NCBI RefSeq assembly: GCF_018448905.1 | Contig: NZ_RCWA01000006.1 | Coordinates: forward strand, 62,001 to 126,000 | DNA from: Photorhabdus heterorhabditis | GTDB lineage: Bacteria; Pseudomonadota; Gammaproteobacteria; Enterobacterales; Enterobacteriaceae | Length of the DNA: 64,000 bases | Direction of reading: 5' to 3' | Shown here: piece by piece, positions 1 through 64,000 of the stretch | How the letters are laid out: each line of letters begins with the position of its first letter | Position numbering within the stretch: position 1 is the first letter of the stretch | Translations under genes and position numbers: made by a program | Notes under the pieces: generated by a model | The model's input: only the letters and a program-made list of their open reading frames with translations | The model's database searches: none | What the model was told of the DNA's origin: nothing

Positions 1-409
1 ACGCTAGATAAAAAAATTAAAAATAAAGCAGTGCCTACAAATTAAATAGACTTAAATGCAGTACTAAACAGCTCCAGACCCATCAAAACGGGTTTTCAAA
101 CTTTAGCCGACAAAAGCGGCCAGCTCTGATATCAGGCTGAAGGACATCACCGTAAAAAGTAATAAAGTTTACTTTTGTCGCTGATGCGATTTCGCACATC
201 TATAGTCCGGCTAATCCGATTTTCTCAAATCGTAACGAGTCTATAGCTCCAATTGGAGCTATAGCAAGTTGCGTACTGTCTAATGCCAGATCAGTTTAAA
301 ATCAGGCGGTTTATTTTCTACGGGAGATAAACGACAGACGAAAGTCTAGATTCAATCAATACACGACAGTGTCTGATTGTTGACTAAATTATGTGTATAG
401 GTACTAAAC
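1..409. other. Intergenic stretch without a recognisable gene
   Basis: No open reading frame with a credible ribosome binding site is seen here. The stretch is AT-rich and ends at the start of the gene at 410. Its one clear structure is a perfect palindrome at 241-264, listed separately. It probably contains the promoter and control region of the downstream gene, but I cannot place -35/-10 boxes with confidence. Confidence 0.5.
241..264. promoter_or_regulatory. Perfect 24-bp palindrome upstream of gene at 410
   Basis: Positions 241-264 form a perfect 12+12 palindrome with half-site CTATAGCTCCAA and no spacer. It lies about 145 bp before the start codon at 410 and has no T-run after it, so it is more like a dimeric regulator site or a cruciform than a terminator. 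The role is inferred from symmetry alone. Confidence 0.45.
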
Positions 410-1315
410 ATGACAACTTTAAACCCCAAAGATAACCATGCCCTCGCGTTAGCCCTGTCTCAAACTTATGCAAGCATCTATGGCGAAGCTAAGTCTGAGG
501 AAATCTATAAAGACCTGCGAAACGCTTTCAATGATGAAAATAGTGACGCAGAATTTGCAGTAGTATTTCAGCGGGATAAAGCAATAGTGTTAAAGCTTAA
601 TGCGTTAACTCCGTTGCAAAGCATTGGCAATATGGTTTCTATAAACAGTAAATATTACCATGTGAATTGCAAGAAATTAGATGTTAAAGAAATTGATTTT
701 AACAAAGAGGTAGAAATGCTGCGATCTTTTCCTGTTATCCGTATGGTAAAAGACAAAAAAGAGTTTAATAAAAAAGTTAGCGAACAATTTGAGTCTTTTG
801 GTCTGAACGAATATTTAAATGCTGAAGACCTTCATTACTCATTTGCTAAAGCTAAAGAGTTAAATAATGAACGTCTGAGTGCATGGTTGGCTGATATTAT
901 CGACAAGCAACGCAAATATATTTTGCGTGAGCATTTCGTTAAGGTTTCTGAAGCACACTATGATTCACTCGACGATTTCAACAATGCAGTACGCCCTTTG
1001 ATGTTAGAACTTGGTTTTCCTGAAGAGTTGGTGAATCATTCATTTAACTCACTGAAACTTCATGATTCGAAATCTTGGGATTATACAGTTGCTAAGCAAA
1101 TCGAATTTCTCGCTAAAAAGGAATATTACCTTATAGAGGAACGTATCAAACTTGAAGCTCTCAAAGAGAAATATAAGGTTTTATCTGACGATGATGCTAA
1201 AGATACGAAAAACGATTCAACTAACAAACGCAAAATAGGTTTTAATGTCTTTAAGATTATTGGCTATGTGTTTTGGTTATTGCTTAATAAATTTATTTTC
1301 CATTCTCATGAATAA
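410..1315 (+). CDS. Hypothetical protein with C-terminal membrane segment
   Basis: This is a 301-residue protein that I do not recognise. The first ~250 residues are charged and soluble-looking, rich in Lys and Glu, with a helical stretch around residues 225-255 that could be coiled coil. A KDTKNDSTNKRK-type basic linker precedes a hydrophobic segment near residues 277-294 (FNVFKIIGYVFWLLLNKFIF), suggesting a tail-anchored membrane protein with the body in the cytoplasm. The ATG at 410 is preceded by a weak TAGG motif. The gene is AT-rich compared with the siderophore operon. It stands alone, with decayed genes after it. No function is proposed. Confidence 0.7.
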   Translation: MTTLNPKDNHALALALSQTYASIYGEAKSEEIYKDLRNAFNDENSDAEFAVVFQRDKAIVLKLNALTPLQSIGNMVSINSKYYHVNCKKLDVKEIDFNKEVEMLRSFPVIRMVKDKKEFNKKVSEQFESFGLNEYLNAEDLHYSFAKAKELNNERLSAWLADIIDKQRKYILREHFVKVSEAHYDSLDDFNNAVRPLMLELGFPEELVNHSFNSLKLHDSKSWDYTVAKQIEFLAKKEYYLIEERIKLEALKEKYKVLSDDDAKDTKNDSTNKRKIGFNVFKIIGYVFWLLLNKFIFHSHE

Positions 1316-1371
1316 CCTGAAAATGGAGGATCTTTACAGGAGCTTCTCTTTTATATAGAGAGGAGTAGAAC

Positions 1372-1574
1372 ATGACATTTCTTGGAAATATAAACAAAGT
1401 GTTGGTATCAGGCATTGTCATTTGTATGCTGGAGATATTGCATTACTGATTAAACGGGTAAACAAGCGGAAAGTGGTGACAGAGGATGATGAAACGGATA
1501 TTGAATGTATTATCCAGATCAAAGTTCCTCCAGAATTACGGGAAGTAAGTTTTATAGATGTACAAACTGGATAG
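1372..1574 (+). pseudogene. Short broken gene remnant
   Basis: A strong GAGGAG ribosome binding site precedes ATG 1372. The frame (MTFLGNINKVLVSGI...) stops at 1449 after 25 codons. A second frame picks up with YAGDIALLIKRVNKRK and runs to the TAG at 1572-1574, giving about 45 more residues. The two pieces read best as one small protein broken by a frameshift. The parent family is not recognised, so a real 25-residue peptide followed by unrelated sequence remains possible. Confidence 0.35.
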
Positions 1575-1616
1575 GTTTGGTCAACCAAATTCTAAACAGA
1601 ACTGATACCCCCCAAT

Positions 1617-1663
1617 AAGGGAGCAATCCCTTACCATGGGATTCTCCCTATGGGATTCCCATG
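1617..1663. repeat. Cluster of short hairpins and a 9-bp direct repeat
   Basis: AAGGGA/TCCCTT forms a hairpin at 1617-1632. CATGGGA (1635-1641) can pair with TCCCATG (1657-1663). ATGGGATTC occurs twice in between (1636-1644 and 1650-1658). An A-rich stretch follows rather than a T-run, so a simple terminator is not supported on this strand. Confidence 0.4.
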
Positions 1664-1679
1664 CAAATAAAAAAGGCTT

Positions 1680-2172
1680 TTATAGATGAACATCAAATGG
1701 ACTTTTCGATCTGATTAAAGAACCTGATGATAACCAGCCGGATGATTTATCATTCGGTATTAATATTTAGCCGGCCTCTGGCAGAAAAGGTGATCGTAGT
1801 TGTATCTGATGGTTAAATCCTTCGTTTCCTGTTATTAGGAAATGAGAAAGATATTATCAAGACAAAATGGATAGATTTTTTCTTTCGCAGAGGATGGTAA
1901 TTATATTCATGTTGTAAATTCCTGACCTAATAAGGACTTCGCTGAATATTTTCATATACCTTTTAAAAGTGTCAGCCAAATCCGTCAGACTAGGACATTT
2001 CTGCTCCGGCTGTAATACAGGAAGCAGAGTTTTAGGCGTTGAAGTCGCAGGAATTGGTATTGCCACTGAAATTGTAGAAGATTTTTCAAAAGAATCATTT
2101 GTTGTAGTCAATGACCTGTCACAACTCACCAATTCTATAAGAGATTTGGTGTTTAAAGTGCTGGCGTCGTAA
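1680..2172 (+). pseudogene. Decayed VWA-domain protein gene
   Basis: Several frames together resemble a von Willebrand factor A domain protein. One frame contains LAEKVIVVVSDG followed by a stop; the Dxx-type segment VIVVVSDG is the usual central strand and metal-site region of VWA proteins. Downstream, 1969-2172 reads GVEVAGIGIATEIVEDF...VVVNDLSQL, which matches the C-terminal part of such domains. An upstream piece (LIKEPDDNQPDDLSFGINI) ends in a stop at about 1768-1770. The reading frame is broken at least twice, so no full product is expected. The family assignment rests on the motifs only. Confidence 0.5.
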
Positions 2173-2184
2173 CTAATAAACTAC

Positions 2185-2220
2185 TCCCGATTGGGGCATA
2201 TAGTCCCCAACCGGGATCTT
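2185..2220 (+). terminator. Rho-independent terminator-like hairpin
   Basis: TCCCGATTGGGG (2185-2196) pairs with CCCCAACCGGGA (2205-2216) with one G-T pair, around an 8-nt loop, followed by a T-rich tail. It lies just after the VWA remnant and before the gene at 2252. Confidence 0.65.
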
Positions 2221-2251
2221 TTGCTCTTTGAAGGACGTAAGGAGCAAACGT

Positions 2252-2473
2252 ATGGCGAATATAAAACAATACCGTATAGAGATAAAAGACAGCGGCAAAC
2301 AGCAGGAAGCCAATATTTTCATTCGGGAGGGTGAAGAGGTTGATGGAGCACTTCCAAAAGAGATAACAGTCAGAAGGGTTATGTACCCCGCAGGCGATCT
2401 CAATAAGAAAGAAGTGCTTGTTGATCGTTTTATCCGAAAGCTTGAGAGTAACGGTTTCAAAAAAGAAGTCTAA
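2252..2473 (+). CDS. Small hypothetical protein, 73 aa
   Basis: The start is ATG 2252, chosen because AAGGAG lies 7-12 bases upstream; the longer frame from 2228 has no such site. The product is a 73-residue soluble protein beginning MANIKQYRIEIKDSGKQQ, with a predicted mix of strands and a basic C-terminus (DRFIRKLESNGFKKEV). No known domain is recognised. It sits between a terminator and a long hairpin, directly ahead of the primase-like gene at 2592, so a role in the replication or maintenance of the same element is possible but not shown. Confidence 0.6.
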   Translation: MANIKQYRIEIKDSGKQQEANIFIREGEEVDGALPKEITVRRVMYPAGDLNKKEVLVDRFIRKLESNGFKKEV

Positions 2474-2517
2474 GTTAACGGGATGGCTTTTACAGCATCC
2501 CTCATTCATTATCTGCG

Positions 2518-2570
2518 TTGTGGGTTTCTTTATGTCTTCTGTATTTCAGAAGGCATAGTGAAACCCACAA
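2518..2570. promoter_or_regulatory. Long two-tier hairpin just upstream of primase-like gene
   Basis: TTGTGGGTTTC (2518-2528) pairs perfectly with GAAACCCACAA (2560-2570). Inside it, TATG pairs with CATA and CTTCTG pairs with CAGAAG around a TATTT loop, giving about 21 base pairs overall. It ends 21 bases before the start codon at 2592. It could be a terminator of the preceding gene, a leader structure, or a primase or replication recognition site; there is no terminal T-run on the plus strand. Confidence 0.5.
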
Positions 2571-2591
2571 TGCTAGTTAAGAGAGTACACT

Positions 2592-3848
2592 ATGACCTAC
2601 GCTGTTGCTGCATATCACGCGTCTCCTAAACAGACTAAACAAAGCTTGCAAGAACTTACTCAGGAACTAATAAATCGGGTTCACGCTCGAATTGTCGGTG
2701 TGAATAGTAGAGAGTTTGTTTTCTCTAAAATACCCACTTTTGCAAAAGCAGTTGATATAGCGCCTAACCAAATACCCTGTCAGTTTACTTGTGCAGGGAA
2801 AGCGAAGTTCCGCTTTTATGGTAAAGAAGCTTATACCGGTAGTACAATTCACAATGACTATCCGGTTAATAAGTTCTGCAATGGAGTTGATATTCTGGCC
2901 GAGTTTTATGGATTGTCCAACTATCAGACATGTAAACAAATATTGGCTGACTATTTTGGAGATGATATAAACGTGCCATTATCAGGCGCTGATATAAGAA
3001 ATATCCAGACTTACCAGAATATCGTTAAATCATCGGTCGAACTGACCGATGAAGAAATAGATAAACGGGTAAGAAAACTTGAAGCAGTTTATCACTATAC
3101 AAAACCAGTAACAGCTGATTCTGCGGTGTGGCGTTATCTCAGTAAGCGCGGCTTTAAACGCGTTTTGAATAAGCTGCCTAAAGATATCGGTTGTAATCCC
3201 AAGTTATATTACTGGGACAAGGCGAATGAAAAAGGGATTCAAATGCCTGCAATGGTTTCGATTTATCGGGACAATAAAGGTAAGAATCTGACTATTCACC
3301 GCACTTTTCTGGAAAGAAATGGTGATGGGGCAAAAGTTGATTGTCCAAAAATGATGATGAAACCGTCAGCTAATATGACTGGCGGGGCGATTCATCTTTA
3401 TGAACCACACTATGATCAGGCTTCTAAAGTCTGGACCTTGGGTGTTTCAGAAGGTGTTGAAAACGCGTTGTCAGTAGTAGAGGCGACATCTATTCCATGC
3501 TGGGCTGCAAGTTCTGCATGGTTTATGGAATACGTTGAGATACCGGACAATATTCTGCCTCCCCCTAATGTGAAAGCCATCAACTTTTACATATGGGCGG
3601 ATAAGGGGCGTGCGAATGAACAAGGTGTTTATGTCGGGTTAGAAGCAGCATTAGCTCTGAAAACCCGTATGACCGCGCTGTTTGAAAAGCGCTTTCCGGC
3701 TGCACAGCTGACGATTGAGGTCTTCGAACCAGTACAACCGATTCCCGAAGGGAAGAAGGGGATTGACTGGAACGATGTGCTGCTATCTAAGGGAGCTGAG
3801 GGATTTCCGGTTTGTTGGGCTTCTGAATTACTCGACCAGCTGAAATAA
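2592..3848 (+). CDS. Toprim/primase-like replication protein
   Basis: This 418-residue protein resembles phage- and plasmid-type primases with a Toprim domain and no helicase domain. An N-terminal region contains QFTCAGKAKFRFYGKEAYTG near residue 60. The central part has YWDKANEKGIQMPAMVSIYRDNKGKNLTIHRTFL-type sequence, seen in Toprim-containing plasmid primases, and LGVSEGVENALSV near residues 292-304 fits the catalytic Toprim Glu motif (EGVE.AL). An acidic WADKGRANEQG motif follows near residue 336, then a C-terminal GIDWNDVL motif near residue 397. It would make RNA primers on the element's DNA. A weak AAGAGAG site precedes the ATG. A terminator follows directly. Confidence 0.7.
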   Translation: MTYAVAAYHASPKQTKQSLQELTQELINRVHARIVGVNSREFVFSKIPTFAKAVDIAPNQIPCQFTCAGKAKFRFYGKEAYTGSTIHNDYPVNKFCNGVDILAEFYGLSNYQTCKQILADYFGDDINVPLSGADIRNIQTYQNIVKSSVELTDEEIDKRVRKLEAVYHYTKPVTADSAVWRYLSKRGFKRVLNKLPKDIGCNPKLYYWDKANEKGIQMPAMVSIYRDNKGKNLTIHRTFLERNGDGAKVDCPKMMMKPSANMTGGAIHLYEPHYDQASKVWTLGVSEGVENALSVVEATSIPCWAASSAWFMEYVEIPDNILPPPNVKAINFYIWADKGRANEQGVYVGLEAALALKTRMTALFEKRFPAAQLTIEVFEPVQPIPEGKKGIDWNDVLLSKGAEGFPVCWASELLDQLK

Positions 3849-3857
3849 AAGGTAACT

Positions 3858-3885
3858 CCCCTGCATTTGCAGGGGTTTCCCTTTT
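3858..3885 (+). terminator. Rho-independent terminator after primase-like gene
   Basis: CCCCTGCA (3858-3865) and TGCAGGGG (3868-3875) form a perfect stem with a TT loop, followed by TTTCCCTTTT. It lies 10 bp after the stop codon of the primase-like gene. Confidence 0.85.
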
Positions 3886-4371
3886 ACGAGGAAAAATCTA
3901 CTGTTGTACATAAATATGTAATTGCTGAACTTAAAGTTACACTCAGTTTGCCTCAGAACAATTCTGGAATTTTAACTTTATAAGATATATATATACCCAA
4001 TAGATTTCAAGATGCATCGCGACGGCAAGGGAGCGAATCCCCGGGAGCATAGCTAACTATGTGACCGGGGTGAGAGAGTGCAGCCAACAAAGAAGCAACT
4101 TGAAAGATAACCGATATATCTGAAAGGCTTATTCGTACCTACAATACGTTATCTGATGTGTCTATGGCGTAGTATCGGGTTCAAGAGGTCAAGGTCAATG
4201 ACAATTTATTCGCTAAAGATAATAGCTGAAGAGGAGTATGACTCCTTTCATCAGGAATGAAGATATGTTCATTGATGCCGATGATGATGTCAGCGAAGCT
4301 TACTCGACTATGACACTTACGCCAGTTATGACGTAGATGGCAAATTCAGTCTTTCAGAAAGGAGGGGGTAC
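3886..4371. other. Gene-poor stretch with a dispersed repeat and decayed sequence
   Basis: Apart from the repeat at 3989-4117, no intact gene is seen. Short readable pieces around 4200-4360 (for example acidic ADDDVSEAYSTMTL) suggest an eroded coding region but cannot be assigned. A strong GGAGGGGG ribosome binding site lies at the end, ahead of the small frame at 4372. Confidence 0.4.
3989..4117 (+). repeat. Dispersed MITE-like repeat, copy 1
   Basis: About 129 bp running from TATATACCCAATAGATTTCA to AACTTGAAAGATAACCGATA. The ends form an imperfect inverted repeat (TTTCAAG near each end). It is nearly identical to the copy at 9054-9182, and a shortened inverted copy lies at 8217-8301. No coding capacity is present. 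It looks like a non-autonomous mobile repeat of the sort scattered in Photorhabdus and Xenorhabdus genomes. Confidence 0.85.
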
Positions 4372-4494
4372 ATGTCTGAAATGGTATGTCAGCTTCTATC
4401 TGATTTAGGCGGACTTAATAGGAAAACAGCATACGTTCCCCTTATTACACTTTTAAAACGCGGATTCCGCGTTTTTTTGCCTACAGAAAAGTAA
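4372..4494 (+). CDS. Possible 40-aa protein overlapping a terminator
   Basis: A very strong AAAGGAGGGGG ribosome binding site precedes ATG 4372, and a 40-residue frame follows (MSEMVCQLLSDLGGLNRKTA...VFLPTEK). However, a strong intrinsic terminator hairpin lies inside the last third of the frame. Either the frame is the truncated end of an older gene or the terminator is fortuitous. The conflict is not resolved by sequence alone, so confidence is low. Confidence 0.3.
   Translation: MSEMVCQLLSDLGGLNRKTAYVPLITLLKRGFRVFLPTEK
4455..4478 (+). terminator. Intrinsic terminator
   Basis: AAAACGCGG (4455-4463) pairs with CCGCGTTTT (4467-4475) around ATT and runs on into further Ts. The shape is typical of a Rho-independent terminator, or a bidirectional one given the A-run before it. 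Confidence 0.7.
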
Positions 4495-4560
4495 AAACCC
4501 CCTCAATCTGTCCCTGCCTAGGAAAGCGTGTACGTATAATGTCCATGAACAGGAGGGGCT

Positions 4561-4773
4561 ATGCTATTCACACACACAAGTTTCAATATAGAAAAATTGC
4601 TTTCTACCGCAGATGATAATTTATTTGAATATATCTTTGAGCGGCCTGCTGATGTGGTGAGAGCTGATTTAACTGAAAAGCTGAGGGCGGGAATTAAAAT
4701 TACCACCAACGTGAAGTGCGATAATTTCTGTACCATAAGAGGATGTCAAGGTCATAAGATGGAAGACTGGTAG
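4561..4773 (+). CDS. Small hypothetical protein, 70 aa
   Basis: ATG 4561 follows an excellent CAGGAGGGG ribosome binding site at 4549-4557. The 70-residue product starts MLFTHTSFNIEKLLSTADDN and has a charged middle (ERPADVVRADLTEKLRAG). Three Cys near the C-terminus (KCDNFCTIRGCQGH) could bind metal. No family is recognised. It lies 86 bp before a membrane-protein gene in the same direction. It is probably real because of the ribosome binding site, but its role is unknown. Confidence 0.55.
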   Translation: MLFTHTSFNIEKLLSTADDNLFEYIFERPADVVRADLTEKLRAGIKITTNVKCDNFCTIRGCQGHKMEDW

Positions 4774-4859
4774 CTTATTTCGGTACGGACGTAAAATAAT
4801 ATTGTTACAACCCCTGATTCTAGCAGCTTAATTCTAACAAAAATAACTTTGGAACGGCT

Positions 4860-5444
4860 ATGCAATCAACTTTAGATTATCTGACCTACGGAATTACAGC
4901 TGTTGTTTTTTTGTCAATCTATTTGGAAGGGCGGAGGACCCGATATCCGCGCATACTTTTTTATTTCAGCCTTGTGTTGTTGGCCGCTCTGGTTGTTATC
5001 GGTGGACTTAACTGGTGGCTTTACCGGTCGTTTTACGGGTTAATGATTGTCGCTTTCACGGTATATGCTCTGATTGGCACTCGGTTCAGATTGATGGTGT
5101 ATTCATTACGGTTCAGTAAGCTGGTTGCCAACCTGAAAGATTGTGTGGAACAGGGGAAGCGGGTCATTCTGGTGTTGCCCGACAATGCTGAAGAAAAACA
5201 GGTACTGCTCAGTCTGCTCGCTGAGAAGATCCCCGCAGGCCAATATCTTTACACTCCATTTGCTCTCGGTCTGTCATCCAGTGATGTCAGTAACCAGCTA
5301 ATCGCATTAAATGACCTTAATAACGGCTATGTGCTGGCCTGCGAAGACCAACTACAGTCCCGTACTTGGTTGAATCTGGTTGAAAATGGAGAACCTGAAA
5401 CCTCTATTGCTGTGAACTTCCATCACATCCCTGATTTAGCGTGA
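4860..5444 (+). CDS. Hypothetical inner-membrane protein
   Basis: This 194-residue protein has three likely membrane segments in its first ~80 residues (around 8-22, 31-50 and 55-72). A cytoplasmic domain of about 110 residues follows. That domain begins with FSKLVANLKDCVEQGKRVILVLPDN, which could be an alpha/beta fold, but it has no Walker or other catalytic motif. GGAACGG lies just upstream of the ATG. It is the first of a co-directional set (4860-7747) of unknown genes with short gaps. I do not recognise the family. Confidence 0.65.
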   Translation: MQSTLDYLTYGITAVVFLSIYLEGRRTRYPRILFYFSLVLLAALVVIGGLNWWLYRSFYGLMIVAFTVYALIGTRFRLMVYSLRFSKLVANLKDCVEQGKRVILVLPDNAEEKQVLLSLLAEKIPAGQYLYTPFALGLSSSDVSNQLIALNDLNNGYVLACEDQLQSRTWLNLVENGEPETSIAVNFHHIPDLA

Positions 5445-5450
5445 GATACT

Positions 5451-5777
5451 ATGACCATTAACAAAAATAGGTTAAACGACGTACCTGACATTGAGACGCG
5501 TAACCAGCAGCGAGATACGCCTCTGAGTCGAAAAGCTTGAAACCACCTTTTACGGACAAAAGAAATGTTCGTCAGGCGTGGTTTTACGGCGATTGAAAAC
5601 GAGAAAATCATTCTTGCGTATCTTGAAGAAAATATGCCTGTTGACATTGCATCGACATTTTTTGATCACCGACTAAAGAAGCAGATACAGGATTCGGTGA
5701 GATCTGAGCGGTACCAAACAGTTTTGCCTGCATGCCAAAATATGTTCTCATACAGTCAGGCTCACTCAAAGATATAG
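5451..5777 (+). pseudogene. Small gene interrupted by an in-frame TGA
   Basis: ATG 5451 opens a frame of 29 codons that ends with TGA at 5538-5540. The same frame continues without another stop to 5777, through NHLLRTKEMFVRRGFTAIENEKII. Changing that TGA to TGG (Trp) would give one continuous 108-residue protein, so a nonsense mutation is the simplest reading. The second part could be translated separately from ATG 5565, but no good ribosome binding site precedes it. The family is not recognised. Confidence 0.45.
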
Positions 5778-5780
5778 GCG

Positions 5781-6284
5781 ATGATAAAAGAGCAACCATC
5801 CATGGAACGATTCACCAAAGAACAAATTACGTTAGCTCTAACCTGCTGGCTTCTGTCTGATCCTGATTACCGGTGGGCAAGGACTATGTTTAATCCTGAG
5901 CGAAACAACCCGGCTAAAGAATCAAGATGTTTCTTCCGTTTTACCCTTAGTGAAAATGGGTTCGCTTCCGGAGAAAATGTGGGTGGCCTAGTTGTCTGTA
6001 CTTTTTCGTTTGATGGTACTGAGCTGGACAACGATGAGTTAACCCAATCTGAAGCAATGTCGATCCTTTTTGATAAGGTGATTAATGGTCTCCTGATGTT
6101 CACATCTGAATATCTTGAGATGAACGATAAGCTAGCGTACGAGCTCAAGGATCAGCTGATTGCATTTAATCAGCAAGAAGGGCGTCATATTGTGAATGGG
6201 TGGACAAGCAGCAACGATGTCTTGGAACAACTATTGCTTCCTCGGCTGATAATTTTCAGTCAGGATTCACGAATGCTGCATTAA
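5781..6284 (+). CDS. Hypothetical protein, 167 aa
   Basis: This soluble protein begins MIKEQPSMERFTKEQITLALTCWLLSDPDYRWARTMF and continues with a beta-rich segment (CFFRFTLSENGFASGENVGGLVVCTFSF) and helical C-terminal half. The start may be ATG 5781 or the internal ATG 5802, since neither has a strong ribosome binding site. It ends 7 bp before the next gene, which suggests co-transcription. No known domain is seen. Confidence 0.6.
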   Translation: MIKEQPSMERFTKEQITLALTCWLLSDPDYRWARTMFNPERNNPAKESRCFFRFTLSENGFASGENVGGLVVCTFSFDGTELDNDELTQSEAMSILFDKVINGLLMFTSEYLEMNDKLAYELKDQLIAFNQQEGRHIVNGWTSSNDVLEQLLLPRLIIFSQDSRMLH

Positions 6285-6291
6285 GGGGCCT

Positions 6292-6732
6292 ATGAAAAAC
6301 AAACTTTACCTCCTCGAATGGAAATTATGTTCGACCAGAGTCTGGTTAACTTGGCTGGTCCTGTGGGGAATGGCGAGTTTCACCCTGCTCAGTGCATTGA
6401 TGCTTACAAGGCATCTGATAGGAATAAATCTGCCCTATGAGTGGTTTTTGTTATGGCTCTTTCCGCCTGTATTGATAGGAATAAAGTGCAGATTGACCGA
6501 ACAGGGCAGCTATCTGTATCACAGCGTCCACTGGTTTAGTCTGCGCCTTTTTAGTTACAAAACGGCAGTGCTGGACGGTTACTGGTCTGTTGACAGGGTC
6601 GGTGGCCGGTACCGTATGAATAGGATCACGCGTGCAGGGAAAATCATACATTACCCGTGGCGTACCCGGGAAATACCGTTATTCATGCCCCCGAACGGAG
6701 CTGTATTCAAATCGTTTAAGGAATCGTCATGA
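6292..6732 (+). CDS. Hypothetical inner-membrane protein, 146 aa
   Basis: Two hydrophobic segments (about residues 17-37 and 45-63) are followed by an 80-residue basic domain containing YWSVDRVGGRYRMNRI. This architecture suggests a two-pass inner-membrane protein with a cytoplasmic tail. It starts 7 bp after the previous gene and overlaps the next start codon by an ATGA junction, so it belongs to the same transcript. The family is not recognised. Confidence 0.6.
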   Translation: MKNKLYLLEWKLCSTRVWLTWLVLWGMASFTLLSALMLTRHLIGINLPYEWFLLWLFPPVLIGIKCRLTEQGSYLYHSVHWFSLRLFSYKTAVLDGYWSVDRVGGRYRMNRITRAGKIIHYPWRTREIPLFMPPNGAVFKSFKESS

Positions 6733-6995
6733 CTCTCGAAGAATCGCTGCACAACGCAGCTCTGACAGGGCTACTCCATTTCAGACAGGTCGAAATCAAG
6801 GCAAGAGGAATAAGGAGGATTTACGCTATGTCTGATAAGCTACGCTCTTTAAGGGATCATATCTTCAGTTGCATTGACGATTTGTATAATTATTACCACC
6901 GAAATCAGTGTTCCTATGGGACTGGTAAAAATCAGAAAATAGCAGCGAAAGGAAACTTAATATGTTGTGGATCTCGACCGCCGTTGAAAACCTAG
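6729..6995 (+). CDS. Small hypothetical protein with two possible starts
   Basis: The frame opens at ATG 6729, overlapping the previous stop (ATGA), and gives 88 residues. An in-frame ATG at 6828 is preceded by a near-perfect AAGGAGG (6812-6818) and would give 55 residues (MSDKLRSLRDHIFSCIDDLYNYYHRN...). The strong internal ribosome binding site favours 6828, while the junction favours coupling at 6729; both may be used. It overlaps the start of the next gene by 34 bp. No family is recognised. Confidence 0.45.
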   Translation: MTLEESLHNAALTGLLHFRQVEIKARGIRRIYAMSDKLRSLRDHIFSCIDDLYNYYHRNQCSYGTGKNQKIAAKGNLICCGSRPPLKT

Positions 6996-7747
6996 GGAAA
7001 AGGGTATTCCGTGTTGCCGTATGGGCTACAAAGCATTGCTTGGAGGCTCATCATAAAATGGAATATACCGTCGATATGACCAGCGCTATCAATCCTAAAT
7101 CGCAAGATGAATTAAGGGTAGAGCTTCTGTGCGGCTTTTCATTTCTGCTAAGTCGGACCCATAAATTGGAACCTATGCGTGATGGCCGTCATCTTATGTG
7201 GCAAACAGCATCGACCCAGCTCCAGCATTTTCTCCTGAAAACCGAAGTGACAGACGATCTTCAAGAGTTGTTGGAGTATACACATACCCGCTTCTACGGT
7301 GTCAGAATGATGCCAATGCAATTAACTATGCGGAATGTAGCACTGTCTGAATCCAGTAAATCCTGGTACAAAACGAAATTACCTTACATCACGGTAAGAG
7401 AAGTCTTGAATTCACCTATTGGTGATATCGAAGTGACTCAGTCCGCTCTTGTTAAATTTGCGAAGCTGTGTATGCACGACGCAAATGCAGGTGCAATTCA
7501 TCTCTTACAAAAACGTCTGAATACTCCCGAACTGAAGGAATACCATCTCCCGGATGCAGTCAGAGAGCAGAAGATCCAGCGCAATGGTGCAACCGAATTT
7601 TGCATTTATTTTCATGCTCTCTTTCCAACTGTGAAATTTCAGCTAGTAAAAAGTTATGAATCTAACTGGCGACTGGTGGATGTATACAGCTTCGATCATC
7701 GTAAAAAACATCGGGCACAGGCAAAAATTAAAGTTCATAACGTGTAA
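6962..7747 (+). CDS. Hypothetical protein, 261 aa
   Basis: This is the last and longest member of the unknown cluster. AAAGG lies about 8 bases before ATG 6962. The protein has an N-terminal helical part (MLWISTAVENLGKRVFRVAVWATKHCLEAHH) that is amphipathic rather than a clear membrane segment. A mixed soluble body follows, ending in a basic tail (DHRKKHRAQAKIKV). No catalytic motif is recognised. A hairpin at 7811-7857 may end the transcript. Confidence 0.6.
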   Translation: MLWISTAVENLGKRVFRVAVWATKHCLEAHHKMEYTVDMTSAINPKSQDELRVELLCGFSFLLSRTHKLEPMRDGRHLMWQTASTQLQHFLLKTEVTDDLQELLEYTHTRFYGVRMMPMQLTMRNVALSESSKSWYKTKLPYITVREVLNSPIGDIEVTQSALVKFAKLCMHDANAGAIHLLQKRLNTPELKEYHLPDAVREQKIQRNGATEFCIYFHALFPTVKFQLVKSYESNWRLVDVYSFDHRKKHRAQAKIKVHNV

Positions 7748-7810
7748 GAGGTAATTATGGCACTGGTGTTAATGATGTGACTAATCGCTTATTGTCTCAA
7801 AGAGAACAAA

Positions 7811-7857
7811 CCGTCACTGAATATTTCCCGCTCAAGAAATGGATAGGTTAGTGACGG
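7811..7857 (+). terminator. Stem-loop after the unknown gene cluster
   Basis: CCGTCACT (7811-7818) pairs with AGTGACGG (7850-7857), and ATTTC/GAAAT inside can extend the structure. Only a weak T tail follows, so a Rho-independent terminator is possible but not certain. Confidence 0.4.
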
Positions 7858-7932
7858 CTTAACCAGAATTCAGGCTAATTACTATGATACAAGCTTATTA
7901 TGTGAATCTACCAGTCATTATAATTAACTACA

Positions 7933-8193
7933 TTATTTATAACAATTTCGAACATTTCGCTTAATGGAATTGCCATTTTTATCAAAATATCGACTGGGCC
8001 AAATAACTGAAGGAGCTATTCCGAGTCTGTCCACAATAATTTTTTCTCCTTTAGGCCATTGGCGAGCTAATGTATTTGAGAGTGTCGATGAACTGAATCC
8101 CGATTCCCGTAATAATGCGGTAAGTGCTGTGCCACGTTTGCGCAATGCAGCAATAATATCTGCTGGGTGCCAGTCGTTTTGAGTCTTTATCAT
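7933..8193 (-). CDS. Ner/Nlp-family DNA-binding regulator
   Basis: The 86-residue product (MIKTQNDWHPADIIAALRKRGTALTALLRESGFSSSTLSNTLARQWPKGEKIIVDRLGI...PSRYF) matches the Mu Ner / Nlp (SfsB) family. W8 with HPADIIAALRK..., then the helix-turn-helix TLSNTL, then WPKGE and the P..IWPSRY tail are all conserved features. Members are small repressors or activators, phage-derived or sugar-related. GGGAGAAG precedes the ATG on the minus strand. It faces away from the unknown cluster and its upstream side abuts a shortened dispersed repeat. Confidence 0.8.
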   Translation of the reverse strand: MIKTQNDWHPADIIAALRKRGTALTALLRESGFSSSTLSNTLARQWPKGEKIIVDRLGIAPSVIWPSRYFDKNGNSIKRNVRNCYK

Positions 8194-8216
8194 ATCAGCT
8201 TACTTCTCCCATGAGT

Positions 8217-8301
8217 TTATACCTTTCATCCTTCAAGTTGCTGCTTTGTTGGCTGCGTTCACTTGCCGCCGCGCTGCAAATTGAAATCTATTGGGTATAT
8301 A
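8217..8301 (-). repeat. Dispersed MITE-like repeat, copy 2 (internally shortened, inverted)
   Basis: This copy is inverted relative to 3989-4117. It keeps the end GATTTCAA...GGGTATATA and the CAAGTTGCTGCTTTGTTGGC end but lacks the middle. One end abuts the truncated MFS gene, so its insertion or a recombination through it may have removed the rest of that gene. Confidence 0.7.
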
Positions 8302-8659
8302 GGCAATCCACACTGAAAATGAGTAGGCAAATAGCGGATATCCAAAACCTTTAATAGCTTGCGTTATCAGCAAAAGTGCCAACAACACAAAAAATTGTGC
8401 CTAATAGCATGGTTCGTTTAGCCCCAAATGCCTCAAAAAATGCGCCAGCAAACCAAGAAGATATGGCTACACTTATACCGTAAATACTAAATAGTGTGGA
8501 AATGTCTTGGATACTTAACCCATTATCTACCAGATAGGGGCTTAGCCAGCCTATTTCTATTCCATTACCAATCATAAAGGCCAGGATACCCAAATATCCC
8601 CATGATAATGTGCTAGGGATACCTATTCGTCCTAAAAAGCCACTCGTATTCTGCTTCAT
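8301..8659 (-). pseudogene. Truncated, frameshifted polyol-permease-like MFS gene
   Basis: From ATG 8659 (AAGG 7-10 bases upstream) the frame reads MKQNTSGFLGRIGIPSTLSWGYLG..., resembling the N-terminus of ribitol/arabitol permeases (RbtT/DalT type): IGIPSTLSWGYLGI, then a second segment with WFAGAFFEAFGAKRTMLLG. The frame stops at 8351, but another frame continues with LLLITQAIKGFGYPLFAYSFSVWIAY, the expected next part of such permeases, up to the dispersed repeat at 8301. So the gene carries a frameshift near 8365 and has lost everything after the fourth membrane segment or so. It cannot make a working transporter. Confidence 0.7.
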
Positions 8660-8849
8660 TTCAAACCTTACAATTAAATATTTTTTCAGCATTCAAAATT
8701 TTTAAATACTTAGACTGATGAATATCATAGCTAACCCGAATTCTGGATAAGAAATTGACGGGGGGGCCTGTTACTGGAGCAAAGTTCTGGTAAACGCCTA
8801 GAATAGTGTCGCACCTTCCGTTTTGGTGCTGCTGTGCAGTTATTTGACT

Positions 8850-8914
8850 CAATCAAAAGAAAAATTCACGGGGATTGCTTTTATTGATTCCACGAGTTTG
8901 CGTGTGTGTTATGA
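8850..8914 (+). pseudogene. IS982-like transposase scrap
   Basis: One frame reads QSKEKFTGIAFIDSTSLRVCYD. The FIDST.L.VC motif is typical of the catalytic region of IS982-family transposases. Only about 20 residues remain, with no ends visible. Confidence 0.45.
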
Positions 8915-8928
8915 CATCTGTCTCCCTC

Positions 8929-8997
8929 TTAATCACGGCAGGTGTGATGGATGCGTTCAAGTTCGGCTTTTTGTTCATCGGTAATGAATATTTTCAT
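8929..8997 (-). pseudogene. IS630-family transposase N-terminal scrap
   Basis: The minus-strand frame MKIFITDEQKAELERIHHTC is the start of IS630-type transposases common in Photorhabdus and Xenorhabdus. It stops after 22 codons. The rest of the element is missing. Confidence 0.6.
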
Positions 8998-9053
8998 GAC
9001 TGATACCATGAGCTTCATTTTGGGGAAAATCAAGCAGTTTTAATGAGCAAGGG

Positions 9054-9182
9054 TATATACCCAATGGATTTCAAAATGGATCGCGACGGCAAGGGAGCGA
9101 ATTCCCGGGAGTATAGATAACTCTGTGACCGGGGTGAGTGAGTGCAGCCAACAAAGAGGCAACTTGAAAGATAACGGATATA
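9054..9182 (+). repeat. Dispersed MITE-like repeat, copy 3
   Basis: This is a near-identical copy of 3989-4117 in the same orientation, from TATATACCCAATGGATTTCA to AACTTGAAAGATAACGGATA. It separates the decayed island from the siderophore locus. Confidence 0.85.
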
Positions 9183-9524
9183 GAAAGAATGGTCTAGGTA
9201 ATGACTACGAGTTTACTATCAGTGAATTTGAGTTCGGTTTGTTGGATATAATAGAGTCAGGTTGATGATGTTGACAATACACTGCATCTATATATTTTTC
9301 CTCTTTCATCACTGTGACATATTTATATTAACCAATAGGGATATGTTTAAAATATATTGAGTGGATAAATGTATTCCATTTTTAGCTCTACCCTTTTGCT
9401 AAAAAAACAGCAAATAAGATATGGATAATGTAACTTCCTTATGCACCAAATCTGGATGGCTAATAATTTAAATTAAAACAATGACTTATGCTGAGGTTAA
9501 TGTCGCTATTTTATTTTCAGTGAT

Positions 9525-9559
9525 GATAATAAAAGTGGTTATCATTTGCATTTGCATTT
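9525..9559 (+). promoter_or_regulatory. Candidate Fur-binding region upstream of receptor gene
   Basis: GATAAT (9525-9530) and GTTATCATTTGCATTTGCAT (9538-9557) resemble overlapping Fur hexamers (GATAAT/ATTATC and the ATTTGCAT variant). The spacing does not match a perfect 19-bp box. The region lies about 100 bp before the TonB-dependent receptor start, within a 478-bp intergenic stretch (9183-9660) that otherwise shows no gene. Iron repression would be expected for this locus. Confidence 0.5.
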
Positions 9560-9660
9560 TTTTTTGGTTGTTTATATAATTTCTCAAGTATTTTACTAAT
9601 GGATGGTAAAAGCATTTCTGCCGGTATTACTACCCGCTTTTTCTTGGAGATTATCTATCT

Positions 9661-11745
9661 ATGTTAAAACATGGCGTCACCACTATTGCTGTGTTATCTG
9701 TCTTTTATTCTCATCAGAGTTTGGCAAATAAAAATAGCAAAACAGATTCGTTAGATACCATTGTTGTAACTGCGGAGAAAGTTTCGGCAGATCAGCAAAA
9801 AACAGCAATAGGTATGACAGTATTATCTGATTTTGATGTTGAGCGGAAAGGGATTGAAAACTTTTATGAAGTTGTTTCAGAAGTTCCTAATTTATATATG
9901 ATAAAAGCAGGTAACCCATCTGATGCTGGGTTTATTTCATTACGTGGTGTGACGCCTGGAATGGAAGGGGAACAATCGGTCGGCTTCTTTACTGACGGTG
10001 TATATAGCCATTCATTTGATACTGAATTACTGGATATTGAACGTATTGAAGTATTACGCGGTCCACAGGCAACATTATATGGCCGCAATACTGAAGCAGG
10101 GGTCATTAATATCATTACCAAAGATCCCGATCCGGTAACAGAACGGAAATTGGGCTTTTCATATGGTAGTTATAATCGTTTGCAAACTACTGCTATTTTA
10201 GGCGGTGGTATTGATGAATATGGCGATTGGTCTTACCGTACAGCATTACGTTATTTGAATAGTGATGGTTATTTTAAACGGGATTATGATAATAAAAAGA
10301 ATATAAATAATGTTAATGATTTTAACGGCAGATTTAAGCTTCGCTGGCAGCCATCAGATGGGCCGTGGGATATTATTACTACGTTTGATGCACAAAACCG
10401 CAGAAATGGAAACGCTTCATTTGCACCGATCGATAAAATAAAGAGAGGGACAAAATCGATAGATTCTGACTATGCAGGTAAATCAGACGCTAATATTTAT
10501 AAAGGATCTATTAAAGCGGTCTATCAATGGGATCGTATGGATCTGACTTCAATTAGTGCATATACTTCAGAAGATAAAAAAGATTATCAGGATCTCGATT
10601 TTACCCGTAAATCCCTTTCAAAATTGCTAATTGATCGTAAACAAGATTACTTTTCTCAGGAATTACGTCTTAACTCCAAAAATACCGGGCCATTTAACTG
10701 GCTGGTTGGTATGTATTACTTTAATCAAGATGATAAATTAGATATTGATTACAGGATGTTACCGGTCGGATATCAGATTAAAAATACCAACGTTAAGACC
10801 AATAATTATGCGTTGTTTGGTAATACCAGTTATTATCTAATGGATAATGTAGAGCTGGTTGCTGGGCTGCGTTATGATTATGAGAAAAAGGATCTGAAAT
10901 TCAGAAAGACAGAAAATTTCTCAGGAATAACCAGAGAAAATTTGACTGATAACCTCTCGTTTGATGCTTGGCTACCAAAAGCTGGGGTCAATTATTATGC
11001 TACGGATAACGCTATGTTATATGCCAGTATTGCCCGTGGTTATAAAAGTGGAGGGTTTAACAGTTTAGCACCGAAGGATCAGCGCCGTTTTGATGCTGAA
11101 TACACAACCAACTATGAAATTGGTCTGAAATCAGAATGGTTGGATAAGACAGTGCGCTGGAATACCTCATTATTTTGGATTGACTTTACCGATCAGCAGG
11201 TTGAAAAGCAATTTTATCCAGAATCCGTTACCCAGAATGCAGGGAAATCAATCAGTAGAGGGCTAGAGTCGGAAATTTCTTGGAGAGTGATTAAGGGGCT
11301 GACATTATCTGCTAATGCAGGTTTCAATGATGCTCACTTTACTGAGTTTAAAGACAATATTTATGATAAAAAGGGTAGCAAAATTGTAGGCGTTACGGAT
11401 TATAAAGATAAACGTCCGGCAAATACGCCAAATTATACTTATGGCGTTGGTGTAGATTACAGTTTCCTGGACGGATATTTTATCCGTGCTGATTATAATG
11501 TTGCCGGTAAAGTTTATTTCGATAATGCTAATACTGAGAAGCAGTCTAATTACGGCTTGTTGAATCTTCGGGCTGGATATGAGACGCCAACTTACGATAT
11601 TACGTTATGGGCAAAAAATCTGTTAAATAAGACTTATGTTACTCGTGCATTCCCAATGGATAACCCAATGACTGGAGAGAACGGTTGGTATGGTCGTGCA
11701 GGGGAGCCTCTGACTTTTGGTGCGACAGTCAATGTTAAGTTCTGA
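9661..11745 (+). CDS. TonB-dependent ferric siderophore receptor (FyuA-like role)
   Basis: This 694-residue outer-membrane receptor imports the ferric siderophore using TonB energy. A signal peptide covers about residues 1-22 (MLKHGVTTIAVLSVFYSHQSLA). A TonB box follows (DTIVVTAEK, residues 31-39), then the plug domain with LRGVTPGME, ERIEVLRGPQATLYGRNTEAGVINI (residues ~129-153) and a long beta-barrel ending in a terminal Phe (GATVNVKF), as required for barrel assembly. GGAG lies 13-16 bases before ATG 9661. It sits immediately upstream of the siderophore synthases but is separated by a terminator, so it has its own transcript, probably Fur-controlled. Sequence similarity to Yersinia FyuA is at the family level; the ligand is inferred from the neighbours. 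Confidence 0.88.
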   Translation: MLKHGVTTIAVLSVFYSHQSLANKNSKTDSLDTIVVTAEKVSADQQKTAIGMTVLSDFDVERKGIENFYEVVSEVPNLYMIKAGNPSDAGFISLRGVTPGMEGEQSVGFFTDGVYSHSFDTELLDIERIEVLRGPQATLYGRNTEAGVINIITKDPDPVTERKLGFSYGSYNRLQTTAILGGGIDEYGDWSYRTALRYLNSDGYFKRDYDNKKNINNVNDFNGRFKLRWQPSDGPWDIITTFDAQNRRNGNASFAPIDKIKRGTKSIDSDYAGKSDANIYKGSIKAVYQWDRMDLTSISAYTSEDKKDYQDLDFTRKSLSKLLIDRKQDYFSQELRLNSKNTGPFNWLVGMYYFNQDDKLDIDYRMLPVGYQIKNTNVKTNNYALFGNTSYYLMDNVELVAGLRYDYEKKDLKFRKTENFSGITRENLTDNLSFDAWLPKAGVNYYATDNAMLYASIARGYKSGGFNSLAPKDQRRFDAEYTTNYEIGLKSEWLDKTVRWNTSLFWIDFTDQQVEKQFYPESVTQNAGKSISRGLESEISWRVIKGLTLSANAGFNDAHFTEFKDNIYDKKGSKIVGVTDYKDKRPANTPNYTYGVGVDYSFLDGYFIRADYNVAGKVYFDNANTEKQSNYGLLNLRAGYETPTYDITLWAKNLLNKTYVTRAFPMDNPMTGENGWYGRAGEPLTFGATVNVKF

Positions 11746-11773
11746 TAAATAGTAAACTTAATGATTATACTGG

Positions 11774-11806
11774 CCACCACAACAATCCCTGTTGTGGTGG
11801 TTTATA
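11774..11806 (+). terminator. Rho-independent terminator after receptor gene
   Basis: CCACCACAAC (11774-11783) pairs perfectly with GTTGTGGTGG (11791-11800) around AATCCCT, followed by TTTAT. It separates the receptor transcript from the synthase operon, which needs its own promoter within 11807-11919. An AT-rich stretch AATGATGGTAATAATTAT near 11889-11906 weakly resembles a Fur site. Confidence 0.85.
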
Positions 11807-11919
11807 AGAGTAGTCAAACTCATTAACTACTTTTATATGCTATACATTGTTTATAAATTTTTCACTGCCTGCTATTACTATTATTTTAAATGATGGTAAT
11901 AATTATAAGGAATTAAGGT

Positions 11920-14900
11920 ATGAATGATAATAATAATTTATCAGGGTGGGTAAGAGATACTCTTTATTTATATGCAAATAAACAGCCTAACGAAACGGTT
12001 TTAAGATATTGCCTTAAGGATAATACACAAGAATTTAACTATAAAGATATTATCTGTCTCAGTAGCTATATTGCCCGCCATATAAGTTACCGCGAAAATG
12101 CTAAAGCGATTATTCTGATACCGGGTAATACTCAGTTTATTTTGGGATTCATAGCTTGTATTATCCGTGGTATTACCGCTGTCCCCGTTAACTTACCAGC
12201 CAGTCATCGTCTTGGACGAGTAGCGGATACAATTGATCATATCTTTGAAGATTGTCAGCCAGAATATATTATTACTTTAAAAAGCTCGGTTGATGAAATT
12301 GAGAAGCGGCAATGGCATGTAGGTCGTCAGGTTATTGTGCTTGATGATATTCTTACGGAGAATGATATATCAGAAATACCATCAGCTAATGAATATAAAG
12401 AGCTAATGTGTCCGAATGATGGTCCGGTATTTCTTCAATATTCTTCTGGTTCTACCGGTAAGCCGAAAGCTGTCTGCAATTTTGATGCAAATATGCAGGC
12501 CCAACATGAGATATTGCTTGAATTACATCGCGATTGCCAGCCACGAATTATTACGGCCAATTGGATACCGTTTTATCATGATATGGGCATGTTTTGCGGA
12601 TTATTGACGCCACTATTATCTGGCGGTTGTTGCAACTTTATTTCTCCCAGCCATTTTACGGCTGATCCTGCCCGCTGGTTAAAACTGATTACTGATTATT
12701 CTGCAAATTCCACAGCCGCACCAGATTTCGCTTGGCAACTGTGCGTTGATAGTATCACTCAAGAGCAGGCAGCAGAATTCGATCTCTCTTCGCTTAAAAT
12801 GGTATTGAATGCCGCAGAACCTATCCGGGTTGAAACTATGCCGCAGTTTGCCCGTCACTTTTCTGTGTCAGGTTTTAACCCTTTGAGCTTTGTGCCCGCC
12901 TATGGTATGGCGGAAGCAACACTTGTCATCAGCCGCAAACCCGCCGGGATGCCATTCATTAGCCAGTGTTTTGATGCGGATAGACTTGCTTCCGGTTACG
13001 CTGTTCCTGCGGAAAATGGTCGTGAACTGGTGAGTTCAGGGCAGGTTGTCAGTGGATGGAAATTACGGATTGTTGATCCTGAAACCGGTGAAATATTACC
13101 GGAAGGGCGGGTTGGTGAAATTTGGGTTGATGGTGATTCTAAAGCGCCTGGTTATTGGCAGAAACCCGAACTTAGCCGGCAGACTTTTATGGCTTGTCTT
13201 AATCAGTCTATAGATAAAAGCTATTATTTGCGGACAGGCGATTTAGCCTTTATCTGGCAAGGAGAGCTTTATATCTGTGGCCGACATAAAGATCTTATTA
13301 TTGTCGCTGGCGAAAATTACATGCCAAATGATATTGAAGCCAGTATCGAGATGGGATGTGAAGACGTAAAAATTGGTGGAGCTTGTGCTTGCCAACGGGT
13401 AGAAAGCGGTGAGTTGTTTGTCTTTGCCGAAGTTTATCGCCACCTTGAAGCGACTAAATTACAGGTTATTGCCCGGCAGATTGCTGCCAGAGTCGCATCG
13501 GATTTTCAGCTTTCACTGGCGAATGTGGTGTTATTGCCTCATGGCGCGTTGAAAAAAACTTCCAGTGGAAAAATCCGACGTAAACAAATGTTGGCTGATT
13601 TTGAGAATAGCCAACTAAAAGTGCTCTTTGCTTTGCAGTCTGATATTGACAAAAAAGAAGCTTCTTCCTTGCCCGGTTGGCTTTATCAGCTTCTTTGCAG
13701 TTTGCTTCATTTAGATAACCCAAATCCTGCCTGTGGTTTTGCTGAATTGGGATTAACCAGCCTGTTAGCAGTCCGCTATTGCCAGCAGATAAATAAAATC
13801 TGGCGTTGTAATCTAACCCCGGCGGATTTATTTGCTTACCCAACTATTACTCAGTTGGCTAAATATATTGATAAATTATCAGATGAAAAAATCACGGTAT
13901 CTGCCACAAAATCTGAATCAACCGGAAATAAACAGATTGCAATTATTGCGATAAGTTGTCGCTTACCGGGGCAAACAAGTAACAAATGGCAACAATATGG
14001 GCAATGGTTGGCAAAAGCAGAGTTAGCCGTTAAAGCCAACAATTCAGAACTTCGTCAGTTTGCGCTTCCTATTGGCGCTCTGGAACATATTGACCAATTT
14101 GACGCCCGTTTCTTCAACATTTCAGGCCGGGAAGCACTATTACTTGATCCTCAGCAGAGGCTATTGCTTGAATTAAGCTGGCATCTGTTCGAACAGGCCG
14201 GATGGTTGCCGGAGCAACTGAAACAATCGGATACGGGTTTCTTTATCGGTCAGAGCGGCAGTGAGTTTGGTCAGCAATTACTGCAACTGAATAATCCTGA
14301 ATATGCCAAAAGTTATTTGGCTACTGGGATTAATACGAGTGCAAGTTCTGGCCGATTAGCGAAGTTCTATGGAACAACCGGTCCTGCACTCACTATTGAT
14401 ACGGCTTGCTCTTCTTCTCTAGTGGCATTGGATACGGCGATTCGCAGTTTACAGCAAGGGCAATGCCACGCTGCTGTTGCCGGTGGCGTTAACATTTTAC
14501 TGTCACCGCAGATTGAACAGACATTGATAAACGCTGGCATGTTATCGCCTAAGGGCCGATGCGCTACGCTGAGTGAAGACGCGGATGGCTATGTCAGAGG
14601 TGAAGGTGCGGCCTTACTATTACTCAAACCTTATCAACAGGCTTTGGATGATGGTGATCCGGTGTTGGCCGTGATTGAATCCAGTTGTGTCGCTCAGGAT
14701 GGTGAAAGTAGCAGCTTGACTGCTCCGAATCCACAAGCCCAGTCAGCAATGCTTAAGCGATTGTTGGAACAGGCTGATATTGCGCCTGATGATATTGATT
14801 TGCTGGAGATGCATGGCACGGGTACCGCTTTAGGTGATCCGATTGAGTTACAAGCGATTGACAGTGTTTATGGTAAACGACACCAGCCGTTGCCGTTGGC

Positions 14901-17900
14901 CGCCTGTAAAGCACAGATCGGTCATTTGGAAGCTGCCGCAGGTGTGGCCTCTGTGGTTCGGGCTGTGGCGCAGATACAACAGCAACAACGGTTTGGTCAT
15001 CCAACTTTGGCCTCGTTCAGTGCTAAATTGTCAGCGTTAATGCCACGTTATCGCTACAGTAAACAGACTGAATCCCACCGAATAGAACGAGTTGCGATCA
15101 GTTCATTCAGTTTTACCGGCACAATGGCGGGTTTAGTGCTGAGTAAAGCAAATTTATCTGACACCACTATCCCAGCGCCATTTGTTGAAAATGGTTTATT
15201 ACCGCTTTCCGCCTGTAGTGCATCAGCATTGCAGCAGATGGCTAATCAACTGGCGGATTTGCTGGAAAATCATCAGGAACAAGCTGGTGAACTGCTCAAC
15301 GGTTGGTTGAAGAAACGCCATCATCATTTTGGCTGGCGGGCGCTAATCAGCTATCAGAATTTAGCCACTCTGATCGCGCATTTACGCCATGTTGAGCCAA
15401 TTCAAATTGATCGTGTAAAAATGTTAGAGAAGGGGAGTGATCCTTGTGATTGGTTACAAGGGCAATCCTATAACTGGGTTAAGTATGCTGGAAACATGCC
15501 GGTTAGCCGATTTACACTAGCACAACTGCCTCTCTATCCATTTAATCGTGACAGTTACTGGCTGGAAGAACTTCGTTTAGTTGTACAGGAAACACAGGAT
15601 CAATCCGAATCTTGTTCAGGTCATACAGGCTTTGATTTCGTTATCAATTGGATAGCGGATGTGCTGGGAACTGAGCCTAACGCATTAGCAATGGATGATA
15701 ACTTGCTTAATTTGGGCATTGATTCATTGCAGATGTTGGATCTGGTGGATGAGTGTAAAAAACAGCATGTCATTCTGTCATTATCTTCTTTATTCGAGCA
15801 GCCAACATTAGCCGCATGGCAACAGTGTTGGTTTTCTGCCGCTCAATCTGAAAATGTCTCAAAAGAGTCAGAACAGCCGGTTATAAAATGGAATGGCGAG
15901 CCTTTTGAACTCACTTCGGTTCAGCAAGCCTACTGGACGGGGCGGCAAAAAGAACAGACGCTGGGCGGAATCGCTTGTCAAGTCTATCTGGAACTGGATT
16001 GTCCGTTACTGAAGAACAGCGATATTGAATGGGCAGTGAATCAATTACATCAGCGCCATGATATGTTGCGGATGCGTATTACCGGTGATGGTAAAGGGGA
16101 GATTACGGTTTACCAGCCGGTATCCATTGAATCTTATGATTGGCAACAACTTTCACCGAGTTTATTGGAAGAGAAAAGATTCACGCTTAGGAAACGTCTG
16201 GAAACTAAAGTTGCAGATCTGACAATTGAAAGTGGATTTGGCGTGGTAGTAAGCCATACCGTAAATAGCAGTCGCTTACATATTAATATCGATATGGTAA
16301 TGGCGGATGCTATGAGCCTTCAGATTTTGTTGAGAGAGCTCAGTCAGCTTATTTTGATGCCGGGTGTGCTTCTTCCTCAATTAAATTACAGCTTCCCGCA
16401 ATATCTGTGTGAACAGGCCGCTGATAATCAGTTAATCGATAGTCGTCAATACTGGCAAAACAGATTGGCTGAGCAATTGCCTTTTGCGCCTCAGTTACCG
16501 CTGGCAGTTAAACCGGAACATATTGATAAGCCTGATTTCCATCATCGTCAGTGGAGTCTGGAACAACAGCGTTGGTTATCATTAAAGGAAATTGCCCGCA
16601 GCAATGGTATAACCCCGTCAATGCTGCTGGCGAATTGCTTTGCTGAGACATTGCGTGGCTGGGCTGAATCGCCGGATTTCACACTGAATCTGACTATTTT
16701 CAACCGTCGCGGAGAACATCTTCAACTACCTGATTTAGTCGCAGATTTCACAACATTATTGTTGCTGGCTTGTCATACACAAGCGGGGAACAGCATCTTA
16801 GAAAATTGCCGGGCTCTCAATCGCCAGTTTATGTCAGATCTGGATCATGTGGATTACAGCGCGATTCAGGTTATGCGGGACTGGTCGCAGATGTACGGGC
16901 ATCAAGTTCCCATGCCGGTGGTATTCACCAGTAATCTTGGCCGTGATCTGCTTAACGGTAATGAGCTGGGAGAACTGAATTATCTGGTATCCCAGACGCC
17001 GCAAGTCTGGATTGACTGCCAGGTGATGGAACATCAAGGCGAATTATTAGTCAGCTGGGATTGTGTCGATGGGTTATTCCCTCAAGGCATGCTTGATCAA
17101 ATGTTTAGTTTTATGACTCATCTGATCAGCGCAATTACAGATAATTCTCAACTCCTTTTAAAGCCGGTTTCGCATTATGTCACGCCGGAAATTATTGAAC
17201 AGCGTACAGAGCCTAAAGATCGTGATGGCATGCTGTTTACGCCACGTTTGCTGCATCGTCGTTTTTATGAGATTGCTGCATTGTGGGCAGATTCACCAGC
17301 AGTTATCACGCCTCATCAACGACTCAGTTATGGCGAACTTGAACAGGATGTACTGGAACTGGCTTACAGGCTGAAAGAGCAAAAAGTAAAAGCCGGAGAT
17401 AACCTGGCATTACTGTTGCCAAAAGGTACAGAGCAAGTTGTGGCTGTTTTGGCTTGCTTGAGTGTTGGGGCGGTATATGTTCCGCTGGATGTCGCGCAGC
17501 AATCAGCCCGTTTACAGACCATCATCAGTCAGGCGGATATTTCGTTGATTATTACAAATAACGAATATCAGGAGCTTGTTAGTGGTTGGTTTGATGCGGT
17601 TCTGAATATTGAGCAGACAGGTGACTCACGACTGCCATTATCACAGGTGGTTTATGGGGAACCGGAACTTTCTGCTTATATCATCTTTACTTCTGGCTCT
17701 ACCGGTACACCTAAAGGTGTTGTGGTATCTCATCAGGCTGCCGCTAATACAATTGATGATATTAATCGCCGTTATGGTCAGCAGGAAAAAACACGGGTAT
17801 ATGCCCTGTCGGCACTGAATTTTGATTTGTCGGTGTATGACATTTTTGGCCCTCTCGCGTCAGGGGGAGCCTTGGTGATGCCTGAGATAGGCCATGAGCG

Positions 17901-20900
17901 GGAAGCAAAACAGTGGTTGGAACAGCTGCATCAGGAACAGGCGACAGTCTGGAACAGTGTCCCTGCGTTGTTTGATATGTTGCTGGTGGCTGCTGAAAAT
18001 GATCCTCGTGGCTTGCCGGATTCATTGCAACAGGTGTTGTTATCCGGTGATTGGGTTGGTCTGGATCTGCTTCCCCGTTTGCGTGAAGTCGGCAGTCAGG
18101 CTCAATTAACGGCAATGGGGGGAGCGACGGAAGCGGCAATCTGGTCTAACGCGATTGATGTCGATGTTATCCCGTCGGAATGGCGCTCAATTCCTTACGG
18201 TTATCCGCTCTCTAATCAGCATTACCGAGTCATGGATTCACAACAACGGGATTGCCCTGATTGGGTCGCCGGAGAGTTGTGGATTGGCGGAAAAGGTGTA
18301 GCGCTGGGCTATTACGGCGATCGGGAAAAAACAGATGCTCAGTTTGTTCTGCATCAAGGGCAGCGTTATTACCGGACCGGAGATTATGGCCGCTTTTGGC
18401 AGGGAGGATGCCTTGAGTTTCTTGGCCGTAAAGATAGCCAGATTAAACTGAATGGTTACAGGATTGAACTGGGTGAAATTGAAACGGTGGCTTTACGTCA
18501 CCCAGCAATCAGTAAAGCTGTTGCATTGTGTTTATCTGAACCACAGAAACATCTGAGATTATTCGTTGAAGGCCAGGTTATAACGGGTGATTCTTCAACA
18601 TTCGCTGATGATATATTGCCTGAAATGCCATCATTTATTCAGGTAGAAAACAGTCAGGATGATGAACAGAATATCGCTTTGTCACTGTTGCAAAAGATAT
18701 TGCTTGATTCTTTGCAACTGACATTCACTCAGCCGCAAAGTGCAGAAATACTTTACCAACAGGCAGGGGTGATACCTCGTTATCAACCACTATTTATTCA
18801 GTGGCTGGCGTGGTTGACGCATCAGGGATGGTTATCTGAAAGTGAAACAGGCTGGCAGTTGAATCATGGTTGGCAACCAGATAACAAACCGGTTCTGGCA
18901 TCACGAATGGACAGAATTTATCAGGCGCTTAATGGGTATTGTGACTGGATTGTTCAAGTCATTCAGGGGAAACAGAACCCACTGATGCTTATCGACGATC
19001 CTGTATTGTCGCCGGAGGTTCTGGTTGTTGGTTCACCGGAAACCGAAGTGGTCATTACCCTTATTGCGGATCAAATCCGTCGGTTATCCACGATATTGCA
19101 GCGGCCTGTCAGAGTCGCAGAGCTGAATGGCCGCAGTGGTCTGTTTGCAGGCAAGTTACTCAGTCTATTATCAGATTTGGAGATTGAATATTGCTTGGTT
19201 GAACAGGCCGGTTCACTGCGTGAACTGGCGAAATATCGTCTGTCAGGTTATCCGCATCAGAGTCAGGTTTGCACAGTGCGGGAAACGGCAGATTATAGTG
19301 CCGATTTGGTCATCAGTAATAACGCATTGCATCGTTATGCCGATATCTGTCGGGGAATCTCTGATCTGCAAGTATTGGCATCTTCTGGCAGTGGCGTATT
19401 GGTGTTTGAAAGCCAATATCTCAGCCCGCTGGCACAATTAACGGTGTTACTGCTGCAAGATGAAAACGGTTTTACTGATCTGCGACAAGGTCAGCAAGAT
19501 CCACTACTGGATAAGAAACGTTGGCAGCAGCAGTTGTTGCAAAGTGATTTACCCGTGCAGTCTGTCACGGTAATGGGTGAAAACTCTGTACTGTTGATGT
19601 GCAAAAACTGTCGTGGCAACGTTACGGTTAATCGCCACGAACTGACACAGCATCTGACAAATTATCTTCCAGCTTATATGTTGCCGCAGTATTTGCATGT
19701 TTTAGATAAATTACCATTGAGCGCTAATGGAAAAATAGATCGCAAAGCACTTGAGCAATTAGCTGTAGACGGGGCAGAACAGGAAATTCTGCAATCTGCC
19801 CAAGGTGTCGAATTGTCAGGAAAAGCCGAATATCTGGTGGCTAAAATCTGGCAACAGGTATTGGGAACAGAACCAATGGCTGACAGCAATTTCTTCCTGC
19901 TTGGTGGTGATAGTTTACATGCCACCCGTATTGTTGTGGCGTTGGAATCAGCAGGGGCTGTAGATGTCACACTGGCTCAGGTGTTCTCCTCCCCGGTATT
20001 GCGTGACTTTGCTCGTTTGATGACTTTTGCTGAACTGTCAAAAACAAAAGTGATGCAGCTGCAACATCAGGAAAGTGAGTGTTATCAGCCATTCCCGCCT
20101 ACAGATGTACAACGTGCCTATCTGATGGGGCGTCAGGCTGGTTTCCGTCTCGGTGGGGTTGCCACTCATTATTATAACGAATACGAAGGCCAGCCTTTTG
20201 ATGCAATGCGGTTAGAACAGGCTTTATCTGCCTTGATTGCTCGCCATGATGCATTGAGAATTGTATTTGACGAGCAAGGAATGCAACAGGTGTTGCCACA
20301 GCAGCCAAAACCTGCGCTAGACGTGATCCACTGTTCAGATCAGCAATGGTCAGAAGAAACCAGTAAATTGCGGGAACGCTTATCTCATCGGGTACTTGAT
20401 CCGACACAATGGCCGCTGTTCCATGTGACGCTGATTCAGTCAGATAATGGGCGTAACCGCCTGTATATCGGGTTGGATAATTTGATCCTTGACGGTTTGA
20501 GTATGCGTATTTTCTTCACCGAACTTGAGCAGCTTTATCAGCAACCGGAAGGAGTATTGCCATCCGTTGGGATTGGTTTCCGAGATTATCTCACCACGGT
20601 GATTTCTGATGAAGAGAAGAGCCGTAAATCGGCAAATTACTGGCAGGCCCGGCTGGCAGAATTACCTGAAGCGCCAAAGCTGCCACTGATTTGTGATCCG
20701 CAGTCATTGGGTACGCCTCGGTTTAAACGTTGGCAATCTGTTTTGCCTCGGCAGCAGTGGCAAACGCTGACAGAAAAAGCCCGGCATTATCAAGTGACGC
20801 CTTCTTGTTTATTGCTGACTTGTTATGCACAAGTGTTGGCGAAATGGTCTGAATCGGCGTCATTGAGTATCAATGTGACGTTGTTTGATCGTCAGCCATT

Positions 20901-23208
20901 ACATCCTGATATCAACCATATTCTGGGGGATTTCACTTCACTTCTGTTACTGGAATGTCATCATTTAACCGATGAAAACTGGCTTAACAGAGCACAGCGA
21001 TTACAGCAACAGCTTTGGCAAGATCTGGCTCATACTGATGTTTCGGCTGTATGGGTTATCCGTGAATTGAATAAACAACGGCAAGTTACCGATTTGGCTA
21101 TGCCCGTCGTGTTTACCAGTGCGTTAGGGGCAGAAGTCATGCCTTATCAAGAGAGTGCACAACCTTTCCCGCCGGCTATCTGGGGAATTTCTCAGACTCC
21201 TCAGGTTTGGATCGATCATCAGGTATATGAACAGGATGGAGAATTACGTTTCAACTGGGATGTGGTTGATGGCCTGTTCCCGCAAGGTATGATTGATACG
21301 ATGTTCAGCGCATATTGTGATTTGCTGACGCAGTTAAGTGTGACCCCGGACTGGCGTACTCAGGTGAATGTAGCGCTGCCGATACAACAGCAGCAATGTC
21401 GTCAACGGGTTAATGATACGCATCAGGAATTGAGTTTTGCACCAATGCATCAGCGTGTTGGGCAGGCGATGACACAGTTTGCGGATCGAACAGCGATTAT
21501 TGATGGTGAGCAGCAGGTCAGTTATCAGCAGTTAGAGCAACATGTGCAACGATTAGCCCAGGTTTTGGTTGAACAAGGCATTTGTGCGGGTGATTGTGTT
21601 GGTGTTGCGTTGCCGAGGGGTTATCAACAAATCGTCGCAGTACTGGCTGTTCAGTGGTTGGGCGCGGCTTATGTTCCAATCTCTGTCGAGTGGCCGGTAC
21701 TGCGCCGGGAACAGGTTGCTCAGCAGGCGGGGTTGATTTGTGTTGTGGCGGATAGCCACTTGCAATGGACGGAATCTGTCGCAATTGTTGATATTAACCA
21801 GTCACCGCTGACAACAACGGTGATTCAACTCTGGCATTCACAAGCTCAAGATCTGGCTTACATTATTTTCACTTCTGGCAGCACTGGCGTACCTAAAGGC
21901 GTAGCGATCAGTCACGGTGCTGCGGTCAATACTATTGAAGCGATCAATCGGCAGCATTGTGTTGGTAAACAGGACAAAGTTCTGGCGCTGTCTGCACTGC
22001 ATTTCGACCTTTCTGTGTGGGATATCTTTGGTGTGTTGTCAGCGGGAGGGACTTTGGTCACGGTACCTGAAACCTATTCCAAGGACGCTGCACATTGGTT
22101 GACTCTGATAAAACAGCACCAGATAACGTTATGGAACAGTGTGCCAGCCTTACTGGAAATGGCGCTGTTACTGAGTGAAAACGGTGAACAGGCCGATGCG
22201 CTTACTAGTTTGCGTCTGGTCATGCTCTCTGGTGACTGGATTAACCTTGCATTGCCTGAGCGTTTGAAACGCTGGATACCACAGGTACAACTGGTTTCTA
22301 TGGGGGGCGCGACCGAAGCGGCCATTTGGTCGAATTACTGGTTAGTGGATGAGCTTGATCCTGAATGGAATTCTATTCCTTATGGATTACCGTTACCGAA
22401 TCAGCGTTTCCGTGTAGTCAATGAACTAACGGAGGATTGTCCTGATTGGGTTGCCGGTGAACTGTGGATTGGTGGTCATGGTGTGGCGCTAGGTTACTTC
22501 GGTGATGATGAGCGCACTGCCAATCAGTTTATTTTCTGGCAAGGGGAGCGTTGGTATCGTACTGGTGATATGGGGCGTTATCACCCAACAGGCGTACTGG
22601 AATTCTTGGGACGGCGTGATCAGCAGGTTAAAATTTCCGGTTACCGTATTGAGCTGGGTGAGATCGTACAGGCTCTGAAAGGTTGTGATGGTATTGAAGA
22701 TGCGTTGGTATTTGTTAATCGACGTGGCGAACGTCCATCCCTCTCAGCTTGCGTTTTAGCATCACAAGAGCCGGATTGGTCGCTGTTGCGGCAGCAACTG
22801 TCAGCACAATTACCAGAATATGCGGTTCCGGTCGAGTTTGGTTGGTTGTCTTGCTGGCCGTTGACAGACAATGGCAAGCTAGATCGCAAAATGATTGAGC
22901 AACAACTACGGCATGTTGTCAATCAAGCTATGGATACATTGCCGGAAAGCCCATTGGAAAAACAGCTGGCAGATGTGCTGTTGCCATTACTTAATCTGAC
23001 GCAACTCAGCGTTCATGACAATTTCTTTGCCCTTGGTGGCGACTCCTTTATTGCAACCCGTTTCACTTCTGAACTGAGGCGGTGTCATAACATTGATTTG
23101 CCACTCTGGCAGGTTTTTAACCTGCAAACTATTGCACGTATGGCGCAACAACTACAATCCGCACCCGCAGAAGAAGCGGAAATGATTTTTGAGGAAGGTT
23201 CTCTATGA
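11920..23208 (+). CDS. Hybrid FAAL/PKS/NRPS siderophore synthase, 3762 aa
   Basis: Domain order with approximate residues: fatty-acyl-AMP ligase (1-585; YSSGSTGKPKAV); carrier (GLTSL, Ser ~613); ketosynthase (672-1080; DTACSSS with Cys ~829, HGTGT ~964, GHLEA ~1000); a linker keeping the post-AT motif LPLYPFNRDSYW but no acyltransferase; carrier (GIDSL ~1267); heterocyclization domain (1328-1770; DMVMADAMS ~1457); adenylation domain with Cys-type pocket (TSGSTG ~1924; GGATEAAIW); an inserted ~350-aa methyltransferase-like domain lacking an intact SAM motif, as in the PchE/HMWP2 epimerase; carrier (GGDSL ~2661); second heterocyclization domain (DNLILDGLS ~2853); second Cys-type adenylation domain (TSGSTG ~3317); carrier (GGDSF ~3704). 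It should load a fatty acid, extend it once with malonate supplied in trans, and add two cyclised cysteines. AAGGAATTAAGG precedes the ATG. The stop overlaps the next start (ATGA). Confidence 0.93.
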   Translation: MNDNNNLSGWVRDTLYLYANKQPNETVLRYCLKDNTQEFNYKDIICLSSYIARHISYRENAKAIILIPGNTQFILGFIACIIRGITAVPVNLPASHRLGRVADTIDHIFEDCQPEYIITLKSSVDEIEKRQWHVGRQVIVLDDILTENDISEIPSANEYKELMCPNDGPVFLQYSSGSTGKPKAVCNFDANMQAQHEILLELHRDCQPRIITANWIPFYHDMGMFCGLLTPLLSGGCCNFISPSHFTADPARWLKLITDYSANSTAAPDFAWQLCVDSITQEQAAEFDLSSLKMVLNAAEPIRVETMPQFARHFSVSGFNPLSFVPAYGMAEATLVISRKPAGMPFISQCFDADRLASGYAVPAENGRELVSSGQVVSGWKLRIVDPETGEILPEGRVGEIWVDGDSKAPGYWQKPELSRQTFMACLNQSIDKSYYLRTGDLAFIWQGELYICGRHKDLIIVAGENYMPNDIEASIEMGCEDVKIGGACACQRVESGELFVFAEVYRHLEATKLQVIARQIAARVASDFQLSLANVVLLPHGALKKTSSGKIRRKQMLADFENSQLKVLFALQSDIDKKEASSLPGWLYQLLCSLLHLDNPNPACGFAELGLTSLLAVRYCQQINKIWRCNLTPADLFAYPTITQLAKYIDKLSDEKITVSATKSESTGNKQIAIIAISCRLPGQTSNKWQQYGQWLAKAELAVKANNSELRQFALPIGALEHIDQFDARFFNISGREALLLDPQQRLLLELSWHLFEQAGWLPEQLKQSDTGFFIGQSGSEFGQQLLQLNNPEYAKSYLATGINTSASSGRLAKFYGTTGPALTIDTACSSSLVALDTAIRSLQQGQCHAAVAGGVNILLSPQIEQTLINAGMLSPKGRCATLSEDADGYVRGEGAALLLLKPYQQALDDGDPVLAVIESSCVAQDGESSSLTAPNPQAQSAMLKRLLEQADIAPDDIDLLEMHGTGTALGDPIELQAIDSVYGKRHQPLPLAACKAQIGHLEAAAGVASVVRAVAQIQQQQRFGHPTLASFSAKLSALMPRYRYSKQTESHRIERVAISSFSFTGTMAGLVLSKANLSDTTIPAPFVENGLLPLSACSASALQQMANQLADLLENHQEQAGELLNGWLKKRHHHFGWRALISYQNLATLIAHLRHVEPIQIDRVKMLEKGSDPCDWLQGQSYNWVKYAGNMPVSRFTLAQLPLYPFNRDSYWLEELRLVVQETQDQSESCSGHTGFDFVINWIADVLGTEPNALAMDDNLLNLGIDSLQMLDLVDECKKQHVILSLSSLFEQPTLAAWQQCWFSAAQSENVSKESEQPVIKWNGEPFELTSVQQAYWTGRQKEQTLGGIACQVYLELDCPLLKNSDIEWAVNQLHQRHDMLRMRITGDGKGEITVYQPVSIESYDWQQLSPSLLEEKRFTLRKRLETKVADLTIESGFGVVVSHTVNSSRLHINIDMVMADAMSLQILLRELSQLILMPGVLLPQLNYSFPQYLCEQAADNQLIDSRQYWQNRLAEQLPFAPQLPLAVKPEHIDKPDFHHRQWSLEQQRWLSLKEIARSNGITPSMLLANCFAETLRGWAESPDFTLNLTIFNRRGEHLQLPDLVADFTTLLLLACHTQAGNSILENCRALNRQFMSDLDHVDYSAIQVMRDWSQMYGHQVPMPVVFTSNLGRDLLNGNELGELNYLVSQTPQVWIDCQVMEHQGELLVSWDCVDGLFPQGMLDQMFSFMTHLISAITDNSQLLLKPVSHYVTPEIIEQRTEPKDRDGMLFTPRLLHRRFYEIAALWADSPAVITPHQRLSYGELEQDVLELAYRLKEQKVKAGDNLALLLPKGTEQVVAVLACLSVGAVYVPLDVAQQSARLQTIISQADISLIITNNEYQELVSGWFDAVLNIEQTGDSRLPLSQVVYGEPELSAYIIFTSGSTGTPKGVVVSHQAAANTIDDINRRYGQQEKTRVYALSALNFDLSVYDIFGPLASGGALVMPEIGHEREAKQWLEQLHQEQATVWNSVPALFDMLLVAAENDPRGLPDSLQQVLLSGDWVGLDLLPRLREVGSQAQLTAMGGATEAAIWSNAIDVDVIPSEWRSIPYGYPLSNQHYRVMDSQQRDCPDWVAGELWIGGKGVALGYYGDREKTDAQFVLHQGQRYYRTGDYGRFWQGGCLEFLGRKDSQIKLNGYRIELGEIETVALRHPAISKAVALCLSEPQKHLRLFVEGQVITGDSSTFADDILPEMPSFIQVENSQDDEQNIALSLLQKILLDSLQLTFTQPQSAEILYQQAGVIPRYQPLFIQWLAWLTHQGWLSESETGWQLNHGWQPDNKPVLASRMDRIYQALNGYCDWIVQVIQGKQNPLMLIDDPVLSPEVLVVGSPETEVVITLIADQIRRLSTILQRPVRVAELNGRSGLFAGKLLSLLSDLEIEYCLVEQAGSLRELAKYRLSGYPHQSQVCTVRETADYSADLVISNNALHRYADICRGISDLQVLASSGSGVLVFESQYLSPLAQLTVLLLQDENGFTDLRQGQQDPLLDKKRWQQQLLQSDLPVQSVTVMGENSVLLMCKNCRGNVTVNRHELTQHLTNYLPAYMLPQYLHVLDKLPLSANGKIDRKALEQLAVDGAEQEILQSAQGVELSGKAEYLVAKIWQQVLGTEPMADSNFFLLGGDSLHATRIVVALESAGAVDVTLAQVFSSPVLRDFARLMTFAELSKTKVMQLQHQESECYQPFPPTDVQRAYLMGRQAGFRLGGVATHYYNEYEGQPFDAMRLEQALSALIARHDALRIVFDEQGMQQVLPQQPKPALDVIHCSDQQWSEETSKLRERLSHRVLDPTQWPLFHVTLIQSDNGRNRLYIGLDNLILDGLSMRIFFTELEQLYQQPEGVLPSVGIGFRDYLTTVISDEEKSRKSANYWQARLAELPEAPKLPLICDPQSLGTPRFKRWQSVLPRQQWQTLTEKARHYQVTPSCLLLTCYAQVLAKWSESASLSINVTLFDRQPLHPDINHILGDFTSLLLLECHHLTDENWLNRAQRLQQQLWQDLAHTDVSAVWVIRELNKQRQVTDLAMPVVFTSALGAEVMPYQESAQPFPPAIWGISQTPQVWIDHQVYEQDGELRFNWDVVDGLFPQGMIDTMFSAYCDLLTQLSVTPDWRTQVNVALPIQQQQCRQRVNDTHQELSFAPMHQRVGQAMTQFADRTAIIDGEQQVSYQQLEQHVQRLAQVLVEQGICAGDCVGVALPRGYQQIVAVLAVQWLGAAYVPISVEWPVLRREQVAQQAGLICVVADSHLQWTESVAIVDINQSPLTTTVIQLWHSQAQDLAYIIFTSGSTGVPKGVAISHGAAVNTIEAINRQHCVGKQDKVLALSALHFDLSVWDIFGVLSAGGTLVTVPETYSKDAAHWLTLIKQHQITLWNSVPALLEMALLLSENGEQADALTSLRLVMLSGDWINLALPERLKRWIPQVQLVSMGGATEAAIWSNYWLVDELDPEWNSIPYGLPLPNQRFRVVNELTEDCPDWVAGELWIGGHGVALGYFGDDERTANQFIFWQGERWYRTGDMGRYHPTGVLEFLGRRDQQVKISGYRIELGEIVQALKGCDGIEDALVFVNRRGERPSLSACVLASQEPDWSLLRQQLSAQLPEYAVPVEFGWLSCWPLTDNGKLDRKMIEQQLRHVVNQAMDTLPESPLEKQLADVLLPLLNLTQLSVHDNFFALGGDSFIATRFTSELRRCHNIDLPLWQVFNLQTIARMAQQLQSAPAEEAEMIFEEGSL

Positions 23209-26200
23209 ATAGCCAGGAAACGATACAGAAAAAAACAGTACAGCTATCAGCGCCACAACAAGCTGTTCAGCTTTTACTGCAACTTGAACAACAACAGGCT
23301 AAATTCTGGCTGGAAGGTGATGCGTTGAAGTTTCGCGCGCCTGAGGGAGTGATGAATCCTCATGTTATTGCTCAGTTGAAAAATTTGAAACCACAAATTG
23401 TTGCGTTAATACAGGAGTGGCAGGAACCACAGAGTTTTGTGATAAACCCGGCACAGAAGCATTTACCTTTTGCTCTAAGTGATGTGCAGTCAGCCTATTT
23501 TGTCGGGCGTCATGCAATGTTCGATTATGGTGGTGTTGGTTGTCACGGCTATTTTGAGATTCTGACTGAACATTGGGACGTTAAACGCCTTGAACAGGTA
23601 TGGAATCAACTGATCCAACGCCACGATATGTTGCGGGCAGTATTCACTGTTCAGGGGCAGCAACAGATTTTGCCGGAAGTGGATCGTTTTACTATTGATT
23701 GCGATTCCTCTTCGCAGGAAGAACTTCGACAAACCCTGTCTCACCGGGTTTATCAGACAGATTGTTGGCCTCTATTTGATCTGAAAGTCAGCCAAGCGGC
23801 AGGGAAATCCTGCCTTCATTTCAGTATTGATTTGCTGATTGCAGATTTTCTCAGTGTACAAATTTTGCTGGCAGAACTGTTAAAAGGTTATCAAGAGCCT
23901 CAGACAGAACTTGCTCCATTGCAGGCCAGTTTCCGTGATGTGATGGAGTTTGAGCGGCGCCGCCACCATCAGCGCAGTTATGCCAGCGCGCGTGAATATT
24001 GGTTGAAACGTCTGCCTGAGTTGCCGGCCAGCCCACAATTACCTCACCTTCCAGTACAAAGTGGCGTTGTTCCTCGTTTCAGTCGTTACGATTTGCAACT
24101 CACGATTAAGCAGTGGGAGCAATTGCAACAACATTGTCGTTTGCAGGGCGTCTCTCCTTCTGCACTGCTTTTGGCGCTATTTAGTGAAACACTTGTTCGC
24201 TGGTCAGAAACGAAATCTTTTTGCCTCAATCTGACAGTAATGAACCGCCGTGATCTTCATGAAGATATTCACCGGATGGTTGGGGATTTTACCAGCGTTA
24301 GCCTATTACAGGCGGATATTAGCCAGCCACTCTCCTTACTGGAACGGGTGAAAAATCTACAGGCGCAACTGTGGCAGGATTTGGAGCATAACGCATTCAG
24401 CGGTATTGAGGTGATGCGTGAGCTGGCACGACAGAGGGGAGCAGAAGCTGCGAGAATGCCGATAGTATTTACCAGTGCATTAGTTGGCGAGGGTAAAGAG
24501 CAGGCGCAGGATATTATCAGCCAATTACCGATGGATATTGAGATTGGCTATGGTATCAGCCAGACCCCACAGGTATGGATTGATTGCCAGGTGATGGCCC
24601 GTAACGGAGGGTTATTGGTCAACTGGGATATCATGGAGGGAGTATTCCCGCTAGACCTCATCCGCGATATGTTCAATTGCTTTACTGGCGCGATACATCA
24701 GGTACTGGAACATGTTGATGTGTGGGATCAGGTACTCGTCATTAATCTGCCTGAGTACCAGCAAAAAATACGGCAACAGGTTAATGCGACTGAGGAAGTG
24801 ATTAAATCGGCGCTATTACATCAGGGTATCCTAGAACAGGCCGGTAAAACGCCTGATGCATTGGCGCTGATTGATGCATGTGGGCAGGTGACCTACCAAC
24901 AGATGGTAACACGCGCCACAAAATTGGCTGCCTTTTTGCCTCAAGGTGGACATAGCGCGGTATTGATGGAGAAAGGTGCGGAGCAGGTTATTACAACCCT
25001 GGCGATTCTAATCGCTGGTGGTGTTTATCTGCCACTTGATATTTCACAACCGTTACCACGGATATTACAAATTCTTACTGATGCACAGGTTAGTGCAGTA
25101 TTGACAGATAATGAAGTTTTAGCCCAACAGTTGCGGGAACAGGGGTTTAATGCTGCTAGCACAGAGAATCTGTCAGAGCTGGCAACGACTTCCGTTGTGT
25201 CAGTGAAGCAAAATGACCCGCATAATCTGGCCTATATTATTTATACCTCCGGGAGTACCGGGCAGCCGAAAGGCGTGATGATAAGCCATGATGCGGCGCT
25301 GAATACCATCAGCGATATCAATCGCCGTATGAATGTCACATCGACTGACCGCATGCTGGCACTGGCGAGGCTGAGTTTTGACCTTTCTGTTTACGATATT
25401 TTTGGTGTACTTAGCGCAGGTGGCGCGCTGATATTGCCGCAGGAACAGGATTTACAAAACCCTGCACAATGGGCGCGGCTAATTGGTAAGCATCAGGTGA
25501 CGTTGTGGAACTCTGTCCCAGCGCAAATGACGATGCTGACCCGCTATCTGTCTGAAGGTGGGAAGGAATCCATTGGTAGCTTGCGTTGTGTGATGATGTC
25601 TGGTGACTGGATCCCGCTTAATTTGCCAACCGCTATTTATCAGCATGCGCCAGATGCTTATCAGTTCAGCCTGGGTGGGGCGACTGAAGCTGCTATTTGG
25701 TCAAATATATGGCCGATAGAACCTTCAAAAACCTATCACAACAGTATTCCTTATGGCACGCCATTGGCTAATCAGCAGTTCCGTATTTTGGATCTCCGTG
25801 GGGAACCTTGTCCTGACTGGGTTGCGGGAGAACTTTGGATTGGTGGCCGTGGTGTTGCCCAAGGCTATTGGCAGGATGAAGAAAAAACTCGCCATCACTT
25901 TATCACTGACAGCCAGGGACAACGCTGGTATCGCACGGGAGACCGGGGGCGTTATACCATCAATGGCATTATTGAGTTTCTTGGACGCTGTGATAATCAG
26001 GTAAAAATTCGTGGTTATCGGGTGGAAACGGGTGAGATAGAAGCCGTGTTGGAACGACATAATAGTGTGGCTCAGGCTGCGGTTGTCGTAAAAGGGGATA
26101 AACATAATCAGGAATTACATGCTTTCGTTGAAGCGGCGACAGAAAATTCGTTGGAACGGGCAGAAAAGCTGTATCAACGCTATGAGATGGCATTACAAAA

Positions 26201-28664
26201 AGTACGCTCAGTTGCCAGCAATATTGAAGCAACGATAGATAAGCAAAAGGTAGAAAAGCTGGTTTGGTTCCTTGATCGTGTAGCCCTGTTGCATATGGCG
26301 GGTGCGTTGGTAGATGTCGGTGCTTTACAGGCAGGAAAGTCTGCTACCCTCGATTCTGTGATGGAAAACGGCAGTATTGCGGCAGAAAACCGGCAATTAA
26401 CACGCCGGTGGCTGAGAGCGTTGGTTCAGCATCAGCTAATTCAGCAGCAAGGTGAGTATTACCAGCTCAATGCTGATGTTTCAGAGTATGAAATCAAGCA
26501 GTGTTGGCAACAATGTTATGACTTGATGTCAGCATTGGATGATGACCAAGGCTTGCTTACCTATCTGGAACGCAGTAGCCAATGTCTGCCGGAATTGTTG
26601 CAAGGCAAAGAAGATCCGCTGAATTTGTTGTTCCCTGATGGCAAGTTGGATGTGGCGACCAAAACTTACCAAAACAATCTGATCAGTAAAATGATGAATC
26701 GCTTGTTGCTGGCTGCGGCTGAACAAAAAGCGGCTCAGATTAACCATGAGGAAGGGCGTTGCCTGCGGGTCTTGGAAATTGGGGCTGGTGTGGGCGGCAC
26801 CAGTAACGTACTGATCCCGAAACTGGCAGGCTGGAAAGTCGAATATACCTTTACCGATGTTTCACCATTCTTCCTGAATGAGGCCAAATTGCGTTATCAG
26901 CAGTTTGATTTTATTCGTTACCGGTTGTTTGATTTCAATCGTACACCGGTGGAACAAGGGTTGGATTGTGGTCAGTTTGACATGATTGTCTCTTCTAATG
27001 TTCTGCACAATGCGGTTATTGCTCGTCAGGGATTAGAACATCTGCGTCAGTTATTGGCGCCGGATGGATGGCTGCTGGTGATTGAAGCGACACGGGATAA
27101 TTACCAGTTGATGACTTCTATGGAATTTAAGCACGGTCTGAGTGATTTTGCCGATGAACGGCTGGAGCTGGATTCGCCGTTTATGCCGCAGAAAAACTGG
27201 CTTAATGCCATGAACGATGTGGGTGCGGAGACGTTATGGGCTTATCCGCCAGCAGAAGACGCGCTTTATCAATTGGGGCAGAGTTTTATTTTGGCGCAAT
27301 TTAACCTCAATCGTAAACCATGTAGCAGCACAGAATTGTTGGCGTCATTAAAACAACAACTGCCTGCTTATATGGTGCCTGCTCGCCTTACCGTACTTGA
27401 TCGTCTGCCTGTGACAGCTAATGGCAAAGTGGATCGTAAAGGTATGCCGGATTTACCGGAGCATAGCGGGAATGAACCAGTAGCAGAAAGCAACAGCAGT
27501 GACGAACTGGAACAGACCTTACTGACGTTGTGCCGGGAACTGCTTGGGCATAATAATATTGGTCTTGATGATGATTTCTTCGCCAGCGGTGGTGACTCAT
27601 TATTAATAACGCAGTGGGTGAGCCGGATTCGTCAGGAACTTGGGGAAAATAACGTTCCGTGGGAAGGTAGCTTGCGTCAGGTACTACAGCAGCCAACTGT
27701 TCGTGCATTGGCGGCATTTTTGCGTACGCAGTCAGTGCAGGATAAGAGAGCATCAGATAACCATGCTTGTTTGACGTTGTTGAAGGAAGGTCATGGTGAT
27801 CCGGTCGTTATTCTGCATGAAGGCAGTGGTACAGTACTGCCTTGCCTGCCTTTGACCGAAAAACTTTCCGGGCCGGTTTATGCGCTGAGTGTGGTAGATA
27901 CAGAAGCTTTCCTGCAAATTCCGTCTGAGCAGTTAATTTCTCAATTGGCACGGCATTATCTGCGTGATATTCAATCTTTGCCTGGTCATTGCCATTTATT
28001 TGGTTACTGCATGGGTGGGTTATTGGCTTTTGAAATGGCGCGTCAGGCAATGGAAAATCAGACTCCGGTTGCCTCCGTAACGATTGCCAGCAGTTATCAG
28101 ATCCCTTACCTGATTGATGACCCATTGATGATAGATATGGCGATTATCTGGGGATTGTCAGTGGAATGTCCGTGGCCGTTGCCTCAGGAACAACTGGAAA
28201 CTGTTTATGAAGCTTTGCTGGCGGAGAAGCCAGAAGTAATTGATCGGCATTCCGTCGCTGAATATGCCCGTACCCGCGGAATGGATGCCTTTGCCGATGC
28301 TTATATGGCCGTAGTAGATATCCCGGAAGATCAGCGTTTACAGCAATTGGTCAGTGCTATTCGTAAAAATGAGATTGCTGAGAAAGAGTTGATCCGGATG
28401 TGTTCTGTTTTCCGTCACAGCATTCGGGGTGTTTGTCGTTATCAGCCAGACTATTTTGCCGGTGATCTGACGTTTGCCTGCCAAAATAGTGATACCTATT
28501 TGCTGCCTGCGCTCCAGCAGGACATGAAAGAATTCTGGCAACAATATTGTCTTGGAAACGTCAATTATCTTTCACTGAATGGCGACCATTTTGACTGTAT
28601 TAAATCGGATAATGTGATGCCATTGGTAAACCATCTTGAGCAGAACAAAGCGCAGGTAAGCTAA
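23205..28664 (+). CDS. NRPS: docking-Cy-A(Cys)-MT-T-TE, 1819 aa
   Basis: This terminal synthase of the siderophore line has, in order: a TubC-like N-terminal docking domain (residues ~15-65; LLLQLEQQQAKFWLEGDALKFRAP); a heterocyclization domain (~87-510; DLLIADFLS ~208); an adenylation domain with Cys-type pocket (YTSGSTGQPKG ~676; GGATEAAIW); an embedded methyltransferase with an intact SAM motif (LEIGAGVGGT ~1190), probably C-methylating the ring precursor; a carrier (GGDSL ~1462); and a thioesterase (GYCMGG ~1600, GDHF ~1792). The nucleophile position of the thioesterase is Cys instead of the usual Ser. It would add a third cyclised, methylated cysteine and release the product. The start ATG overlaps the preceding stop, so translation is coupled. 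Confidence 0.92.
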   Translation: MNSQETIQKKTVQLSAPQQAVQLLLQLEQQQAKFWLEGDALKFRAPEGVMNPHVIAQLKNLKPQIVALIQEWQEPQSFVINPAQKHLPFALSDVQSAYFVGRHAMFDYGGVGCHGYFEILTEHWDVKRLEQVWNQLIQRHDMLRAVFTVQGQQQILPEVDRFTIDCDSSSQEELRQTLSHRVYQTDCWPLFDLKVSQAAGKSCLHFSIDLLIADFLSVQILLAELLKGYQEPQTELAPLQASFRDVMEFERRRHHQRSYASAREYWLKRLPELPASPQLPHLPVQSGVVPRFSRYDLQLTIKQWEQLQQHCRLQGVSPSALLLALFSETLVRWSETKSFCLNLTVMNRRDLHEDIHRMVGDFTSVSLLQADISQPLSLLERVKNLQAQLWQDLEHNAFSGIEVMRELARQRGAEAARMPIVFTSALVGEGKEQAQDIISQLPMDIEIGYGISQTPQVWIDCQVMARNGGLLVNWDIMEGVFPLDLIRDMFNCFTGAIHQVLEHVDVWDQVLVINLPEYQQKIRQQVNATEEVIKSALLHQGILEQAGKTPDALALIDACGQVTYQQMVTRATKLAAFLPQGGHSAVLMEKGAEQVITTLAILIAGGVYLPLDISQPLPRILQILTDAQVSAVLTDNEVLAQQLREQGFNAASTENLSELATTSVVSVKQNDPHNLAYIIYTSGSTGQPKGVMISHDAALNTISDINRRMNVTSTDRMLALARLSFDLSVYDIFGVLSAGGALILPQEQDLQNPAQWARLIGKHQVTLWNSVPAQMTMLTRYLSEGGKESIGSLRCVMMSGDWIPLNLPTAIYQHAPDAYQFSLGGATEAAIWSNIWPIEPSKTYHNSIPYGTPLANQQFRILDLRGEPCPDWVAGELWIGGRGVAQGYWQDEEKTRHHFITDSQGQRWYRTGDRGRYTINGIIEFLGRCDNQVKIRGYRVETGEIEAVLERHNSVAQAAVVVKGDKHNQELHAFVEAATENSLERAEKLYQRYEMALQKVRSVASNIEATIDKQKVEKLVWFLDRVALLHMAGALVDVGALQAGKSATLDSVMENGSIAAENRQLTRRWLRALVQHQLIQQQGEYYQLNADVSEYEIKQCWQQCYDLMSALDDDQGLLTYLERSSQCLPELLQGKEDPLNLLFPDGKLDVATKTYQNNLISKMMNRLLLAAAEQKAAQINHEEGRCLRVLEIGAGVGGTSNVLIPKLAGWKVEYTFTDVSPFFLNEAKLRYQQFDFIRYRLFDFNRTPVEQGLDCGQFDMIVSSNVLHNAVIARQGLEHLRQLLAPDGWLLVIEATRDNYQLMTSMEFKHGLSDFADERLELDSPFMPQKNWLNAMNDVGAETLWAYPPAEDALYQLGQSFILAQFNLNRKPCSSTELLASLKQQLPAYMVPARLTVLDRLPVTANGKVDRKGMPDLPEHSGNEPVAESNSSDELEQTLLTLCRELLGHNNIGLDDDFFASGGDSLLITQWVSRIRQELGENNVPWEGSLRQVLQQPTVRALAAFLRTQSVQDKRASDNHACLTLLKEGHGDPVVILHEGSGTVLPCLPLTEKLSGPVYALSVVDTEAFLQIPSEQLISQLARHYLRDIQSLPGHCHLFGYCMGGLLAFEMARQAMENQTPVASVTIASSYQIPYLIDDPLMIDMAIIWGLSVECPWPLPQEQLETVYEALLAEKPEVIDRHSVAEYARTRGMDAFADAYMAVVDIPEDQRLQQLVSAIRKNEIAEKELIRMCSVFRHSIRGVCRYQPDYFAGDLTFACQNSDTYLLPALQQDMKEFWQQYCLGNVNYLSLNGDHFDCIKSDNVMPLVNHLEQNKAQVS

Positions 28665-29738
28665 ATGAATTGGGATAGAAAAATTCTGGTAATAGGCGCT
28701 ACGGGCGCAGTAGGCCGTTCTGTCGTTACCGCATTAAATCAATTGGGTTATCAGGTATCGGGTGCAGGGCGTCGTCCCTGTGCTGAATTAGCTGATTATC
28801 ATCAGATAGATTTATTTGATGAAAAAGCACTGACTGAACTTTGTCAGCCATTTTCTTTGATCATTAATGCCGCAGGTCCTGCTTCGCAAATTCAGGACAG
28901 AATCGCCAGAGCAGCATTGGCTTCGGCAACGCATTATCTGGATGTTGCGGGAGAGCCTATTGTTTGGCAGAAATTAGCCGCAGATGAGAAATTAGCGCCT
29001 TTATTACAGAAATCAGCTTGTGTCTTGGGCGCGGGATATGTGCCGGGATTTGCCTCGATTTTACCTTTTTTAGCGGCAAACCGGCTGAAATCAGTGAGTA
29101 AAATGCGGTCATATCTTGGAGGAATAGAACCTTTTACGGTGACTTCCGCCATTGATTTTATTGATAGCCTGAATGAGCAGAATGGTAAAGCAGGTCATAT
29201 CTTATCTGGAGGAACGCTACAACGGGCAGCCATAGAAAAAAATGTTCAGCCTGAAACCGCTAACAGGGCATTTGATGCCCTACCATATCTCAGTTTTGAG
29301 TTGGAAAGAGTTGCCCGTCAACTCAATCTGGTTGATTTCGCTGCATTTAATTTACTGGCGGATCGTCAGCTATTGCTGACAGATCAATTTAATGGTGAGC
29401 AGGGAATTAAACAGCTAATCAGCCAGAGTGAAGAACTAACGCATCATTATGGTCAACAGCAACATATTTTGCTGGAAGCAGAAGGCGTACTGGTGGGGCA
29501 ATCCGTGACGTTTATTGCCAAAGGACGTTTTACTGATAGTTACCGTTTTACCGGAGTCGTTGCTGCATTGGCGGCGGATATGATGCTAAAAACACCACAA
29601 TCAGGGTTGAAATGGCTATCTGATTTAGCTGATGCAGAGCAGTTATTATCAGGGCTTGAGCACATGGGGGCCTTTGAATACTGGCAGATAGAAATGAAAC
29701 AGCGTCAAAGTACAGATTATGTTGAGGGGGAACTATGA
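28665..29738 (+). CDS. Saccharopine dehydrogenase-like NAD(P)-binding reductase
   Basis: This 357-residue cytoplasmic protein opens with a Rossmann fold (KILVIGATGAVGRSVVTALNQLG, residues ~5-27), followed by INAAGP and LGAGYVPGF, as in the saccharopine dehydrogenase family. Members reduce or oxidise C=N bonds. In a thiazoline siderophore operon that already has an Irp3-like reductase, it could act on a second ring, on the beta-keto group, or in editing the chain. The start codon follows the NRPS stop directly with no gap, and its own stop overlaps the next gene by 4 bases. The family call is good; the substrate is inference. Confidence 0.75.
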   Translation: MNWDRKILVIGATGAVGRSVVTALNQLGYQVSGAGRRPCAELADYHQIDLFDEKALTELCQPFSLIINAAGPASQIQDRIARAALASATHYLDVAGEPIVWQKLAADEKLAPLLQKSACVLGAGYVPGFASILPFLAANRLKSVSKMRSYLGGIEPFTVTSAIDFIDSLNEQNGKAGHILSGGTLQRAAIEKNVQPETANRAFDALPYLSFELERVARQLNLVDFAAFNLLADRQLLLTDQFNGEQGIKQLISQSEELTHHYGQQQHILLEAEGVLVGQSVTFIAKGRFTDSYRFTGVVAALAADMMLKTPQSGLKWLSDLADAEQLLSGLEHMGAFEYWQIEMKQRQSTDYVEGEL

Positions 29739-30862
29739 GTCGTCCATTACGTGTTATCGTCTGTGGTACGTTGTTCGGTCAGGTTTATTTGTCAGCGTTT
29801 AAAACCCATTTTCCCGGTTTTGAACTGGCGGGCATTATTGCCCGTGGCAGTGAGCGCTCGCAGCGGCTGGCGGCTGAATATCAGGTACCTTTGTATGAAC
29901 ACGTTTCCCAGTTGCCGGATGATATTGATATTGCTTGTGTTGTGGTACGTTCTGCCATTGTCGGTGGCGCGGGCAGTGAACTGACAAAACAATTGTTGAG
30001 CAGAGGCATTCATGTTTTACAGGAACATCCGGTTTATCAGCGTGATGTGGCGGAATGTTTGAAACTGGCTCGCCAGAATAATTGCTGTTACTCGGTCAAT
30101 ACGCACTATCCGAATGTTCCGGCAGTACGGCAATTTACTGATTATTTGCAACAGGCTATGCAGCATCAGCAACCTTTATTTATTGAAGCCACCTGTGGCG
30201 TTCAAGTAATTTGCGGTTTGCTGGATATTTTGGGGCGTGCATTAGGAAAATTCACTCCTTTTGCTTTTGGCGACGCCCATCACTGGGATAAACAATTACT
30301 GACGCAGGCCGCCAGTTATCCGCCTTATACCACTATTCAAGGGGTTATTATGGGGATACCGTTAATCCTGAATTTGCAGAATCAGCTTGATCCTGGCGAT
30401 CCGGATAACCATTTCCACATTATGCAACGCATTTGTGTCGGTCTGCCCAGTGGTAATTTGCTGCTGGTGAATACACATGGTCCGGTATTGTGGAATTCAC
30501 GCTTCCATATACCACGCCAACGTACAACCAGTGGGGTAAGGGAGCCTCTATTACCACAACAGGCTACCCATTACTTTAAACCGCCAACGGCTGTTTCATT
30601 GTATGACTGTTGCCCAAGTCTGGAACAGATCACTAATCAGCATTGGCCTGAGGCTATTCGTCATGCTTTGCGGCAATTTGCCATACAGATGGAACGGCCT
30701 GATCCCCGCATGGCGCAATATTTACTGACAATGGCTTCTGTTTGGAAAACCTTAATGAGTAAGGTTGGCAACCCAGAAAGTTTGCATGTGCCTGATCCTG
30801 TTCCACCTCAACCGGAGATCAGTGAATTTCTGAAACAACAGGGGGATGTTCACTATGTTTGA
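29735..30862 (+). CDS. Thiazolinyl imide reductase, Irp3/YbtU/PchG-like
   Basis: This 375-residue protein is of about the usual length for Irp3. The N-terminal Rossmann motif (RVIVCGTLFGQVYLSAF, residues ~5-21) and the EHPVYQRDVAECLKLA segment (~102-117) are characteristic of the GFO/IDH/MocA-related imide reductases of yersiniabactin and pyochelin pathways. It should use NADPH to reduce one enzyme-bound thiazoline to a thiazolidine. It overlaps the previous gene by 4 bases, and the following thioesterase start lies inside its last codons. Its presence supports a thiazoline/thiazolidine product. Confidence 0.87.
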   Translation: MSRPLRVIVCGTLFGQVYLSAFKTHFPGFELAGIIARGSERSQRLAAEYQVPLYEHVSQLPDDIDIACVVVRSAIVGGAGSELTKQLLSRGIHVLQEHPVYQRDVAECLKLARQNNCCYSVNTHYPNVPAVRQFTDYLQQAMQHQQPLFIEATCGVQVICGLLDILGRALGKFTPFAFGDAHHWDKQLLTQAASYPPYTTIQGVIMGIPLILNLQNQLDPGDPDNHFHIMQRICVGLPSGNLLLVNTHGPVLWNSRFHIPRQRTTSGVREPLLPQQATHYFKPPTAVSLYDCCPSLEQITNQHWPEAIRHALRQFAIQMERPDPRMAQYLLTMASVWKTLMSKVGNPESLHVPDPVPPQPEISEFLKQQGDVHYV

Positions 30863-31598
30863 TAAGGTATCGCTTGATAGAGCAATGCGACTGATAAAGC
30901 CGGGAACCGGTAGCCAACTAATCTGTTTTCATTATGCCGGGGGCAGAGCAGAATATTTTATCCCCTGGCGTGACGGGATCTCAAAGGATACTGCGGTTTA
31001 TGCCGTTCAATTACCAGGACATGGCTCGCGAATTAGCGAGCCGTTACAAACTTGTATTCATCAGTTGGCAGACAGCTTGGTCGAGGCATTGAATATTTTG
31101 CCTTTACGTCCGACTTATTTTTTTGGGCATAGCATGGGTGCTGCGCTGGCCTTTGAGGTGGCATTGCGTATGCAACAACAGGGTAGAAAAATCTGTGCAT
31201 TATTTGTTTCTGCCCGTCTGCCGCCACACAAAAATAGTGGTAATGATTATCACCGTCGAGATGAACAGCAATTGTTGAATAAAATTACTTCTCTGGGCGG
31301 TTCTGCGATTGATTATCAGGCAATGCCTGAATTGAAGGCGTTGTTAATGCCCATTTTCCGAGCGGATTTTCAGGCTATCGAAACATATCAACGCCGTTGT
31401 CAGCAACAACTTGATTGCCCGGTATTTGCTTGTGCTGGCGAACGCGATACGGAGGTTTCTTTGGAAGAGATGGCGCAGTGGCAGTGGATAACTAAAGGGA
31501 AATTTGAACTGAAAGTGTTTGATGGCGGGCATTTTTACCTCAATGATCAATCTTCAGTTTTATTTGACTATATCAATAGTAATATTGCTGCTTCATAG
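30855..31598 (+). CDS. Type II thioesterase, YbtT/Irp4-like
   Basis: This is an alpha/beta hydrolase of about 247 residues that clears mis-primed carrier domains. The nucleophile motif GHSMGA lies near residue 92, the oxyanion-side motif FHYAGGRAEYF near residue 25, and the catalytic His in DGGHFYL near residue 227. ATG 30855 is chosen because GGGGG at 30841-30845 sits about 9 bases upstream; an in-frame ATG at 30846 is directly against that site. The gene overlaps the end of the imide reductase gene. It is part of the same operon and is not needed for core assembly. Confidence 0.85.
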   Translation: MFDKVSLDRAMRLIKPGTGSQLICFHYAGGRAEYFIPWRDGISKDTAVYAVQLPGHGSRISEPLQTCIHQLADSLVEALNILPLRPTYFFGHSMGAALAFEVALRMQQQGRKICALFVSARLPPHKNSGNDYHRRDEQQLLNKITSLGGSAIDYQAMPELKALLMPIFRADFQAIETYQRRCQQQLDCPVFACAGERDTEVSLEEMAQWQWITKGKFELKVFDGGHFYLNDQSSVLFDYINSNIAAS

Positions 31599-31632
31599 TA
31601 TCATTGCGCAATCAATAAATTTAGGAAATATC

Positions 31633-32904
31633 ATGAAATATAATCATAACCTTGTTGGTTTATTTGGCCTTTATTGCGCGCAAGGTGCTCCTTTGGGGTT
31701 GGCAATTTTTGCTTTGCCGGGGATCTTACGGCAACAAGGGGCTGATATGCAGTTTATCGGCCTTATTGGTTTATGCATGTTACCCTGGGCATTCAAATTT
31801 ATCTGGGCTTCTTTCATTGAAAACCATAAACCGTGGGGATTTGGCAAACTTTCTGCCGGATTAGCCTGGATTCAACTATTTAAAATACTTTCATTGCTTG
31901 CTATCGCTTCTCTGTGGTTTTTTAGCCCACAAACTGATGTCATCGGTTTGCTAATCATACTCACATTCATCAATCTTCTTTATGCCAGCCAAGATGTTGC
32001 GGTTGATGCTCTGGCAGTGCGCACTTTTGCAGGCAGTCGTCATGTCAAAGTGAATGTCGGTCAAGTTGCTGGGTTTAGTTTGGGGATGCTGGTTGGTGGT
32101 ATTCTCAGCCTTTATGTTTTCAGCTCTGTGGGTTGGCACAACATGGTGCTGTTCTTTTTACTGGTTCAGATAGTTTGCCATATCCCATTTATGCTTAATA
32201 AGGATAAATTCAATATCGATCAGCAGCTTCCCGTTAAACCGGGCAGTGCTTCCGTCTGGAAAATATTCCGTCGTCAGGGAAGTTTGCCGGTTATTCTGAT
32301 GGCATTGTTGTTTAAATTTGCCAGTACGCTTGGTGCCGGATTGATATCGCCTCTGCTCGTCGATATGGGTGTTAATCTGGAATTTATTGCTCTGATTTCC
32401 GGCAGTGTATTAATTATCAGTTATATTACCGGAGCGCTGGCTGCGGGTTTTCTTCATCGCTGGTTTTCCAGCCCGGCTTTGGCATTAAGTGGACTGATTG
32501 CCAGTGCGTTATGTTGGTTAGGACTGGCGATTTCACTCACGGTATCATCAACAGATCCCACAATGGTCTTTATCTTCTTTATGTTGGAAGGTTTCTTTTT
32601 CAATCTGAGCTGTGTTTCTTTCTTCTCTTGTTTCATGCGCTGGAGCGAAGGAGATAGCAAACAGGATGTTATTCAGCCAGGAACCAATTTTACCTTGCTG
32701 CAATGTTGTGAAGTGCTTGGTAGTAGTGCGGCAATGGTCATTGCCGGAACGCTGGCGCACTATTGGGGATTTACCAATGCGTTCTATGCGGCGGTTGCAG
32801 GAAGTGTTACCACAATTATTATTGTGACCATTTGCTTCCGTCTGTCTTCGTCTATGATTAACCGCCCGTCTGTTCAGCTTCAGCGAGTTGAGGTACAACA
32901 ATGA
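31633..32904 (+). CDS. MFS transporter, YbtX-like
   Basis: This 423-residue protein has about 12 membrane segments. It begins MKYNHNLVGLFGLYCAQGAPLGLAIFALPGILRQQGADMQFIGLIG, which resembles YbtX/Irp8 and the RhtX/FptX-type siderophore permeases. Such proteins sit in the inner membrane and help use or sense the siderophore; FptX imports ferric pyochelin. The start is ATG 31633, preceded by TTAGGAAA. An upstream extension of the frame overlaps the thioesterase gene and is rejected. The stop overlaps the start of the ABC transporter gene (ATGA). Confidence 0.82.
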   Translation: MKYNHNLVGLFGLYCAQGAPLGLAIFALPGILRQQGADMQFIGLIGLCMLPWAFKFIWASFIENHKPWGFGKLSAGLAWIQLFKILSLLAIASLWFFSPQTDVIGLLIILTFINLLYASQDVAVDALAVRTFAGSRHVKVNVGQVAGFSLGMLVGGILSLYVFSSVGWHNMVLFFLLVQIVCHIPFMLNKDKFNIDQQLPVKPGSASVWKIFRRQGSLPVILMALLFKFASTLGAGLISPLLVDMGVNLEFIALISGSVLIISYITGALAAGFLHRWFSSPALALSGLIASALCWLGLAISLTVSSTDPTMVFIFFMLEGFFFNLSCVSFFSCFMRWSEGDSKQDVIQPGTNFTLLQCCEVLGSSAAMVIAGTLAHYWGFTNAFYAAVAGSVTTIIIVTICFRLSSSMINRPSVQLQRVEVQQ

Positions 32905-34673
32905 AATCAGATGACAGCGCTTTTTCTTGGTTGATGAAACTGATCGGGACTCAGAAGAAAAGAGTGATCGCTTCCATGACCTTAGCCGTTATCTACTCTT
33001 TGTTGGCGTTGGTGCCTTATGTGTTGATCTATCGTCTGATAGATACTTTTCTGCATCAGCCGGATGCGGCTGCATCACAGGTATGGTGGCTGGTTGGCTT
33101 GGCAGTCATGGCGTTGGCTGGCAAGATAATATTGCAACTATTTTCCGGTTTACTATCGCATAAAGCGGCTTTCCAGCTTCTGTTTGAATTACGCCGCAAA
33201 GTGATTGCTCGAGTGGGTGATTTGCCGTTGGGAGCATCTAATCGTCATACCTCTGCAACAATGAAGAAAATTATCTCAGACGATATTGGTAGAATTGAAA
33301 CATTCATTGCTCACCATTTACCGGATATCGCTGCCGCTATTGTTTCACCGCTGGCAGCGGCCACATTGCTGTTTTTCTTTGACTGGAGGTTGGCGTTATT
33401 GGCGTTGATCCCTTTGCCATTAGCCATTGCCATGCAGTGCTGGATTTTCAAGGGGTTTGATTCGCGTATTAGAGCTTATCATCAGGTTGTCGCAGATTTG
33501 CATACCAGCGTAGTGGATTTTGTGAAAAGTATGCCACTGGTCAAAGCTTTCAATATGACCGTAGATTCCCATCAGCGGTATGCCAATGCCGTGGAACAAC
33601 ATCATCGGTTAGTCACAGGGTGGCTTGTCGATACCCGAATGCCAGCGGCATTGTTTAAGCTGGCGTTGGATTTGGGATTGTTATGTATTATGCCCGTTGG
33701 TATCTGGCTGTATGCCCAAGGGGATGTGGCGCTGGCGACATTATTTATCTTCATGCTGTTGGGAATTGGCTTGATGGAACCACTCTACAACTTACTGCAA
33801 TTTGCGGGTATGTTCAGCGAAATGCTAAAAGGTGTGGAAAATATCCGTGATTTTTCTGAGCAGCCCCGGCAGCGTGAAGGGGCTGTTCCACAGCCAATTA
33901 AGGGTAGTGATATCTGTTTTGAACATGTCACATTCCGCCATAATAATGCGGTTATTCCTACGGTAGATGCTCTCTCTTTTATCGCTCGGCAAGGGGAAAT
34001 TACTGCGATTGTCGGCCCTTCTGGGGCAGGGAAAACCACCGCCGCTCAACTTATTCCCCGGTTATATGAGTATCAACAAGGTTGTATTTCGATTGGGGGA
34101 AGCGATATTACCGCGATGCCTTTGGATCAATTAATGTCGCTGGTTAGTTTTGTTTTTCAGGATGTATTTATCTTTGAAGACACCATTATGAATAACATCA
34201 GGATGGGGAACCAGGATATTACCGAATCGCAGATTATTGCTGCGGCTAAAGCGGCTTGCGTTGATGAATTTGTTCGTGAATTGCCGCAAGGATATCAAAC
34301 AGTGGTTCAGCAGGGTTCGCTCAGTGGTGGGCAGGCTCAACGGCTCTCTATTGCCAGAGCGATAGCAAAAGATTCTCCGGTTTTAATTTTGGATGAAGCG
34401 ACCGCTTATGCGGATGCGAAAAATGAAGTGAAAATCCAGCAGGCACTGTCCCATTTGATGAAAGGGCGCACAGTGCTGGTGATTGCTCATCGGCTGAATA
34501 CACTGGTCAATGTTAATAAAATCATTGTGATGGATAATGGAGGTAAAGTGGCGGAAGGAACGCATCAGCAACTTTTGCAGGGTTGCCAGCTTTATCAGAA
34601 TATGTGGGATGCTCATCAGGCGGCAAAAAGCTGGCATGTGGCTATGCGTAGCCAGGAGGTTTCACATGTTTAA
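32901..34673 (+). CDS. ABC transporter permease-ATPase, YbtP/Irp6-like
   Basis: This 590-residue half transporter has an N-terminal six-helix membrane domain (to ~residue 310). Its C-terminal ATPase has Walker A GPSGAGKTT (~372), signature LSGGQAQR (~473) and Walker B VLILDEAT (~493). YbtP and YbtQ are exporter-fold proteins known to work as a pair in uptake of ferric yersiniabactin across the inner membrane. The start overlaps the preceding MFS stop, and the stop overlaps the partner gene's start, consistent with a coupled pair. Confidence 0.85.
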   Translation: MKSDDSAFSWLMKLIGTQKKRVIASMTLAVIYSLLALVPYVLIYRLIDTFLHQPDAAASQVWWLVGLAVMALAGKIILQLFSGLLSHKAAFQLLFELRRKVIARVGDLPLGASNRHTSATMKKIISDDIGRIETFIAHHLPDIAAAIVSPLAAATLLFFFDWRLALLALIPLPLAIAMQCWIFKGFDSRIRAYHQVVADLHTSVVDFVKSMPLVKAFNMTVDSHQRYANAVEQHHRLVTGWLVDTRMPAALFKLALDLGLLCIMPVGIWLYAQGDVALATLFIFMLLGIGLMEPLYNLLQFAGMFSEMLKGVENIRDFSEQPRQREGAVPQPIKGSDICFEHVTFRHNNAVIPTVDALSFIARQGEITAIVGPSGAGKTTAAQLIPRLYEYQQGCISIGGSDITAMPLDQLMSLVSFVFQDVFIFEDTIMNNIRMGNQDITESQIIAAAKAACVDEFVRELPQGYQTVVQQGSLSGGQAQRLSIARAIAKDSPVLILDEATAYADAKNEVKIQQALSHLMKGRTVLVIAHRLNTLVNVNKIIVMDNGGKVAEGTHQQLLQGCQLYQNMWDAHQAAKSWHVAMRSQEVSHV

Positions 34674-36411
34674 GGCGTTTAACCTTTCTCGTCTGATTGG
34701 AAAACCACTGAAAGGGCTTTCCAGTATGGTGGCTCTCTCCATACTAGATGCTTTTCTGGCATCAGCGCCTTACGCATTTCTTTACTACATCGTTCTCGAC
34801 ATGCTCTCTGATATGCCCGATATGATGTATCAGTTTAAACTGGTAGGTGGTTGTGCGGCTTTGATGTTGGTTCGGGTATTACTGGCTCGTACACTTTATT
34901 TCAATATTGCACTGATTGGTTTCGATGCCGGGCGTACATTACGTAAAAACCTGGGAGAACATTTGCGCCGTATGCCGATGGGGTTTTTCCAACGGACGGA
35001 TATGAATAGTGTAAATAATACATTGCTGAAAGATATTGATATGATTGAACATATCTTCACGCATTTGTATGCGCCAATAATTGCAACGGCTTCTGTACTC
35101 TGTTTCTTTTCTATCGGATTATTATTAAAAGATTGGCGTATGGCGTTGGCTATGCTTTCAACTTTACCTCTGGCGGTGTGTGCTTATTTACTGATGAGAC
35201 AATATGCGCGCCGCTGGCAAAGTTGGATGCAGCAATTACTGTTCAAACTTAATGATGCTTTGATGGAGTATATTGATGGCCTGAAAGTGCTGAAATCTTA
35301 TCGGATGCTTGGTCAGGCTTTTGGCCGTTTGAACAATGTACTTACGACGACTTATCAGCAATCGCTGACTGCTGAAAAAGCGGGCGTCTGGCCGATATAC
35401 AGTTTTAATTTGCTGGTGGAATGCGGATTTATCGTATTGTTGATCGCACTGACTTGGGGGTGGTTGGGGCATACCTTGTCATTAGCGGAGGTACTGGTAT
35501 TTCTTATTGCAGCGGTGCGTTTTTTCCGGCCATTATTGAATATGTCAATGTTTCTGGCTGAGTTGAATTATTTTAGTCTGGCAACAGAACGGGTTAAAAA
35601 AGTATTTGAATTGCCTGAATTATCGCAGGGAAATACTCGACCGCAGCTCAATAATATGACGCTTGAATTAGATAATGTGTATTTTGCGTATCCCGATAAA
35701 CCAGAAATTTTTCGAGGAATAAATCTAACTATTGAAGCGAATAAAGTGACCGCTTTGGTTGGAGCATCTGGTTCAGGAAAATCAACGCTGGCTGCATTAA
35801 TAGCTCGTTTTTGGCAACTTTCTGCAGGAAGTATTTGGGTAGGTAGTGGCAACCAAAAAGTCGATATTGCCTCTATGGAGGTGGAATATTGGCAGCAATA
35901 TATCAGTGTGGTATTCCAGAGTAATTATATGCTCAATGATACGATTGGTAATAACCTGCGAATTGCCTGCCCTGATGCCAATGATGAAGAGTTATTGCGT
36001 GTCTGCTGTCTGGCAAGATTGGATAGTTTACTGAATAAATTGCCTGATGGATTGAATACGAAAATTGGTGCTGATGGGATACACCTTTCTGGCGGAGAAT
36101 TGCAACGGCTTTCTATCGCAAGGGCATTACTAAAAAATGCGCCTCTGGTTATTTTGGATGAAGCAACGGCTTCGCTTGATCCAGAAAATGAAAGAGATAT
36201 CCAATTAGCGATGCAGTCATTGATAACTAATAAAACTGTGCTGGTTATTGCGCATAAATTGTCATCTATTGAATATGCGGACAAAATTGTGGTGATGAAT
36301 AATGGTGAAATTGCTGAGCAAGGACAACATCAGCAATTATTAGCAAATCGAGGGATTTACCATGATCTTTGGACATTACAGCAATCCGCGCAAAATTGGC
36401 GGTTAGCTTGA
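34666..36411 (+). CDS. ABC transporter permease-ATPase, YbtQ/Irp7-like
   Basis: This 581-residue partner half transporter is expected to form a heterodimer with the product of the preceding gene. Membrane segments fill the first ~310 residues. Walker A GASGSGKST (~366), signature LSGGELQR (~475) and Walker B LVILDEAT (~494) follow. ATG 34666 is preceded by AGGAGG; the longer frame from 34537 runs back inside the previous gene and is rejected. It is the last gene of the siderophore operon. Confidence 0.85.
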   Translation: MFKAFNLSRLIGKPLKGLSSMVALSILDAFLASAPYAFLYYIVLDMLSDMPDMMYQFKLVGGCAALMLVRVLLARTLYFNIALIGFDAGRTLRKNLGEHLRRMPMGFFQRTDMNSVNNTLLKDIDMIEHIFTHLYAPIIATASVLCFFSIGLLLKDWRMALAMLSTLPLAVCAYLLMRQYARRWQSWMQQLLFKLNDALMEYIDGLKVLKSYRMLGQAFGRLNNVLTTTYQQSLTAEKAGVWPIYSFNLLVECGFIVLLIALTWGWLGHTLSLAEVLVFLIAAVRFFRPLLNMSMFLAELNYFSLATERVKKVFELPELSQGNTRPQLNNMTLELDNVYFAYPDKPEIFRGINLTIEANKVTALVGASGSGKSTLAALIARFWQLSAGSIWVGSGNQKVDIASMEVEYWQQYISVVFQSNYMLNDTIGNNLRIACPDANDEELLRVCCLARLDSLLNKLPDGLNTKIGADGIHLSGGELQRLSIARALLKNAPLVILDEATASLDPENERDIQLAMQSLITNKTVLVIAHKLSSIEYADKIVVMNNGEIAEQGQHQQLLANRGIYHDLWTLQQSAQNWRLA

Positions 36412-36433
36412 ACTACTGAATAGTTAATATTTC

Positions 36434-36466
36434 CTGTGGGCAGATCAAATGGCCCACAGCTTATTG
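36434..36466 (+). terminator. Hairpin after the siderophore operon
   Basis: CTGTGGGC (36434-36441) pairs with GCCCACAG (36452-36459) around a 10-base loop, followed by CTTATT. The T tail is short, so termination is likely but not strong. Confidence 0.6.
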
Positions 36467-36669
36467 ACAAAGTTCGGGTTTTTATCCGGCGTTTAATGAG
36501 CAACTGCCTTTTACTTATCGGTATCGATCTCAGCAAACATTCTTTTCACGTGCATTGCCATAGTAATGGCTGGCCCGCCATCGATCCCATTATACTGGTT
36601 AAGATGCTGAGATTGGGTTATTTATTGGGTATCCCCAGTGAACGTTGTCTGGTATTGGAAATATGGTAA
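36436..36669 (+). pseudogene. Fused scraps of two transposase genes
   Basis: About 36496-36570 encodes MSNCLLLIGIDLSKHSFHVH, the start of an IS110-family transposase (GIDLSK motif). It runs without a break into IDPIILVKMLRLGYLLGIPS (about 36573-36640), which is the N-terminal region of an IS1182/IS5-like transposase. No element ends are visible. The chimera marks past insertions between the siderophore locus and the ICE end. Confidence 0.6.
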
Positions 36670-36904
36670 AAAACATTGAGTTAATTCATTGATTTTAGTT
36701 TGGATGGCTTGACAGTTGCAATAGAACTTGTAAGTATTTCGCCCGAACGAAAAAGGACATCCGATTTCTCAGATATCCTAACCCTATAACCTTTATACTT
36801 ATATCTAAGCGGCGCAAAACCGATCAATCTACAGTTATGCATTTTCAGGTTCCGGTATCGAACGCTCATTGAGTTTTTTATCTCCCAACAAACGTACTTT
36901 GAAT

Positions 36905-36955
36905 TGGTGCCCGGAGGCGGAATCGAACCACCGACACGAGGATTTTCAATCCTCT
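36905..36955 (-). repeat. ICE attachment site: tRNA-Phe(GAA) 3' end copy
   Basis: On the minus strand this reads from the anticodon arm (AGAGGATTGAAAATCCTC) through the T arm (GGTTCGATTCC) to GGGCACCA, the last ~51 bases of tRNA-Phe with anticodon GAA and encoded CCA. The tRNA 5' half is absent; the sequence beyond 36955 diverges. The orientation puts the ICE upstream of the fragment and the older chromosome at lower coordinates, as expected for the distal att copy after integration into the 3' end of a tRNA-Phe gene. It is not a functional tRNA gene. Confidence 0.87.
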
Positions 36956-37029
36956 TGCTGAGATGTTGATGTTTTGTAATCAATGCGAGAATTTTGTAAT
37001 TAAGATACTGGGTTAGTACTTTTCATATT

Positions 37030-37048
37030 TCGAATTACTTAAATTCGA
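37030..37048. promoter_or_regulatory. Inverted repeat directly upstream of parA
   Basis: TCGAATTACTTAAATTCGA is a 7-5-7 inverted repeat ending 9 bases before the parA ATG (37058). The place suits an operator for autoregulation by ParA or another ICE regulator. No binding data are implied. Confidence 0.4.
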
Positions 37049-37057
37049 GTGTGCAAA

Positions 37058-37942
37058 ATGAAGATACTTCCCGTAATTTCGCCTAAAGGTGGCGAAGGTA
37101 AATCCACACATGCCGCCAATGTAGCCGGTTTTCTTGCAGATGCCGGATTCACAACTCTCCTTCTTGACGCTGATTATTCTCAACCCACTTCAAGCAGTAT
37201 TTTTGCACTTGAGTATGAAGCCCCAGCTGGTTTGTATGAACTTCTTATGCAGACTGCTGACCTGGGTCAGAAAGACCAGATTATTTCCCGTTCTGTTATA
37301 AATAATCTGGATGTCATCATTTCCAATGATCCTGATGAACTCCTGCCTACGGCCATGCTTCATGCGCCTGACGGACGTTTGCGTCTGAGGAATATATTGC
37401 AGCACCCTCTGTTCAGTCAGTATGACGCTATCATCATTGATTCAAAGGGCGCTACTGGTGTGATGGCCGAGCTGGTTGTGCTGACGGCTACTGAATTTGT
37501 ATTGGGGGTGATTAAGCCCATTCTACCGGATGTACGTGAATTCCTGCGGGGATCGTTGCGTATGTTGACGCGACTGCAACCGTTTGAAAATTATGGTATT
37601 CGATTACCTTTAATTCAGATATTGGCGAATGGTATTGAAGGCACTAATCTTGACCGCGATACGTTGAATGAACTGGCCCATATTATCGAGCATAAACGTT
37701 ACGATACGTCCTCTTTTGGTGGGCGAAGAGTATACCAACTGCTGAAAACCCGCATCGATCTGCTGGATATTTATAAGCTGGGTCACGTACGTGCCCAACC
37801 CGTTCACCGTCTTGAATACAAAACCTCCCGTAAAAGTCCCGCTGCCGCACAAACAATGTACTGTCTGGCCTGTGAGTTGTTCCCTGAATGGCATGAACAG
37901 TTTGATGCACTGATGGCGAATAAGGGGGCGAAGAATGCGTAA
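37058..37942 (+). CDS. parA: ParA/Soj-family ATPase of the ICE
   Basis: This 294-residue ATPase keeps the excised ICE in the cell, as Soj does for PAPI-1. The deviant Walker A motif KGGEGKST lies at residues ~10-17, LLLDADYSQPT near 35-45, and IIIDSKGATG near 127-136 is the A' / Walker B region. ATG 37058 is preferred over the GTG at 37049 because it puts MKILPVISPKGGEGK at the usual distance from the N-terminus. It is the first ICE gene after the att repeat. It overlaps the next gene by 8 bases, starting the co-directional core operon. Confidence 0.88.
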   Translation: MKILPVISPKGGEGKSTHAANVAGFLADAGFTTLLLDADYSQPTSSSIFALEYEAPAGLYELLMQTADLGQKDQIISRSVINNLDVIISNDPDELLPTAMLHAPDGRLRLRNILQHPLFSQYDAIIIDSKGATGVMAELVVLTATEFVLGVIKPILPDVREFLRGSLRMLTRLQPFENYGIRLPLIQILANGIEGTNLDRDTLNELAHIIEHKRYDTSSFGGRRVYQLLKTRIDLLDIYKLGHVRAQPVHRLEYKTSRKSPAAAQTMYCLACELFPEWHEQFDALMANKGAKNA

Positions 37943-39314
37943 CCCTTTTTCTTTACCGGATGGCATTGAACAACCGTATTCTTGCGATGCTGAACAAGCC
38001 GTTCTTGGTGGGCTGATGTTGGATAATGATCGATGGGATGAAATCGTACCACTGATACATGCTGATGATTTTTTCCTGCCCGCTCATCGACGGATTTATG
38101 GCGCTGTTGCAACCATGTTTGCGGCCAATTTGCCTGTTGATGTACTAACGTTGTCTGAAATTTTAGAGCAAAAGGAGCAGCTAAAACAGGTTGGGGGATT
38201 TGCCTATTTAGCTGAACTTGGCAAAAACACCCCGAGTACGGCAAACATTGTTGCTTATGCGGAAATTGTTCAGGCGAAAAGTCGCTTGCGTCAGTTGATA
38301 ATGCTGGGAAATGAGATGAGCGATCAGGCTAGTCATCCTCGTGCTGATTTTACTGACATTACCGAAATGGCGGAGCAGCGTTTATATACGCTGTCTGAGC
38401 AGAAAGCTGTGCGCCAAGATATTAGCTTGAAAGAAGGGCTGGGTTTGCTGATTGAAAAATTAGAGCAGGCCAATGGCGGTAATGGGATAACGGGTACGCC
38501 GACAGGCTTTAGTGAACTGGATACAAAAACCTGTGGTCTTCAGCCGGGCGACCTTATCCTGCTGGCCGGTCGGCCTTCTATGGGGAAAACCGCACTGGCA
38601 CTGGCTTTCTGTCTGAGCGCACTGGAGAGTGCTCCTGATGCTGTTGCTCAGATTTTTAGTCTGGAAATGCCGATGGATCAATTATTGATGCGTATGGTGT
38701 CCATGTTAGAACGTGTTCCGCTTGAACGCCTGCGTAGTGGATTAATGGATGATGAAGATTGGGCACGGGTTAGCAGAGCAATGGAGACGCTAATTCAATG
38801 GGAAAATCGGCTGATAATTGATGACAGTAGTTATCAGACCCCGGCTTTATTACGCGCCCGTGCCCGCAGAAATGTGCGCAAGTATGGTCGACCTTCATTG
38901 ATTATGGTGGATTATCTGCAACTTATCCGAAGCCCGGAGCAGGAAAACCGAACCCAGGAAATTGCAGAAATTTCCCGTAGCTTGAAAGCACTGGGTAAAG
39001 AATTGGGTTGCCCAGTACTGGCGCTTTCACAACTTAATCGTCAACTAGAGCAGCGTACAGATAAACGTCCTAATAACGGGGATTTACGGGAATCGGGGGC
39101 GCTAGAGCAAGATGCTGATCTGATCTTGTTTGTTTACCGGGATGAAGTGTATGACGCCAATACATCGGATATTGGGATGGCCGAAATCATTATTGGTAAA
39201 CATCGCCAGGGATCGATTGGAACAGTCAAGATCCAGTTTGATGGCACCTGTACCCGGTTTAGTGATCTTACAGAGAGGTATTATGATCTTGGTGCTGAAA
39301 GGGGAAATATATGA
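37935..39314 (+). CDS. dnaB: DnaB-like replicative helicase of the ICE
   Basis: This 459-residue RecA-fold helicase has the DnaB N-terminal domain (SCDAEQAVLGGLMLDN, residues ~16-31) and the DnaB C-terminal domain with Walker A GRPSMGKTALALAF (~212-225), SLEMP (~242) and LIMVDYLQLI (~321-330). It is of the usual length for DnaB. ICE-borne copies of this helicase accompany parA in SPI-7-type elements and would help replicate the element. It overlaps parA by 8 bases and parB by 4. Confidence 0.9.
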   Translation: MRNPFSLPDGIEQPYSCDAEQAVLGGLMLDNDRWDEIVPLIHADDFFLPAHRRIYGAVATMFAANLPVDVLTLSEILEQKEQLKQVGGFAYLAELGKNTPSTANIVAYAEIVQAKSRLRQLIMLGNEMSDQASHPRADFTDITEMAEQRLYTLSEQKAVRQDISLKEGLGLLIEKLEQANGGNGITGTPTGFSELDTKTCGLQPGDLILLAGRPSMGKTALALAFCLSALESAPDAVAQIFSLEMPMDQLLMRMVSMLERVPLERLRSGLMDDEDWARVSRAMETLIQWENRLIIDDSSYQTPALLRARARRNVRKYGRPSLIMVDYLQLIRSPEQENRTQEIAEISRSLKALGKELGCPVLALSQLNRQLEQRTDKRPNNGDLRESGALEQDADLILFVYRDEVYDANTSDIGMAEIIIGKHRQGSIGTVKIQFDGTCTRFSDLTERYYDLGAERGNI

Positions 39315-41050
39315 GTAAGCATAAAACCTCTCTAAGCGATGCAATACTTCAACGTGGCAAAACACCACAATCACCAACCAGTACTGTTGTTTTGCCTATG
39401 GCAGAAATGCCAATGGTATTAACGTTGGATGAATTACAGCCAAACCCGGATAATCCTCGCCTCAGCCGTAATCCCCGTTTTGACGATATTAAAGCTTCTG
39501 TTCGTGCCAGAGGACTGGATTCTGTACCGAAAGTGACGCGAGATCCGGAAGACAGTGGAAATGTTTACATTTTCAGTGATGGAGGCAATACCCGTTACCA
39601 AATCCTATGTGAATTATGGAAAGAAACGGGTGAGGAACGTTTTTTCCGAATCCCTTGTTTGTTTAAACCCTGGCCTGGTCGGTTGCAGTGTGTCATTGGG
39701 CATCTGGCAGAAAATGATGTTCGGGGGGATTTAACGTTTATAGAGAAAGCGCTTGGTGTTTTTAACGCAAGTTCTATGCATGAGAAATGTTTGGGAAGAC
39801 CGGTCTCACAACGAGAATTGACAGATTTATTAAAACAAGAAGGGTTTCCAATATCACAAACCAGCATCAGTCAGATGCATAACACGGTGCAATATTTATA
39901 TCCTCATATGCCTAATTTGTTGATATCGGGTATGGGGCGTCCGCAAGCAGTAAACATATTGTCTTTACGAGTTGATGCTCAAAAAAACTGGAATAGTTTT
40001 TCTTCAGAGGCATCGTGTGGGAAGGACTTCGATTCAGTTTTTGGTGAGGTATGTCAGCGCTTTGATAATCCTGAACTCTATTCTTTTGACATGCTACGGG
40101 ATGAACTGATTGGGGAATTAATAAAAGCTTTGCCACATCCTGCCCTTAATTATGATCGCTGGTTATTGGAGCTCGATCCGAAAGAGCGAAACCGTCGTCA
40201 GTTATTTGGTGAGCCCCCTCCTATTGCTGAACATTTGCGCGATGCGGATAGACAAGCCGCTGAAGTGCCTGAAAAGTCGGTACCTCTTGTGACTAAAAGC
40301 GCTGCCTGCGTTTCGGCAGTGGAACCTGAGTCGCATGGGGATGTTATCGAATGTCAGGAAGATAAAAAGACTGAGGAATATGAAGCTTGTCCGCCCAAAC
40401 CGCCCAAAGTTGAAGTTCAGCTTGATGTGTATGAAACTCGGCCAACTTTATCCAGTGAGTTATCGACAATACAGGATAAGGAAGATATTGCGCCTTTAGT
40501 ATCAGCACCTTTATCGCAGATAGTTCCCTCTACTTTAAGTGAATTTAATCACTGTCTTCCAACACCACCACAAACTTCATTATTAACAGAGCCTACGCCA
40601 TCTGATGGATTGAGTTTTGCACAAACTGGTCTGGAGCCAGTTAGTGATATCTGGTCTATCTCACCGGTACGAGATGATATTGAGCATTTACAAGATATGG
40701 CGTTTCGTTTGGCATTCGAGTTAGCCGAAGAGATGGGAGGAGCGGATGAGCTTGAGGAAGCTAAAGATACGGCCTGTGAAGTGGGTTATCGATTAGCTTA
40801 TTCCCATACGGCATCACGTTTTGTACAGGTGCTGTTGTCGTTGACGGGGGAGAGTGACCATAACGGTGAATTGGCAGATACAGGTATAGGCATGTTGGGA
40901 ACCTGGTTTGTCGGGTCTGACAAGGACACTCCAGTATTGCCTGATGTCGCGGTAGTGAAATTTATGCGTCTTATTCGGGTGTTGCGCCGGTTACGTGAAC
41001 TGCAACGTGAGTTGTCAGTCGTCTCAGCAGAGGGGAATGGCAATGTCTGA
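39311..41050 (+). CDS. parB: ParB-family partition protein, PFGI-1 ICE class
   Basis: This 579-residue protein carries a ParB/Srx N-terminal domain: VLTLDELQPNPDNPRLSRNPRFDDIKASVRARGL (~residues 36-70), then FSDGGNTRYQIL, the usual G.RR-like box variant. A helix-turn-helix region follows (RPVSQRELTDLLKQEGFPISQTSISQM, ~164-190). The second half is a long Pro/Glu-rich linker (~300-450) and a helical C-terminal domain. Length and order match the ICE PFGI-1-class ParB proteins. It should bind centromere-like sites on the ICE. It overlaps dnaB by 4 bases and the next gene by 8. Confidence 0.85.
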   Translation: MSKHKTSLSDAILQRGKTPQSPTSTVVLPMAEMPMVLTLDELQPNPDNPRLSRNPRFDDIKASVRARGLDSVPKVTRDPEDSGNVYIFSDGGNTRYQILCELWKETGEERFFRIPCLFKPWPGRLQCVIGHLAENDVRGDLTFIEKALGVFNASSMHEKCLGRPVSQRELTDLLKQEGFPISQTSISQMHNTVQYLYPHMPNLLISGMGRPQAVNILSLRVDAQKNWNSFSSEASCGKDFDSVFGEVCQRFDNPELYSFDMLRDELIGELIKALPHPALNYDRWLLELDPKERNRRQLFGEPPPIAEHLRDADRQAAEVPEKSVPLVTKSAACVSAVEPESHGDVIECQEDKKTEEYEACPPKPPKVEVQLDVYETRPTLSSELSTIQDKEDIAPLVSAPLSQIVPSTLSEFNHCLPTPPQTSLLTEPTPSDGLSFAQTGLEPVSDIWSISPVRDDIEHLQDMAFRLAFELAEEMGGADELEEAKDTACEVGYRLAYSHTASRFVQVLLSLTGESDHNGELADTGIGMLGTWFVGSDKDTPVLPDVAVVKFMRLIRVLRRLRELQRELSVVSAEGNGNV

Positions 41051-41294
41051 TGATATTGATGACACGAGGGCTCAGGCTGTTACTACGATGTGGTTGGAAG
41101 AACAGATCGCCGTTGTACGGCGTGAGATGCATACCGGTAGGGTGTCACTGAAATATTGTGAAGGATGTGGTGATCGGATTGATGAGCAACGTCGGCAGAT
41201 TTTGCCGGGCGTCCAGTTGTGTGTTGGATGTCAGGAAATTGCTGAGCATTGGGAACAGGTCAGACGTATTACCGGAGGTCATCGTGGTGGGTAA
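41043..41294 (+). CDS. DksA/TraR-type zinc-finger protein
   Basis: This 83-residue protein contains CEGCGDRIDEQRRQILPGVQLCVGCQ, a four-Cys zinc finger (CxxC...CxxC) as in TraR/DksA proteins, near residues 39-64. TraR-like proteins bind RNA polymerase and alter promoter use; here it could adjust ICE or host transcription. ATG 41043 lies inside the parB 3' end with GAGGGG-like sequence just upstream; the longer frame from 40995 is less likely. It is a regular member of this part of SPI-7-type ICEs. Confidence 0.8.
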   Translation: MSDDIDDTRAQAVTTMWLEEQIAVVRREMHTGRVSLKYCEGCGDRIDEQRRQILPGVQLCVGCQEIAEHWEQVRRITGGHRGG

Positions 41295-41357
41295 GTTCAG
41301 ATCTTATGTGTTCCAATTTTGTTCAGACGTATCGTATTGCATTGAGAGAGGTGCCTT

Positions 41358-41948
41358 ATGAGCCAGATATCCCAGGTAACCAACGCCTTGTTAACTCAAC
41401 TGGTCATGGAGTTGAAATCGGGTTATCTCCGTCGCTGTGAAGCACTGGGTTTGATGGACGAAGAAATGCGGATGTTACACAGTTTGACTGTGGAAGACTT
41501 GCATTATCTGATGAATAGCCCAGTGTCAGTCCTTACGCTGCGTATCCATCATGAAAATTTTGCGTTAATGCTGCAACAAGCCCGACGTGAACAAAAACGT
41601 CTGCAACGTCTTGATCGGGCATTGATGTTAGGGGGCTCAATTGAATTGATGCAACACTACTTTGGGTTGACTTCTGTTGAGGTGAGTTCCCGTCGTCGTA
41701 TGTTAGGGATTGAAGCTCGCCAGGGTCGATGCCTGATGCTGACAGATAAAGACAGTGCTGAGGTCTGGCGACTGTGGAAAGCGCATGTCACTGATCTGGA
41801 TAGTGCGGATGGGCTGGAGGTGATGATGCAGGCCGCTGAACAGCTGGTCGTGTCACTGACGGCAGTCTGGAATGCTGTACGTGGCTGGATTGAAGACGAA
41901 AAGAACACAGTAAAACCTGAAGTTGGTCAGGGACGGCAAGACAGGTGA
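41358..41948 (+). CDS. DUF2857-family ICE protein
   Basis: This 196-residue helical protein begins MSQISQVTNALLTQLVMELKSGYLRRCEALGLMDEEM, with a middle segment GGSIELMQHYFGLTSVEVSSRRRMLG that looks like a helix-turn-helix reminiscent of FlhC-type regulators. It matches the DUF2857 proteins found between parB and the STY4528-type gene in ICEs of this class. The molecular role is unknown; transcription control is suggested by the DNA-binding-like motif. GAGAGAGG precedes the ATG. The next gene's GTG start overlaps its stop. Confidence 0.75.
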   Translation: MSQISQVTNALLTQLVMELKSGYLRRCEALGLMDEEMRMLHSLTVEDLHYLMNSPVSVLTLRIHHENFALMLQQARREQKRLQRLDRALMLGGSIELMQHYFGLTSVEVSSRRRMLGIEARQGRCLMLTDKDSAEVWRLWKAHVTDLDSADGLEVMMQAAEQLVVSLTAVWNAVRGWIEDEKNTVKPEVGQGRQDR

Positions 41949-42208
41949 AAAAGACAGAGATCACTCAGGGGTTGCTGGCCCCCTGTTCTGTACCACTCGT
42001 CTATAGAAAGAAAGCGGTAGAACAATTGAAACGTTATCGACAGGGTAGCAAAAATTACACTCGGATCAGAGCGAAAGGCAAAGGTAAAGTTTCTCATCGT
42101 TGCCTAAAAATTGATATTGGCATGTTTTGGCGGTTGTTAAGTCGTAACGGAGGACGAGATTGGGAAATGATGACACATGAGCGGTACAACAATGAAATCT
42201 GGAAATAA
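41945..42208 (+). CDS. Small basic ICE protein, possibly ParE-like fold
   Basis: An 87-residue basic protein starting at GTG 41945, which overlaps the preceding stop codon by 4 bases. Sequence VYRKKAVEQLKRYRQGSKNYTRIRAKGKGKVSHRCLKIDIGMFWRLLSR...WEMMTHERYNNEIWK resembles small ParE-like proteins annotated at this spot in SPI-7-type ICEs. The recollection is not strong enough to name a toxin, and no separate antitoxin gene is next to it. It overlaps the following gene by 32 bases. Confidence 0.55.
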   Translation: MKKTEITQGLLAPCSVPLVYRKKAVEQLKRYRQGSKNYTRIRAKGKGKVSHRCLKIDIGMFWRLLSRNGGRDWEMMTHERYNNEIWK

Positions 42209-43421
42209 CACACGGAAGGCTCCTTTGTCCTCTGATAGCCTCATTGCTTTTACGTTGGAGCAGATGAATGCACGACTGGCAGCGCAAGCTGAGGGTGATG
42301 AAAAAAAACAGTTGCGCAGTGGGCTGTTGTATCTGGGGAACGTGCATGATGCTATTCCCCGTCAGTTAATTCTGGATACCCGATTATCTCCGCTCGATAA
42401 GATGGCCTGGATAATGATACGGCTGTATGCACAACAAAATGCGGGAGCGGTCTTCCCTACCTATGATGAACTGCAATTGCAACTGGCCTCTCCACACAGC
42501 GGTAAAGCCTCCCGGGAAACCGTCAGCCGGGTATTGTTGATGTTGCGAATAACCGGCTGGCTAAGTTTGTGCAAACGCGTCAGGGATGAAAAAGGGCGGG
42601 TGAAAGGAAACATCTACGCCCAGCATGATGAGCCTCTGACATTTCATGATGCTGAAGCGCTTGATCCCAACTGGCTGGACACGGTGGGGGAGGCGTGTCG
42701 CCACAAAAACCGGGTGATTAGTCAGACTGCCTGGTCAGTATTGATGGAAGTTAAAGATGATCCGATGATGCGGCATCGCCGTTCCCGCATTGCTTTACTG
42801 GAAAATCGGTTAGGTCAGGTACAAACGCCGCAGCAAATGGCGGCGTTGCAAGCAATAAGTCAGCCAAGTTCGGTAACCGAATTCAATACAAAAACAGGGG
42901 ATAGTAATCCGAGTTCGGCAACCGAACTCAGTCTAAAATCAACGAGTTATGACAGAGTTCGGCAATCGAACGGTTACGTACGTCATTTCACACAGAGTGT
43001 GAATAAAAATACGTACGTAGCCCCATCGGATGGGGACGACCCGATGGATAAGCCTCTGTTGCCCACGATGTTAAGCAAGCAACTCTCTGATGACGATATC
43101 AGTATGCTGACTGAACAGCTCCAGGCACTTCCGTCTGCTCAGAGGCATTTGGTGTTGGATAGCCTGCGAGTTCCATTGGAAAATGGCTCGTTAAAAAATC
43201 CGGTGGGTTACCTCCTGACACTGATGAAACGTGCCAGGCAGGGGGAGTTGAGAAGCCCCGGTACAGCAAATCAGGGGGAAAACCCCGGCATGAAAAAGCC
43301 TGTGCCTGCCAGCCGTCAGAAAGACAGACCTGTTTTGCCAGAGGTGCAAAGAAAGGCCAATCCTGCCGTAATGAAAAAAGTGATTGCTGAAATCCGGCAG
43401 AATTTTATGAAGAATAAATAA
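42177..43421 (+). CDS. STY4528-family pathogenicity-island replication protein
   Basis: This 414-residue protein contains DTRLSPLDKMAWIMIRLYAQQNAGAVFPTYDELQLQLASP near residues 69-108, with a helix-turn-helix-like region (ETVSRVLLMLRITGWLSLCKRVRD) after it. These features match STY4528-family proteins of SPI-7 and related ICEs, annotated as replication proteins. The rest is helical, with a low-complexity linker around residues 225-285. The start could be ATG 42177 or 42192. It is the end of the first co-directional gene run, followed by a 390-bp non-coding stretch. Confidence 0.78.
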   Translation: MSGTTMKSGNNTRKAPLSSDSLIAFTLEQMNARLAAQAEGDEKKQLRSGLLYLGNVHDAIPRQLILDTRLSPLDKMAWIMIRLYAQQNAGAVFPTYDELQLQLASPHSGKASRETVSRVLLMLRITGWLSLCKRVRDEKGRVKGNIYAQHDEPLTFHDAEALDPNWLDTVGEACRHKNRVISQTAWSVLMEVKDDPMMRHRRSRIALLENRLGQVQTPQQMAALQAISQPSSVTEFNTKTGDSNPSSATELSLKSTSYDRVRQSNGYVRHFTQSVNKNTYVAPSDGDDPMDKPLLPTMLSKQLSDDDISMLTEQLQALPSAQRHLVLDSLRVPLENGSLKNPVGYLLTLMKRARQGELRSPGTANQGENPGMKKPVPASRQKDRPVLPEVQRKANPAVMKKVIAEIRQNFMKNK

Positions 43422-43811
43422 GCGGATACGATATCCACCATATCACTATGAATATGTCGCGACAGTCATGCAGTGAAGGAATAGCGATTTTTCAAATTAT
43501 GATTCTGTCAATAAATATGAATGAATTTCAATGGGATACTTTTTTTGTGTTGTTGAATACTGTGCTGGGCAGACTTTCCCATATTATCGGATTGCCTGAC
43601 AGAACGACGGGCACAAAAATGGCTACTTATCCAGGTCGTGATTAGAGTCTAATCATGGGCCAAAAGACATACAGTGATTAGAGTCTAATCATTATGGTTA
43701 TGGGATGTTAATCAGGTTTTTGGGGTGAGCAAAAAAGAGTTTTGAATTGTGGTCACAGGCTGATAACGCAACTATCTCAGCGATATCCTTATGTCACAGA
43801 GAGAATGTACC
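43422..43811 (+). other. Non-coding stretch with twin palindromes
   Basis: No credible gene is seen between the STY4528-like gene and ATG 43812. It contains the paired palindromes at 43639-43691 and likely the promoter for the PFL_4669-like gene and topB. Confidence 0.5.
43639..43691. promoter_or_regulatory. Two identical 17-bp palindromes 36 bp apart
   Basis: TGATTAGAGTCTAATCA occurs at 43639-43655 and again at 43675-43691. Each copy is an 8-1-8 perfect palindrome. The 36-bp offset is about 3.4 helical turns. They lie 120-170 bp before the PFL_4669-like gene. Candidate uses are an operator for an ICE regulator or a ParB-binding centromere; neither can be chosen from sequence alone. Confidence 0.65.
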
Positions 43812-44510
43812 ATGACTGAAACTAAAGAGACACATGCTGTTCGCTCAGGCGCACTGCATTCCTCACTTACCATTGAGTTGCATACTCATTACGCTATCAG
43901 CCTGTGGAATGGTCGCCGGGATGAAAGCAGCAAAAAGAATAAACCGGTGATTATTAGCATGCCACGATTTTTCTCACTAGCCGGTCGGATCAGTCAGGAT
44001 TCCCTGATAGATAATCCGTATGCCGATATGGCGATGTTGGCACTGGAAACTAAGCTTGCTTCTGCTCATGACCAGATGCAGGCGGCGTTAGCGGAACTGG
44101 TGGCTACACTCTCGGGGGTACCTGCTCAGATCCATTTATCTGAGATTGCCTCTGTTGCCCCGCTCAATATTGGTGTCTACAGTCGCACTCCTTTGGGTTA
44201 CCGCTGTGTTTGGCTATTAGTGGGTTACGATCAACTGGTGATGAAAGTCTTGCAGGCGCACCATTATGCGCTGATTTCCCGTCAACAATGTGACGGGTTT
44301 TTAAAAAAAGGGGGACACTGGGTACGCCAAATCTACGGTGCTGTCCAGCCGTACCGTAGTTTTGCTGTTACTCGTGACGATATCCTTTCCCAAACCCCTG
44401 CCGGCAGGGAAGCTATTACCCGTTTGGGGCTACCGGATGAGGCTGTTATGCGGGGCGAAAAACGTTCTGTTTTTTCTCCTGCATTAAAAAGTACGGTAAA
44501 GCAGAAATAA
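43812..44510 (+). CDS. ICE protein, PFL_4669 family
   Basis: This protein of about 232 residues matches the PFGI-1-class ICE family PFL_4669 (TIGR03761). Recognisable parts are MPRFFSLAGRISQDSLIDNPYADMAMLALE (~residues 55-84) and VYSRTPLGYRCVWLLVGYDQLVMKVLQAHHYALISR (~120-160). Function is not established; it is conserved next to topB in these elements. ATG 43812 is chosen because AGAGAG lies about 10 bases upstream; the ATG at 43791 has no such site. The gap to topB is 3 bp. Confidence 0.82.
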   Translation: MTETKETHAVRSGALHSSLTIELHTHYAISLWNGRRDESSKKNKPVIISMPRFFSLAGRISQDSLIDNPYADMAMLALETKLASAHDQMQAALAELVATLSGVPAQIHLSEIASVAPLNIGVYSRTPLGYRCVWLLVGYDQLVMKVLQAHHYALISRQQCDGFLKKGGHWVRQIYGAVQPYRSFAVTRDDILSQTPAGREAITRLGLPDEAVMRGEKRSVFSPALKSTVKQK

Positions 44511-44513
44511 GCG

Positions 44514-46544
44514 ATGAAACTGTTTCTGTGTGAAAAACCGTCTCAGGGGCGGGATATAGCGGCGGTATTAGGTGCAACAAAGCGCGGGCAGGGGTATTTA
44601 ACGGGTCCGGGGGTGACAGTAACCTGGGCAATTGGGCATTTACTGGAAACTGCCAGCCCAGAAGTTTACGGGGAGCAATATGGCGCTCCCTGGCGGGCGT
44701 CAGTGTTGCCGATATTGCCGGCCTCCTGGCAAATGGTGGTCAAAAAGGAGACGGCTGACCAGTTTACTGTTATCTGTCGTCTGCTGAAACAGGCAGACGA
44801 AGTGGTGATTGCCACTGATGCTGACAGGGAAGGCGAGGTTATTGCCCGGGAATTACTGGATTATTGCCAGTTTCAGGGAAAAATATCCCGTTTGTGGTTG
44901 TCTGCTCTGGATGAGGTGAGTATTCGGGCGGCGCTTGCTAATATTTTGCCCGGTGAACAAACGGCATCGTTGTATTTGGCGGGGCTGGGACGAGCCAGAG
45001 CTGACTGGCTCATTGGCATGAATTTTACCCGACTCTATACCGTGAAAGCCCGTGAATGCGGATATAGTGACATTTTGTCTATTGGACGTGTTCAGACGCC
45101 CACTTTGGCACTGGTTGTCTTTCGAGATCAGGAGGTTATCGCCTTTACGGCTAAACCTTATTGGCAGGTGGTGGCTGACCTTCAGTTTGACGGACGAATT
45201 TTCCGCGCGGATTGGGTACCCGCTGCGACTTATTGCGATGAAGAAAAACGCTGTATTCATCAGAATGTGGCACAGACAGTGGTTAAGTTATGCCAACAAA
45301 CTGGTACGGCTACTGTCCTGGAAATCAATACTAAACGGGAAAAGCATGCGGCTCCGCTGGCATTCGATCTTGGCAGTTTGCAACAGACGTGCTCAAAAAA
45401 ATGGGATATGGGAGCTCAACAAGTACTGAACATTGCTCAAAACTTGTATGAGACGTATAAGGCTATCACTTATCCCCGCACAGATTGTGGCTATTTGCCC
45501 ACGGTTATGCAGGCGGAAATTCCTCAAGTATTGGATGCTGTGGTTAAAAGTGATCCGGCTATGCGGATTGTGGTAGATAGTCTGGACCGGACGTTGATTT
45601 CGCGTATCTGGAATGACAAAAAAATTACGGCGCACCACGGTATCATTCCGACAAAACAGCCCTGTGATATGAATAAGATGACGGATGATGAGCGTAAAGT
45701 GTATCAGCTTATCCGTCAGCATTATTTGGTACAGTTCCTTCCTCTGCATGAAATGGATATAACTGAAGTGACTTTTGATATCGGTGGGCAATTGTTTCGT
45801 ACCCGGGGCAATGTAGTGATTGTTCCTGGCTGGAAGGTATTGTTTTCAGCGGGTAAAGATGAATCGACATCCATCGGGAAAGACGATTCTTTGGGAGAAA
45901 GTTTGCCGTCGATGGTCAAAGGCAGCCAATGTCAGGTTAATGAGGCTACTTTACGAATGTTGCAAACTCAGCCACCCGCTCACTTCACGGAGGGCACACT
46001 GATTGCGGCGATGAAAAATGCCGCTGCTTTTGTCAGTGACCCGCAACTTAAGAAGGTATTGAAGGACAATGCAGGGCTGGGAACGGAGGCTACCCGGGCA
46101 GGGGTACTGGATACGTTGTTTAAACGGGGTTATCTGACGAAAAAGGGCAAATATATCCACGCTACGCAGATTGCCAGCGAGTTGATAGCCGCGTTGCCTA
46201 CCGCGTTGACAAACCCTGGATTGACTGCATTGTGGGAACAGGCGTTGGATGATATTGCTCAGAGACAGGCGGAGTTGCCGGATTTTATGGCTCGTCAGAT
46301 ACAATGGACCCAATATTTAATGGAGCAGGTTCAGGCGCAGAAAGTCGTGATCACGCCGCCGCCTTCATTGCCTTGTCCGGTGTGTGGAGGCGTGACGCGT
46401 CAACGCCAGGGAAAAAACGGTGTTTTCTGGGGGTGTATAAAATACCCGGAATGCAGTGGGGTAGTCAGCACCGTCGGTGGAAAAAGAAAAACCAGATCTG
46501 CCCGGCATAAGAACGTACCGAAAAAACCGGCAATGACAGGGTGA
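44514..46544 (+). CDS. topB: DNA topoisomerase III (TopB-like) of the ICE
   Basis: This 676-residue type IA topoisomerase passes or decatenates single strands during element transfer or replication. The Toprim domain has EKPSQ (residues ~7-11) and DADREGE (~102-108). The active-site Tyr is in TYPRTDC (~318-324). A C-terminal zinc ribbon (CPVCGG ... CIKYPECSG, ~621-650) is present. The C-terminus is basic. It follows the PFL_4669-like gene by 3 bp. Length and motifs match ICE-borne topoisomerase III proteins; no key residue is missing. Confidence 0.93.
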   Translation: MKLFLCEKPSQGRDIAAVLGATKRGQGYLTGPGVTVTWAIGHLLETASPEVYGEQYGAPWRASVLPILPASWQMVVKKETADQFTVICRLLKQADEVVIATDADREGEVIARELLDYCQFQGKISRLWLSALDEVSIRAALANILPGEQTASLYLAGLGRARADWLIGMNFTRLYTVKARECGYSDILSIGRVQTPTLALVVFRDQEVIAFTAKPYWQVVADLQFDGRIFRADWVPAATYCDEEKRCIHQNVAQTVVKLCQQTGTATVLEINTKREKHAAPLAFDLGSLQQTCSKKWDMGAQQVLNIAQNLYETYKAITYPRTDCGYLPTVMQAEIPQVLDAVVKSDPAMRIVVDSLDRTLISRIWNDKKITAHHGIIPTKQPCDMNKMTDDERKVYQLIRQHYLVQFLPLHEMDITEVTFDIGGQLFRTRGNVVIVPGWKVLFSAGKDESTSIGKDDSLGESLPSMVKGSQCQVNEATLRMLQTQPPAHFTEGTLIAAMKNAAAFVSDPQLKKVLKDNAGLGTEATRAGVLDTLFKRGYLTKKGKYIHATQIASELIAALPTALTNPGLTALWEQALDDIAQRQAELPDFMARQIQWTQYLMEQVQAQKVVITPPPSLPCPVCGGVTRQRQGKNGVFWGCIKYPECSGVVSTVGGKRKTRSARHKNVPKKPAMTG

Positions 46545-46774
46545 GCTGATTTTTTGTTGTGTACCTAAGCTGGAGCTCTGGGAAGGTAAACTGGCTTTGG
46601 TACATTGCACCCCACGACTGCGGTTTGACAGGCAAGTCGTGCATGGATTTTCTCTGTTGTCAGTCCGGTAAACGGCTTCTTTTGAAGGGTTGGTAAATAG
46701 CTGCGCCGATGTCCCTGGAGTTTGTTGAGACTACTTAGCTTCCATCCTTGTACCATATGCCAGTGCAGATTCCT

Positions 46775-46803
46775 CGCCGTCCTTTGGGCGGCGCTATTTT
46801 TTA
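46775..46803 (+). terminator. Rho-independent terminator downstream of topB
   Basis: CGCCGTCC (46775-46782) and GGGCGGCG (46786-46793) form an 8-bp stem with a TTT loop (one G-T pair), followed by CTATTTTTT. It ends the core transcript about 230 bp after the topB stop, leaving a long 3' untranslated region or a small RNA. Confidence 0.75.
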
Positions 46804-47023
46804 CCGCTTCCCAAAAATCATTTTCCTCGTTGACAGTCTGGCCCCCTGATTCAAAAATGCGTGGGATAACTTGTTGTCTTCGGACAATCGCCAATATTCC
46901 CGCAGTCTGAGAGGAATGCCTTTGGGTGACTGCTCTCAATGTCAGAAAGGTCTGAGACTGACACTTTCGTGTGACCTGTCATAAAGCCATTGTAGCCTGA
47001 GAGATGGTGCCTGCGGGCGGTAA

Positions 47024-47140
47024 ACCCGTTTATCCTTTGGAAACGGGTATCACTGATAACAGTGATGAAGGTGTATTTTTAACTTATCAGATAGCCGGTG
47101 TCTGACACGGGCTTCCCGGCGGGAAACATCACTTCCCGCC
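47024..47140. promoter_or_regulatory. Array of stem-loops before the STY4534-like gene
   Basis: ACCCGTTT/AAACGGGT (47024-47048), ATCACTG/CAGTGAT (47049-47066) and GGCGGGAA/TTCCCGCC (47118-47140) form three perfect stems. A second TTCCCG at 47113-47118 can pair with the same CGGGAA, giving mutually exclusive folds. The array sits 50-170 bp before ATG 47194. It may regulate the gene or serve as a single-strand signal of the ICE. Confidence 0.5.
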
Positions 47141-47193
47141 CTGGGTGATGTGTTCTCCGTCGTTTCTTTTTTTCACTTCATAGAGAGAACATC

Positions 47194-47652
47194 ATGTCTG
47201 CAATTACCACTGAAAATAAATATTTCAACCTGAATATCAATGGATTGGGGTATCTCAGCAATGTCCGCAAGGTGAATGGTCCGAATGGCAGTTTTTTCAG
47301 CGCTGTCATCAATGCATTGAGTGGACCAACAGAGAATCCGTCTTATGTTCGCTTTGATGTCACTGTTGCCGGTAAGGAAAACAGTGACTTAATCAGCCGC
47401 TGTCAGAAAGCGGTTGATGAGGACAAAAAAGTCTTACTGGGTTTCACATTAAGTCAGCCGTCTACCGGGATTTTTACGTTGAACAAGGGTGAGCATGCCG
47501 GTGAACAGCGTGTCAGTTTAAGAGCGCGATTGATTAAAATTGACTGGATCAAAATCGGGCAGGAGATGGTTTATAAAGCTGAAAAACCTGAATCCGTGCC
47601 GCCTGTACAGAATCAGTCTTCGCAAAAGCATTATGCAGAGAATTCATTTTGA
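47194..47652 (+). CDS. STY4534-family ICE replication protein (DUF3577-like)
   Basis: This 152-residue protein begins MSAITTENKYFNLNINGLGYLSNVRKVNGPNGSFFSAVINALSG. That N-terminus and the FDVTVAG...KVLLGFTLSQPSTGIFTLNKGE body match the STY4534/DUF3577 proteins that precede ssb in SPI-7-type ICEs. The beta-rich composition suggests an OB-fold-like single-strand DNA-related role, which is inference. GAGAGAAC lies before ATG 47194. A 74-bp gap separates it from the split ssb gene. Confidence 0.8.
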   Translation: MSAITTENKYFNLNINGLGYLSNVRKVNGPNGSFFSAVINALSGPTENPSYVRFDVTVAGKENSDLISRCQKAVDEDKKVLLGFTLSQPSTGIFTLNKGEHAGEQRVSLRARLIKIDWIKIGQEMVYKAEKPESVPPVQNQSSQKHYAENSF

Positions 47653-47726
47653 CTGCCCCTGAAGTCTCTCCGGAGTGCATTTTTTCGGGGAATTTTTTTC
47701 ATCTACATTTTGAAAGGGAAGTTACA

Positions 47727-50592
47727 TGGCTTCACGCGGCGTGAATAAAGTGGTGCGACAAGAAGTTGTGTAATGCATTGTTTCAACAGTAAATCTGTAT
47801 GAATCCGACTATTCCATTAGTCGTAGCCTATCGAAACAGGCATCGCGGGTAACGGCTGTGTCAGAAGCTTTCGAGACAATGTAGCCCCGGAGAATTCGGC
47901 AGTTATCCGTGAGGAACAACTGTTATCTGCAAGCATCATGCGGATGGGGCGCTAGGCTGACTGGCATGATTAACATATGTGAACTGCTGATAAACATCGT
48001 CATAACGAACAGGCTAAAGATGCTGACAAGCCTGAACCAAAATGGTGCGAAAGCTGGTCATCCTTCTTACTTTTAAGGATGCATGGACATTAAGCTTCCG
48101 GTGGATAGGCAGAATCTAAACCAGTCATTTGTGTATTGCACAGAACTTGGTAAGCCTGAATTTCCGCCCTCGGGCAAGGCTAATCGTAAGATTAACTGAT
48201 GGGAATGCAGGTAGAGGATGATGGAGAAAGCGAACGCTCGTCTGTAATGGGTGAGACAGGGGTTCAAAATTTGCCCCAACATGAAAATGTGCAGACTTCC
48301 ATCTGGTCTTTAATCGTGAGAACAATTGCAAAGGATTTAATCCCGGAATGCAGTGCTATCAAATGACGCATTCAATCGACGGGATGGAGGCAGGCAAGAT
48401 GAATACTGTAAATCAAGTATCTGCGGTCTCCCACCACGAATCATGGCACGGTATCAACTGGTACAAATGTCATCGTGTGGTGAAGAAACTGCAATTACGT
48501 ATCGCGAAGGCTTCAAAAGAAGGGCAATGGAGAAAAGCGAAGTCCCTTCAACGCATGTTAACCCGATCGTTCGCAGGGAAAGCTGTAGCGATTAAACGAG
48601 TAACAGAAAATACCGGTAAAAGGACACCGGGAGTCGATAAGCAAATATGGAGCACGTCAGAAGCAAAGTGGAATGCTATTGCTCAACTTGGAAGAAAGGG
48701 ATACAAACCCCTTCCTCTAAGGAGGGTTTATATACCGAAAGCCAATGGGAATAAACGCCCTCTGGGTATTCCGACGATGAAGGACAGAGCAATGCAGGCG
48801 CTTTATCTGCTTGCTCTGGAACCAATATCTGAAGTAAATGCAGACCACAACAGCTATGGCTTCCGACCAGTAAGAAGTACGGCGGACGCAATTGAGCAAA
48901 TATTCAGGAATTGCTCCATGAGCTACTCTGCTAAATGGATACTGGAAGGCGACATTAAAGGTTGCTTTGACAATATCAACCATGAATGGTTACTTAATAA
49001 CATCCCGATGGATAAACAGGTACTCAATAAATGGTTGAGAGCTGGATACTTAGACAAAGGCGTTTTCCACACCACAGCAGCCGGTACACCACAAGGCGGG
49101 ATTATTTCTCCCGTACTGGCAAATATGACTCTAGACGGTCTTGAAAAAGAACTAAGGCAAAAGTTCGGAAAGAAAAAGTCTGAGTTTAGCAAGAAAAACA
49201 AAGTGAATTATGTTCGTTATGCCGATGATTTTATTATTACTGGTATATCAAGAGAAATATTAGTAAACGAAGTTAAACCCCTTGTTGTTTCATTCATGCA
49301 ACAAAGGGGGCTGGAACTCTCTAATGAAAAAACGGTAATAACTAACATTGATGATGGCTTTGATTTTCTGGGGCAGAATGTCAGAAAATTCAATGGTAAG
49401 CTGATAATCAAGCCTTCCAGAAGAAACCTGAAAAACGTTCTGAAAAAGATTAGGTACATAATAGACAGTAACAAAATGGCCACTTCATGGCGACTGATAG
49501 CCCTCCTGAACCCAATTATCAGGGGATGGGCGAACTATCATAAGCATGTGGTATCCAAGGAAACTTACAGTTATGTAGATGCCCAAATCTGGAGAAAACT
49601 TTGGCGATGGTGTGTCAGGCGACACCCGAAAAAGAACAAACGATGGATACGCAGAAAGTATTTCAGGTCAAGTGGAATGCGGAACTGGATATTCTTCGGT
49701 ATTGATCCTACGGGTAAGGAATATGAGTTACTGAGAGCAGACTCGATTCCAATAGTAAGACATACCAAAGTTAAGGCCGAGGCAAACCCTTATGAAATTC
49801 GGTGGGAATCCTATTTCGAGAAGAGACAGGATGAATTATGGATTAAATCCCAACGGAATAAAAGGAAGATAGCAGCAATCTGGTACAGACAAAATCAAGT
49901 CTGCCCCATGTGTGGTCAACGATTTTCCAATGAAACAGGTTGGCATGTTCACCACAAAATCAGGAAGTTAATGGGGGGAGGAGACGAAATTGACAACCTT
50001 ATATTGCTGCACCCTAATTGCCATCGACAATTACATGCGAATGAGGCTGGTTTCTTTAATAAGAAGCTTATAAAGGCTTGAGCGGTATGCGGGGAAACTC
50101 GCACGTACCGTTCTTAGGGGGCGGCGGTGCAGTAATGTGTCGCTGCTACCCGACATACTTATTGGACGATTGGGACAAGAACCAGAAGTGCGTTATCGGC
50201 CAGAGGGTGATACAGTGGCGGTATTGTCACTGGCAACATCGGAAACCTGGCGGGATAAACAAACCGGAGAGCAGAAAGAGCGTACCGAATGGCATCGGGT
50301 GGTCATTTTCGGCAAACTGGCTGAAATTGCTGGTGAATATCTGAGAAAAGGCAGCCAGGTGTATCTTGAAGGTCAGCTGCGTACCCGTAAATGGTTTGAC
50401 AAGACGAATGGGCAAGATCGGTATAGCACGGAGGTGGTGATTAGTCAGCAAGGTACAATGCAGATGCTGGGTGGCTGCGGTCAAAGCGAACCTTCTCGTT
50501 CAAGTGACCGGGGACAATCGCAACCCTCTTCGTCAGTGCCGTCCCGAGGAAGTGAACCCCCAATCGATTTTGACGATTTGATCCCTTTTTAG
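47727..50592 (+). CDS. ssb: Single-stranded DNA-binding protein, split by a group II intron
   Basis: The coding sequence is 47727-47753 joined to 50155-50592, giving 154 residues. Exon 1 encodes MASRGVNKV and exon 2 continues [19 protein letters not shown], which is the standard SSB N-terminus with no residue lost at the joint. The OB-fold core includes [29 protein letters not shown] Ser/Gln/Pro-rich linker leads to the acidic tip DFDDLIPF, the site for protein partners. AAGGGAAG precedes ATG 47727. A frame from 50137 that starts inside the intron is an artefact. The protein is made only if the intron splices. A terminator follows at 50633. Confidence 0.92.
48399..50081 (+). CDS. ltrA: Group II intron RT/maturase/HNH endonuclease
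   Basis: This protein of about 560 residues aids splicing and retrohoming of the intron. The reverse transcriptase domain includes [20 protein letters not shown] (~residues 110-130), [10 protein letters not shown] (~230) and the catalytic YADD (~273). A maturase domain X ([18 protein letters not shown]) lies near 370. A C-terminal HNH endonuclease has CPMC...WHVHHK...HPNCH (~500-550). ATG 48399 is chosen because GGAGG lies 8 bases upstream; the frame extends to 48348 without a comparable site. The stop codon reaches the start of domain V. No residue appears damaged, so the intron may be mobile. Confidence 0.93.
50080..50113 (+). ncRNA. Group II intron domain V
   Basis: The 34-nt stem-loop GAGCGGTATGCGGGG...CACGTACCGTTC matches the conserved domain V: a paired GAGCGGTAY/GTACCGTTC stem with GAAA tetraloop in the middle. 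It forms part of the intron's catalytic core. Confidence 0.88.
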
Positions 50593-50632
50593 AGTTCACC
50601 TTAGATACAATTGCCAAAAATATCACTATAAG

Positions 50633-50658
50633 CCTCCGATTTATCGGAGGTTTTTTAT
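50633..50658 (+). terminator. Rho-independent terminator after ssb
   Basis: CCTCCGAT (50633-50640) pairs with ATCGGAGG (50643-50650) around TT, followed by TTTTTTATTTT. It ends the STY4534-ssb transcript. Confidence 0.88.
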
Positions 50659-50742
50659 TTTAATTGGTATGTAAAGAAGTTAAAAATGAATGGATGGTTT
50701 TGAGGATATGTTTTACCTTGAAGTTGTGTAAAATTTAAGCGA

Positions 50743-50940
50743 GGTAGGCATGGAGAAGATGTATGGCGTCAGCTCCAGACCGCAGCAGAGCGTGAGTCTG
50801 AGCTAGCTCGTTGGAAAGAGGATGAGCAGATCAATGCTATGTTGAAGCTGCTAGTATTATCTAAAAAGGATATTGAGAAAGGAGATGTGGTGACATCTGA
50901 AGAAGTGTTGATACAAAGGAATGGAGAACGTTCTGAGTAA
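50743..50940 (+). pseudogene. Gene scrap, possible antitoxin C-terminus
   Basis: An open frame without a start codon reads GRHGEDVWRQLQTAAERESE and continues ELARWKEDEQINAMLKLLVLSKKD...EEV before stopping at 50938-50940. The helical, acidic character and the C-terminal DVVTSEEV resemble ParD/CopG-type antitoxins, but the match is loose. The 5' end is absent. Confidence 0.3.
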
Positions 50941-51275
50941 CAATGCATACAGATAAGGATAAAGTTCTTTTTATATCAATTGGTTAGTATAATGTTGGTA
51001 CTTGATTCCCCGCTACAGCACATCAAAAATTGGGATGTAGTTTCAATTTAAAATATCATTTAATCAATGACATGCTAGCATCCTTGTACAGATGTGCTGT
51101 AGTGGGATATTTTAATAATTCTCCCAGAACAAAGAGTTAGTTTATTTTTAGCTAGTATTTATGAGGATGTTCTGTGGTAGGGACAGCCCAAAATGACTTT
51201 AAAGACCTGCGATTCAGGACACTGCCATATCTACAGTATTATAGAAACTCTGTATGCTGATACCTATGAGGAGCA

Positions 51276-51534
51276 ATGATGGTTTAGATAGTTATTGAAA
51301 AATGGGGGAACAGCCCGGTGGTCAGGATCCTGGAATCTGTTATGGAAAAAGTTGGCTTCAATATCGTTGATATCGTTGATGTCATTGATATTTAAGTAAA
51401 AAAATTGCTGTATCATTATTGGAGTTGTGGAAACCAAAAAGCACTCTCTTGATACTCTCCTTGGGGGAATTTCCGATGTTAACCTTCACAACAAAGCTGG
51501 TTTTGGTCCGCCAACAGGCAAAGAGCTGCTCTGA
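51276..51534 (+). pseudogene. MazE/PemI-type antitoxin pseudogene
   Basis: GAGGAG precedes ATG 51276, and the frame reads MMV, then a TAG stop, then IVIEKWGNSPVVRILESVMEKVGF, the hallmark KWGNSxAVRIP start of MazE/PemI antitoxins. It stops at about 51394. A second frame from 51427 (ETKKHSLDTLLGGISDVNLHNKAGFGPPTGKELL) supplies the toxin-binding C-terminus. So one nonsense change and one frame break have killed the gene. No mazF-type toxin is seen after it. Confidence 0.65.
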
Positions 51535-51787
51535 ATTTTTAATCTAGTTTCGAAACCCTTACATGGTTGGATTACAGTACTTAAAGTTTTGTGAGCCAGA
51601 ATCTCTCAAAAATGATATGAAATTATTTTTTTGTGGCTATTTATAACAAACGTCTCTGCATGTTAATCAGCAGAGAGGACAGGTCAATATAGCATCGAGA
51701 TTTGATAAGGGTTTTTGAGGGGTTCACTATGGATTTTATTGAAATGGGTTTGTGAGACAGGCAAACCATAGTGACCCTGAAATGTTT

Positions 51788-52105
51788 TTAGGAGGATAAA
51801 CCAAGATAACTAAACAGAGCCTTTTCGATTACCTTGGGAGCAACCTTTAAAGCTCCTGTATAGCACTCCTTTGCCCTGTCACCAAGCCATGAGCCAATAT
51901 TGTCGCCCAAGTTCTCAGGCGTGGATGGTTTGCGTGATTCTTCTGCTACTGCCTGCTTTAATTCAGCAATGTCATTATCGTTGATACCATATTCTTTAAG
52001 TTGTCGTTCAAGAGAGTTAAAGTCACCTACTGTAATGGTGTTTTGCTGGTGGATGTCACCAATGTTACCCGCACCAATTGAACCAGTGTTATCAACTGGA
52101 GCAAG
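51788..52105 (-). pseudogene. AbiTii-family gene, C-terminal half (cut by IS66)
   Basis: On the minus strand this encodes about 100 residues including GSIGAGNIGDIHQQ, DFNSLERQLKEYGINDNDIAELKQ, and a C-terminus like that of the intact neighbour at 55079-55987. It joins in frame to the N-terminal half at 54445-55028 if the IS66 element and one copy of the 8-bp target duplication are removed. Confidence 0.85.
52098..52105. repeat. Target-site duplication of IS66 element (left copy)
   Basis: GGAGCAAG at 52098-52105 is repeated exactly at 54445-54452 on the other side of the element, as expected for the 8-bp duplication made by IS66-family elements. Confidence 0.9.
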
Positions 52106-52190
52106 GTAAACGTCCGGTCATCTCACCTTGTTCTTCCTCTCCGGCCCATGCACGCTACTGCTTCCTTATCTTCACCTGGAGACTGACACC

Positions 52191-52493
52191 ATGAGCCGTA
52201 GCCGATATACCCCGGAACAAAAACAGCAACATGTGACCCAATGGCGCCACAGTGACCTGACCCGAAAACAATATTGTGAACAGCATCAGCTGAGTTTTTC
52301 CTCTTTCCGCGACTGGATTGCCGACAGTAACAACATCCCCCAACCTCTCAGCCAGACACTGCCCGCCCTCTTGCCGGTTTCACTCCAGCCTGACGACGCG
52401 CGCACCGTCACCCTGCATACCCCAGACGGCTATGCCATCGCCTGTCCATTGACGCTGTTGCCTGACGTGATGCGGGTACTGGCCCGATGCTGA
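52191..52493 (+). CDS. tnpA: IS66 accessory protein TnpA
   Basis: This 100-residue protein (MSRSRYTPEQKQQHVTQWRH...TRKQYCEQHQLSFSSFRDWI) is the helix-turn-helix first protein of IS66-family elements, needed for transposition together with TnpB and TnpC. ATG 52191 is used; a longer frame from 52128 lacks support and reaches toward the element end. It overlaps tnpB by 7 bases. Confidence 0.85.
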   Translation: MSRSRYTPEQKQQHVTQWRHSDLTRKQYCEQHQLSFSSFRDWIADSNNIPQPLSQTLPALLPVSLQPDDARTVTLHTPDGYAIACPLTLLPDVMRVLARC

Positions 52494-52822
52494 AACCGCA
52501 ACAGCTCTTTCTGGTGCGAGAGCCCGTCGACATGCGCCGGGGCATTGATGCCCTGACCCAGCACCTGGAGGGGCTGAATTTGCGCTGGCAGGACGAAGCC
52601 GCTTTTATTTTCTGCAACAAGGCCCGCTCCCGTCTGAAGGTGTTGCGCTGGGACCGACACGGCGTCTGGCTGTGTACCCGCCGTCTGCACCGGGCCCATT
52701 TTGTCTGGCCGAAGCAGGGCGAACGCAGCTGGGTGATGACGCCCGCCCAGTTTGACTGGCTCATCCGCGGCATTCACTGGCGACAAGTCGAGGGAGATGA
52801 CCTGTCCGGCTGGCGAAGCTAA
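52487..52822 (+). CDS. tnpB: IS66 accessory protein TnpB (Orf2)
   Basis: This 111-residue protein has the family hallmark sequence LFLVREPVDMRRGIDALTQHLEG...FIFCNKARSRLKVLRWDRHGVWLCTRRL...FVWP, that of IS66 Orf2 proteins. Overlap with tnpA implies translational coupling. It looks intact. Confidence 0.93.
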   Translation: MLKPQQLFLVREPVDMRRGIDALTQHLEGLNLRWQDEAAFIFCNKARSRLKVLRWDRHGVWLCTRRLHRAHFVWPKQGERSWVMTPAQFDWLIRGIHWRQVEGDDLSGWRS

Positions 52823-52885
52823 TTCCGCTACCCCGGTCACACTTTTACCGGATAACGGCGGGGAATTATCCGGTACACTGTCGGC

Positions 52886-54391
52886 ATGACGCTCAATGAC
52901 TTAATGGCGCTGGATGACCCCGGCCAGTTCCGCCTGCGGGCACTGGCGCTGCTTCAGCAACAAGGTGATTATATTCGCCAGCTGGAAGAGGCCCTGAAAC
53001 AGGCGCAACGCTGGCGTTTTGGCGCGCACAGCGAAACCTTGCCTGCCGGTCCCAAACGCAGTCAGTTTGAGGAAGATGCCGATACCGATATCGCGGTGCT
53101 GGAAACCCAGCTGTCACGCCTGCATATCAAGGAAAACGCGACCCCGGCCCAGCCTAAACGTCAGCCTTTGCCGGCGACTTTACCCCGTGAAGATATCCGG
53201 CTGACGCCGGAGACGGAGAGCTGCCCGGATTGCGGTCATGCCCTGCGCTTTTTGCGTGATGAAATCAGTGAGCGACTGGAATACCGTCCGGCCACGTTTA
53301 TCGTCCGGCGTTATGTCTGTCCGCAGTACAGCTGTGCGGCCTGCCAGCGAATTCATGCTAAAGCCCAGCCCGCCCGGCTGATTGAAAAGGGCCTTCCGGA
53401 GCCGGGGTTGCTGGCTCAGGTGGTGGTCGCTAAATATCGTGACCACCTGCCGCTCTACCGTCAGCAGCAAATCTATGCCCGCAGCGGTGTCACCCTGGCC
53501 CGCAGCACCCTGTCGGACTGGGTGGGGCAGGTGGCTGTAGCATTGCAACCGCTGGCCGATGCCCTGAAGCAGACGCTGCTGACGTCCCCGGTGCTGCATG
53601 CCGATGAGACCCCGTTGCCGATACTGGCCCCGGGAAAAGGCCAGACCCAGCGGGCTTACCTGTGGACGTCTGTCACCGGCCCCGATACCTCGCCGGCAGT
53701 GGTGTACTATGAGCTGCATCCCGGCCGCAGCGGCCGTTACGCCCAGAGCCTGCTGAAAGACTGGTCGGGCGGCACGCTGGTGACGGATGATTATGCCGGT
53801 TACAACGCGCTGCATGCCCGGGCGGATATCACCGAAGCGGGTTGCTGGGCTCACGCCCGCCGCAAATTCTTTGACCAATACAAAGCGAGCCAAAGTCCGG
53901 TAGCAAAACAGGCGCTGGAAGGTATCCGGGAGCTGTACAAGCTGGAGCGAAAAATCAAACACCGGCCGCCGGATAAACGGCGTCAGTGGCGACAGCGTTA
54001 TGCCCGGCCGTGGCTGAATGAGTTCCGGTCCTGGTTGCAGACGATGCAGACCCGAACGGCCCCCAACTCGGGGTTACGCAAAGCGATAGATTACACGCTG
54101 AAGCGCTGGCCGGCGCTGGTGTGTTATCTGGATGACGGTCGGGTGCCGATAGACAACAACCGGGCGGAGAATGCGGTCTGGGGTGTGGCGCTCGGCCGAA
54201 AGAACTGGCTTTTTGCGGGTTCACTGGCCGCGGGGCAACGGGCGGCCATGATAATGAGCCTGCTGGAAACGGCCAAAGCCAACGGACATGAGCCCTGGGT
54301 CTGGTTACGTGATGTCCTCAGTCGGCTGCCTGTCTGGCCGAACAATCGGTTGAATGAGCTGTTGCCCTGGCCTGAGAATCCCTTCCGTTAA
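52886..54391 (+). CDS. tnpC: IS66 transposase TnpC
   Basis: This 501-residue DDE transposase includes an N-terminal helical region with the LEEALKQAQRWRFGAHSE motif (~residues 35-52), a zinc-binding segment (CPDCGHALRF ... CPQYSCAACQRIHAKAQP, ~112-160), and the catalytic core with LHADETPLPIL (~238-248), TDDYAGYNALH (~299-309) and DNNRAENAVWGVALGRKNWLFAGS (~427-450). All key parts are present, so it should be active. It follows tnpB by 63 bp. Confidence 0.94.
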   Translation: MTLNDLMALDDPGQFRLRALALLQQQGDYIRQLEEALKQAQRWRFGAHSETLPAGPKRSQFEEDADTDIAVLETQLSRLHIKENATPAQPKRQPLPATLPREDIRLTPETESCPDCGHALRFLRDEISERLEYRPATFIVRRYVCPQYSCAACQRIHAKAQPARLIEKGLPEPGLLAQVVVAKYRDHLPLYRQQQIYARSGVTLARSTLSDWVGQVAVALQPLADALKQTLLTSPVLHADETPLPILAPGKGQTQRAYLWTSVTGPDTSPAVVYYELHPGRSGRYAQSLLKDWSGGTLVTDDYAGYNALHARADITEAGCWAHARRKFFDQYKASQSPVAKQALEGIRELYKLERKIKHRPPDKRRQWRQRYARPWLNEFRSWLQTMQTRTAPNSGLRKAIDYTLKRWPALVCYLDDGRVPIDNNRAENAVWGVALGRKNWLFAGSLAAGQRAAMIMSLLETAKANGHEPWVWLRDVLSRLPVWPNNRLNELLPWPENPFR

Positions 54392-54444
54392 CATCCCATT
54401 TTGTTGTTATCTGACAACGCAAGGTGAGTCCACCGGAACATTAC

Positions 54445-55028
54445 GGAGCAAGAAAATTATTCGTATTGTTAATTGTCATTGGGGCAGCAGCCTTTTCTTT
54501 CTGTGTGAAAAGTAGGCATTCACCAAAAATACCTTTTTTTTCAAGTTCTAAAGACCAAGTAAGAACCTTATTTCTTACTGTGGTTACTATATGTCCAAGC
54601 TTGTTAGCACTAAAAAACCAACATGCTTCTGCTGGGGGGTTATCCGTGCCAAAAATCAGCGTTAAACAATGCGGTGACATATGAAGACGCAGCCACCCAT
54701 TCTCACTATGAGGATTCTGCATCGAAGAGATAGACTCCGTGAGTCTGTAGGTTAAAACATCCTCGACAACATTGGGAGGTATATCGCCAAAATCAACTGG
54801 TATCCAGCCGAGAAGTGGGTTCAGAGCTTTAACAACTCCCTTTCCAGTCCTGTAATCCGGAACCTCTACTTCTGGTGGGTATCCCCCAATCTCATATTCA
54901 AGCCACTCACTTAGGTCATCCAGACCTAACTTTATAGCAATCATCTTCGCCTTCAACAGCACAGCAACAATGTTTGACGAAGGGTCACTAGCCAGAGACT
55001 GTAACTCCAAAACAGGTGAGTTATCCAT
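54445..55028 (-). pseudogene. AbiTii-family gene, N-terminal half (cut by IS66)
   Basis: The minus-strand frame starts MDNSPVLELQSLASDPSSNIVAVLLKAKMIAIKLGLDDLSEWLEYEIGGY. The LLxKAKxIAxKLGLxDLSEWLExEIxGY pattern is typical of the AbiTii domain. It reads through TINNTNNF into the IS66 end and stops 2 codons inside. AAGGAG precedes the ATG. It lies 50 bp after its intact paralogue, so the two formed an operon before the insertion. A shortened protein without the C-terminal ~100 residues may still be made. Confidence 0.85.
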
Positions 55029-55078
55029 ATAAATCTCCTTGAACTACCAACAGTTACACCTAAATCACATGCAAGGCT

Positions 55079-55987
55079 TTAGACTGGAATATTGTAGTAG
55101 TGGCACAGAGCATTTGTCAGCAATGCAGGTGCGGCTGAACCTGCAATTTTGAGGCTACCTGAGTAAGCTTTACCAATCATGTTACCAACCCACCCACCGA
55201 TTTTGGCACCAAGATTACTTGATAATTTTGGTGAAGGAGACTCTTCAACAACCTGTCTCAGTTCAGCGATATCTTTATCTTCAATACCGTATTCTTTAAG
55301 TTGACGTTTAAGGGAATTGAAGTCACCTGCCGTGATAGTGTTTTGCTGGTGTATGTCACCGGTATTGCCTGCACCGATAGTGCCAGCGTTATTAACATTT
55401 CCATTAAAGTTATTAATATTATTTACAGTCATATCTGCAGCCTCTTTCTTTTCCTCGTAAGAAAACAATAATCCTTCACCTAAAATTTTTTTACTTTCTA
55501 GCAATAACGCCCAATCGAGTATCCTTGACTTGGTGTTTGAGAGTATTTTAGTAATTTGAGTTGGGTTAATACTCCACGCCATACGGAAATTGCAATTACC
55601 AGCTTTCTGTAAGAAATCAGCCATAAGAACAGGCAAGTCACTATATAAGGTTGTATCGCTTTTGGCGTATTCTGCCAACATGGATACGGGGTTGTTAATA
55701 TGAATCGTTGTCAGGGGGGCGTAAATTTCTTTGTTATAATTACTAAGCTGATATGGAATCCATCCTATATATGGATTGAATGCCCTTATTGGAGCATCTT
55801 TTATTACTCTGTAATCAGGAAGAAGGTCTACGGATGGATATCCGTTTAGCTCATGCTCAAGCCATTCTGAAATATCTTGCAAGCCAAGCTTCACCGATAT
55901 CATCTTTGCTCTTGAGAGCAACTCTTCGATATCAGTTGAGCTTGAACTTGCCATGTCCTGTAGCTTAAGAACGGGTGAATTGTTCAT
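55079..55987 (-). CDS. AbiTii-domain protein (abortive-infection type)
   Basis: This 302-residue protein has an N-terminal AbiTii domain (VLKLQDMASSSSTDIEELLSRAKMISVKLGLQDISEWLEHELNGYPS, residues ~5-50), named for Lactococcus abortive-infection proteins. A mid-region NNINNFNGNVNNAGTIGAGNTGDIHQQNTI follows (~193-222), a repeat-like segment that often links such domains. A helical tail (FNSLKRQLKEYGIEDKDIAELRQVVEE) and a hydrophobic GAKIGGWVGNMIGKAYSG C-terminal part complete it. It is encoded opposite to the ICE core, as cargo. A defence role is inferred from the family name; the mechanism is unknown. The paralogue downstream is broken by IS66. Confidence 0.8.
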   Translation of the reverse strand: MNNSPVLKLQDMASSSSTDIEELLSRAKMISVKLGLQDISEWLEHELNGYPSVDLLPDYRVIKDAPIRAFNPYIGWIPYQLSNYNKEIYAPLTTIHINNPVSMLAEYAKSDTTLYSDLPVLMADFLQKAGNCNFRMAWSINPTQITKILSNTKSRILDWALLLESKKILGEGLLFSYEEKKEAADMTVNNINNFNGNVNNAGTIGAGNTGDIHQQNTITAGDFNSLKRQLKEYGIEDKDIAELRQVVEESPSPKLSSNLGAKIGGWVGNMIGKAYSGSLKIAGSAAPALLTNALCHYYNIPV

Positions 55988-56500
55988 CGGTCATCGCTCA
56001 TTGTGTAGTTGAGAACCCATTTTATCCATTAGCGCCACTAACTGTAAGCAAAGTTTTCACAGAGTCTGATTAGACCGCTTTTCCGCTTCTCTTACACATT
56101 CCGGAGTTTGTTCTAAGGCTATATTCTGTCGTTGCCTCGTGAAGCCATCTTAAATGACACAGAGGTGTCTACCAAACCTGTGGCGATTCAAAGCAACTAG
56201 TGCTTAGAAATTTTTATGTATCGATAAATTAGCTGGCTATAGCTCTGTTTTTGGAGACGGTAACCGATTGAGGCTAGACCTGTGTGAAAAGTGTGTAGAA
56301 CTGTTCTGAGTGGACTGAAAAGCTGCTCAATACCTTGTGCAGGTGAAAATCTTGTCACAGTAATTTCAATGAAATGACTTATTTGACGCATTGCACTAAC
56401 TTCCATTGGTGCGTTTTTTTTGATTTTGCAAAAAGAGTTCTACGTTGAGCTCAGTCCCGGATCCCCGCACAGTAAGTCGCATTTATTTAGGATCACTTGC
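55988..56500. other. Intergenic stretch before the pil operon
   Basis: No supported gene. A minus-strand frame of 69 codons (56197-56406) has no recognisable domain or ribosome binding site and is left out. The region should hold the promoter of the AbiTii pair (minus) and of the pil operon (plus). A weak hairpin with T-run lies near 56380-56420. Confidence 0.45.
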
Positions 56501-57535
56501 ATGGGAACGCTCATGAAAAACCCTGTTTTTTTCTCACTCAGTTGGCTGTCCGTCATGGTATTGGCTGGGTGTGCCGGACAAACTCAGGAGGCTACCGCAT
56601 CCGGTGTAAGTTTTCACCGTTCTCATCAGGCACGTCCCGCCGTATCCGATATCTATTCTTTGACACCACAAGTTACACGCCATGATCGCTATACTTTGGT
56701 GAGTGTAGGCAGCCAGGCTGCGCAGCGTGAACCCCTCAATCAAATCATCAATATCACCATGCCAGTAGTACCATTGGTACAACGCATTGGTGATGGATTG
56801 CGCTATCTGCTTTTTGGAACCGGTTATTCGCTGTGTGATACCACCGCAACCCATTTCGTTAAATTGATAGGCAGGCCATTACCGGCTATTCAACGCAAAA
56901 TGGGGCCGATACGGCTCAGTGAGGCGTTGCAGATTGTTGCCGGGCCAGCATGGCGTATCCGGGTAGATGAGGTGAACCGTGAAGTATGTTTTGTTTTACG
57001 TGATGAATATCGTCAATTTTCCGAGACAACTGTTAACCGGATGACACCGCCAAAAATGCGGGTACCGGCACCTACATTGTCCAACAGCACATTAGCCACT
57101 CCGTTACCGGTGAAGCCTCCGATAGCTGAAAGACCAAAAACAGATACCCCTAAAATTCCTGTGACAGAAGGGAAACCCACAACCATTTCTTCAGTATCAC
57201 CTACTCAGCCCATTAAATCCCTGCTGAGCGGCAGTACACCCGTGACAACGATACCGATAGGCAACATCTGGCGTGCGGAAACAGGAACCACTTTGCGTGG
57301 AACGTTGGAGCGGTGGGCTAATACAACGGATTGCCCGGTAGGGGGACATTGGGTAGTGGTGTGGTCGTCACCGACGGATTACCGCATTGATGCGCCGTTG
57401 ATGTTCAAAGGCAACTTTGAGTCCTTGTTGGTACAAGTGTTTGATCTTTATCGACAGGCTGAGAAGCCATTGTTTGCCGAAGTCAGCCGCCTTCAGTGCC
57501 TGATTTCAGTCAGTGATAAACCCGTGACCCGGTAA
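56501..57535 (+). CDS. pilL: PilL, type IVB conjugative pilus lipoprotein
   Basis: This 344-residue protein heads the ICE pilus operon. A lipoprotein signal (MKNPVFFSLSWLSVMVLAGC) ends in the lipobox LAGC at about residue 24. The mid-part (DGLRYLLFGTGYSLCD...RPLPAIQRKMGPIRLSEALQIVAGPAWRI, ~residues 95-150) and the C-terminal TcpQ-like part (WRAETGTTLRGTLERWANTTDCPVGGHWVV) match PilL of SPI-7 and related elements. ATG 56501 is used because TTAGGA lies about 8 bases upstream; in-frame ATG 56513 is also possible. The pilus is thought to be used in mating-pair contact and, in Salmonella Typhi, host-cell attachment. Confidence 0.85.
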   Translation: MGTLMKNPVFFSLSWLSVMVLAGCAGQTQEATASGVSFHRSHQARPAVSDIYSLTPQVTRHDRYTLVSVGSQAAQREPLNQIINITMPVVPLVQRIGDGLRYLLFGTGYSLCDTTATHFVKLIGRPLPAIQRKMGPIRLSEALQIVAGPAWRIRVDEVNREVCFVLRDEYRQFSETTVNRMTPPKMRVPAPTLSNSTLATPLPVKPPIAERPKTDTPKIPVTEGKPTTISSVSPTQPIKSLLSGSTPVTTIPIGNIWRAETGTTLRGTLERWANTTDCPVGGHWVVVWSSPTDYRIDAPLMFKGNFESLLVQVFDLYRQAEKPLFAEVSRLQCLISVSDKPVTR

Positions 57536-57541
57536 GCCGTC

Positions 57542-57979
57542 ATGGGATACGTCATTAGTGCGTTTGCCTTGGTTTTTTTGCTGATTGCAGGTGGCATACA
57601 GCTGCGACAGGCAGAACAACTGCACGTCGATCGTGACAACACAACAGCTCAGATACTGGCAGATCAAATGTTGCTGTTAGCCAGTGCCATTAATCACTGG
57701 CGTGGCGGCTATGCATCTAAAAATGGCACGGTGGATCTCCGTAAGCTCATTCTGCCTTTTCAGCCTGATGCCCGTATCCGGCATGTTATCAGTCAAGGCC
57801 GGCTCTGGGTGTGGATGCCGGAAATACCCGGTCTTGTCACCGCTCTGCGCGAACGCACTAAGGGGTCCATGTTGATTGGTGAAGCCCGGCAGGGACGGTT
57901 GTATGGCTTATCTGGCCAAGCAATAGGATTCACTCTTCCTGACGGGATTAGCGATGGTGATGTGGTGTATTTCAACTGA
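57542..57979 (+). CDS. pilM: PilM, type IVB pilus protein
   Basis: This 145-residue protein has an N-terminal membrane anchor (MGYVISAFALVFLLIAGGIQL, residues 1-21) and a small periplasmic domain, matching PilM of R64/SPI-7-type pilus operons. It lies 6 bp after pilL and 18 bp before pilN, in one transcript. The precise role in assembly is not known. Confidence 0.82.
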   Translation: MGYVISAFALVFLLIAGGIQLRQAEQLHVDRDNTTAQILADQMLLLASAINHWRGGYASKNGTVDLRKLILPFQPDARIRHVISQGRLWVWMPEIPGLVTALRERTKGSMLIGEARQGRLYGLSGQAIGFTLPDGISDGDVVYFN

Positions 57980-57997
57980 AAAAACGGACAGGATGTG

Positions 57998-59698
57998 ATG
58001 AAAAATAAACGGTGTTCACTCAGGCTTTGTACTTGCCTTGCTCCACTGGCAGCGGTAATCGGCATGGCGTTGATGTCCGGTTGTACCTTGCCGGCAGTGG
58101 ATAATATGGCGCATGAGGCCAGTGTGCAAAGTCGGGTAGCACAACAACATTTGCATCAACAGCATAGCCTGAAACAACCGGGGGTAACCTGGGTAGATAA
58201 ACCCTGGGTGAATCTGAAACCGGTAGTTCAGCCTGTCGCGTCGGTAAAGTTACCGTCCTGCCAGATAACGATTAACAGTAAAGTCGGGCTGACATTACCG
58301 GAACTGGGACAACGCATTACCCAACTTTGTGGTATTCGGGTCACGGTAGCGCCCGATGTTTTATCACGAGTATCAACCACGGCGGGTGGGTTGACGCGCC
58401 AGATGAGTAGGACATTACCGACAGCTGATGATAAAGGACGTATGCCATTGGATTGGCTGGATGATCGAGATATACACTCAATTAACGCTGATGAGCGTCG
58501 AGAGCCAGAAGTCCTCACGGGTCTCAATTGGCAAGGGGAGCTGACGGGGCTTTTAGACAATATTGCCAGCCGGTTAGGGATTGCATGGAAGAGGGATAAC
58601 AGGGCCGTCGTGTTTTATCGGTTTGAAACCCGGACATTTCAGTTGAATGTTCTCAACACCCGTACCAGCAGTAATGCCAGTGTTGCCTCAGGTTCAACCA
58701 GTAGTATGGGGACATCAGGGGGCAGTGGTAATGTCAATAATTCTGTCTCTGGAGAGGCCAGCTCTTCACAGAAAACCACGGTTGATCTGAACAGTGATTT
58801 ATACGAAGACATCCGTAAGACAGTCGAGAATATGTTGACGCCCGAGCGTGGTCGGTTCTGGTTGTCAAGCTCCAGTGGAACGCTGATGGTAACAGACACG
58901 CCGGCGGTACTGGATTCGGTATCCCGTTATGTGGAAGAACAAAATACTGTTCTCAACCGTCAGGTTTTGTTGAATGTTCAGGTGCTGAGTGTCAGCACTA
59001 CCCGTAAAGAGCAAATGGGGCTGGACTGGGGATTGGTTTATAACTCATTGAATAGTCTGGGGGCTACGCTGTCTGGCAGTTTCGGTGGTATGGGCAGTGG
59101 GGCAACCTCTGCGGGGGTCAGTATTTTGGAAAGTGCAACAGGGAAGGCGGCAAAACTCTCGGGTTCCAGCCTGCTGATAAAGGCGTTGAGCGAGCAAGGT
59201 AATGTCAGTGTGGTGACCTCTCAAGGAAGTGCGACCACTAATTTGACCCCGATTCCGATACAGATGGCTGATCAAACGGTGTATGTGGCTCAAAGCAGTA
59301 CAACGACTGCCGCAGATGTGGGAGCCACCACAGCTCTGACACCCGGGATGATTACTACCGGGTTTAATATGACCTTATTGCCGTTGATACAGCGTAATGG
59401 TGATGTTCAGTTACAAGTGGCTTTTAACCTGTCTGATCCGCCGACTATCCGTTCATTCACATCTAAAGAAGGCAATTCTTATATCGAGATGCCGTATACC
59501 CGGTTACGTTCACTGAGTCAGAAAGTGAATCTACGTGCCGGGCAGGCCCTGGTACTCACCGGATTTGAACAGGCTGATACTCGGGTGACTAAGACGGGAA
59601 CCTTTACACCAGGTAATTTCCTGCTTGGGGGAGGACAGTCCGGAGAGAATCAGCGCAGCACGTTGGTTATTTTGATCACCCCCGTATTACTGGATTGA
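57998..59698 (+). CDS. pilN: PilN, outer-membrane secretin lipoprotein
   Basis: This 566-residue protein is the outer-membrane pore of the type IVB pilus. A lipoprotein signal ends at MALMSGC (Cys ~residue 29). An N-terminal periplasmic part (~30-170) and a STN/N0-like domain follow. A Ser/Gly-rich linker (SGSTSSMGTSGGSGNVNN) lies near 225-250. The C-terminal secretin domain includes VNLRAGQALVLTGFEQ and STLVILITPVLLD at the end, the typical secretin signature. ATG 57998 is chosen; a GTG at 57995 is in frame. It overlaps the pilO frame's possible TTG start. Confidence 0.9.
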   Translation: MKNKRCSLRLCTCLAPLAAVIGMALMSGCTLPAVDNMAHEASVQSRVAQQHLHQQHSLKQPGVTWVDKPWVNLKPVVQPVASVKLPSCQITINSKVGLTLPELGQRITQLCGIRVTVAPDVLSRVSTTAGGLTRQMSRTLPTADDKGRMPLDWLDDRDIHSINADERREPEVLTGLNWQGELTGLLDNIASRLGIAWKRDNRAVVFYRFETRTFQLNVLNTRTSSNASVASGSTSSMGTSGGSGNVNNSVSGEASSSQKTTVDLNSDLYEDIRKTVENMLTPERGRFWLSSSSGTLMVTDTPAVLDSVSRYVEEQNTVLNRQVLLNVQVLSVSTTRKEQMGLDWGLVYNSLNSLGATLSGSFGGMGSGATSAGVSILESATGKAAKLSGSSLLIKALSEQGNVSVVTSQGSATTNLTPIPIQMADQTVYVAQSSTTTAADVGATTALTPGMITTGFNMTLLPLIQRNGDVQLQVAFNLSDPPTIRSFTSKEGNSYIEMPYTRLRSLSQKVNLRAGQALVLTGFEQADTRVTKTGTFTPGNFLLGGGQSGENQRSTLVILITPVLLD

Positions 59699-59721
59699 GG
59701 AATGAAAGGCTGCATGAATCA

Positions 59722-61038
59722 ATGAAAAGCATCGATTTAGAAATACCCGGTGAGATACCCGAAGTCACGGTTGTAAAGGCCGAGCGCCATTGTTGGATCG
59801 GTGGCCTACGCTGGTCACCGTACATGAAGGTGAAACGGGGACACCGCAGAAGGCAACGTGTTCGTCCGGTAGTCAGTCGATCTCAATACGCCGATGTACA
59901 TCTGGTCGTGGGCAATCGTTCGGGGAGACGTCAGCAGACTACACGCATGATGGGAACGGGAATAATCAGGAAATTGTATTGCCGTCACACACCGTATTCT
60001 TTAGCCATCGCTTTTTTATCGCATTCCGGCCCAAACGGGTACGGGATCTATGATTTGGGCGAAGGGCAATGGTTATTTTTGGCAACGCAGAAGGGTTTGC
60101 CGTCCGTGATGGCAGATATTGTCGGAACCCGCGAGAATGTCAATGCAGCACTGTCCCGTTTTTTAACGTTTAACCCGGCTCCAGATAAAAGCTGGCGGGT
60201 GGTATCTGACCCTGATAATCCGGCGCATTGGCGCTCAATAATTTCTGCTTTGTCGGCTCATCAGTATCGGATGTGTCGCCTGCAACGGCGGTGGCGGTCA
60301 CCATTATTGTTGATGGCTGTATTCATCTCTTTGTTGATTGTCGTATGGGTGTTATTGCAGTCAGGAAAATCTCCCGATGAGAGATTACCGATGACTGAAA
60401 CCGTTCAAGTCAGGGCATCACGATTGTTTGAAGAAACGCCAAAACCGGTTGACTTACCTCATCCGTGGGCCGATAAGCCGTTGTTACCCGCGTTTTTGGC
60501 ACGTTGTGTCATGACCAGTCGGACGATCCCGGTGTTATTGGCGGGTTGGCGCTTGACGGCAGGTTCATGCCGAAAAGATGGCGTCCGCCTTCACTACGAG
60601 ATTATGCCTGGCGGTACAGCAGCGCATTTTGTTCAGCGTGTACAGAGTGTATTTAAGCAGTCACCGGTTTTTGACCTGGTTCAGGGCGCAAAAGAAGGCC
60701 GGGTATTCCTGCCGTGGAAACCTTTGCCGGTTCGCAATGAAACGGTGCCTGCTGTTTCAGTACAGTTGATAAAGATGGTTTCGAATTTCCAGCAATGGCA
60801 GATCCCTCTGACGTTAAATGAACTGACTCCCGCATCGGCATTACCGGGCGACGGGCAATCTATACCTTCCCAGGATTGGCGAGAATACCTGTTCAGCTTC
60901 AGTAGTCGGGTGATGCCAGCATGGCTATTTGCTGAACTGGATGATACAGGGCTGCGAATGAACAGCCTCACGTTTACCCTGACCTCACAGGGACAGTTAA
61001 CCTATCAGACTGAGGGATACATTTATGCCCGGAAATAA
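59722..61038 (+). CDS. pilO: PilO, pilus accessory protein
   Basis: This protein of about 438 residues has an N-terminal cytoplasmic part (IGGLRWSPYMKVKRGHRRRQR) and a LATQKGLPSVMADIVGTRENVNAAL segment typical of PilO. One membrane helix lies near residue 195-212 (LLLMAVFISLLIVVWVLLQ), followed by a periplasmic C-terminal domain. The start is placed at ATG 59722 with AAAGG upstream; the frame also opens with a TTG at 59695 overlapping pilN. It overlaps pilP by 14 bases. PilO links the inner-membrane platform to the secretin. Confidence 0.85.
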   Translation: MKSIDLEIPGEIPEVTVVKAERHCWIGGLRWSPYMKVKRGHRRRQRVRPVVSRSQYADVHLVVGNRSGRRQQTTRMMGTGIIRKLYCRHTPYSLAIAFLSHSGPNGYGIYDLGEGQWLFLATQKGLPSVMADIVGTRENVNAALSRFLTFNPAPDKSWRVVSDPDNPAHWRSIISALSAHQYRMCRLQRRWRSPLLLMAVFISLLIVVWVLLQSGKSPDERLPMTETVQVRASRLFEETPKPVDLPHPWADKPLLPAFLARCVMTSRTIPVLLAGWRLTAGSCRKDGVRLHYEIMPGGTAAHFVQRVQSVFKQSPVFDLVQGAKEGRVFLPWKPLPVRNETVPAVSVQLIKMVSNFQQWQIPLTLNELTPASALPGDGQSIPSQDWREYLFSFSSRVMPAWLFAELDDTGLRMNSLTFTLTSQGQLTYQTEGYIYARK

Positions 61039-61510
61039 TACTGCCTTGTGGATCAGTGTGTTAAGTGGGCTAATTTTTATCAGTTCACCCGTATGGGCAA
61101 CAGAAGATAGCGCTCTTTCGGTAATAGGGATTACAGAGGCATCTGCGGGTGTGACTGTGGGACAGTTAGAGCATTTACACGCGAAAAATCTGCTGCTGGA
61201 AGCAGAATTGCAGCGGGCTAAATTACAACGCCAACTGACAGAAAGTCAGCCTTTGGGGTTGACGGGCAATAATAATATCGATCTGCCGGTGACCGTATCG
61301 CCCGTGATAACGGCGGGACAACCTGTGACCCGTCCGGTGGTTCAGGAGATTTATGGTCGGGGGCATGCATTGCGGGCGAAAGTAAGCCTGCCGGGCCGCG
61401 GTGTGATGGAGTTAGCTGTCGGTGACGCAGTGCTTGGCACTCAGTTCAAAGTTAAGGTGATCACGCTTTCTGCGGTCACGCTAAGTGATGGTTCGGTACT
61501 CACGTTCTGA
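61025..61510 (+). CDS. pilP: PilP, periplasmic pilus biogenesis protein
   Basis: This 161-residue protein has a signal peptide (MPGNNTALWISVLSGLIFISSPVWA, residues 1-25), a helical segment LEHLHAKNLLLEAELQRAKLQRQL that could be coiled coil (~residues 48-71), and a beta-rich C-terminal domain (GHALRAKVSLPGRGVMELAVGDAVLGTQ). It matches PilP of SPI-7-type operons. It overlaps pilO by 14 bases. Confidence 0.85.
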   Translation: MPGNNTALWISVLSGLIFISSPVWATEDSALSVIGITEASAGVTVGQLEHLHAKNLLLEAELQRAKLQRQLTESQPLGLTGNNNIDLPVTVSPVITAGQPVTRPVVQEIYGRGHALRAKVSLPGRGVMELAVGDAVLGTQFKVKVITLSAVTLSDGSVLTF

Positions 61511-61523
61511 GGGAAGACAGGGA

Positions 61524-63077
61524 ATGAAAGAAAACATCCAGGTTAATGATGCTGTGTTGCTGTTATGTGAAGAACAGCAGGCTACGGTATTAATTGACAA
61601 CAATCGTCGGGGCGATCCACAGGTCCAGACTCGGGTCATGCAATTACTTGAAGCCATACCAGAAGCAGAAATTCGCTTTGTCAATTTGTCAGAATTGCAG
61701 GCGAACCGCCAGAAACAAAATCAGCGGACGAATGAACAGGGCGTGTGTCTGTCGGACTTAACTGATGTGAGTGAACGCCAGAAGCAGGTACTGACCTGTT
61801 TTGAACTGGCAAAAAAACTGAATGCGTCAGATATTCACCTGACTATCAGTCCAGGGTTAACCCGAATTGAAATGCGTATTCACGGTGAGCTGGAAGTCGT
61901 CAATGAACTGTCGGAAGAGGAGGGAATGGCACTCGCATCCACAATCATCCTGTCGATGTGTGATGTCACTGAAACGCAATTTTTTCCCGGCCGTCAGCAG
62001 GACGGGAGGATTAAAGCGGATTTTCTGCGTCGGGTACATTTGTATGGTGCCCGGTACAGCCATACGCCAACCGCAGATGGTTTGTATGTTGTGATGCGTG
62101 TGATTGCTGATGATGGTGACAAAGTGCCTACACTGACACAATTAGGTTTTTTGCCGCAGCAAATCAAACTGGTTTCCCGTATTTTGCGACTGCCCGAGGG
62201 CCTGATTGTGTTATCGGGACCAACCGGTTCTGGGAAGTCCACGACATTACGCACTTTTTGTCGCCAGTATCTTGACAGGACAAGAGGTAAAAAGCGGTTA
62301 TTGACCGTTGAAGACCCTCCGGAGGGGAGGATTGCCGGTGCGATTCAAACGCCCATCGTGTGTGACAAAAGTGATGAAGAGGCGGTCAGGCTTGCCTGGC
62401 ACCGGGCGCTCACCTCTGCGCTGCGTCTTGATCCTGATGCCGTTATGCCAGGCGAAATGCGAGACCTGACTTCCATGCTAACGGCAATTTATGCTGCGCA
62501 AACGGGACATAGTGTCATGACGACGCTGCATACCAATAGCGCAGTCGGTATTCCTGAACGCATGATAACCATGGGGGTGAATGCGGGGTTGATTGCCGAT
62601 GCACAGCTTTTGATTGCGTTGATTAGTCAGCGTTTAGTACAGACATTATGTCCGTACTGTCGAGTACCTTGGGCACAGAAACAGGCGGTACTGGATGAGG
62701 AACAACGGGCTTATCTGATGCGTTATTGCCATGCTCCCGGTACCTGTTGCATAGAGAATTTGTATTTTCGTCATCCCGAAGGATGTGAACATTGTTGCCA
62801 GACGATTACCCTGAGCGGACGGATTGTTAACCGGGGAGTGACCGGTCGTAGCGTGGTGGCAGAAGTCATTAGGCCAGATGCCCGATTTTTTACCTTGTTG
62901 ATGACTGAGGGCAAAGAGGCCGCGAGACAACACTGGGTATCGAATTTAAGTGGAATAACTCGTTGCCAGCATCTACTGCATAAGCTGAATGCCGGGCTGA
63001 TTGATCCATTGGAAGCCGACTTAGTTTGTCCGCTGGATGAAGATGATTATTTGCTGATGGAGCCGTGTGATGCGTGA
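61524..63077 (+). CDS. pilQ: PilQ, pilus assembly/extension ATPase
   Basis: This 517-residue PilB/GspE-type ATPase powers pilus assembly. Walker A GPTGSGKSTT lies near residue 232, the Asp box GKKRLLTVEDPPEGR near 258-272, Walker B-like LRLDPDAVMPGEMRD near 302-316, and the His box TTLHTN near 333-338. The C-terminal Cys pairs (CPYCRVPW, CEHCCQ) correspond to the zinc site of these ATPases. ATG 61524 follows CAGGGA; the longer frame from 61485 runs into pilP and is rejected. The Walker B segment reads PGE where GE is preceded by an aliphatic residue in most relatives. Confidence 0.9.
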   Translation: MKENIQVNDAVLLLCEEQQATVLIDNNRRGDPQVQTRVMQLLEAIPEAEIRFVNLSELQANRQKQNQRTNEQGVCLSDLTDVSERQKQVLTCFELAKKLNASDIHLTISPGLTRIEMRIHGELEVVNELSEEEGMALASTIILSMCDVTETQFFPGRQQDGRIKADFLRRVHLYGARYSHTPTADGLYVVMRVIADDGDKVPTLTQLGFLPQQIKLVSRILRLPEGLIVLSGPTGSGKSTTLRTFCRQYLDRTRGKKRLLTVEDPPEGRIAGAIQTPIVCDKSDEEAVRLAWHRALTSALRLDPDAVMPGEMRDLTSMLTAIYAAQTGHSVMTTLHTNSAVGIPERMITMGVNAGLIADAQLLIALISQRLVQTLCPYCRVPWAQKQAVLDEEQRAYLMRYCHAPGTCCIENLYFRHPEGCEHCCQTITLSGRIVNRGVTGRSVVAEVIRPDARFFTLLMTEGKEAARQHWVSNLSGITRCQHLLHKLNAGLIDPLEADLVCPLDEDDYLLMEPCDA

Positions 63078-64000
63078 AATGTCATCGGGCAGGCGTCTGC
63101 GCTATGTGTTAGTTCGCCACACTTTCTTACCGAGTTATCGCATCATTTTTTATGAGGCGTTGCGTTTTTTACTGGAAAACAAGATACCGTTATTGAAAGC
63201 GTTGCGGCAGATACGTGATGTGTATACTCATTTCGATACCCATTGGCATCCGTTTGCTGAACTCATTGACGATTGCATCTCGGCGCTCACTGATAACAGT
63301 CAAACGAATACTTTGGAACATGTGCTGGCTGTTTGGGGACCGGTAGAAGAGGCGGCGTTAATTAGTGCGGGTATGCGCAGCGGTCATTTGCCTGAAGCGT
63401 TGAGTCAGGCTATTACACTGATAGGTTGCCGTCAGCGTATTCTGATGGTGTCACTCAGAATGATGGTTTATCCCTTGCTGTTGGTGCTACTGATGGCGGG
63501 ATTACTGGTGATCACCGCAACAGAATTGGTACCAACGCTAAAAAATATTGCCGATCCGGAAAACTGGCAGGGTGTGCTGGCATGGCTGAACGGGGTGGCG
63601 ACATTCTTTGAGCATGCTTTTCTGTGGTGTGGTGTCTTACTGCTCTCTTTTATTGTGGGCGTGGCGTATTCGCTACCGCGGTGGGTCAACCGTCTGCGCC
63701 GCATAGCGGATCATTTTATCCCCTGGTCGATCTATAGCGATATTCAGGGTGCCATTTTTTTACTGAACATGGCTTCCCTTTTGCGTGCCCAGGTTCAGAC
63801 GCTGGATGCGTTAATTATCCTGCAACGCTTTGCATCTCCCTGGTTACAGATTCGTCTGGAGTCTATTGCTGATTGTGTCCGCGAAGGGGATCACTTTGGC
63901 CGGGCATTGCATCACTGTGGCTATGACTTTCCGTCAAAGGAAGCGGTGAATTTTCTGTCATTATTGACGGAAGGTGATGGCACTCCTGACATGATTGGAC
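63070..64000 (+). CDS. pilR: PilR, inner-membrane platform protein (partial)
   Basis: From ATG 63070, overlapping the pilQ stop by 8 bases, an open frame of 310 codons runs off the window edge. It has the GspF/PilC-type pattern: FYEALRFLLENKIPLLKALRQI (~residues 27-48), GPVEEAALISAGMRSGHLPEALSQ (~89-112), a first membrane segment near 130-148, a second near 184-205, and a second GspF repeat (LNMASLLRAQVQTLDALIILQ). It forms the inner-membrane base of the type IVB pilus with PilQ. Further pil genes (S, T, U, V) are expected beyond the window. Confidence 0.88.
   Translation, partial: MREMSSGRRLRYVLVRHTFLPSYRIIFYEALRFLLENKIPLLKALRQIRDVYTHFDTHWHPFAELIDDCISALTDNSQTNTLEHVLAVWGPVEEAALISAGMRSGHLPEALSQAITLIGCRQRILMVSLRMMVYPLLLVLLMAGLLVITATELVPTLKNIADPENWQGVLAWLNGVATFFEHAFLWCGVLLLSFIVGVAYSLPRWVNRLRRIADHFIPWSIYSDIQGAIFLLNMASLLRAQVQTLDALIILQRFASPWLQIRLESIADCVREGDHFGRALHHCGYDFPSKEAVNFLSLLTEGDGTPDMIG

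Follow-up and report, generated by a model that had tools for sequence, protein, structure and literature searches.

In Photorhabdus heterorhabditis, an ICE of the SPI-7/PFGI-1 class carries an ssb gene that raises the question of how a reading frame broken after its ninth codon can still yield an SSB, and of what the interruption means for the element that carries it. In the window (the whole 64,000-nucleotide stretch of contig NZ_RCWA01000006.1 that was analysed), the gene occupies 47726-50592 and is split between codons 9 and 10 by a group II intron. A preliminary description of this DNA had reported a split after codon 9 with an exact, frame-preserving joint, which is borne out (exon 1 comprises nine codons and ILIG continues in frame); its end of the gene at 50592 is likewise correct, while the start codon lies at 47726 and not at 47727. 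The parts of the interrupted gene are as follows.

47726..47752, + strand: ssb exon 1, 27 nt, 9 codons, MASRGVNKV; carries IBS2 and IBS1
47753..50154, + strand: group IIB intron, 2402 nt, GTGCG...GAC; the 3' end reads CCGAC
47805..47951, + strand: domain I core (Rfam group-II-D1D4-7, 113.8 bits, cut-off 34, full length)
48399..50081, + strand: intron-encoded protein, counted from the ATG that follows GGAGG (560 aa); the ATG at 48348 would give 577 aa
50078..50154, + strand: domains V and VI (Rfam Intron_gpII RF00029, 64.2 bits, cut-off 40, full length)
50137..50139, + strand: GTG in frame with exon 2, within domain VI; a possible but weak alternative start
50155..50592, + strand: ssb exon 2, 145 codons, C-terminal IDFDDLIPF

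The intron carries the characteristic ends of group II (GTGCG at 47753 for 5' GUGYG, and AC at 50153-50154 for 3' AY), and both Rfam matches were called at the gathering threshold. In the predicted fold of domain VI, a single bulged A (the branch point) lies at 50148, the seventh base from the 3' end. The intron ORF harbours the Pfam domains RVT_N, RVT_1, GIIM (maturase X) and HNH, all over the curated cut-off, matches NCBIfam group_II_RT_mat (378 bits, cut-off 300) and retains the YADD and PQGG motifs; its translation probably starts at the ATG behind GGAGG. Many related introns in other contexts align with it right up to both of its ends, beginning at the very first base. As judged from the sequence, the match to an intact group II intron is far beyond chance, and the earlier claim of an intact intron (GUGYG and AY ends, domain V and an RT/maturase/HNH protein) is confirmed in every part.

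Recognition of the insertion site was mapped by covariation between exons and the 5' ends of 42 introns (this one included), of which 37 were kept and five with the same exon end dropped. Three pairing elements emerged.

48003..48007, + strand: EBS2, pairs with exon positions -13..-9, 4/5 here; covariation over 37 introns
48068..48073, + strand: EBS1, TACTTT, pairs with exon positions -6..-1 (AAAGTG), 6/6 with one G-U; covariation over 37 introns
48106, + strand: EBS3, T pairs with the first base (+1, A) of exon 2; covariation in 26/30 introns

Across all domain I positions, EBS1 pairs at 5.43 of 6 positions with an intron's own exon as against 2.40 with the exons of other introns (z 14.4), and EBS2 at 4.46 of 5 as against 2.10 (z 12.5), these z values being somewhat inflated because some of the 37 introns share homologous sites. 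EBS3 and the +1 base pair in 26 of 30 introns, where 45% would be expected. EBS2 is fully paired (5/5) in 21 of the 37 relatives, as against 4/5 in the ssb intron. Introns of subgroup IIC lack EBS2, and in IIA a delta pairing takes the place of the EBS3 pairing with +1; EBS2 together with EBS3 thus assigns this intron to subgroup IIB. Within IIB, the GUGCG start, GAC end, domains V/VI, EBS1/EBS2/EBS3 and an RT-X-HNH protein all resemble the CL type, to which we take EcI5 and T.el4h to belong. The closest solved chain to the intron protein is 6me0_C (624 bits, as against 156 for LtrA), presumably that of T.el4h, and closeness to this one PDB chain is what suggests the CL-type placement. The ssb intron nevertheless differs from CL-type introns in its host gene and in its protein, which reaches about 63% identity with its best relatives, on plasmids; the best identity was 59% in named genome contigs (among the 80 loci retained out of 465) and 62% among relatives in a separate search.

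In an unspliced transcript, the frame of exon 1 would meet a stop after 15 codons. Exon 2 opens with ATACTTATTGG (ILIG) in frame with exon 1, and its frame is uninterrupted down to the SSB acidic tip IDFDDLIPF. The ssb transcript would therefore have to be spliced for the two exons to be read as one, and the supply of SSB from the ICE would probably depend on it. An SSB might instead be made without splicing from the GTG at 50137, as the frame is open from the intron into exon 2 and this codon stands six codons before the joint. Such a start is, however, very improbable: the GTG is buried in the domain VI helix, no good ribosome-binding site lies at the usual distance by our reading, and the product would lose the natural N-terminal strand of SSB. 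Moreover, 5 of 16 related introns in phase-0 genes (L009, L013, L016, L018 and L083) lack an in-frame start of this kind, which is therefore no common design.

The surroundings of the gene agree with the ICE context given in the preliminary description, with replication, partition, pilus and T4SS markers of the SPI-7/PFGI-1 class all four present.

37935..47652, + strand: ICE backbone upstream of ssb, with SPI-7-type DnaB, PFGI-1 ParB, STY4528, PFL_4669, TopB, STAXI RNA and STY4534/DUF3577

The upstream NCBIfam matches are dnaB_SPI-7_type, ICE_PFGI_1_parB, STY4528, PFL_4669, TopB and STY4534, with ssb directly following the STY4534 gene; PilL2 and PilN (NCBIfam) lie downstream, and TraD, traC_PFL_4706 and five ICE transfer proteins (TIGR03746/3747/3749/3752/3755) further along the contig. 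The marker scans gave no family for 4/10 and 2/10 of the proteins scanned, and one more was a transposase. From its pilus and transfer genes, the ICE is putatively capable of conjugative transfer. A Serratia plasmid is annotated with the same gene order (topoisomerase, small protein, ssb). The STAXI RNA (46872-47027; Rfam RF01728, 108.9 bits) lies between topB and the STY4534-family gene. Behind ssb, window positions 50606-56375 have no match in the compared ICE stretch of genome G010; with two AbiTii-domain genes in tandem and an IS66-type element, this segment resembles a hot spot for insertions that carries defence cargo. Two NRPS/PKS clusters on the same contig (window 11920-28664 and L120:7734-19974) flank the ICE ssb region on both sides.

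Evidence for the insertion itself comes from empty sites, for which the preliminary description had proposed a survey of this ssb position. The ICE ssb is present in 8 of 13 congeneric genomes and is uninterrupted in seven of the eight copies. Around the joint, all seven agree with the window over 15 nt on the exon 1 side and 11 nt on the exon 2 side; the whole of exon 1 is identical in six, the seventh (L099) showing one difference at a silent position. The uninterrupted ssb of G010 (L096) equals the window across 57 nt 5' and 40 nt 3' of the joint. In a blastn comparison with the G010 ICE, whose backbone is 95-97% identical over the matched pieces, the alignment ends at 47752 and restarts at 50155 on abutting bases of G010. 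This clean break, together with the empty sites, indicates that the intron entered without duplication or loss of target sequence, and the empty sites prove its predicted edges. Chance or misassembly is ruled out, the insertion being interior to a 181-kb contig and the empty sites exact.

The spread of the intron with conjugation, which had also been put forward, finds no such backing, since one of the eight ICE copies in the genus is occupied and the intron is single-copy in its own genome, where the single match likewise rules out spread inside the genome. A search of 392 genomes for exon 1 joined to the intron start returned three matches (the present locus and two outside ssb), and a stricter form of the pattern returned none among viral contigs. 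A single occupied copy gives no sign of recent movement, and the intact sequence may merely reflect a recent insertion.

The explanation that accounts best for these observations, and one that we hold to be very probable, is that a mobile group IIB intron retrohomed into the ICE ssb, splices and rejoins the frame, and is most likely a selfish passenger. Guided by EBS1/EBS2/EBS3, it would have entered the sense strand between codons 9 and 10, and it would now be transcribed along with the topB-STY4534-ssb genes. The intron RNA would fold and, with the help of the maturase, splice out, restoring the exact SSB frame and so a normal SSB. The freed RNA, together with the RT/HNH protein, could then reverse-splice into further copies of this site and home to empty ICE copies. 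Harm would be limited by splicing and by an intact chromosomal ssb, which would leave the insertion close to neutral.

The chromosomal ssb is uninterrupted in all 13 genomes of the genus, that of the present strain (L109) included, as it is in all 19 of the additional ssb loci found by a family search. Given this intact copy, survival of the cell need not depend on splicing; thus, of the earlier portrayal of the site as a conserved replication gene, the hit in ssb stands, while a gene essential for the cell it is not. The chromosomal copy pairs less well with the intron (EBS1 5/6 and EBS2 3/5, as against 6/6 and 4/5 for the ICE copy), which is likely to be the reason that it is empty; in an allele from another genome (L104), the EBS2 pairing is 4/5. 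The intact chromosomal gene also lends itself to a different interpretation, namely that poor splicing leaves the ICE ssb effectively silent, with the chromosomal SSB taking over its role. Ll.LtrB and EcI5 reduce the expression of the genes that hold them, according to the part of PMC6003770 available, in keeping with such silencing. The frame and acidic tip of exon 2 are nevertheless intact, with 97% protein identity to the empty-site copy of G010, although an intact exon 2 would look alike if little time had passed since insertion. On balance, we consider silencing possible but rather unlikely. Far more doubtful is a switch in which splicing links the supply of ICE SSB to conjugation or growth state: its precedent is confined to print (an interplay of Ll.LtrB with conjugation, described in portions of PMC4256276 and PMC6003770), while no intron is present in seven of the eight ICE copies found in the genus, nor in any of the 19 additional ssb loci.

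How unusual such an insertion site is can be gauged from the sites of related introns. From 118 loci fetched, both ends could be mapped in 73 (45 were left out); these and the present intron, once similar sites had been dropped, gave 56 distinct sites. A frame was counted as open when it had 25 or more open codons to each side of the intron and 130 or more in total. By this rule, 31 of the 56 sites lie on the sense strand of a long open frame, four are antisense and 21 fall in none, the present site being counted among the last because its exon 1 is short. A Pfam scan of one side of the gene was applied to 30 of the 32 pieces chosen (all but L011 and L125) and yielded 22 with matches and eight without. 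The interrupted genes match TraG, transposases, DUF932, DarB-like or SNF2-type helicases, ParB, DUF3150, UmuC, SRAP, ArdC, YhgA-like and Prok-E2_D, and also HD_5, MFS and AAA_24; going by these names, most would come from plasmids, ICEs or phages. With 31 of 56 sites sense in open frames, many of mobile-element type, sitting in the coding genes of mobile elements appears to be a habit of the lineage. Hence the site is less surprising than it had been made out to be, while the host gene itself is indeed unusual.

Of 22 genes entered in the sense direction (the present one and 21 matched by Pfam), 17 are interrupted between codons (P 3e-5 for an expectation of one third), L141 having been dropped from the count as its own upstream flank is an intron end. 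G stands at exon position -15 in 39 of the 56 distinct sites; apart from the variable pairing sites, no other position shows a strong base preference. With target-base preference taken into account, the phase bias retains a P of 0.0009 to 0.017; it is partly explained by this preference, and the remainder is suggestive only. Stops or starts within the intron do not explain it. Genome G483 has related introns in head-to-tail arrangement, one beginning directly on the base that follows another's end (L141:853-854; L148:853-854 and 3021-3022).

A search with exon 2 across the 118 related loci found ssb in three, and in one of 11 more (L174, a Methylobacter plasmid). At L011, a Gallionella MAG, a related group IIB intron (3382-5796) lies within ssb too, at another position, past the OB fold. 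The frame (3041-3381) ends in SEMKMLGG at the intron, resumes at 5797 in phase 2 and ends in GPEPF; in L033, an intact homologue runs SEMKMLGGNNK..NEQF across the insertion point. This intron pairs fully with its own ssb exon (EBS1 6/6, EBS2 5/5); upstream of it lie RecT and a nuclease-like gene, and a primase-like gene follows downstream. Adding this gene brings the between-codon count to 17 of 23. At other loci ssb lies upstream of the related intron, at about 0.7 kb (L006), 3.2 kb (L033) and 0.7 kb (L174). Among viral contigs, no new intron within ssb was found.

Several features have parallels in the literature. CL and ML introns reside in genes (excerpts of PMC4424553 and PMC6003770), housekeeping genes among them (PMC4424553, same excerpts), and an FII-33 plasmid intron sits in a 77-aa frame (PMC8765060, in part). 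Ll.LtrB, which interrupts the relaxase gene ltrB on a conjugative plasmid, likewise lies within a conjugative-element gene whose product is splicing-dependent (available passages of PMC6003770 and PMC4256276); it is, however, a group IIA intron in a relaxase needed for transfer, whereas the ssb intron belongs to IIB and the ICE SSB is backed by that of the host. The recA intron of Geobacillus kaustophilus is similarly placed, sense in a DNA-metabolism gene with splicing needed (sections of PMC4424553 and PMC3522654), but that recA is a chromosomal housekeeping gene while the present ssb is a mobile element's copy. Group II introns of phage genes also occupy conserved coding genes of mobile elements, including a DarB-like helicase, with intronless homologues as proof as in the present case (portions of PMC12350094). 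No ssb is among them, the term 'ssb' occurring 0 times in the main text of that paper and in those of PMC3522654 and PMC8919778; in the part of PMC6048247 available, the terms group II intron and ssb stand apart. Within the literature searched, including searches with Photorhabdus, and as far as its sources were available, no published example of ssb interrupted by a group II intron was found. The intron type is well known, while ssb as its host gene is unusual and, within the literature searched, new.

The Gallionella case hints that ssb is hit repeatedly. Tentatively, and with rather less than even confidence, this may reflect an intron branch specialised for genes of DNA handling in conjugative elements and phage-like modules, inserting in the sense direction between codons beyond what target preference gives, with ssb as a recurrent host; the host genes to be named for it are ssb (at least two cases, at two sites in distant bacteria), DarB-like helicases, ParB, UmuC, SRAP and ArdC. 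The locus also illustrates an annotation hazard, as an ssb of this form would be miscalled a pseudogene or given a wrong start codon if splicing were not considered. Furthermore, the occupied and empty copies of one ICE provide a clean natural pair for measuring what an intron costs a conjugative element.
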